Of a stretch of DNA of 32,265 nucleotides, positions 1-32,265 are shown piece by piece. The translations under genes and the position numbers were made by a program. Every line of letters begins with the position of its first letter. Within the stretch, counting starts at the first letter, position 1. Origin of the DNA: an uncultured bacterium (GTDB lineage Bacteria; UBP6; UBA1177; JAKLFG01); NCBI GenBank assembly GCA_937871295.1, contig CALMRE010000157.1, forward strand, positions 1 to 32,265, in the 5' to 3' direction. The notes below the pieces were generated by a model that was given only the letters and a program-made list of their open reading frames with translations, was not told the origin of the DNA and made no database searches.

Positions 1-491
1 ACATCTCTTTCTCCATACTAACTTTTCTCCTGTCCAGTTTTTTGGGGGTCAGCCCCAACAACGGCTGGGTTTACTATGATCCGGTCACCATGTTGGATGG
101 ATTCATGAAACTCGATCTAACCACAACTCCCATGACCTACGAAAAGATTCCTTTGTCTGGCCTTCAACCGAATACTTTTTCCATAGCCATTCATGAAGTT
201 GAGGGGGCAACGATTCTCTATAACAACATCTACACACCAGACTTGAATAACACCGATAATCGCGACGGTTGCGCCTGCTATTACCGAGCCGACAATAATA
301 AGAGTTATTGTATGTTGCCAGTAGAATTTGAGACTCAAGGAGAAAAGCAAATGTTGTGTCGTCAATCGTATGCGGAATTTGACGGACATTACCTTGCCTG
401 GCAGGATTGGCAAAGCCCATTCATGGTCGTTCGTGACATGGAATGTTACTGTGAAAAAGAAGGCGTGTGCCCGTTTGAAGGGTTGAAGTAA
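1..491 (+). CDS. 3' end of a secreted beta-propeller-like protein (partial)
   Basis: The reading frame is open from the first bases of the window (frame starting at base 3) to a TAA at 489-491, so the true start is probably upstream; a TTG at 42 is possible but has no convincing ribosome site. About 160 residues are visible. A hydrophobic stretch (ILTFLLSSFLG) is followed by a Tyr/Trp-rich, cysteine-containing segment ending in GHYLAWQDWQ and a Cys-x-Cys tail. The phrase 'YLAWQD' followed by a strand with 'VVRD' is typical of TolB/WD40-like propeller blades in secreted proteins. I do not recognise a specific family. The gene is clearly AT-richer than its right-hand neighbour, like the secreted genes at 27670-29644. 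Function unknown; an extracytoplasmic location is inferred from the cysteines and composition. Confidence 0.55.
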   Translation, partial: ISFSILTFLLSSFLGVSPNNGWVYYDPVTMLDGFMKLDLTTTPMTYEKIPLSGLQPNTFSIAIHEVEGATILYNNIYTPDLNNTDNRDGCACYYRADNNKSYCMLPVEFETQGEKQMLCRQSYAEFDGHYLAWQDWQSPFMVVRDMECYCEKEGVCPFEGLK

Positions 492-543
492 CCCATTTCA
501 TTCGTTACATAAAACGCCTTATACACCAGACCAGAGGAAATCC

Positions 544-571
544 TTGCCTTTGGATAAAAACGGAGTATCTT
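544..571 (+). promoter_or_regulatory. Candidate sigma-70 promoter for the DUF4143 ATPase gene
   Basis: TTGCCT (544-549), a 16-bp spacer and TATCTT (566-571) lie 32 bp before the GTG start at 604. The promoter sits inside a pair of near-direct repeats, TTGGATAAAAACGG and TTGGATAAAACGGG, whose starts are 31 bp apart (550 and 581). The second copy runs into the ribosome site GGGAGG. Confidence 0.4.
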
Positions 572-603
572 CCCGTATGGTTGGATAAAACGGGAGGACG
601 CTG

Positions 604-1770
604 GTGGCTGATGCAGTAGCGCGAATGTTGAAAATGGACCTTACGCCGGGACAGTCGGCCTTTCTCTGGGGAGCCCGAAAGACCGGCAAAACCTCCCTCT
701 TGCGCCAATTGTTCCCGCGGAGCGCGGTATTTGACTTTCTGAAGACCGATCTCTATCTTGCCTGTCTGAAACGGCCGATGGCCTTCCGGGAGTATGTGCT
801 GGCGTTGCCGGCCGGGAAAAAAGAGTTGCCGATCGTGGTGGATGAGGTTCAGAAGGTCCCGGCGGTACTCGATGAGATACACTGGCTGATAGAGCACGAA
901 AAGCTTTCCTTTGTATTGTGCGGGTCGAGTGCGCGCAAGTTGAAGCGGGGTCACGCCAATATGCTCGGCGGGCGGGCGTGGCGGTTCGAGTTGTTCCCGC
1001 TGGTGAGCCGCGAACTGCCCGACTTAGACCTCCAGCGGGCGCTCGATCAGGGCCTCATTCCCTCTCATTATCTGGCCGAGCCGCGGTCTGCGCGGCGATC
1101 GCTCAAGGCCTATCTGCAGGACTACCTGAAGCAGGAGGTGATGGACGAGGGGTTGGTGCGGAACATGCCCGCCTTTTCGCGGTTCTTCGATGCGGTCGGC
1201 TTTTCGCACGGCGAGATGGTGAACTATGCCAACATCGCGCGCGACTGCGGTATCGACGCGAAAACGGTGAAGGAATATTATCAGATACTGGTCGATACCT
1301 TATTGGGAACGATGGTGGAGCCCTTCTCGCGCCGGCAGGGTCGTCAGGTCATTACCAAGACGCCGAAGTTCTACCTGTTCGATGTGGGGGTGGCCAACAC
1401 GATGTGCGGCCGGAATATCGCGCAACTGCGCGGGGCCGAGTTCGGGAAGGCGTTCGAACATTTCATATTCAGGGAACTTCACGCCTACCGGAGCTACGCG
1501 GAAAAAGAGTTCCGCATCAATTATTGGCGTACCAAGACGGGGGCCGAGGTCGATTTCATCTTGGGCGAAGGAGAGATCGCGCTGGAGGTCAAGAGCGGCG
1601 AGCAGGTACGGAACGACGAACTCTCTTCCCTGCGGGCGTTCGCGGCGGAGTATAAGCCGAAACGGACCATTCTGGTGGGGACCGAAGCGCTGGCGCGGAA
1701 GGTGGGCGATATCGAGATCATCCCGTGGCGCCCGTTTTTAGAACAGTTGTGGAACCATGAGGTCATATAG
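604..1770 (+). CDS. AAA-type ATPase with C-terminal DUF4143 (nuclease-like) domain
   Basis: A 388-residue protein of the widespread 'ATP-binding protein, DUF4143' family. The P-loop is GARKTGKTS (residues 23-31) and the Walker B strand is PIVVDEVQ (76-83). A winged-helix-like middle part follows. The C-terminal segment has the PD-(D/E)xK-like pattern of DUF4143: GAEVDFIL near 315 and EVKSG near 330. The family is normally 380-430 residues, so this copy is full length. The GTG start at 604 is chosen because GGGAGG ends 6 bases before it; ATG codons 8 and 11 are less well placed. Members occur as multicopy accessory genes in many bacteria; their cellular role is poorly defined, and links to toxin-antitoxin-like or defence functions are only proposed. 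The next gene begins 33 bases downstream, so co-transcription is possible. Confidence 0.88.
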   Translation: MADAVARMLKMDLTPGQSAFLWGARKTGKTSLLRQLFPRSAVFDFLKTDLYLACLKRPMAFREYVLALPAGKKELPIVVDEVQKVPAVLDEIHWLIEHEKLSFVLCGSSARKLKRGHANMLGGRAWRFELFPLVSRELPDLDLQRALDQGLIPSHYLAEPRSARRSLKAYLQDYLKQEVMDEGLVRNMPAFSRFFDAVGFSHGEMVNYANIARDCGIDAKTVKEYYQILVDTLLGTMVEPFSRRQGRQVITKTPKFYLFDVGVANTMCGRNIAQLRGAEFGKAFEHFIFRELHAYRSYAEKEFRINYWRTKTGAEVDFILGEGEIALEVKSGEQVRNDELSSLRAFAAEYKPKRTILVGTEALARKVGDIEIIPWRPFLEQLWNHEVI

Positions 1771-1803
1771 GGAAAAACCAACGGATCATAAGAGGAGTAG
1801 CGC

Positions 1804-2826
1804 ATGAAAGTTCTGGTCATCTTCGTTTCCTGCCTTCTGCTCATCATCGCCTGCGGCGGCAAGACGACCCAGCAGAAACAGGCCGACCGCAATCTCGCGC
1901 TGTTGCAGGAAAGCAGTGCCGACCCCGACTTCGCCAAAGGCCGCTCGCTGGTCATGGAGGAGAAATACGCCGAGGCGGAACCGATCCTCGCGAAAAGCGC
2001 CGACCCCGAAGCGATCTTCTTCCGCGCTCTGGCGCTCCAAGGCATGGGCAAGGCCGACGACGCGGCGGGACTCTTCGCGGTCTGCATCCAGAACGGCATC
2101 CAGCCAGCCGAATCGCTCTACAATCTCGGCCTGATCGCCTACGAAACGGGCGACAAGGAGTCGGCCGCGGCCCGCATGAACGAAGTGCTGGGCAAAGCGC
2201 CGGAACACGCCGGGGCGCACTACTTCCTCGCATCGGCCGCCTACGAAAAGAACGACATGGCCACGGCCGAAAAGCATTTCCGCGCGTCGGCCAAAAGCAT
2301 GCCGCGTAACGGCGCCGCGTGGGAAGGTCTTTTCTACGCGCTGGTCACGCAGGATAAATTCGCCGAAGGGTGGGAATTGCGGGAGAATCTCGACCTTACC
2401 GCAGGCGACAATCTCGCCAACCTACTACTCGTCGGCGAAAAACTCGGCAAGTCGGCCGATGCGCTCGCGCTCATCCCGGCAGGCGTTCCGAATGACGCGG
2501 TGAAACTCCAGCGGATAGTGCTCATCGCGCAGTTACAGGGACTCGCCGCCGCCATTACCGAAGCCGACAAGTTGCCGAAAACGCTTACCGAAAAGGCGGG
2601 CTTTGCGGTGCTCGACCGCGGCGTCGAGGGGACGCTCGAATGGCTCGTTTCGAAGATGAGCGACGGCAAAGTGATGCTCACCTGCACCGCAAGCAAAGAG
2701 GCGAAACCGGTGCTCCACGAACTCACCGTGAACGCATCAGGCGTCACCGCCGCGAAGAAAAGTTACCCCGGCGACAAATTCCGCGCCGCCGTTCCGGCCA
2801 TCTGTCAGGGAGAGGGCCAGACCTGA
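1804..2826 (+). CDS. TPR-repeat lipoprotein
   Basis: A 340-residue protein with a type II signal peptide: hydrophobic residues 3-16 and lipobox IIAC with Cys17. It is therefore expected to be acylated and membrane anchored on the extracytoplasmic side. From about residue 35 to 190 it consists of helical tetratricopeptide-like repeats, seen as recurring A-x2-Y/F-x-G and alternating small/large residues (for example SLYNLGLIAYETGDKESAAA and AHYFLASAAYEKNDMATAEK). The last ~90 residues look like a small beta-rich domain. The start has the ribosome site AGAGGAG seven to eight bases upstream. TPR lipoproteins usually act as scaffolds in envelope assembly or export; the partner cannot be named. Its 3' end overlaps the 3' end of the convergent sulfatase gene by 22 bases, leaving no room for a dedicated terminator. 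Confidence 0.85.
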   Translation: MKVLVIFVSCLLLIIACGGKTTQQKQADRNLALLQESSADPDFAKGRSLVMEEKYAEAEPILAKSADPEAIFFRALALQGMGKADDAAGLFAVCIQNGIQPAESLYNLGLIAYETGDKESAAARMNEVLGKAPEHAGAHYFLASAAYEKNDMATAEKHFRASAKSMPRNGAAWEGLFYALVTQDKFAEGWELRENLDLTAGDNLANLLLVGEKLGKSADALALIPAGVPNDAVKLQRIVLIAQLQGLAAAITEADKLPKTLTEKAGFAVLDRGVEGTLEWLVSKMSDGKVMLTCTASKEAKPVLHELTVNASGVTAAKKSYPGDKFRAAVPAICQGEGQT

Positions 2827-4667
2827 TCGGTCTCCAGCAGATACTGGTTGAGGTATATCTCGCGGAGCGCCGCGCGCCACCGGTCGACAAGCGACGGATC
2901 GGTCGTCGCGATGAGGTTGTCGGCCTCCTGCGGATCGCGTTCAAGGTCATAGACGAACTCTTCGCCGTCGCGGACATGGCGGACATACTTCATCGGATAT
3001 TCGACCACGCCAAGGAAGGTGCCGTTGTAGGGCTGGATGAGCAGGACCGGCCGCCCCGGCTCTTTGGGATGGAGCATCGACTGCCCGCGGAAGTGATGTT
3101 TCGGCGGCGTGAGACCGATGATGTCGAGTATCGTCGGGGCGATGTCGATCTGTGAATAGGCGGTGTCGGCGATGCGCTGCGGTATCACCACGCCGGGATA
3201 AATGAGGAGGAACGGCGTCCGGAAGAACTCCTCGAAATAGTAGAGTTCGTTGTGCTCGTAGCCGTGTTCCGCCGTGGTGAACCCGTGGTCGCCGGTGATG
3301 ATGACGATGCTCTCTTTAAGATAGTCGCGTTTGCCGAGTTCTTCAAAGAAAACGGAGAGCTGCTGGTCGGACAGGTGTATCGTGTTGGCGAAGTTCTCGG
3401 TCATATTCTGCGGGTCGGGATAGATATGACGCAGTTCCGGCGGCGTCTTGTTGAACTTCATGTGATTCATGACGGTGTGAAGCACGACAAAGAGCGGCTT
3501 TTCGCCCGAGGTCACCTCCGTGCGCGTGTCGAGATGTTCGAAGAAGCGGCGGTAGAAAAGCTGGTCCTCGATCCCCCATCCCCAACTGTGGGCCGCCTCG
3601 CCCTCCTTGAGGAAATCGTGTATCGAGAAGGCGCGGTCGAACCCGTTGCGCAGCGCGAAAACGCCGGTATTGTCGAAGGTGATGTTCTTGTAGGCCTTCA
3701 CGAACCAGCCGGTGTAGCCGTCGTCGCGCAGCAGCGCCGCCAGCGAGTAGAAACGGTTGTCGGCGTGACGGATGAACTCTTTCTGCCGGAGGCTCGGCAA
3801 CAGCGAGAAGAGCGTCGCGAACTGACCTTTCGACGACTGCACCGTGTTGCCGTAGAAGTGGTCCACATACAGCCCCTGCGGGATGAGCGACGAGAAGTAG
3901 GGCATGACCGGAACGCCCGCCGCGCTGTTCTGTTCGATGAAGCGCGGGTTGAACGATTCGATCTCGATGAGGAAGATGTGCGGCCGCCGGGCGGGCGGCG
4001 TCGGGGCCGGTTCGGCGACGACGAAGGGATAGGTGCCGGCCGGATAGTGTTCGGCGAAATGGTACTGGTCGGCGGTGCGCTGGAAGGTGACTATCGAACG
4101 GAGGAACTGCCCGAACTCGTCATGCGGCGCCACATTGGCGGCGGTCAGCGCGACATAGGCGGCGAGCGCCGCCGCGCCGATGGCGATGCGCCGCCACGAA
4201 AAGGGAAGCGGCGCGAAAAAAGCGGTGTTAAGCGGCCGCCAGAAAAGAGCGAGCAGGATATATCCGGCGAAAAAGATGAGCGGCAAGGCCCCGATGCTTT
4301 CATAAATGATGACGAGCGATTCGGCATTGAAGGTGGCGTCGGAATTGTAGGCCATCACCGAGAAATCGAACGGTGTCTTGGTGACGAAATGGTACCCGGT
4401 CAGACACTGATAAAACCCTAGGAAGAACAATAGAATGACGCCGCGCAGACCTTTGAGCGGAGAGAAGAGATGGAGCAGCGCCGCGAAGAGCGCGACGAGC
4501 GCCAGCCAACTGAACAGCACCAGATGCGGGAAGCGCCACGCGTCGAGGAACGGATCGATGCCGGAGCGGGCATTGACATAGAACATGTCGGTGAGGAACA
4601 GAAAAGTGATGACGGCGACCGGCGCACGGCGGTCTATCTGCGGCATTTTCTGCGGGGCTGTGCTCAC
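2805..4667 (-). CDS. Membrane sulfatase / LtaS-like phosphoglycerol transferase family protein
   Basis: A 620-residue protein with about five N-terminal transmembrane segments (roughly 15-35, 48-68, 75-92, 118-142, 160-178) and an extracytoplasmic alkaline-phosphatase-superfamily domain (about 228-560). Metal-site landmarks are FLIEIESFN (232-240) and ITGDHGF (457-463), with H471/H472-region residues after it. The position of the Thr nucleophile of LtaS-type enzymes falls in YGNTVQSSKGQF (272-283); the best-aligned residues are Ser278/Ser279, with Thr275 nearby. The topology matches lipoteichoic-acid synthase, OpgB and related enzymes that transfer phosphoglycerol or phosphoethanolamine to surface polymers; the substrate here is unknown. 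The GTG start is supported by GAGGAGG four bases upstream, and ATG codon 8 is an alternative. The gene diverges from the PilZ-led operon. Confidence 0.85.
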   Translation of the reverse strand: MSTAPQKMPQIDRRAPVAVITFLFLTDMFYVNARSGIDPFLDAWRFPHLVLFSWLALVALFAALLHLFSPLKGLRGVILLFFLGFYQCLTGYHFVTKTPFDFSVMAYNSDATFNAESLVIIYESIGALPLIFFAGYILLALFWRPLNTAFFAPLPFSWRRIAIGAAALAAYVALTAANVAPHDEFGQFLRSIVTFQRTADQYHFAEHYPAGTYPFVVAEPAPTPPARRPHIFLIEIESFNPRFIEQNSAAGVPVMPYFSSLIPQGLYVDHFYGNTVQSSKGQFATLFSLLPSLRQKEFIRHADNRFYSLAALLRDDGYTGWFVKAYKNITFDNTGVFALRNGFDRAFSIHDFLKEGEAAHSWGWGIEDQLFYRRFFEHLDTRTEVTSGEKPLFVVLHTVMNHMKFNKTPPELRHIYPDPQNMTENFANTIHLSDQQLSVFFEELGKRDYLKESIVIITGDHGFTTAEHGYEHNELYYFEEFFRTPFLLIYPGVVIPQRIADTAYSQIDIAPTILDIIGLTPPKHHFRGQSMLHPKEPGRPVLLIQPYNGTFLGVVEYPMKYVRHVRDGEEFVYDLERDPQEADNLIATTDPSLVDRWRAALREIYLNQYLLETDQVWPSP

Positions 4668-4694
4668 CGATCCTCCTCGGCCAAAGGCCTTTTA

Positions 4695-4722
4695 ACAATA
4701 CTCACGACACCTGCTTAATCAA
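4695..4722 (-). promoter_or_regulatory. Promoter of the sulfatase-like gene
   Basis: On the minus strand TTGATT (plus positions 4717-4722), a 16-bp spacer and TATTGT (4695-4700) lie 28 bases before the GTG start. The promoter shares a 150-bp divergent intergenic region with the plus-strand PilZ promoter. Confidence 0.5.
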
Positions 4723-4756
4723 GTCTTTATACGCGCGCAGGTCCCGTACTGTTTAG

Positions 4757-4784
4757 TTGCTTTCTCTTTTTCGGCCGGTATAAT
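4757..4784 (+). promoter_or_regulatory. Promoter of the PilZ-MMPL-pepF-GT2-asnB-gtrA operon
   Basis: TTGCTT (4757-4762), a 16-bp spacer and a perfect TATAAT (4779-4784) lie 33 bases before the PilZ start. It is the best match to consensus in the window. A very similar element precedes the second PilZ gene (16431-16459). Confidence 0.7.
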
Positions 4785-4817
4785 GCTCCCGTTCTTTGAC
4801 GAAAAAGAGGAGCGATC

Positions 4818-5216
4818 ATGACCGACGAATTGAAGCGCGACAAGGAAGATGTCATCTACACGCGGCGCAGCGCCAAGCGCATCGATATAGAACTCGAGGT
4901 ATCGTTCGAGGTCGTCGAAGGCGGCCCGCACAACTTCTATACCGGCATCACGCAGGACATCTCGCACGGCGGCATCTTTCTGGGGACCCACCAGACCATG
5001 CCCATCGGCCATAAGATGCACCTGACCTTCATTCTCGAAGGGCGCGAGATAGCGGCGCACGCCGAGGTGGTCTGGCTGCGCGAGTCGGAAACGGCGACCG
5101 CCGGCATCCAGCCCGGCATGGGTCTGCGGTTCACCGAGATAGCCGAGGCGGACCGGAAATTCATCGAAGATTACGCGGCCCAGCGCGAAACCATCTACTA
5201 CGACGACAATAAGTGA
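4818..5216 (+). CDS. PilZ-domain protein (first paralogue)
   Basis: A 132-residue single-domain PilZ protein. The c-di-GMP-binding signature is complete: RSAKR (Arg17, Arg21) followed by DISHGG (47-52). PilZ domains bind cyclic di-GMP and transmit the signal to a partner, often for motility, exopolysaccharide or envelope functions. The ATG start has the ribosome site GAGGAGCGATC directly upstream. It is the first gene of a six-gene operon and is followed after 28 bases by the MMPL permease gene, so its partner may be an envelope protein of this operon (inference). It is paralogous to the PilZ protein at 16023-16397: both share the order KRD, RxxxR, DIS-x-GG, HAEV-x-WLR and PGMGL. That paralogy extends to the promoters. 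Confidence 0.9.
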   Translation: MTDELKRDKEDVIYTRRSAKRIDIELEVSFEVVEGGPHNFYTGITQDISHGGIFLGTHQTMPIGHKMHLTFILEGREIAAHAEVVWLRESETATAGIQPGMGLRFTEIAEADRKFIEDYAAQRETIYYDDNK

Positions 5217-5244
5217 TCCGACCTGAACAAAGCGGAGAGCCGCC

Positions 5245-7716
5245 GTGGAACGGCTGTTGACGCGCTACATCGCCTTCGCGGCCCGCCGCGCCCTGCCCCT
5301 GACGGTGCTGTTCACCCTGCTGTTGGTCGGCGAGATACTGTTCCTCAAAGACCATTTCAACCTCAACGCCGACCTGCAGGCGCTCTTCAGCGGCGCCAAC
5401 CGGACGGTGCAGGATCTCGAATATCTCTCCTCCCGCGTCGGGACCTCTTCCAATGTCCAGATACTCGCCCGCTCCGAAAGCCGGGAGAACAATCTCCGCT
5501 TCCTGACCGACCTCAAGGGGCGGATCGCGGGCAGCGAACTCATCCGCTTCGTCGAACTGGAGCGCGACATCGCCTATCTCGAGGCCCACGCCCTGCTGCT
5601 CCTGCCGCAGGAGGACCTCGACCGGGCCGAACAGAAGATACGCGACATCATCGCCCGGCAGACCGAAAAGGGGCTTTCGCTCGACGACGGCGAACCGGAA
5701 GAGGGCGAAAAGCTGGCCGGCGATGCGGCGAAGGAACTCGACGACGAACTGGACCGCGTGCTCGCGGAGATCGACGCTAACAAACGCAAATACGACATCT
5801 CGCGCCACTTCACCGCCGATAACGGCCGCTATGTCGAGATGAAGGTCCGCCCCGCCGGGAGCGACACCAACATCACCAGCATCAAAAAGGTCATCGATTT
5901 CCTCGACCGGGAGGTGGCGTCGCTCGATCCGCAGAAATACGGGGTCGAAGTGGAGGTGGGGGGCTACTACCGCCACCGGGTCCGCGAGGTGGAGGAGATC
6001 CGCGGCAACATCGTCGAGACCATCGGCATCTGCATCGTTCTGCTGGTGCTGCTGATGCTCTACTTCTTCCGGGCGGCCCGCGCGCTGATCATCATCTTCT
6101 TCCCGCTGTCGCTGGGAGTGGTGAGCGGCATCGTATCGGTGCAGTTCCTCGTCGGCGAGTTCAATCTCATTTCGGCCTTCAGTTTCGCGATGCTTTACGG
6201 ACTCGGCATCGACTACGCGATACACACCTACAGCCGCTATCTGGAATTCAAACGGGAAGGGGGCGCCCCGTACGACGCGATCACCGCCGCCTACCGGAGC
6301 CTCTGGCGGCCGCTCCTCTACAGTTCGCTTACCACCGTGGCCGCCTTTCTGACGCTTTTCTTCATAGAATTCAGAGGGTTTTCTGACTTCGGGCTGGTCG
6401 CCGGCGTCGGGGTCGCCTTTGCGCTGGTAGTGATCCTGCTGGTGATGCCGCCGCTCATCCTGCTCATGGAAAAAGTATCTCCTCTGCCGGTGCGGATGGC
6501 CGATCCGACCTTCCTCGCCGCCCTGTTCCGCTTCCTGAAAGAACGGCCCCGTGTCCTCTGGGCGCCGGGAGCGCTGACCATCGCCGCGATTATCGGCATC
6601 TTCTTCGTGCGGTTCGAATACAATCTCGACAAACTTTCCTTCAAACGCAAATACGACACGGCCTCCATCGTCAATCAGTACACCGAACTGCTGCGCAAGG
6701 AGAACAAGGATTCGCTCTCGGTCAGCATGCCCTCGTTCTATCTGACCGACTCCCCCGACGAGGCGCGCGCCGTCGCCGACCGGCTCTACGCGATGAAGCA
6801 AGAAGGAAAGACCTCGATACGGATCCGCGGCGTGCTGGCGCTCTCCAACTTCGTCCCCACGGGGCAGGAGGAGAAACTGCGGAGCGTCGCCCGCATACGG
6901 CGGCTCATCGAACGGAAACAGGAGATACTGCCCGACGATATCCGCGCCCGGCTGGAACGCGACATCATGCCGCTCCTCCGGATAGAGGGACTTATCGAAC
7001 AGGAGAAACTTCCCGGCTGGATAGCCGACAAACTCAAGGAACGCGACGGCAGTATCGGCAAGATGGTCACCGTGATGCTGACCGGCAACAAGTCGAACAT
7101 CACCGATGTCATCCGCATCAAGAATGAATTCGGCACGATACAGGGGAAAGAAAAGGAACACCGGCTTATGGGCAGTCACCTGCTCCTCGCCGACATCAAA
7201 CGGGTCATCGAGACCGAGGCGCCGCTGGCGGTCTTTCTCTCTTTCTCGACCGTTTTCTTTCTTCTTCTTCTCACCTTCCGCTCCATCGGGTCGGCTCTGC
7301 TGGTCTATCTGCCGCTGGTCATCGGAGTGCTCTGGATGGTCGGCGTCATGGCGGCGACCGGGATGAATTTCAACCTGTTCAATATGGTGATACTGCCGAC
7401 CATCATCGGTATCGGCATAGATGCCTGCATCCACATCTATTCACGTTACCGGGAAGAGGGTCGCGACGGGCTGGAAAAGGTGATGGCCGAAACCGGCAAG
7501 GCGGTGCTGTTCAGTTCCGCCACGACGCTCATCGGCTTTCTGAGCCTCCTCTACGGCGCCCACAAGGGGGTCATCACCATCGGCGCGGTCGCCTCGGTCG
7601 GGATAGCGACGGTGACCCTTTCGGCGCTCGTTCTGTTCCCGCTTCTATTGGCACGTTACGGAAAAAAAGATAAGCTCCACCGTCAGGAAGAACAACCACA
7701 GGGAGGCAACCAATGA
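5245..7716 (+). CDS. RND-superfamily permease with two MMPL domains
   Basis: An 823-residue inner-membrane protein with the duplicated layout of MMPL/HpnN-type exporters. An N-terminal transmembrane helix (about 17-34) is followed by a charged periplasmic domain, a bundle of helices (about 252-400), another single helix (about 440-460), a second periplasmic domain and a final helix bundle (about 660-810). Each bundle carries the RND motif with an acidic residue in the membrane, GLGIDYAIHTYSRY (from about 319) and GIGIDACIHIYSRY (from about 722). Such proteins use the proton gradient to move lipids or hydrophobic molecules from the inner membrane; hopanoid and mycolate transport are known examples. 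The cargo is unknown. The GTG start has GCGGAGAG upstream. The stop overlaps the ATG of the next gene by four bases (ATGA), implying translational coupling. Confidence 0.9.
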   Translation: MERLLTRYIAFAARRALPLTVLFTLLLVGEILFLKDHFNLNADLQALFSGANRTVQDLEYLSSRVGTSSNVQILARSESRENNLRFLTDLKGRIAGSELIRFVELERDIAYLEAHALLLLPQEDLDRAEQKIRDIIARQTEKGLSLDDGEPEEGEKLAGDAAKELDDELDRVLAEIDANKRKYDISRHFTADNGRYVEMKVRPAGSDTNITSIKKVIDFLDREVASLDPQKYGVEVEVGGYYRHRVREVEEIRGNIVETIGICIVLLVLLMLYFFRAARALIIIFFPLSLGVVSGIVSVQFLVGEFNLISAFSFAMLYGLGIDYAIHTYSRYLEFKREGGAPYDAITAAYRSLWRPLLYSSLTTVAAFLTLFFIEFRGFSDFGLVAGVGVAFALVVILLVMPPLILLMEKVSPLPVRMADPTFLAALFRFLKERPRVLWAPGALTIAAIIGIFFVRFEYNLDKLSFKRKYDTASIVNQYTELLRKENKDSLSVSMPSFYLTDSPDEARAVADRLYAMKQEGKTSIRIRGVLALSNFVPTGQEEKLRSVARIRRLIERKQEILPDDIRARLERDIMPLLRIEGLIEQEKLPGWIADKLKERDGSIGKMVTVMLTGNKSNITDVIRIKNEFGTIQGKEKEHRLMGSHLLLADIKRVIETEAPLAVFLSFSTVFFLLLLTFRSIGSALLVYLPLVIGVLWMVGVMAATGMNFNLFNMVILPTIIGIGIDACIHIYSRYREEGRDGLEKVMAETGKAVLFSSATTLIGFLSLLYGAHKGVITIGAVASVGIATVTLSALVLFPLLLARYGKKDKLHRQEEQPQGGNQ

Positions 7717-9623
7717 GGACCATTATGATCGCCATCATGCTCACCGCGCTTTTCGGCGCCTGTTCGTCGGCAGCGCCGCAGGGCGAGGCGGCCCCGCAGA
7801 AGGACCGCTCGGCCATCCCCGACAAGTACAAATGGAATCCGTCGCACATCTACGCCGAAACGAAGGATTTCGAGGTCGATTTCGAGACCGCCTCGAAACT
7901 CATCCTGCAACTCAAAGGCTTCGCCGGGACGCTCGCCAACAAGGACAGCGCCCGCGCCACCCTCAAGGCCTACTTCGAAGGACTGCGGCTGGTCTACAAT
8001 CTCGACACCTACGCCGGACGGCTCAAGGACAGCGATATGAATGTCGCCGACAATCAGAAACTCGCCGGCCGCGTCGAGACGCTCTATACGAACTTCATGT
8101 CGGCCGCCAGTTTCATCGAACCGGAGATCCTCGCTCTGCCCGAAGAAACGGTGAAGGAATACCTCGCCGATGAATCGTTCAAAGACTTCCGCCGCGCCGT
8201 CAGCGAGATCGTCCGCTGGAAATCGCACACCCTCACCGCCGCCGAGGAAAAGGTGATGGCCGAGTTCACCGGCGTCGCCTACGCCCCCTACGAATCGTAC
8301 ATCACCTTCACCACCGCCGACATGGTGCGTCCCTCTTTCACCTTTACCAGCGGCGAGACCATAACGCTCGACGACCCGATGTATGTGAAATACCGCTCGA
8401 TGCAGGACCCGGCCGACCGCAAACGGCTCTTCGAGGCCTTCTGGGACACCTACGGCCAGTACAAGAACACCTTCTCGAAGACGCTCACCTATCAGACCAA
8501 ATTCTATGTCACGCAGGGGAAGGTGAAGAAATTCGGCTCGTCGCTCGAAAATGTCCTGTTCACCAAGGAACTGCCGCCCGATTTCTACACCATGCTCGTC
8601 GGCCACATCCGTTCGATATTGCCGGCGCTCCACGAATATATGGCGCTCAAGAAAGAGATACTCGGCGTCGACAAGGTCCGTTTTTACGACATGTATGTCC
8701 CGCTCACCCGGAGCGGCTACACCGAGGAGTACTCCTTCGAGAAGGCGGCCGATATCGTCAACGCGGCGGTCGCGGTGATGCCCGACGAATATAAAGAGGC
8801 GATGAAAAAGGGGATGACCCCCGGCGCCGGCTGGATCGATGTCTATCCCTCGAAGGGCAAGGCCGACGGCGGCTACTGCACCGGAGGATCCTATTCGACC
8901 CATCCGTTCGTCCTGCTCAACTGGACCGACGACTACGATTCGCTTTCGGTCCTCGCCCATGAGATGGGCCACGCGATGCATTCCTATTTCTCGAATAAAT
9001 ACCAGCCCTTCCCGAACGCCGACTACAACCTCTTCAACGCCGAGGTCGCCTCGATCTTCAACGAACAACTGCTCACGGCCCACCTTCTCAAGAACGCCAA
9101 AAGCGACGAAGAGAAGATCTTCCTGCTCGACAACTTCATCGAAGCGGCGCGCGGCACCGTGTTCCGCCAGATGCTCTTCGCCGAGTTCGAAAAGAAGTTC
9201 TACGACATCGTCGAGACGGGAACGCCGCTGACCCCCGATGTGATGAACAAGATGTACAAGGAGGTCAACGAAGAATATTACGGCGCGGCCAAGGGGCTCT
9301 ACGAGATGGAGGACCGCTACGCCGCCGAATGGTCCTACATCCCCCATTTTTATTATAATTACTACGTGTTCCAGTATGTCGTCGGCTTCGTCGGCGCCCT
9401 GACCATCGCCACCAAGATACTCGACGGGAGCCTCCCGGCGCAGAAGTATGTCGAAGGGATGCTCATGGCGGGCGGGTCGAAATCGCCGCTCGATATCTTC
9501 CGCGACGCCGGTCTGGATATGACCAGCGACGAACCCTACCAACTCACCGCCAAGATATTCAAGGAACGGCTCGCCGAACTGCGCAAACTCCTCATGGAGC
9601 AGAAAAAGGCGGCCAAGAAGTAA
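7713..9623 (+). CDS. pepF: Oligoendopeptidase F-like M3 metallopeptidase, predicted lipoprotein
   Basis: A 636-residue M3-family zinc peptidase. The HExxH site is HEMGH (416-420), with the third zinc ligand Glu444 in NAEVAS, as in the M3 clan. The overall order (N-terminal helical domain, catalytic domain, C-terminal Tyr-rich segment near 545-560) follows oligoendopeptidase F, usually about 600 residues. The difference is the N-terminus: hydrophobic residues 4-16 and a lipobox ending at Cys17 (LFGACSS). This form is therefore predicted to be exported and lipid anchored, whereas the typical enzyme is cytosolic and degrades short peptides. The ribosome site GGGAGG precedes the ATG, which overlaps the stop of the MMPL gene. 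Context suggests peptide or signal-peptide turnover in the envelope, which is inference. Confidence 0.9.
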   Translation: MRTIMIAIMLTALFGACSSAAPQGEAAPQKDRSAIPDKYKWNPSHIYAETKDFEVDFETASKLILQLKGFAGTLANKDSARATLKAYFEGLRLVYNLDTYAGRLKDSDMNVADNQKLAGRVETLYTNFMSAASFIEPEILALPEETVKEYLADESFKDFRRAVSEIVRWKSHTLTAAEEKVMAEFTGVAYAPYESYITFTTADMVRPSFTFTSGETITLDDPMYVKYRSMQDPADRKRLFEAFWDTYGQYKNTFSKTLTYQTKFYVTQGKVKKFGSSLENVLFTKELPPDFYTMLVGHIRSILPALHEYMALKKEILGVDKVRFYDMYVPLTRSGYTEEYSFEKAADIVNAAVAVMPDEYKEAMKKGMTPGAGWIDVYPSKGKADGGYCTGGSYSTHPFVLLNWTDDYDSLSVLAHEMGHAMHSYFSNKYQPFPNADYNLFNAEVASIFNEQLLTAHLLKNAKSDEEKIFLLDNFIEAARGTVFRQMLFAEFEKKFYDIVETGTPLTPDVMNKMYKEVNEEYYGAAKGLYEMEDRYAAEWSYIPHFYYNYYVFQYVVGFVGALTIATKILDGSLPAQKYVEGMLMAGGSKSPLDIFRDAGLDMTSDEPYQLTAKIFKERLAELRKLLMEQKKAAKK

Positions 9624-9641
9624 CCGGCGCGGAGAAGGTAG

Positions 9642-10613
9642 ATGAAAAAAGGGACTCCCGGATCGCTGTCGGTCGTCGTGCCGATCTACAACGAAGAGGA
9701 AAATGTCGCCGAACTGCACCGGCGGCTGGTATCGGTGCTCGGCACCCTGCCGCGGGAGTGGGAGATCCTCTATGTCGATGACGGTTCGCGCGACGGCGGC
9801 TTCGAACTGCTCAAAGAGGCGGCGGCCGACCTGCCGCGGGTAAGACTCCTCCGCTTCATGCGCAACTACGGCCAGACCGCCGCCATCGCCGCCGGTATCG
9901 ACCATGCGCACGGCGGGATCATCGTCTTTATGGACGCCGACCTGCAGAACGATCCGAAGGATATCCCCCGCCTTCTCGATAAACTCGACGAGGGTTTCGA
10001 CGTGGTGAGCGGCTGGCGCGCCGCGCGTAAGGACGCCTTTCTCAACCGCACCCTGCCGTCGCGCATCGCCAACGCCCTCATCTCGCGCGTCACCGGCTGT
10101 CACCTGCACGATTACGGCTGTACGCTGAAAGCCTACCGGTCCGAATTCCTTAAAGGTTTCACCCTCTACGGCGAAATGCACCGGTTTCTCCCCGCCTACG
10201 CCTACCAGAACGGGGCGCGCATCACCGAACTGCCGGTGGACCACCATCCGCGGACCCGCGGCGTGTCGAAATACGGGATCGAGCGGACCTTCAAGGTGGT
10301 GCTCGACCTGATCACGGTCAAATTCATCAGCACCTACGCCCACAAACCGAGTTACCTGTTCGGGATGGTGGGAATGGCGCTCATCGCCTTGGCGACGCTC
10401 CTTGTCACCTATCTGGTCGTCATGAAACTGGCGACCGGCGCGTCGCTGATCGAATCGCCGCTCCTCCTCATGTCGACCATGTTCGTGATACTCGGGGTGC
10501 AGTCGATATTCCTCGGCCTCATCGCCGAACTGCTGATGCGAACCTACCACGAATCGCAGGATAAGCCCCCATACCGACTCAAGGAAACGGTCAACCTGCC
10601 GGAAAACGACTAG
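9642..10613 (+). CDS. GtrB/DPM1-like polyprenyl-phosphate glycosyltransferase (GT2)
   Basis: A 323-residue family 2 glycosyltransferase. The GT-A fold is shown by VVVPIYNEEENV near the N-terminus, YVDDGSRDGG (about 45-54) and the metal-binding MDADLQNDP (97-105). Two C-terminal transmembrane helices (about 237-260 and 272-297) match GtrB/DPM-type enzymes, which move a sugar from a nucleotide donor to undecaprenyl phosphate on the cytoplasmic face. GGAGAAGG lies upstream of the ATG. It is 18 bases after pepF and ends one base before the asnB-like ATG. A GtrA-type flippase gene is found two genes later, which supports a GtrAB-like glycan modification pathway. Confidence 0.9.
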   Translation: MKKGTPGSLSVVVPIYNEEENVAELHRRLVSVLGTLPREWEILYVDDGSRDGGFELLKEAAADLPRVRLLRFMRNYGQTAAIAAGIDHAHGGIIVFMDADLQNDPKDIPRLLDKLDEGFDVVSGWRAARKDAFLNRTLPSRIANALISRVTGCHLHDYGCTLKAYRSEFLKGFTLYGEMHRFLPAYAYQNGARITELPVDHHPRTRGVSKYGIERTFKVVLDLITVKFISTYAHKPSYLFGMVGMALIALATLLVTYLVVMKLATGASLIESPLLLMSTMFVILGVQSIFLGLIAELLMRTYHESQDKPPYRLKETVNLPEND

Positions 10614-10614
10614 T

Positions 10615-12474
10615 ATGTGCGGTATCGCCGGGTTCGTTGGAACGGGGACGCGCGACGATATCCGCCGGATGACCGATGCGATCAGCCACCGCGGTCCCGA
10701 CGCCGAAGGGTTCTGGCACGATCCGGCCGCCGGGGTCTTCTTCGGGCATCGCCGCCTCTCGATCCTCGATCTTACCGGGGGTTCCCAGCCGATGTCGAGC
10801 GCCGACGGGCGGCTGATCATCGTCTTCAACGGCGAGATATACAACCATCTGACCCTGCGCACCGAACTCGAAAGCGTTGGGGCCCGCTTCTCGACCGACC
10901 ACTCCGACACCGAGGTGCTTCTTCACGGTTACCGCCTCTGGGGCGACGATTTCGTGAACAGACTCAACGGGATGTGGTCCTTCGCGATCTACGACCGCGA
11001 CCGGCGGCGGCTTTTCCTTTCGCGCGACCGATTCGGAAAAAAACCGCTCTTCTATACCCTGCAGAACGGCCTCTTCGCCTTCTCCTCCGAACTTTCGGCG
11101 CTCCGGAACCATGGCGCGCTCCATTTCTCCCGCTCCGAAAAAGCGCTCAAAAAATACTTTGCCTACGGCTACCTGCCGGCGCCGCACACCGTCTTCAGCG
11201 AGGTGCGGAAACTGCCGGGGGGTCATTCTCTGGTTTTCGATATCGCGGCGGGCGCGATCACGGTGAAGAAGTATTGGGCTTTCGAGATCGACCCGTTCGA
11301 AGACGTGCCCGGAAATGCGGAAGATATATGGTGCGAACAGATACGGGATCTTCTGTCGGCGGCGGTGCGGCGGCGGCTCATGTCCGATGTGCCGCTCGGG
11401 GTGTTCCTGAGCGGCGGGATAGACTCTTCGGCGGTGACCGCCTACGCGGTGAAACATGCCGGGGCAGACCGCACGAAGACCTTCTGCATCGGCTTTACCG
11501 AGTCCGATTTCGACGAATCGCACTATGCCTCCAAGGTGGCGAAACTGTTCGGAACGGCGCACCGCGAAGAGATACTTTCGATGGAGATGGCGGGGGGCCT
11601 CGTCCCGGAACTGTCGCGCCGTCTGGATGAACCGATGGGCGACGCATCGCTCCTGCCGACCTACCTCCTGTCGCGGCATACCCGGCGCGAGGTGACGGTC
11701 GCGCTGGGGGGCGACGGCGGCGACGAACTGTTCGCCGGGTACGATCCGTTCCGCGCCCTCGCGGCGGCGGCGGCGTATGACCGTATCATTCCGAAACCAC
11801 TGCATAAAGCGATAACGTTACTAGCCGGGCGCCTGCCGGTGTCGCACCGCTATATGAGTCTCGATTTCAAGATAAAACGGACCCTTCGGGGACTCGATTT
11901 CGACCCGCGACTCTGGAACGCGGTCTGGATGTCAACCCTCCTGCCGGAGCAGTTGACCAGAATCTTCGGCACCCCGACCGATACCGAGGAACTGTACGAG
12001 GAGGCGATCACCTGCTGGGATTCGTGCAAGTCGCCCGATATCGTTGATAAGACCTTGTCTTTCTTTACGAAACTCTACCTGCAGGACGACATCCTCGTCA
12101 AAGGCGACCGGGCCAGCATGATGGTATCGCTCGAGGTCCGCGCCCCCTTCCTCGACATCGAACTGGTTGACCTTGTCCGGCGGATCCCCGCCCGCTACAA
12201 GATACGGAACGGCGTGACGAAATATATTCTCAAGAAAGCGCTCGAACCGGTCCTGCCCAAAGAGATACTCTACCGGAAAAAGAAGGGATTCGGCGTACCG
12301 GTGGGCAAGTGGCTGAAAGAACGGACGCTGGTGGTGACCCAAGAGGAGATGGAGCGGACCGGACTCAATATGTCGTTCATGAACCGTCTCTACGACGACC
12401 ATGTCGCGGGGAAGGCCGATCATCGCCTCTTCCTGTGGAATCTCAAAGTGCTCGGCAGTTGGCTGGAGAGTTAG
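10615..12474 (+). CDS. asnB: AsnB-like glutamine-dependent amidotransferase (asparagine synthetase family)
   Basis: A 619-residue class II glutamine amidotransferase fused to an ATP-pyrophosphatase. It starts MCGIAGF, so the catalytic Cys2 is exposed after Met removal; FNGEIYNH and the glutaminase-domain residues are present. The synthetase P-loop is SGGIDSS (266-272), and GGDGGDELFAGYDPF and DRASMMVSLEVRAPFLD are conserved later motifs. The length fits the AsnB family. Homologues either make asparagine or, inside polysaccharide loci, amidate other carboxylates such as sugar acids. The position between a GtrB-like and a GtrA-like gene favours the second role, but this cannot be settled from sequence alone. 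The start lies one base after the previous stop. Confidence 0.9.
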   Translation: MCGIAGFVGTGTRDDIRRMTDAISHRGPDAEGFWHDPAAGVFFGHRRLSILDLTGGSQPMSSADGRLIIVFNGEIYNHLTLRTELESVGARFSTDHSDTEVLLHGYRLWGDDFVNRLNGMWSFAIYDRDRRRLFLSRDRFGKKPLFYTLQNGLFAFSSELSALRNHGALHFSRSEKALKKYFAYGYLPAPHTVFSEVRKLPGGHSLVFDIAAGAITVKKYWAFEIDPFEDVPGNAEDIWCEQIRDLLSAAVRRRLMSDVPLGVFLSGGIDSSAVTAYAVKHAGADRTKTFCIGFTESDFDESHYASKVAKLFGTAHREEILSMEMAGGLVPELSRRLDEPMGDASLLPTYLLSRHTRREVTVALGGDGGDELFAGYDPFRALAAAAAYDRIIPKPLHKAITLLAGRLPVSHRYMSLDFKIKRTLRGLDFDPRLWNAVWMSTLLPEQLTRIFGTPTDTEELYEEAITCWDSCKSPDIVDKTLSFFTKLYLQDDILVKGDRASMMVSLEVRAPFLDIELVDLVRRIPARYKIRNGVTKYILKKALEPVLPKEILYRKKKGFGVPVGKWLKERTLVVTQEEMERTGLNMSFMNRLYDDHVAGKADHRLFLWNLKVLGSWLES

Positions 12475-12885
12475 ATGGGAGTTCGGTTTCCCGTTAATGA
12501 GCAGGTCGCGAAAGAGGCGGCGCGTTTTCTGGTGGTCGGACTGGCGAACACCGCGCTTACCCTTGCGATCATTTTCGTTCTACTCCGGTTCGGGAGTTCG
12601 CTTCTGACGGCCAATATCATCGGCTACGGCACCGGATTTATTAATAGTTTCGTCTGGAACCGCCGCTGGACCTTCCGGAGCAGCGGAGATGTGTGGCGAG
12701 AAACGATGGTCTATTCGGTGGTCTGGGTCGTCTGTTATCTGCTCCAGATGGTGGCGTTGCTCCTCTCGGCGCGGTGGCTCGGGCTATCCGATATCCTCAG
12801 CACCCTTATCGCGATGCTCTTCTTTACCGGCCCGAATTATCTGGGGAATCGACTCTTCACCTTCCGGGCTGACCGCGCGGCATAA
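12475..12885 (+). CDS. GtrA-like membrane protein
   Basis: A 136-residue protein with four hydrophobic segments (about 20-40, 43-60, 80-100, 105-125). It carries the family signature NRRWTF (Asn60-Phe65 region) and the C-terminal counterpart GNRLFTF. GtrA-family proteins are proposed to flip polyprenyl-phosphate sugars for lipopolysaccharide or cell-wall glycan decoration. The ATG follows the asnB-like stop directly (TAGATG), so translation is probably coupled. It is the last gene of the operon, and its 3' end overlaps the convergent spermidine-synthase-like gene by 29 bases. Confidence 0.88.
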   Translation: MGVRFPVNEQVAKEAARFLVVGLANTALTLAIIFVLLRFGSSLLTANIIGYGTGFINSFVWNRRWTFRSSGDVWRETMVYSVVWVVCYLLQMVALLLSARWLGLSDILSTLIAMLFFTGPNYLGNRLFTFRADRAA

Positions 12886-14905
12886 CGAGCGCAGCGAACA
12901 TCCCGATGAGCGCCAGCACCCCCGCTGCGGCGATGGAGGATCGCAGATCATAGAGCGGCAGGATCGCCGCGCCGAACAGCAGTCCGCAGAGCGCCGCCCC
13001 CGCGAGATCGGCGACATAGAACGCCGTGCCCGAAGATCGCTCTTTCCCATAGTTCCGGGTTAGGTTTCCGATCGACAGACCGCCTAAAAGTCCGACGATC
13101 AAATCAAGCGCCACGTAGCCCGTAGCGCCGAGCGACCGGTCGGCGACCCACAGAAGCGCGGTGGCAAGGAGAGCCAGCGCCGCGATAGGCAACAAAGAAC
13201 TATATGATATCATACGGGATACTGACACTCCGGCGGTGGTGCCGAGCATAAAGGAGACGGTAAAAAGGGCGATAAAATGATAGATCTGTCCCACCTGCAC
13301 CTGCAGAAGCGTCATGAGGGCGAGTTGCAGGACAAAGGCGCTGCCGCTCACACAGAAGATCGCCCCACTCTGCGCCGGGGCCATCCGCCGCCGGAAGAAA
13401 AAGGCGATACCGGCGGCACAAAGGGTCGCAAAAGCGCCCGTTATCAGGAAGAAGAACAGCGGGCGGGCAGGCAGTGCGGTAATGACGGCGGGAAGCGGCG
13501 CGCCCAGACGGCGGGCGGTGTGACGGAGCGTCTCGAAGTAGGCGGCAGGGGTGAGCAGGCGGTTCTCGCGGGTCGCCGCCCGTTTCACCGCCGCGGTGGT
13601 CAACTGCCGGCGCATCGGCTCGAAAATGTCCTGCACCAGCGCCCCGTTGAACCAAGTCCCGTTCAGGCGGTTCCGTTCCATCCGTTCGATCACCACCGCA
13701 GGGTCGGCGGTCGGAAAATCGTTGTCTGCCGCGGCCCACAGATGATGGTCGGCCGGAACGAGAACAACTTCCCGAAATACTTCTTGAAGCGCCTTTTGCA
13801 CCGAACGGTTGAGCGCCGCCGTTTCGGGGGCCAGCATCCCCCGTCCGCCCGACAGGCCGACGACGATCACCGCGCCGGGGCCGTTGTGTTCCCGGAGGAA
13901 GTGGAAGAATTCGCGCGAGAAGAAACGGGAAAGCATCACCGAGGATGGATCGGGAAGGTCGATGATGATGAGTTCCTGCGGCGGCAAAGCGGTCATGACC
14001 GCGACCGGTTCCCCGGAACGAAGAATTACATTTTTCCCAAAAATATCGGTCGGATATATCTCGAACAGCATCGGTTCCTGCTCGATGACGGTGATGGTTG
14101 CGTGCGGCATCCGGGCCGCCAGCGCGACGGCGCTCCCCGATAACAAACCGCCGATGACGGCGATACGATGCGGAGCGGGGTGTTGGGTCAACACAAGTCC
14201 CGCGAATTCTTCCGCCGGTCGGTTCTCCCCGGCGACCCCCGCCGCCTGTCCGTTCCGGAAATAGGCGCGCTGTCCCTCCCGTTCGGTCGCGTCGAGCCGT
14301 CCGTAGCGTCCGTCGCGGGAGAATAGAAGCGTGTCGGGGAAGTAGCGCGCCGCGTAATGATCGCGGTAGACCGGATAGTTCACCGGCGAAAAGAGGTCGA
14401 GGAACAGATAGAACAATAGCGCCCCCGCCGCCATACCGCCCGATTCCATCAGGTAGACCGCGCCGGTCGGTTCGCGCCGATCACGCGCCGCTTCGACGCA
14501 GGCGGGAAAGGCAAGACCGCCGAGTATACACCCGGGGATGATCACCAGCGCCGCGACGGCGACCATCGCCGGTATCGACAGCGCCATACCGGCCACGGGG
14601 CTGAACGAAGCGGCCAGCGGCGCGATGAGAAATAGTTGGCCGACGGCTGCCAGAGACAACGCGATCAGGAGGAACGGCAACACCTTTCCCCGCTGCAGGA
14701 ACGGGAAGAACCGGAATGATATTGAACCGATACCGGTAAAGAGCATCCACAACGAAAGAGCGACCGCGACCACCAGTTCGAACGCCCCGGTCGCGATCAT
14801 CAGTTCCCGGATGAGGATGGTCTGCGTCAGCGCGGTAAGGAGCCCCAGCAGGAACGGGAAAAGGATAGAGCGGCCGAGCTTCCCCGACACTTCACCACCG
14901 GCCAT
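12857..14905 (-). CDS. Polytopic membrane protein with spermidine-synthase-like domain
   Basis: A 682-residue protein. An N-terminal bundle of hydrophobic helices (about 12-190) precedes a soluble Rossmann-like domain: RIAVIGGLLSG (about 245-255), acidic TVIEQEP (about 271-277) and IIIDLPDPSS (about 311-320). These resemble the SAM-binding and catalytic strands of spermidine synthases. A second helix bundle fills the C-terminus. The glycine motif is looser than the canonical GGGDG, so enzyme activity is uncertain. A longer frame begins at 15046, but its first 47 residues overlap the upstream radical SAM gene and look like out-of-frame coding. I chose the ATG at 14903-14905, which overlaps the upstream stop by 14 bases. 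Fused membrane spermidine-synthase-like proteins are common but uncharacterised. Coupling with the radical SAM gene suggests a shared, unknown pathway. Confidence 0.75.
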   Translation of the reverse strand: MAGGEVSGKLGRSILFPFLLGLLTALTQTILIRELMIATGAFELVVAVALSLWMLFTGIGSISFRFFPFLQRGKVLPFLLIALSLAAVGQLFLIAPLAASFSPVAGMALSIPAMVAVAALVIIPGCILGGLAFPACVEAARDRREPTGAVYLMESGGMAAGALLFYLFLDLFSPVNYPVYRDHYAARYFPDTLLFSRDGRYGRLDATEREGQRAYFRNGQAAGVAGENRPAEEFAGLVLTQHPAPHRIAVIGGLLSGSAVALAARMPHATITVIEQEPMLFEIYPTDIFGKNVILRSGEPVAVMTALPPQELIIIDLPDPSSVMLSRFFSREFFHFLREHNGPGAVIVVGLSGGRGMLAPETAALNRSVQKALQEVFREVVLVPADHHLWAAADNDFPTADPAVVIERMERNRLNGTWFNGALVQDIFEPMRRQLTTAAVKRAATRENRLLTPAAYFETLRHTARRLGAPLPAVITALPARPLFFFLITGAFATLCAAGIAFFFRRRMAPAQSGAIFCVSGSAFVLQLALMTLLQVQVGQIYHFIALFTVSFMLGTTAGVSVSRMISYSSLLPIAALALLATALLWVADRSLGATGYVALDLIVGLLGGLSIGNLTRNYGKERSSGTAFYVADLAGAALCGLLFGAAILPLYDLRSSIAAAGVLALIGMFAALVMPRGQPGR

Positions 14906-15995
14906 GTATCTTCTCGCCGCAGAAGGGACATTTCCCCTCTTTGAGGCGGTTCTCGCCGACCGCAAAGCCGTCCCGTTCGATGAGCCGTTTTTTGCACTTA
15001 GGACAGAAGGTATCTTCCCCCTCTTCGGTCGCGATATTGCCGACATAGACGAACTTCAGCCCCTCCTTCAACGCCGCCACCCGGGCGGCGGCAAGCTTCG
15101 CCGGCGGGGTCGGCGCCCGGGCGGTCAGTTTGTACTTGGGAAAAAATCGCGAAAAGTGGAGCGGTGTATCGGCGCCGAGGTTCTCTTTCACCCAGCGCGC
15201 CAGTTTCCGCGTCTCTTCCGGATCGTCGTTGGCGCCGGGGATCACCAGATTGGTCACCTCGAGGAAAACCCCCGCCGTCTTGAGATCCCGCAGGGTATCG
15301 AGCACCGGCTGGAGCCGTCCGGTGGTGTAATCGCGGTAGAATTCGTCGCGGAAGCCCTTGAGATCGATGTTGGCGGCGTCGATATATTTCGCCAGTTCGA
15401 ACAGCGGTTTCTCATTGATGTAGCCGCACGAGACGAGAATGGTCTTGATCCTCTTTTCGTGCGCCAGTTTGGCGATATCGCGCATGTATTCGAAAAAGAC
15501 CGCCGGTTCGGTGTAGGTGAACGATATGCTGTCGCTCCCGTTCTTTTTCGCCAACGCCACCACCTGCGCCGGGGTCATATCGTACGGCGTCACGCTGTCG
15601 GGGGTCGCCTGCGATATCTCCCAGTTCTGGCAGAAATTGCAGTTCAGGTTACAGCCGGCGGTCGCCAGCGACAGCGTTTTGGTGCCGGGGCGGAAATGGA
15701 AGAGCGGTTTTTTCTCGACCGGATCGTTGTTGAGCGCCACCGGCTGACCGTAGACCAGCGAATAGAGCGTCCCCTTGATGTTGCGCCGCACTTTGCAGAT
15801 GCCGGTCTGCCCGTCGGAGAGTGTGCAGAAGTGCGGACAGAGCTCACAGCGCACCTTGTTGCCGGGGAGAGAGACCGTATATTCGGCCTTGCGCAGGAGC
15901 GACACCTCGTCGGGCGACCGCCCCGCAAGATAGAACAGCGCCGGGGTCAGCAGGAGGATAAGCGCTACGAGGATGAGACGCGTCACGCGGTTCAT
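14892..15995 (-). CDS. amrS: AmrS-type (AmmeMemoRadiSam) radical SAM enzyme with N-terminal membrane anchor
   Basis: A 367-residue protein. The radical SAM cluster motif is CxxxCxxC at Cys115, Cys119 and Cys122 in AGCNLNCNFCQNWEIS. Before it is the family-typical cysteine cluster CELCPHFC...GICKVR (Cys50, 53, 57, 67), then LYSLVYGQPVAL and EKKPLFHF. The C-terminus ends in a zinc-ribbon-like pair, CPKC (331-334) and CPFC (356-359). The family is found with AmmeMemoRadiSam system proteins; its reaction is unknown. The oddity is a clear hydrophobic helix at residues 7-24 before the catalytic part, with Arg on the N-terminal side, so the catalytic domain may face outward or the helix may only anchor it. 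Ribosome site GGGGAGG lies about ten bases upstream. The gene begins 27 bases after the PilZ stop. Confidence 0.87.
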   Translation of the reverse strand: MNRVTRLILVALILLLTPALFYLAGRSPDEVSLLRKAEYTVSLPGNKVRCELCPHFCTLSDGQTGICKVRRNIKGTLYSLVYGQPVALNNDPVEKKPLFHFRPGTKTLSLATAGCNLNCNFCQNWEISQATPDSVTPYDMTPAQVVALAKKNGSDSISFTYTEPAVFFEYMRDIAKLAHEKRIKTILVSCGYINEKPLFELAKYIDAANIDLKGFRDEFYRDYTTGRLQPVLDTLRDLKTAGVFLEVTNLVIPGANDDPEETRKLARWVKENLGADTPLHFSRFFPKYKLTARAPTPPAKLAAARVAALKEGLKFVYVGNIATEEGEDTFCPKCKKRLIERDGFAVGENRLKEGKCPFCGEKIHGRW

Positions 15996-16022
15996 GGGGT
16001 CTGGCCTCCCCGCTGGCTGTTG

Positions 16023-16397
16023 TCAGACCGGCTTGTTCTGGCGGATGTAGAACTCGATGGTCTCGCGGTCCTCGATACTCAGATCGAGGAACGACAGCCC
16101 CATGCCCGGATCGGTCCCGGCCGGCAGGTTCGGCGAAGGCGGCCGCAGCCAGCGGACCTCGGCGTGTCCCGATATCTGGCGCCGCTCCATCACGAACGAA
16201 AGGCGGAGGCGGGTGCCGAGAGGAAGCATCTGTTTTGTGGCGATGAAGAGGCCGCCGGAGCTGATGTCCTGCATGATGCCCGGGAAAAAGTCGTTCGGAG
16301 CCTCACCGGAAAGAGCGAAAGCCACCGACAGTTCCAGTTCGATGCGCGGACTTTTTCGCTTGTCGACCATCGGGTCGCGCTTCTGTTCGTTGGCCAT
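16023..16397 (-). CDS. PilZ-domain protein (second paralogue)
   Basis: A 124-residue single-domain PilZ protein with the c-di-GMP motif RKSPR (Arg14, Arg18) and DISSGG (44-49). The start ATG (16395-16397) is preceded by AAGGGGAG; a longer frame from 16448 would run through the promoter and is rejected. The order of conserved pieces matches the PilZ paralogue at 4818-5216, including HAEV-x-WLR and DPGMGL near the C-terminus, so the two arose by duplication. It heads a minus-strand unit with the AmrS-like and spermidine-synthase-like genes. A role in c-di-GMP control of that unit's products is inference. Confidence 0.9.
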   Translation of the reverse strand: MANEQKRDPMVDKRKSPRIELELSVAFALSGEAPNDFFPGIMQDISSGGLFIATKQMLPLGTRLRLSFVMERRQISGHAEVRWLRPPSPNLPAGTDPGMGLSFLDLSIEDRETIEFYIRQNKPV

Positions 16398-16430
16398 GAT
16401 ACTCCCCTTTCCAGAGTTGACGGACAACGG

Positions 16431-16459
16431 AGTATATGGTGGTTGCAAGAAGAAAGCAA
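16431..16459 (-). promoter_or_regulatory. Promoter of the second PilZ operon
   Basis: On the minus strand TTGCTT (plus 16454-16459), a 17-bp spacer and TATACT (16431-16436) lie 33 bases before the start, immediately after the stop of the kinase-like gene. The -35 box and the distance to the start match the promoter of the first PilZ operon. Confidence 0.62.
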
Positions 16460-16475
16460 TACGGGGGAAGATTTT

Positions 16476-17231
16476 TTAGGAACGATCTTCTCTTAATCGT
16501 TCGAGCACCTGTTCGGCCGGCTCGTTCAGGGAATGGAAAAAGGGGCGGACCGGCACGGTATTGCACAGATCGTTCATCATGCGGTGATAGGCGGCAAAAT
16601 ACTCCTTTTTAGTGTAGGGCGTGCTCACCTGCCCTTCGATGAGATAGCGCCACAGCGCGTCGGGTTCGACCGGGCCATCCACCCGCGATGCCCCGTCGGT
16701 CGCCTTGAAAAGAAGATATGCCTGCCGGAGCGGAGCGGTGATGTTGCTGATGACCGCCTGTTTGAGTTTCGGTATCGTGTAGAACGGCGTCGAAGAGACG
16801 AACAATGCGCCATCGTGCCGGTAGAGGATGTTGGTCTCGTCGTTGCCGCCGGTCATGAGTCCGCGCATCTTGCGGGCCATCGTACTCTTGCCGGTCCCCG
16901 AACGGGCGAGGAACAGATGCCCGCCGCCGTCGCGATCAACGAGAAAACACGAATGGAGGAGAAGGAACAATTCCTCGCGTTCGAACCCTTCGTAGGCAAG
17001 CACTTTTTCCAAATGTAAAAAGGGGCGGTGCCGTGAGATGCGCCATGCGCCGCCAACGCGTTGCAGGTCGTTGAGATCGGCGCGCTCCTGCACGACTATC
17101 GTAATGTCACGCTGTTTTTGCGGCGCATCGCCGGCGGCCTCGAACAACGGCCATGAAACAGGGAACTTCGTCACGCCGTTACCGGAGACGTGCAAAGAGA
17201 TGTCGGCTATGTCAAAGCGACGAGAGAGCAC
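16476..17231 (-). CDS. HPr-kinase-like P-loop protein
   Basis: A 251-residue protein resembling HprK-related kinases. The Walker A loop is ARSGTGKST (109-117), preceded by a beta strand HLFL, and is followed by the family-typical GGNDETNIL (128-136), which corresponds to the Asp-containing strand after the P-loop in HPr kinase, and by FVSSTPF. It lacks the N-terminal domain of canonical HPr kinase/phosphorylase. Related short kinases occur next to PqqD and radical SAM genes, and homologues in lasso-peptide clusters phosphorylate the precursor. The GTG start has AAGGA five bases upstream. The start lies nine bases after the stop of the short cysteine-rich peptide gene at 17241-17408, so that peptide is its most likely partner (inference). 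Confidence 0.78.
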   Translation of the reverse strand: MLSRRFDIADISLHVSGNGVTKFPVSWPLFEAAGDAPQKQRDITIVVQERADLNDLQRVGGAWRISRHRPFLHLEKVLAYEGFEREELFLLLHSCFLVDRDGGGHLFLARSGTGKSTMARKMRGLMTGGNDETNILYRHDGALFVSSTPFYTIPKLKQAVISNITAPLRQAYLLFKATDGASRVDGPVEPDALWRYLIEGQVSTPYTKKEYFAAYHRMMNDLCNTVPVRPFFHSLNEPAEQVLERLREDRS

Positions 17232-17240
17232 AAAAGATCC

Positions 17241-17408
17241 TTACGGGTCTAACGGGTCTAACTTTTTGCATTTTACATCATTGGGGTCAGATTTGTAATT
17301 TAAGCAATTGCCACTACACCCCATGAGGGGATGTTGCATATTGCAATTAAAAAGTAGCTCTTTTTTGATAACAAACTCTTCCAATATGACAGGTTTTTCG
17401 TATCTCAT
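17241..17408 (-). CDS. Candidate RiPP precursor peptide 2 (55 residues, Cys-rich)
   Basis: A short gene found by reading the minus strand between the radical SAM and kinase genes. ATG is at 17406-17408 and TAA at 17241-17243, and an in-frame TAA three codons upstream fixes the start. The leader YEKPVILEEFVIKKELLFNC (residues 3-22) aligns without gaps to residues 2-21 of the peptide at 18953-19078: 9 of 20 identical and 5 more conservative. The remainder contains Cys31, Cys35 and Cys47, a CSGNC motif and a terminal LDPLDP. The K-P...EE...L-F-x-C pattern is typical of precursors modified by SPASM radical SAM enzymes. The ribosome site is weak (GATGG about ten bases upstream). It ends nine bases before the kinase-like gene. 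Peptide homology makes chance coding unlikely, but expression is unproven. Confidence 0.72.
   Translation of the reverse strand: MRYEKPVILEEFVIKKELLFNCNMQHPLMGCSGNCLNYKSDPNDVKCKKLDPLDP
17244..17261. repeat. Two tandem 9-bp units at the 3' end of precursor peptide 2
   Basis: CGGGTCTAA occurs twice back to back on the plus strand. Read on the minus strand it encodes the duplicated Leu-Asp-Pro at the peptide's C-terminus and leads straight into the TAA stop. Confidence 0.8.
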
Positions 17409-17438
17409 GCGATGTTACCATCACAAAAATTCTGGACA

Positions 17439-17467
17439 AAGATATCTTAAAGCGGCATAAAAGTCAA
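17439..17467 (-). promoter_or_regulatory. Promoter of the precursor peptide 2 / kinase unit
   Basis: On the minus strand TTGACT (plus 17462-17467), a 17-bp spacer and TATCTT (17439-17444) lie 30 bases before the peptide start. It begins right after the stop of the radical SAM gene, so the peptide-kinase pair can be expressed separately from the main cassette. Confidence 0.52.
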
Positions 17468-17483
17468 GCAATTTCTATTGCTT
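17466..17483 (-). terminator. Small hairpin after the radical SAM gene (weak terminator candidate)
   Basis: AAGCAAT and ATTGCTT form a perfect 7-bp stem with a 4-base loop, one base after the stop of the radical SAM gene. The following minus-strand sequence is only modestly T-rich (GACTTTTA), and the hairpin touches the -35 box of the next promoter. It may attenuate rather than terminate. Confidence 0.3.
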
Positions 17484-17484
17484 C

Positions 17485-18495
17485 TTAAAAATGACATGGT
17501 TCTGAGGAGTTGGTTTTTTCGGACTTCTGCAGTCCGCTTATCCGTTTCTTGATCTCGGCGATCCGTTTGCGCACCGCCGAACAGCCGCAGAGCGAACCGC
17601 CGCCCAATAACGCTTCGGCGGGACAAGGATTGCAGTACGCGAACAGGTCGCAGTCGTTGCATTCCCGGTCGCGGATGATGCACGGCCTCTCCGCCGCCGC
17701 CTTTCGCACCAGTGCGGCAAAGTCGTCGGTCAGCAGGTTCCCGAGCGGCACGGTGCATTTGCCGCAGGCGTAGATGTCGCCCGCACAGTCTATACGGAAA
17801 GTGGAAGGATCGCCGTAGTGGCAGAGGAACGAAGCCTCCTTCGGCGCATAAAAGTTCATCTCGTCGCCTTCGATACCGTACTGGAAACGGATCGCCTGCT
17901 CAAGCTCCGCTTCGGTCAATTTCACCGCCTCGACCTCGGGCCGCTTGTCGAACGAACTGAACAGGCCGTAATCGATGACCAGTTGCAGATCACGCTCTTT
18001 GGCAAAGGCGGTCAGCCGCGCGAGATCGGGGAGCGGATGCAGAAGCGGCGCGGCGAGCACGGTCTTTATGCCTGCCTCTCGCAGAAGGTCAAGGCCGGTC
18101 ATGATACGGTCGTACGCACCGGGGACACCGGCGGCGCGGTCGTGTTCGTTATGATCGGCCGAATAGAGAGAGATATGGACCGACCCGACATGGAGCGCCT
18201 TCAGCCGCTGTACCGCATCGCGGTCGAGCAGAAGTCCGTTGGTCTTCAGGTTGATGTAGAACCGGCGCTTGCGGGCCGCCGCAAGGATAGCCCACAGGTC
18301 GGGATTGGTGAAGGGTTCGTAGCCGCTGAAGGTGATGTCGAGATATTCATTATCGGCGAGGATGTCGAGCGCCCGCTCGATCTCGGCGAGCGTCATGAGC
18401 CGGTGACCGCAGTCCCGCGGCTGATAGCAGTGGAGACAGCGCGCGTTACACCGGTCCGCTATCTCAAAAAGGATGCCGGGGCGTTTGATGGTCAT
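17485..18495 (-). CDS. Radical SAM/SPASM peptide-modifying enzyme
   Basis: A 336-residue enzyme. The radical SAM 4Fe-4S motif is CNARCLHC with Cys16, Cys20 and Cys23. The partial TIM barrel follows, with FSGYEPFTNPDL (about 56-67) and INLKTNGLLL (81-90). The C-terminal SPASM/twitch region is rich in cysteine: Cys225, 237, 244 and 247, then Cys272, 279, 282, 288, 291, 303 and 305, enough for two auxiliary clusters. Such enzymes install thioether, C-C or other cross-links in ribosomal peptides. No RRE domain precedes the barrel, so the separate PqqD-like protein at 27268-27567 probably supplies leader recognition. ATG overlaps the stop of the peptidase gene (ATGA). It lies between the two short peptide genes that are its likely substrates. 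The reaction type cannot be predicted from sequence. Confidence 0.88.
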   Translation of the reverse strand: MTIKRPGILFEIADRCNARCLHCYQPRDCGHRLMTLAEIERALDILADNEYLDITFSGYEPFTNPDLWAILAAARKRRFYINLKTNGLLLDRDAVQRLKALHVGSVHISLYSADHNEHDRAAGVPGAYDRIMTGLDLLREAGIKTVLAAPLLHPLPDLARLTAFAKERDLQLVIDYGLFSSFDKRPEVEAVKLTEAELEQAIRFQYGIEGDEMNFYAPKEASFLCHYGDPSTFRIDCAGDIYACGKCTVPLGNLLTDDFAALVRKAAAERPCIIRDRECNDCDLFAYCNPCPAEALLGGGSLCGCSAVRKRIAEIKKRISGLQKSEKTNSSEPCHF

Positions 18496-18935
18496 AGGTG
18501 TTCCATGCCCCGCTCGCGGCCGGACAGTTTATTCTTCAACTCCGCGAACAACAGGCGCAACGGACGCGGCGTGTGGTGACGAATACGGTTCCGCAAAAGG
18601 TAGTACCAGAATGCTCCGCGTGACCGTTTTCCTTCGACCACCCCGACGATGTCGAACACCGATATCGGCGGATCGCAGTAGGCATTGTTGTCGCCTTTTG
18701 TCCGCGCGACGAACCCCCTCTTCCACACGAGACGGTGCGCCACGAACACTTCTCCCGAACGAAAGACCACCACATCGCCGGGACGCAAATGGTCATGGGT
18801 GACCGGCGCGATGTGGATAAGTTCTCCGGGTTTTATGGAAGGCAACATCGAATTCTGTGAACCGAACAGCACCACTCCGGGAGTGCCGCCGACGGCAAAG
18901 GTAGTGATGAGATGATCAATAGAAAGATCGGGCAT
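18492..18935 (-). CDS. S24/S26-type signal peptidase-fold protein (Sec11/SipW-like)
   Basis: A 147-residue protein with signal-peptidase motifs. GSQNSMLPSI (25-34) supplies the nucleophile Ser29. RPGDVVVF (51-58) is the following strand. AHRLV (66-70) and TKGDNN (79-84) match the Sec11/SipW arrangement, in which a His (here His67) rather than a Lys is the general base; Lys80 is present in the last box but is not at the usual dyad position. There is no clear transmembrane anchor before Ser29, unlike canonical signal peptidases, so it may work in the cytoplasm. Small proteins of this type are often encoded beside SPASM radical SAM and PqqD genes. Here the gene begins 17 bases after the peptide 1 stop, so leader removal from that peptide is an attractive but unproven role. 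Confidence 0.78.
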   Translation of the reverse strand: MPDLSIDHLITTFAVGGTPGVVLFGSQNSMLPSIKPGELIHIAPVTHDHLRPGDVVVFRSGEVFVAHRLVWKRGFVARTKGDNNAYCDPPISVFDIVGVVEGKRSRGAFWYYLLRNRIRHHTPRPLRLLFAELKNKLSGRERGMEHL

Positions 18936-18952
18936 AAAGAGGCCGAGAAGGG

Positions 18953-19078
18953 CTACCCTTCGCTTCCCTTGGTTAACAACTCACCTTCCATTTCGCAGAG
19001 TTCATCATTGAGAGTACAAGCGAAAAGCACTCGTCTTTCAATGATTTTTTCTTCAACTACTCGCGGCTTGATATACAT
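18953..19078 (-). CDS. Candidate RiPP precursor peptide 1 (41 residues)
   Basis: A very short gene between the giant lipoprotein and the peptidase genes. The minus-strand ATG (19076-19078) is preceded by GGAGGGAG with a 5-base spacer, a near-perfect ribosome site; an upstream in-frame ATG at 19094-19096 would add six residues but has no such site. TAG is at 18953-18955. Residues 2-21, YIKPRVVEEKIIERRVLFAC, align with the leader of the second peptide at 17241-17408. The tail has Cys21 and Cys28 in an acidic context (LNDELCEMEGE) and ends Lys-Gly-Ser-Glu-Gly. It starts 20 bases after the stop of the giant gene and 17 bases before the peptidase start, so it is part of the cassette transcript. 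I infer a ribosomal peptide substrate of the radical SAM enzyme. Confidence 0.78.
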   Translation of the reverse strand: MYIKPRVVEEKIIERRVLFACTLNDELCEMEGELLTKGSEG

Positions 19079-19098
19079 CTCAACTCCCTCCGACATTT

Positions 19099-22000
19099 TC
19101 AGTTACGATAGTAAAGTGTACAACTGCCAGCATCAACATTCCGGTTACACAGAACAAAACCATAAGACAATACCGTGGTCTGCAAATTACCGGAGGTTAT
19201 AGGCAAATCCTGATAAATTGAAGGATGGGTAGTGAAGAAGGTGTTCTGCGCGTTGTATAGGTACTGTGCCTTCGCCCCACTGATGAAGAAATCGACGCTG
19301 CCGTCGCCATCGATATCTTCCGTTGTGCCGGAACTGCCGATGCCCCATTCGCCAGCCTCGATGCCAACTACTTCATCCATGATGCCGCTTCTGGTGATCT
19401 GGTTGGTTCCTTCGGTCCAAGCACCCGGGATGACCGTGCCGGCGGCCGCGCCAAAAAAGAATCGTATTTTACCGTTGTCGATCAAAGCAAAATCGATATA
19501 AACATCGTTGTTGAATTCGCCGTAGAACATGGTTCTCAATTGGATGAGACCCGACACGGTGAAATCATAGGCTGCAACGCGCAGGTCGGAGAGCGATGCG
19601 TTCCCGTAGAATATCTCCGCTTTGGTCACCTTGGAACTTGTCGGATTAACATTGTCGTAATGCCCACCGACGAATGAACCATACGGAACCGTTCCATTTT
19701 TCTCGTTCTTGATGTTGCCAGCCTTCCTCACATTGTACCCGAATCGATCTCCGACCGCATTGCCAAGATAGGTGACCCCCACCTGAGTAGTGTAATCTCC
19801 TATACAGGTCTTTCCGCCAGCTCCTTTATCGTCCCCCAACAGAACAAAAACACGGCCTGTGCGGTCATCTGCCGTGCCGTTGCTTGGGTCGTCATAAAAA
19901 GCCTGTCCCACGGCAACATCCTGACAACCATCACCGTTAAAATCGTCTATGCCATCAATGTCATAGATGTTGTCTACAAAGGTCACCTTGTCCCCACGGG
20001 CCAGCTCGACTGAATTAGAAATACCGTAATAAATATGGAGGTTCTTGCCGCCAAGATCGCTCACTATAACATCCTTGCGATCATCACCGTTCATGTCGGC
20101 CGCGGCAAGACGGAATCCGAAAGAGGTCCCGGCATCGACCGGTTTTGTCAGTTCAAGTTTCGTCGGCGCACCCACAGCATTGCTGATGAACACATAGGCT
20201 TTCTGCTGACCCGAATCGGAAACGGCAAAATCGGTCTTGCCATCACCGTTGATGTCGCCCATGTTCTTTATGTTCATGGTATGTGACCCGGCCGATGTCG
20301 CTATCAATTCATGCGAGGTCAACTGCAACGCTCCTTTGTCTACAACATTGGTAGACAGAACGGGGGCGGTGTTTGTCGCAAGTATCGTGCCGTCCTGCGC
20401 GTAGACGCCGTCGCTGGCACGGACCGCGAAGCAATAGGGATCGCCGTTGCGGTGGATGTCGGCGGTCACGGTGTCGGCCACATTGGAGCGTTTTTTGAGG
20501 TAGAACAGGTAGTTCTGCGCCTCGCCCGCCGCTTTCGGGGTGACGAAATCGTCGCCGTTGAGCGACGGATCGGCCACCGAATAGTCGGTCAGCGGGATGA
20601 CCGCGACGCCGGTGTCGAAGACGCTCTCGCTGTCGTCGAGCGAACAGGCGCCGCCGTAAGCCTCGTATTTCACCTGATATTCGTACACGCGGTTCTGGAA
20701 TGCGCCGCCGTAGGCCGAGTTGTTGCCGATGATGGCGCTCCACTCGACGAAGGCCTCGCCGCGGGCCGGATCGGTGGTCACGGTCGGAGTGATCCCTTCC
20801 GGTTTTTCCAGATTGACATGGACGAAGATCGTCTTGTTGATGGTGTTGCCGGAGGGCTGTTCGGTTATCGTCACCAGCATCTCGATGTCGGTCTGACCGC
20901 CCACGACGCTGTCCTCGAAGGTCAGATCGTCGAACTCGGCGACCATGTCGGCGCCGACCTTCTCGATGTTGACGGTGGTGTTCCCGCCGATCGCGTCGAC
21001 CGGATCGACCGCCGTCAGGACGACCGTGCCGTGGTTCGGGTAACCGGCGATATCCTCGATACCGTCGATGGTAAAGATAAGACGGTTGGCCGAAGCGCCG
21101 TCGAGTTCGAGGGTGGTCGCGGTGTCGTGGTCGATATCGTCGTTCCAGCCGTAGCCGATCTCCCAAATTCCGGCGTGGACATAGGGTTCCGGGTTGACAT
21201 CGGTCGCCGGGTCGAGCGTCGGATCGGTGATATCGGCGCGGACATAGTAGGTGTCGGTAGCGGTGGTGACGCCGTTGTTGACCGACAGTTCGATGGTGTT
21301 CTCGACGCCGCCGGCGTTCAACGAAACGAACGCGAAGTCTGCGCGACCATCCAAAACATTGGAGCAGATATCGGCGCCGCCGTTGACGCTGATGCAGGCG
21401 TTGTTGGTGCCGTTCGGCGAATCGGTCTCGACATAGAGATTGTAGGTCGGCCCACCGTCGTTGCTGTTGAGCCATGTCGGTACGGTCTGCGTTCCGTTGA
21501 TCACCTTGTCGTTGGCCTTCAGGTGAAGCGTCGAACAGGCGACATCGGTCACCACCTCGACATCGATCTGCTGGTCGACCGGCAAGAGCGCGGTGTCGTA
21601 GACATTCAGATGGTCGTCGGTCACCTTGACCGTTAGACGCCAGAAGCCGTCGCCAAGCCGCAGGAGCGGAGCGGTCGCGGGGAATATCTGGTTCGCGCCG
21701 TCGAGGGTGGCGGTGAAGCCGTTCCACGACTTGCGGTTCCGCGCGGTGTCCTCGACGCCGCCGAGGGCCGTTATCGGGATCGCGAGGATATCGATGGTCG
21801 AGGCGGTCCCGGTCGGCGTCTGGAGTTTGGTGAGGTTGAGGTGCATCGTGAATTGGATGCCCGATTCGCCGGGATCCTCGTCATAGTCGGGATCGATGGA
21901 GATATCGAGCACCGTGCCGTCGGTCGGATAGGCGATAACGGCGTTGGGGGTCTTCGCGTCGACCTCGTAGGTCAGCGCGGCCACACGGACGTTGCCGCGG

Positions 22001-25000
22001 GCATCCGAAACGGTGATCTCGAACTCATGCTGATTGTAGGCGAGCGCCGGCAGGTTGATGGTGACGGTGGTGTCGACGATGGTCATTTCGCCCGCGGTGT
22101 AGGTGTAGGTCGACACCTCGGCGGCCGGATCGTCATAGTCGTAGATCGTATGTTTGACCACCGGGGTCGCGTAGTTCCAACCGTCCGTTATCTTGAACTT
22201 GAGTTGCTGGCCGGTCAATTCGTCGCCGACCACTGTGCCATCGCGCGCGGTGAGCCAGAGCGGATGGCCCGGGGTGGCGCCGGTCGGCCCTTGGAACAGG
22301 ACGCTCGGCGGGGTGGTGTCGACGATGATGGTCTTGGCGCTCTCGTCGGAGGTGTTGCCGCCGCAGTCGATAAGCGTCGCGCCGAAGGAGTTGGTCCCCT
22401 CCGGTATCGTGATACTCGTGAAGGTGGCGGTCCGGTCGCCCGCAACGACGGCGGAGTAAAGATTGCCGGTCGTCTTGTTGCGGAGCGTCACGGTGCGTCC
22501 GATGTCGATGGCATCCTGAATCGTCAGCACGATGGTCGCCTGCATCCCGTTGGCCGGTGTCGCGTCGAGATCCTCGGCCGCGATGAGAATGTCGTTGCTG
22601 TCGTCGTTGGTGATGACGAAGGAGGAGATGACCGGCTTATTGCGGTCGAAGGTGTAGGTGCGCTGGGTCGCCGGAAGCGCCGTCAGGTTGTCGGTGTAGC
22701 GGTCGATGCTGTCGACGCCGTCGTTGACCTTCGCGTAGAGTTTGTAGGTGCCGCACTTGTCGGGCAGATCGAGCGGTATTGAGACATCCTCGGTCGCGTT
22801 GCATAGCGATCCGACGGTAGCCTTCTCGGCCACCTTGACGTTGGCGTCGGCGTCCCAGATCTCGACCGTTTCGCCCGCTTCGAGATTCTTGGTGCGGTAG
22901 ACGAAACTCGGGACCGCCGAACCGGCCTTGTAACTGGTGCCGTTCGGCGGCAGATACCACTGGAAGGTCGGCGTGGTGGTGTTGAGCGAGAAGGAGGTGT
23001 TCGCCGAGCCGCTGTTGTCGGCGGCGTCGGTCGCGGTGACGGTGAGGGTGTAGGTGCCGTCGCCGCCGTCGAGCGTGTAGCCGTAGGAACTACCGCAGGC
23101 CCCCTCAACAAAGGTCGCGTCGGGCTTGTCGAAACGACAGGTGGTGGTGGTCGCGCCGGTCACGGTAAAGGTGATGGTGCCGGTCGTCCGGCGGGTACAG
23201 GCGTTGATCGGATCAATGACCACGGTGGGTGGCGTGTTGTCGACATCGAAGGTGGTCGACGGACCGGCGGCAAGCGCGGTGTTCCCCGCCGTGTCGCTGG
23301 CGGTCCCCGCCGCGATGCTGATGCCGAGCGTGCCGTTGCCGGTCACATTCGATATCGTTACGGTGCGGGTCGCCGTGCCGGAGCCGCTCACCGCGACGGT
23401 GCCGTTCGCGCCGCCGGTGGTGTTCAGCGTGATATTGCCCGCCGCCAAGGTGACGGTGTCGGCATTCGAGTAGGTGACGGTATAGAGAACCGAATCGCCG
23501 CTCTTCGCCACGGTCGCCGACGGCGCCCCAATGACTAGTGTCGGGGCGGTATTGTCGACCGTGAAGGTGGTCGACGGACCGGCCGCAAGGGCGGTGTTCC
23601 CCGCCGTATCGCTCGCCGTTCCGGCCGCTATCGAGATGCCGAGCGTGCCGTCGCCGGTCACATTCGATATCGTCACGGTGCGGGTCGTCGTACCGGTGCC
23701 GGTCACCGCGACGGTGCCCGATGCGCCGCCGGTGGTGTTGAGCGTGATATTGCCCACCGCCAGCGTCACACTGTCGGCGCCGGTGTAGGTGATCGTATAA
23801 GTCACCGAGGTCCCATTCTTCGCGACGGTCGCCGACGGCGCGCCGATGACAAGGGTCGGCGCATCGGTGTCTATCGTGATATCGAACGAACCGCTCGTCG
23901 ACCAATTGCCGAGCGCATCGCGACCTTGGACATAGAGCGTGTAATCGCCGTCGATCAGCGCGCTGCCCGGAGTAAAGCTGGTGTTGGAGGTCACGGTCCA
24001 CGAAGAGCCATCGTAGCTATAACGGAACTCGACCGTGTCGGTCGGGGTGTTCCAACTCCATGTGGGCTGGTTGTTGTTGGTCGGTGTCGCACCGGTCACG
24101 ACCGGCGCGTCGGGGCCGGTGATATCTATCTCGATGGTGAAATAACCGCTGCCCGACCACGTGCCGAGGTCGTTACGGGCCTGCACGAAGAGGGTATGGA
24201 ACCCTTCGGCGAGGGTGGTCGGCGTGAAGGAAAGTCCGGTGGTGGTGGTCCAGCCGGCGCCGTCGGTGAAACTGTAGCGGTATTCGACCGCATCGGTCAC
24301 CGCGCCCCACGACCATTCGGGGGTCGGGTCATTGGTCGGCGTGGTGCCGGTCACGACCGGCGCATCGGGCGCCGAAAGGTCGATCACGACCTCCTTCGAG
24401 CCGCTCACCGACCAGTTGCCCGCCGCGTCCTGCGCCTGAACATAGAGGGTGTGGTTCCCTGCGGTAAGCGCCGACCCCGGGGTGAAGGTCGTGTCGGTCG
24501 TTTCGGTCCAGTTCAGTTCATCGTAACCGTAGCGATAGTTGACCGCGTCGCCGACCGGTAGCCATGTCCAGTTGGGCGTCGTATCGTTGGTCGGGGTGGT
24601 GGCGAGCACCGTCGGGGCATCGGGCGCCGTCAGGTCTATCGTGATGATGAACCAGCCGCTCACCGACCAGTTGCCCGCCGCGTCGCGGGCCTGCACATAG
24701 AGGGAGTGATCGCCCGCGGCGAGCGCCGAGGCCGGGGTGAAGGCGAGATCGTTGGTCGTCGTCCAGTTCGTTTCATCGGTGCTGTAGCGATATTCGACCG
24801 CGTCGGTCACCGCGCCCCACGACCATTCGGGGGTCGTGTCGTTGGTCGGCGTTACGCCGGTCACGACCGGGGCGGCAGTCGCCGTGGTGTCTATGGTGAT
24901 GGTGAAACTGCCGGAGGTCGACCAGTTGCCCGCCGCGTCGCGGGCCTGCACGAAAAGGGTGTGGTCGCCTTCGCCAAGCGCCGGGGCCGGGGTGAAAGCG

Positions 25001-27216
25001 AGCTCGGCGGTCGTCGTCCAGTTCGTTTCATCGGTGCTGTAGCGGTACTCGACCGCGCCGGTCGGGGCGGTCCACGACCACGTCGGTGTCGTGTCGCTCG
25101 TCGGCGTCGCGCCGGTCACCGTCGGAGCGGCCGGGGCGGCGGTGTCTATCGTCCAGTTGAAGACGGTCGCGTCGCCTTCGTTGCCGAACGGATCGCGCGC
25201 CATGACCTCGAAAACATGAAGCCCTTCGGCGAGCGCGGTGTATGCTGCGGTGGCGGTCGTCGCATAGGTCGACCACGCACCGGAATCGATACGGAATCGG
25301 TATTCGCAATCGGCTTCACTGCACGAGAAGGCGAAATCGGCGTCGACCGACTGCGCATACCCGCCGTTGACCGTCGGGGTCTGATCGAGCGTCAACGCCG
25401 GCAGGGTCGCATCGACCTGCACGGTGATGGCGGCGGTGCGCAGGACCCCCAGATGCATGACCGACGCTTCGAGCGTGTCCTCGCCGTCGGGCAGGGTGAC
25501 CATGTCGAACAGCGTGAGTCCGCCGGCCCCTATCGTTTCGACGATCGCGTCGTCGCCGTTGACCGTAAGCGAAACCTCGGTGGTGGCCGCTTCGATGTCG
25601 GTGGTCCGGACGATGATCGCGCACTGGACGCCGCCCGCCAGTTGATCGCCGTCGTCGGCCGCGTTCAACTGCATGTTCATCGCCGGGGTCCGGGCGCAGA
25701 TGGTCTGGAAGGCTATCGCGGGCTCGTTGACATAAACCTTGAGCGGGATCTCGACCACCGCCTCGTTGCCGACGGCGTCGCGGGCGGTTGCCGCGAGTGT
25801 CAGCGACTCGTTGGTCGCGGTGAAGGATATCTCGTCGATGGAGTAGGCGCCGGTCCCGGTGGTCGTTTCGCCCAGCAGCGTCGTCCCGTCGCGCACCTCG
25901 ACCGCGACCGTTTCGGCCTGCATATCGGAGGCGGTGCCGGTGACCGCTATCTGGATCCCTTCGAGGTTCGCGTTGATATCGTCGACCGGAGTGAGGGTGG
26001 CGTTCTCGGCCGGGGCGGTCACGGTGATCTTGGGCGCGGTGATGTCGATGAACAGGCCGGTGACGGTCATCTGGCCGGTCGCCGAACTGTCGTCGTCCTT
26101 CATCACCACCGTAACGGCATGGGTATCCGCCTCGGTACCGCTTTCGGGCAGGGTGATGATCTGTTCCACCGTCGCGCCGCCGAGAGAAAGGGTCTCGTCG
26201 GGTTCGTCGGTCCCCGGCACGCCGTCGACGTAGATCTCTATGGTCGAACCGGTCGAACAGAGAGTGACATCGCTGATGATCAGAGCTTTCTGAAGGCCGT
26301 TGAGCGGGGCGCTCGTGTCGTCGGCCATGCCGAAGCGGTCGTCATTCTTGATATTGAGCGCGAATCCGCAGGACTGCGCCGAAACGACGCTGAAGGCGAG
26401 CGTGTCCTCGAACGCGCCGCTCTTCACCCGCAGCACGATGTTCTCCCAGATCGGGACCGTGACCGACGGGAAGGCGGCGACGCCGTCCTGTATCTCGGCG
26501 ACGCCTATCGCCGTTTCGCTGAATTCGTCAATGAACAGTTCGACCTCCTGCCCCTCGGGATAGCCGGTGGTCACCGCTTCCATCTTCACCTGGAACAGCG
26601 CGGTCCCGGCATCGAGATCGTCGTTATCGTCGAGCGTCGCCCCTTCGAGCATCGTCGGAACGGTGCCCCCCTTGTAGTAACGCATGACCAGCGTTTCGGC
26701 CTGCTGGTAGGTGGCGGTCAGGTTCGCGATCACTTTTTCCGCGGGACTCTGGGTCAGGTAGGCGGTCACGACATGGGACCCCTCCTCGAACGGGATGCGC
26801 AGGAAACGGGCGAAGCCGTTGACCAGTATCCCGGCATAACTTTTCGTTACGGCCGCGGCGGCGCCGTTGGCCGCGTCGTCGTCGGGCGCGGCGGCGGCGG
26901 AACTCTTCACCTCGAGCGTCACCGGCGTGCCATCCTTGAGGGGGGTGGCGGTGCCGGGCGTCTGTGCCGCGACGGTGATGTCTATCTGGATGATCCCGTC
27001 GCTTTCGTCGACATCGTCGGCAATGGTCAGCGTCTGACCGTCGGCGATATCCTGAAAGAGGAGGACCACCTCTATCTCGTGGCATTTCTTGTCGTCACCG
27101 CAGGCATAGCCTGTTTTACAGTCGGTGTCGGCACTGCACTGCTCCTTGGTGGAACAACCGCCCACAGCGAGGAACAGGAACATAACCCAAATAAGAGCAA
27201 CAACGAGACGCTTCAT
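19099..27216 (-). CDS. Giant repeat-rich surface lipoprotein with Ig-like and FG-GAP repeats
   Basis: A 2705-residue protein. The start is the ATG at 27214-27216, preceded by GTGGGAG; a GTG eight codons earlier is less likely. The signal peptide ends in the lipobox VGGC (Cys21) and is followed by a cysteine-spaced head (Cys26, 32, 38, 44). Many beta-sandwich Ig-like units follow. They include five tandem 85-residue repeats (about 690-1115, marked by PTNDTTPEWSW, YRYS and DAAGNWS) and two 105-residue repeats (about 1115-1330, TLVIGAPSATVAK). The C-terminal ~400 residues contain FG-GAP/integrin-like Ca-binding loops such as DINGDGKTDF, DMNGDDRKDV, DFNGDGCQDV and DIDGDGSVDF. Such architecture suits an adhesin or other long cell-surface fibre. 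It lies 51 bases after the PqqD-like gene and 20 bases before precursor peptide 1. Whether it takes part in peptide maturation or is only co-expressed is unknown. Confidence 0.88.
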   Translation of the reverse strand: MKRLVVALIWVMFLFLAVGGCSTKEQCSADTDCKTGYACGDDKKCHEIEVVLLFQDIADGQTLTIADDVDESDGIIQIDITVAAQTPGTATPLKDGTPVTLEVKSSAAAAPDDDAANGAAAAVTKSYAGILVNGFARFLRIPFEEGSHVVTAYLTQSPAEKVIANLTATYQQAETLVMRYYKGGTVPTMLEGATLDDNDDLDAGTALFQVKMEAVTTGYPEGQEVELFIDEFSETAIGVAEIQDGVAAFPSVTVPIWENIVLRVKSGAFEDTLAFSVVSAQSCGFALNIKNDDRFGMADDTSAPLNGLQKALIISDVTLCSTGSTIEIYVDGVPGTDEPDETLSLGGATVEQIITLPESGTEADTHAVTVVMKDDDSSATGQMTVTGLFIDITAPKITVTAPAENATLTPVDDINANLEGIQIAVTGTASDMQAETVAVEVRDGTTLLGETTTGTGAYSIDEISFTATNESLTLAATARDAVGNEAVVEIPLKVYVNEPAIAFQTICARTPAMNMQLNAADDGDQLAGGVQCAIIVRTTDIEAATTEVSLTVNGDDAIVETIGAGGLTLFDMVTLPDGEDTLEASVMHLGVLRTAAITVQVDATLPALTLDQTPTVNGGYAQSVDADFAFSCSEADCEYRFRIDSGAWSTYATTATAAYTALAEGLHVFEVMARDPFGNEGDATVFNWTIDTAAPAAPTVTGATPTSDTTPTWSWTAPTGAVEYRYSTDETNWTTTAELAFTPAPALGEGDHTLFVQARDAAGNWSTSGSFTITIDTTATAAPVVTGVTPTNDTTPEWSWGAVTDAVEYRYSTDETNWTTTNDLAFTPASALAAGDHSLYVQARDAAGNWSVSGWFIITIDLTAPDAPTVLATTPTNDTTPNWTWLPVGDAVNYRYGYDELNWTETTDTTFTPGSALTAGNHTLYVQAQDAAGNWSVSGSKEVVIDLSAPDAPVVTGTTPTNDPTPEWSWGAVTDAVEYRYSFTDGAGWTTTTGLSFTPTTLAEGFHTLFVQARNDLGTWSGSGYFTIEIDITGPDAPVVTGATPTNNNQPTWSWNTPTDTVEFRYSYDGSSWTVTSNTSFTPGSALIDGDYTLYVQGRDALGNWSTSGSFDITIDTDAPTLVIGAPSATVAKNGTSVTYTITYTGADSVTLAVGNITLNTTGGASGTVAVTGTGTTTRTVTISNVTGDGTLGISIAAGTASDTAGNTALAAGPSTTFTVDNTAPTLVIGAPSATVAKSGDSVLYTVTYSNADTVTLAAGNITLNTTGGANGTVAVSGSGTATRTVTISNVTGNGTLGISIAAGTASDTAGNTALAAGPSTTFDVDNTPPTVVIDPINACTRRTTGTITFTVTGATTTTCRFDKPDATFVEGACGSSYGYTLDGGDGTYTLTVTATDAADNSGSANTSFSLNTTTPTFQWYLPPNGTSYKAGSAVPSFVYRTKNLEAGETVEIWDADANVKVAEKATVGSLCNATEDVSIPLDLPDKCGTYKLYAKVNDGVDSIDRYTDNLTALPATQRTYTFDRNKPVISSFVITNDDSNDILIAAEDLDATPANGMQATIVLTIQDAIDIGRTVTLRNKTTGNLYSAVVAGDRTATFTSITIPEGTNSFGATLIDCGGNTSDESAKTIIVDTTPPSVLFQGPTGATPGHPLWLTARDGTVVGDELTGQQLKFKITDGWNYATPVVKHTIYDYDDPAAEVSTYTYTAGEMTIVDTTVTINLPALAYNQHEFEITVSDARGNVRVAALTYEVDAKTPNAVIAYPTDGTVLDISIDPDYDEDPGESGIQFTMHLNLTKLQTPTGTASTIDILAIPITALGGVEDTARNRKSWNGFTATLDGANQIFPATAPLLRLGDGFWRLTVKVTDDHLNVYDTALLPVDQQIDVEVVTDVACSTLHLKANDKVINGTQTVPTWLNSNDGGPTYNLYVETDSPNGTNNACISVNGGADICSNVLDGRADFAFVSLNAGGVENTIELSVNNGVTTATDTYYVRADITDPTLDPATDVNPEPYVHAGIWEIGYGWNDDIDHDTATTLELDGASANRLIFTIDGIEDIAGYPNHGTVVLTAVDPVDAIGGNTTVNIEKVGADMVAEFDDLTFEDSVVGGQTDIEMLVTITEQPSGNTINKTIFVHVNLEKPEGITPTVTTDPARGEAFVEWSAIIGNNSAYGGAFQNRVYEYQVKYEAYGGACSLDDSESVFDTGVAVIPLTDYSVADPSLNGDDFVTPKAAGEAQNYLFYLKKRSNVADTVTADIHRNGDPYCFAVRASDGVYAQDGTILATNTAPVLSTNVVDKGALQLTSHELIATSAGSHTMNIKNMGDINGDGKTDFAVSDSGQQKAYVFISNAVGAPTKLELTKPVDAGTSFGFRLAAADMNGDDRKDVIVSDLGGKNLHIYYGISNSVELARGDKVTFVDNIYDIDGIDDFNGDGCQDVAVGQAFYDDPSNGTADDRTGRVFVLLGDDKGAGGKTCIGDYTTQVGVTYLGNAVGDRFGYNVRKAGNIKNEKNGTVPYGSFVGGHYDNVNPTSSKVTKAEIFYGNASLSDLRVAAYDFTVSGLIQLRTMFYGEFNNDVYIDFALIDNGKIRFFFGAAAGTVIPGAWTEGTNQITRSGIMDEVVGIEAGEWGIGSSGTTEDIDGDGSVDFFISGAKAQYLYNAQNTFFTTHPSIYQDLPITSGNLQTTVLSYGFVLCNRNVDAGSCTLYYRN
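23216..23850 (-). repeat. Two 315-bp tandem repeats in the giant lipoprotein gene
   Basis: The landmark GCCGACGGCG recurs at 23831 and 23516, a period of 315 bp (105 residues). The two encoded units are nearly identical (APSATVAK, GNITLNTTGGA, TVTISNVTG, GISIAAGTASDTAGNTAL), while the DNA copies differ mainly at silent positions. That suggests an old duplication kept by protein selection. Confidence 0.8.
23870..25150 (-). repeat. Five ~255-bp tandem Ig-like repeats in the giant lipoprotein gene
   Basis: The segment encoding (T/V/E)ID-x5-AP-x-V starts near 25150, 24888, 24633, 24380 and 24125, and the array ends near 23870. The period is about 255 bp (85 residues). Each unit contains TPT-N/S-D-x-TP-x-W-x-W, Y-R-Y-S/G and a terminal (D/N)-x-x-G-x-WS. 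Confidence 0.8.
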
Positions 27217-27267
27217 GCTATACTCCCACTCATGTTTCACTATCGAAACCGGTTGCGGATGATAACC

Positions 27268-27567
27268 TCACCCTCCGGAATTGTCAACAATTTGTTCGAC
27301 CAGTTGACGGTCGATAAGGTCGCGCAATATTTCGTGAGTGTCGCTCTCCAAGGTGCCGCGATCGACACCTTCGGCCGAGAACTTTTCATACAAAGCGTCG
27401 ACGATGGCGGCGACAGTCCGCTTCCCGTCGAACAGTTCCCAGATGATCCCCGCCGTCGCGTTGATGGAAATGATCTTCTCGACGAGCGGCGAGACGATGG
27501 TCACCGTTCCGTCCTTCATCTTGCGCCACGCGATCTCGTCGCGGACCCGGTAGACATGATCGTTCAT
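27268..27567 (-). CDS. PqqD-like protein (RiPP recognition element family)
   Basis: A 99-residue PqqD-family protein. The fold is visible as beta strands around VYRVRDEIAWRKM and VTIVSPLVEKIISIN, followed by the typical TAGIIWELFDGKRTVAAIVD and a C-terminal helical part (EILRDLIDRQLVEQ). PqqD-like domains bind the leader of precursor peptides and present it to radical SAM enzymes. The start (27565-27567) is supported by GAGGGAG; the longer frame from 27624 runs through the promoter and is rejected. It is the first gene of the cassette, although the radical SAM partner is ~9 kb downstream. Many such proteins also sit beside HprK-like kinases, as here. Confidence 0.87.
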   Translation of the reverse strand: MNDHVYRVRDEIAWRKMKDGTVTIVSPLVEKIISINATAGIIWELFDGKRTVAAIVDALYEKFSAEGVDRGTLESDTHEILRDLIDRQLVEQIVDNSGG

Positions 27568-27596
27568 ACGGTACTCTCCCTCAAGAACAGGGGCCC

Positions 27597-27624
27597 ATTG
27601 TATGCGCCGCGTCCCGTTTTTCAA
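27597..27624 (-). promoter_or_regulatory. Promoter of the PqqD-giant lipoprotein-peptide-peptidase-radical SAM unit
   Basis: On the minus strand TTGAAA (plus 27619-27624), a 16-bp spacer and TACAAT (27597-27602) lie 29 bases before the PqqD-like start. All genes down to 17485 have the same direction, with gaps of 51 bases or less, so this single promoter could drive about 10 kb. Confidence 0.6.
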
Positions 27625-27637
27625 ATAAAAAATTCCG

Positions 27638-27664
27638 TGATACCGGTGTCGGCTTCTGATACCG
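27638..27664. repeat. Direct repeat TGATACCG upstream of the cassette promoter
   Basis: TGATACCG occurs at 27638-27645 and 27657-27664, starts 19 bp apart, 14-40 bp upstream of the -35 box. The spacing is close to two helical turns, which is usual for a dimeric activator site; no regulator is identified. Confidence 0.4.
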
Positions 27665-27669
27665 AACTC

Positions 27670-29040
27670 TTATTCCTGAAGCATATACTGGAAGACGAAG
27701 ATATAATAGTCGCCGGTGCTGTGGTTGGGAAAAAAATCGGGGCTATCGCTCCATCCGAGAAGATAAAGCGCATTGTTACGATACTTCATCATAGAAGGGT
27801 GCTCTTGACCGGAGCCGCCATACCTTTTAAGCCATTCGATATCGCCCTCTTCGGTCAGTTCGGCTAGAATAAAGTCGTAATTGATCTTTGCCAAACCCCG
27901 TAAAGCGGTCGGCGCAACATCGCCGGAAGTTTGGCCCGACATGAACAGACGCCCCGAATCAGTTCTGAGCAGATGGCCGCACCGTGTTTTTATGTCATAT
28001 TTGTCTGAAAGAATGTGATGGGCCAATAGATCGCCCGAGGAATCCACCAAAAACGAATGGCACGCCGGAGCGGTACTGGTGCTCAAAAAGAGTAACGAAT
28101 CATCCGGCAGAAGGGTGGCGGACATGCATGTCACATAACTGCCCTCTTGCTCATATATTTTCGACAAAACAACTTCGCCAACCTGATCCACCACTACGAT
28201 AAAGGGATCAAGCGGTGGCAATTCCACATCAGGTAAACTCCCGCCATTATATTCATCGGCATTCGCGGCTCCCACCAGCACTATTTGTTCCTTTGAATTC
28301 AATTCCATAGCAAAAAAACCGCCGTAGAAGGGAAGCTGTTTTTCCCAAAGCACCGTGCCGGTCCAATCGAGTTTGGCGACTAATGGCCGGTCGCTGTAAC
28401 GCCCGGCGACAATGATCTCATCATCGTGTAATAGAATGAGGCCGACATATGACATCGTATCCCATTCACCGTCCCATGCCACCTCCCACTGTTCGTTCCA
28501 TTCGGAATCAAACAGTAGTAAGGCCGCACGCTCTTCGCCGATCGAATTTATCTGTCCGCCGGTCAGAAAACGGGAAAAGTTCTCATCGCCTACTATCCGG
28601 CCGAACTGATCCTTGCGTCCAGTGGTACCATATTGATGATGATCCAACTGCTGGCCACTCGCGATATCTATGGTGAGCACGAGGCCATCCCAACTATTCA
28701 GGTCCTGATCTTCGCCGGTCAACCCTGACACCAATAGTGTGGTATCAGAAAGAAAAAGAAAGTCTCCGGCCTTGTCATCCTCGGGCGTACCCCACGCAAC
28801 AAGGAAGGAATCGGCATCGTTCTGGAGCGCTTCCTGCTCGAAGAACAAGTCATCCTCATCTGAAGTATCTTCTGATTCTTCCGACGTTTCAATGACATCG
28901 TTATCTGGGATAATTTCGTCGGAAAGCGTATCGTTATCGGGAGCTTTCTGGTCATTGTCGTGCGAAATGGGGGCGGATGTCGAACAGGAAATAAGAAGCA
29001 ATGAAAAAAGAAGAATCCACATTGTCCGCCCCCTGTTCAT
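27670..29040 (-). CDS. Lipoprotein with Asp-rich tether and beta-propeller-like domain
   Basis: A 456-residue predicted lipoprotein. The signal peptide has an Arg-containing start (MNRGRT), a hydrophobic core and lipobox LISC with Cys19. Residues ~25-75 are a low-complexity Asp/Glu/Asn tether (NDNDT-like), common in surface lipoproteins of deltaproteobacterial relatives. The rest reads as a series of ~50-residue propeller blades with recurring G-x-x-W-D/G, 'VLTIDIASG', 'IIVAGRYSDRPLVAKLDWTG' and 'YGGSGQEH', similar to SBBP/delta-60-type repeats. I chose the ATG at 29038-29040, ten bases after the preceding stop. An ATG at 29020-29022 has a better ribosome site (AGGGGG) but would remove the basic N-region. 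Function unknown; a surface binding or sensing role is plausible. Confidence 0.72.
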   Translation of the reverse strand: MNRGRTMWILLFSLLLISCSTSAPISHDNDQKAPDNDTLSDEIIPDNDVIETSEESEDTSDEDDLFFEQEALQNDADSFLVAWGTPEDDKAGDFLFLSDTTLLVSGLTGEDQDLNSWDGLVLTIDIASGQQLDHHQYGTTGRKDQFGRIVGDENFSRFLTGGQINSIGEERAALLLFDSEWNEQWEVAWDGEWDTMSYVGLILLHDDEIIVAGRYSDRPLVAKLDWTGTVLWEKQLPFYGGFFAMELNSKEQIVLVGAANADEYNGGSLPDVELPPLDPFIVVVDQVGEVVLSKIYEQEGSYVTCMSATLLPDDSLLFLSTSTAPACHSFLVDSSGDLLAHHILSDKYDIKTRCGHLLRTDSGRLFMSGQTSGDVAPTALRGLAKINYDFILAELTEEGDIEWLKRYGGSGQEHPSMMKYRNNALYLLGWSDSPDFFPNHSTGDYYIFVFQYMLQE

Positions 29041-29050
29041 GTGTTCTTTT

Positions 29051-29644
29051 CTACCAATCGAAAGTGCAGATGTTGGGTGTATAGCAATATTGAGGATCAT
29101 AATACACCTTGACATAGACCCAATTGCCGCCGATCAATATGTAAGTCCAGAAGAAATCTCGGACCTTATACCTGATCTTGAAGACATCCCATGTATCGCA
29201 AATCCCTTCGTCCAAATCATCATCCAACCATAGCGTCGTGAAAGACGGCGATCCGCTATTCACGATATCAGAAAACCCCCACGACTGCCAAACACACATG
29301 TCGCCATAGACGCAACCATCATACTGAAAATCATACCCAGCACCATAAGGATCGTGGTAAGAGTGAACAGCCTCGTTAGGCACTCCTAGCTCATAAACCC
29401 ATTCCAAATCACAGTCGAGATAGCCGTCCGCATCCAGATTCAAATAGCCAGCAATGTTCGTGTAGGGGACATCCTCTTCTGTCGGCTCCCTGTCGATGTC
29501 GAAATGGACTTCGTACTCGACCCCTTGAGCATCAAGGTACGAAAGCAGATCCTCCAGCGCGTTGTACTCATCGTTCTCGTCGGCATGAACGAACGAGAAG
29601 AAGAACAGGACCAAGAAGGCGAGAAGGCAATGACGCAGTTTCAT
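29051..29644 (-). CDS. Secreted acidic protein of unknown function
   Basis: A 197-residue protein with a classical signal peptide (hydrophobic residues 6-19, probable cleavage after VHA at 21). The mature part is acidic and rich in Tyr, Trp and Asp, with six cysteines in pairs (CDLEW, CVYGDMCVW, CDTWD, CYTPNIC). They may form disulfides outside the cytoplasm. A stretch NLDADGYLDCD (about 72-82) resembles a Ca-binding dockerin/EF-hand-like loop but stands alone. I do not recognise the family. The start has a strong ribosome site, AGGAGGGATTCC-ATG, and a promoter with a perfect TTGACA. It precedes the propeller lipoprotein gene by ten bases, so the two are probably co-expressed. Confidence 0.72.
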   Translation of the reverse strand: MKLRHCLLAFLVLFFFSFVHADENDEYNALEDLLSYLDAQGVEYEVHFDIDREPTEEDVPYTNIAGYLNLDADGYLDCDLEWVYELGVPNEAVHSYHDPYGAGYDFQYDGCVYGDMCVWQSWGFSDIVNSGSPSFTTLWLDDDLDEGICDTWDVFKIRYKVRDFFWTYILIGGNWVYVKVYYDPQYCYTPNICTFDW

Positions 29645-29667
29645 GGAATCCCTCCTAAAACAAGTTA

Positions 29668-29696
29668 ATCATGACGACCGACATCCCCGATGTCAA
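29668..29696 (-). promoter_or_regulatory. Promoter of the secreted-protein/propeller-lipoprotein pair
   Basis: On the minus strand a perfect TTGACA (plus 29691-29696), a 17-bp spacer and CATGAT (29668-29673, 4 of 6 to consensus) lie 23 bases before the ATG. Confidence 0.55.
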
Positions 29697-29921
29697 GTCT
29701 GCGATCCTTTCTTTACATAATGTGAGGGGGGAAGGGGCGCGCCGGAAAACCTTTCGGAGGTATCGATCGAACTTTCCGGCCCACCCCATAAGAACGGCTC
29801 CATTCGGGGGGAAAACAACACCATTGCGGAGTAGAAGGCGTCGCGGCCAATGAGGGGGAACCGGACGCCCTCTTCCACCCCGCATCACTTAGTAAGAGGC
29901 CGTTTTTTCGGAAAAAGATTC

Positions 29922-29936
29922 ACTTTCGGCGAAAGT
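29922..29936. promoter_or_regulatory. Palindromic operator candidate upstream of the MFS promoter
   Basis: ACTTTCG-G-CGAAAGT is a perfect palindrome with 7-base arms, ending 39 bp before the -35 box of the MFS gene. It could bind a dimeric regulator; a hairpin role is less likely because no gene ends nearby. Confidence 0.35.
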
Positions 29937-29975
29937 ATTTTATAACCAGCCGGAACAAGTACAATATTTCCTCAT

Positions 29976-30004
29976 TTGACACCCCCCGCCGTTTCTGCTA
30001 GCAT
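29976..30004 (+). promoter_or_regulatory. Promoter of the MFS transporter gene
   Basis: A perfect TTGACA (29976-29981), a 17-bp spacer and TAGCAT (29999-30004) lie 31 bases before the ATG at 30036. This argues against a TTG start at 29976, which would be the -35 box itself. Confidence 0.62.
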
Positions 30005-30035
30005 CGCGCGACATCAACGGCTCACGGAGCGTCCT

Positions 30036-31637
30036 ATGATCCCCGAACGCGACATCAGCTGGATCTATTATTTCCTCTATCCGGTGCTGGCCGCCGCCGC
30101 CGGCTACCTGATCTTCATCATTTACCAGTACGGCCGGGGGCTTAAGGATTCTCCGCGCGAGATATGGTTCGTCTCCATCTCGCAGGTGACCGAGTTCGTC
30201 GCGTGGTCGTTGATGCTTTCGACGCTCACCCTCTTCCTCTCGAGCGATGTCGGCCTCTCCGACATCTCGGCGAGCAACATCGTCGGCGGGTGGAATGTCT
30301 CCTACACGGTGCTCATGTTCGGGGTCGGCGCACTGGTCGACGCGGTGGGGGTCAAACGGGTGCTCGTCATCGGGACGGTGCTCGCCATCGCCTCGCGGCT
30401 CGTCTTCGCCGTCTCGACCAATATTTATACCCTCATTCTTTTCGGTTTCGCGGTGCAGGCGGTGTCGGTCGCCTTCCTGTCGCCGGTCATCACCGTCGCC
30501 ATCAAGCGCTACACCAAGTCCGACACCTCGGCGATGGGCTTCGCGATGTTCTACACCCTGATGAATGTCGGGTTCGCCGTCGGCGGCTGGATGTTCGATT
30601 ACATCCGCAATACGCTGGGCGAATACGGCACCACGGTGGTCCCGCTGCTGGGCACCATGTCGACCTACCGCTTCATCATGCTCGTCGCCTTCTTCATGTC
30701 GATACCGGCGATGATATTCATTGCGCTTCTGCGCGACGGCATCAACCTGCACGACAACGGCCGCATCGAGATAACGCCGCCCAAAAAGAGCGAAGGGGCC
30801 TTCTTCCCGGCGCTCGGGAAAACGGTGCGTGACGCCTTTACCGACGCCTACCGCATCTTTATCGATGTCATGAAACAGCCCGCTTTCTGGAAGTTCATGC
30901 TGCTCCTCACGATACTGCTCGGGGTCAACTATGTCTTCTTCCACTTCCACTACACCTTCCCCAAATACGGCATCCGCGTGCTGGGCGAGGGGGCGAAGGT
31001 GGGCAGTGTCTACGGGATGCTCAACCCGGTCATCGTCATCTTCTTCGTACCGCTCATCGCGTGGGCGACCCGGACCTGGAGTCCCTACCTGATGATCACC
31101 TTCGGCTCGTTCGTATCGGCCTTCGCCGTGTTCCTCGTGACCCTGCCCGAACGGTTCTTCATACCGCTGGTGGACACGGTGTTCGGCCGTCTCATCTGGC
31201 AGGTGTGGTTGGGGCTTGATCCCGCCATCGGCGAGGGGAAACTGGCCATCTACATCGCTCTCACGATCTTCGTCGGCCTGTTCACCGTCGGCGAGGCGAT
31301 CTGGTCGCCGCGCCTGATGGAATACACCGCCCGCATCGCCCCCGAAGGACAGGAGGCGAGTTACATGACGCTCTCCATGCTGCCGAAGTTCATCAGCCAG
31401 CCGCTGGTCGCCCTCATGTCGGGACAACTGCTCGCGAATTATGTCCCGGTGCAGGATAAGATCGGCCCCGACGGCAAGGCGATCCTCAACGAGGCGGGAC
31501 AGGTGGTGCAGGTGGTGGGCGATGTGTCGGATCACCGGATGGTGTGGGTCTGGATAGCGGCGCTCGCCGTCACCTCTCCCATCGGCATGCTCATCCTCCG
31601 GAAATGGGTGAACCCGAAAGAACCGGTGAAGGGGTAG
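30036..31637 (+). CDS. Major facilitator superfamily transporter
   Basis: A 533-residue polytopic membrane protein with about twelve hydrophobic helices. The early loop GALVDAVGVKRVLVIG (about 90-105) resembles the MFS motif between helices 2 and 3, and helix 4-5 residues (AIKRYTKSD...FYTLMNVGFAVGGW) fit the POT/PTR-like or related MFS branch. A central charged loop (about 240-265) separates the halves. The ATG is preceded by ACGGAG and by a promoter with perfect -35. The substrate cannot be assigned; peptides or small metabolites are possible. A palindrome upstream may be its operator. The 3' end faces the histidine kinase gene nine bases away. Confidence 0.82.
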   Translation: MIPERDISWIYYFLYPVLAAAAGYLIFIIYQYGRGLKDSPREIWFVSISQVTEFVAWSLMLSTLTLFLSSDVGLSDISASNIVGGWNVSYTVLMFGVGALVDAVGVKRVLVIGTVLAIASRLVFAVSTNIYTLILFGFAVQAVSVAFLSPVITVAIKRYTKSDTSAMGFAMFYTLMNVGFAVGGWMFDYIRNTLGEYGTTVVPLLGTMSTYRFIMLVAFFMSIPAMIFIALLRDGINLHDNGRIEITPPKKSEGAFFPALGKTVRDAFTDAYRIFIDVMKQPAFWKFMLLLTILLGVNYVFFHFHYTFPKYGIRVLGEGAKVGSVYGMLNPVIVIFFVPLIAWATRTWSPYLMITFGSFVSAFAVFLVTLPERFFIPLVDTVFGRLIWQVWLGLDPAIGEGKLAIYIALTIFVGLFTVGEAIWSPRLMEYTARIAPEGQEASYMTLSMLPKFISQPLVALMSGQLLANYVPVQDKIGPDGKAILNEAGQVVQVVGDVSDHRMVWVWIAALAVTSPIGMLILRKWVNPKEPVKG

Positions 31638-31646
31638 TCTTTTCGC

Positions 31647-32265
<619 letters not shown>

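Follow-up and report, generated by a model that had tools for sequence, protein, structure and literature searches.

Two related short peptide genes beside a giant lipoprotein, an HprK-like kinase and a radical SAM enzyme: probable precursors of an LPP-like RiPP in a small bacterial phylum

The window (the whole stretch of DNA that was analysed, 32,265 nucleotides) carries on its minus strand a series of genes in the order PqqD-like RRE, giant lipoprotein, peptide A, S24/S26-type peptidase, radical SAM enzyme, peptide B and HprK-like kinase:

27268..27624, minus strand: PqqD-like discrete RRE (PF05402, 49.1 bits, cut-off 23.4; alignment); the start may be at ~27567
19099..27240, minus strand: giant lipoprotein of ~2700 aa with Ig-like and FG-GAP repeats; its stop lies 20 bp before peptide A
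18953..19078, minus strand: peptide A, putative type 1 precursor, 41 aa (leader MYIKPRVVEEKIIERRVLFAC, tail TLNDELCEMEGELLTKGSEG; RBS GGAGG); orthologues at the same place in G002, G003 and G004
18492..18935, minus strand: archaeal-type signal peptidase I-like protein, probable leader peptidase (PF00717, 24.9 bits; motifs S-M-x-P, H-R and K-G-D-N-N; alignment, phyletic profile)
17485..18495, minus strand: radical SAM enzyme (PF04055, 88 bits) with a SPASM-like C-terminal Cys pattern
17241..17408, minus strand: peptide B, putative type 2 precursor, 55 aa, with a YEKP leader and 4 Cys; type 2 relatives adjoin the radical SAM gene in 5 other genomes
16476..17231, minus strand: HprK-like kinase, probable precursor kinase (Walker A GxGKST, invariant N-D)

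Both short ORFs of the initial annotation are confirmed, as are their cysteine counts of two in A (full sequence MYIKPRVVEEKIIERRVLFACTLNDELCEMEGELLTKGSEG) and four in B (full sequence MRYEKPVILEEFVIKKELLFNCNMQHPLMGCSGNCLNYKSDPNDVKCKKLDPLDP). The sequence directly 5' of the start of A is cGGAGGgagttgagATG; an alternative in-frame ATG at 19096 would give a protein of 47 aa, and the homologues of A start at, or at most one residue from, the position of the 41-aa start. At 126 nt (A) and 168 nt (B) neither gene is clearly under the common limits of gene callers, contrary to what had been suggested. The two peptides align without gaps over 20 residues, with the nine identities that had been reported for them and with six further positive-scoring pairs, where five conservative ones had been counted. 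Their best ungapped local score is 63, compared to a maximum of 53 over 5000 shuffles of B, and in a six-frame search of the 3.45 Mb genome A and B match only each other (E ~0.045). The description of the two genes as flanking the radical SAM enzyme applies to B, which lies between the radical SAM and the HprK-like genes, but not to A, which is separated from the radical SAM gene by the peptidase gene.

A radical SAM protein with 82-83% identity is encoded in three other genomes of the family, and peptides A and B are kept in all of them. Thus, as anticipated in the initial annotation, homologues retain the leader and its position: 4/4 genomes with the same radical SAM enzyme possess both peptides with an invariant Y-x-K-P-x3-E-E...F-x-C leader, in which the Y, K, P, E, E, F and C are identical in all eight sequences, and members detected with a leader profile across the phylum (see below) occupy the matching place. 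B precedes HprK in three of the four family genomes and follows it in G002. The pooled pN/pS ratios, which are uncorrected pairwise values from few sequences, are 0.31 for A (leader 0.21, tail 0.42) and 0.28 for the leader of B, with differences mostly at third positions; they lie below the dN/dS near 1 that had been named as telling against the genes, and indicate purifying selection. A and B are therefore real, related and conserved genes, whose leader is under purifying selection. The RiPP-like design proposed earlier, with a constant leader, a variable tail and two precursors sharing one PqqD protein, is supported. In the tails we found no Ser or Thr conserved at one fixed place, hence the phosphorylation site is not obvious. 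We considered a C-terminal Ser as the target of the kinase, as in paeninodin, and rejected it as a general solution, with only both G007 peptides, one of those of G008 and that of G027 ending in Ser. An [L/V]-[F/Y/H]-A motif in the precursors resembles a signal-peptidase site, but some orthologues carry T, N or K at -1, so that no exact cleavage site follows from it.

A leader HMM built from 11 peptides of six genomes and run on 28 genomes of the phylum detected matches (E<1e-6) in 11 of them, five of which are g8 genomes that the training set did not contain. At each of the five g8 loci the peptide gene is found between a giant lipoprotein gene and an HprK-like gene, and the gene order in this genus is PqqD, lipoprotein, peptide and HprK. 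The first 24 residues of the g8 peptides are identical (MKKNYQKPEIIEEIELDRKVVYAS), and their DNA exhibits 99 differences at third positions versus 4 and 4 at the others (8 in total; pN/pS 0.02). The g8 tails differ in length and sequence and keep their Cys residues (2-Cys tails). None of the five g8 loci contains a radical SAM gene; elsewhere in these genomes there are weak radical SAM matches only, except in G024 (E 1e-42, contig 5, unlinked). Two further loci have no linked radical SAM gene: G001 (same family, 65% complete) with the order giant lipoprotein, MTYQKPVILEESSFRLSLYGPSQGCTTGEFECDGPGEQPV and HprK, and G027 (another family, outside the class) with PqqD, giant lipoprotein and MKMKKKYIKPVLETEEILERVVLGCSLQEGACDPKAGTSTS. 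In G027 the genes for HprK, signal peptidase and NTP_transf_5 additionally form a block in convergent orientation. In G025 and G026 (another family) an NTP_transf_5 gene is adjacent to a signal peptidase-like gene (L119:7917-9352 and L120:7025-8457), which suggests that these gene pairs are divergent relatives of the system, with precursors beyond the reach of the leader HMM.

The partner genes follow the peptides closely. Strong matches to the HprK-like kinase (E<1e-50) occur in exactly the 11 leader-positive genomes of the 28. PqqD is found in 10 of these 11 (in G021 the contig begins inside the lipoprotein gene) and also in G006 and G009, whose contigs break inside the lipoprotein gene. A homologue of the signal peptidase is present in 10/11 leader-positive genomes, even where it is unlinked. 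Within g8 this homologue, unlinked to the peptide, occurs in 4/5 peptide-positive versus 0/10 peptide-negative species, and NTP_transf_5 in 5/5 versus 0/10; these counts are not independent, since the positive g8 species may form a single clade, and the co-occurrence may correspond to one event. Outside g8, NTP_transf_5 was also detected in G005, G006, G025 and G026; in the own genome it is unlinked (G000 contig 268), and only in G027 is it linked to HprK and the peptidase. Three partners, which the initial annotation had overlooked, accompany the peptides most consistently: the HprK-like kinase, the archaeal-type signal peptidase and the giant lipoprotein, whose gene lies immediately upstream of A.

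The assignments of the kinase and of the signal peptidase come from scores under the NCBIfam cut-offs. The HprK-like kinase has no Pfam match; its family shows weak matches to ScmC (11/12 members), HprK_rel_A (10/12) and HprK_rel_B (7/12), and an AlphaFold model of modest quality (mean pLDDT 67) gives the HPr kinase/phosphatase 1knx as the top PDB match (E 8e-5, probability 1.00, with low TM-scores). The signal peptidase-like protein scores 49.1 bits against TIGR02228, below the cut-off of 51.85. In the radical SAM enzyme the pattern C-x14-G-x4-C ... C-x2-C-x5-C-x2-C ... C has its Cys residues invariant in the family alignment; the SPASM assignment is that of the Cys pattern only, with no SPASM profile match. 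Searches of plasmids with this enzyme returned distant matches only. No MsbA-like transporter was recognised by eye among the ORFs of the window.

Several other genes were noted near these partners. The window encodes an AmmeMemoRadiSam-system radical SAM protein (14892-15995, minus strand; TIGR04337, 388 bits) that has a hydrophobic segment at its N-terminus and is kept nearby in L005. A spermidine synthase-like domain occurs in a large membrane protein near HprK, both in the window (12857-15046, minus strand) and in g8 loci (L051:9861-12260, L054:10644-13040, L055:7171-9567), and this may be a further conserved neighbour. In 4/4 g8 genomes (L096, L097, L098, L099) there is an overlap between the gene for the signal-peptidase homologue and that for a family 2 glycosyltransferase, which may reflect the addition of a sugar to the peptide or a separate role.

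The peptides fall into two paralogous precursor types. Type 1 genes (Y[I/L/Q]KP, including A) follow the giant lipoprotein gene in 13/13 loci. Type 2 genes (YE[K/R]P, including B) occur in 6/6 genomes with a linked radical SAM enzyme and were found in no others; they are placed after the radical SAM gene or, in G002, after HprK next to the radical SAM gene. Linked copies of the radical SAM gene are restricted to family f1 and two genomes of f3. Since type 2 is found only together with a linked radical SAM gene and type 1 always after the lipoprotein gene, the radical SAM enzyme and the second precursor appear to have joined an RRE-kinase-type 1 core together. In this family one enzyme set may modify two different cores, as had been proposed, but G007 and G008 have their own HprK-radical SAM pair for each peptide type. 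The radical SAM enzyme is accessory and absent from several members: the loci of the five g8 species, G001 and G027, with peptide, lipoprotein and HprK but no linked radical SAM gene, led us to reject it as the defining enzyme, which the initial annotation had taken it to be. We accordingly regard as unlikely a sactipeptide- or ranthipeptide-like RiPP in which the SPASM enzyme would link the Cys residues of A and B by thioether or C-C bonds, with the kinase and the peptidase in secondary roles. Such chemistry would agree with the conservation of Cys in both peptides, the SPASM-like Cys pattern, the identity of the nearest solved relative by profile (the sactisynthase SkfB, 6efn, 1.1e-17) and the position of B right next to the radical SAM gene. 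However, the enzyme reaches none of the NCBIfam maturase cut-offs, and the same leader family in g8 has 2-Cys tails without a linked enzyme and with mostly weak, distant matches elsewhere in the genomes, so that Cys is retained in the absence of the radical SAM enzyme. Its most likely contribution, judging from its family, is the modification of at least the tail of B.

The closest parallel is provided by the LPP RiPPs described by Popov et al. 2026 (PMC13381572), which comprise an RRE, an HprK kinase, a SipW-like peptidase, an NTP transferase, a transporter and YxxP precursors. It was demonstrated by experiment that the RRE, LppK (HprK kinase) and LppS (SipW-like peptidase with Ser-His-Asp) process the YxxP precursors; LppK polyphosphorylates a Ser of the core and LppS, guided by the RRE, takes off the leader. 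The present locus shares with LPPs a discrete RRE (PF05402 over the cut-off), an HprK-like kinase (with weak family matches and the HPr kinase fold), an archaeal-type (SipW-like) peptidase in which S-M-x-P, HR and KGDNN are kept and TIGR02228 falls just under the cut-off, clusters of one to three YxxP precursors, constant at the N-terminus and variable in the tail, and NTP_transf_5 in the same genomes. It differs in the leader, where YxxPx[hydrophobic] of the LPP motif YxxPxVLxHQxIxFETxxS is present and the VLxHQxIxFETxxS part is absent, in the constant giant lipoprotein partner, in the radical SAM enzyme and second precursor type of some lineages, and in NTP_transf_5, linked here only in G027. 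The LPPs were stated to be restricted to Bacillota, whereas the phylum studied here is one that we read, from its small size (28 genomes), as not belonging to Bacillota. We read the locus as an LPP-like system of new composition, in another phylum and with its own leader.

Our joint reading, to which we assign a probability of about two in three, is that A and B serve as the precursors in an LPP-like RiPP system that combines leader binding by an RRE, phosphorylation by an HprK kinase, cleavage by a peptidase and pairing with a lipoprotein, with an added radical SAM enzyme. These activities, as well as the radical chemistry and the role at the surface, are proposed from the protein families. 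The PqqD protein would bind the YxKPx[V/I/L] leader as a discrete RRE and present the precursor, the HprK-like kinase would add phosphate to a hydroxyl residue of the tail, and the leader would be cut off by the archaeal-type signal peptidase (18492-18935). The peptide would be made together with the giant cell-surface lipoprotein encoded just upstream, which makes the cell surface the probable site of action of the product. The radical SAM enzyme and the second precursor type (B) would have been added in this family and in two relatives.

Other known systems resemble the locus less. Paeninodin-type lasso peptides share a discrete RRE, an HprK kinase, a YxxP/WxxP leader and a nucleotidyltransferase, and the phosphorylation that HprK homologues carry out in lasso clusters has been reviewed (PMC8498205). 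A lasso peptide was rejected since a stand-alone B2 peptidase was not found, with partial matches inside proteins of ~320-530 aa and a weak match below the cut-off in the own genome. There is also no macrolactam cyclase in the locus; the AsnB protein encoded at 10615-12474 is full-length and has glycosyltransferase genes as its neighbours. In the SynChlorMet cassette (ScmC, ScmD, ScmE, ScmF) HprK-like, PqqD-like and SPASM radical SAM proteins also occur together, and ScmC is the best-shared family match of the kinase; however, the scores here are far under the cut-offs (19.9 of 125, 22.3 of 100, 51 of 400, 49.5 of 400) and there is one radical SAM enzyme. A literature search on SynChlorMet found nothing. 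GeoRSP is the best family match of the radical SAM enzyme and likewise has a PqqD partner, but the scores are 84.8 of 400 and 23 of 100 bits; those for both systems thus stay under the NCBIfam equivalog cut-offs. Radical SAM-SPASM RiPPs share the radical SAM core and the SPASM Cys pattern, and differ in that a radical SAM enzyme does not accompany every precursor here (five g8 loci, G001, G027).

It is very unlikely that A and B are small partner proteins whose N-terminal motif regulates the kinase or PqqD, or aids the export of the giant lipoprotein. The N-terminus is the most conserved part of the peptides, the type 1 gene is invariably placed behind the lipoprotein gene and no exporter was recognised beside the peptide gene, but YxxPx[hydrophobic] is a known RRE-binding motif in a locus encoding a discrete PqqD, the tails show the variation in length and sequence seen in cores, and a signal peptidase-like gene co-occurs with the peptides. 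Chance ORFs of no function have a negligible probability, with shortness as the sole point in favour, and are ruled out by orthologues in several families and by the third-position bias, in addition to the RBS and the fixed neighbours.

A second likely RiPP precursor family (MAKKPVIVKKETAKPTANTDQCQYCCGKTIC) adjoins a PqqD-radical SAM fusion (425-437 aa, three genomes) as well as a leucine-rich repeat protein, and in another family the same repeat protein is accompanied by a divergent copy (MMKPQITKGTKTSEQSSDTCQYCVGRSIC):

L019 ~9505-9610 (own genome, contig 165), minus strand: second precursor family
L020:10027-10122: second precursor family
L021:2065-2160: second precursor family
L022:6584-6694: second precursor family
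L023:18505-18594: second precursor family

The LPP-like reading of A and B would place a RiPP logic reported in 2026 from Bacillota only in a small other phylum, for which we found no LPP-like system in the searchable papers. Around a fixed core of RRE, kinase and peptide, the relatives form a natural series of gain or loss of the radical SAM enzyme and of the second precursor, and comparisons within this series therefore allow a test of what each enzyme contributes. The giant surface lipoprotein, as a constant companion, is a lead to where such peptides may act. That the lipoprotein (~1600-2700 residues) itself serves as the acceptor or carrier of the phosphorylated and, in some lineages, radical SAM-crosslinked peptide is a proposition of low probability; if true, the peptide would not be freely secreted but would form part of a RiPP-decorated surface structure.
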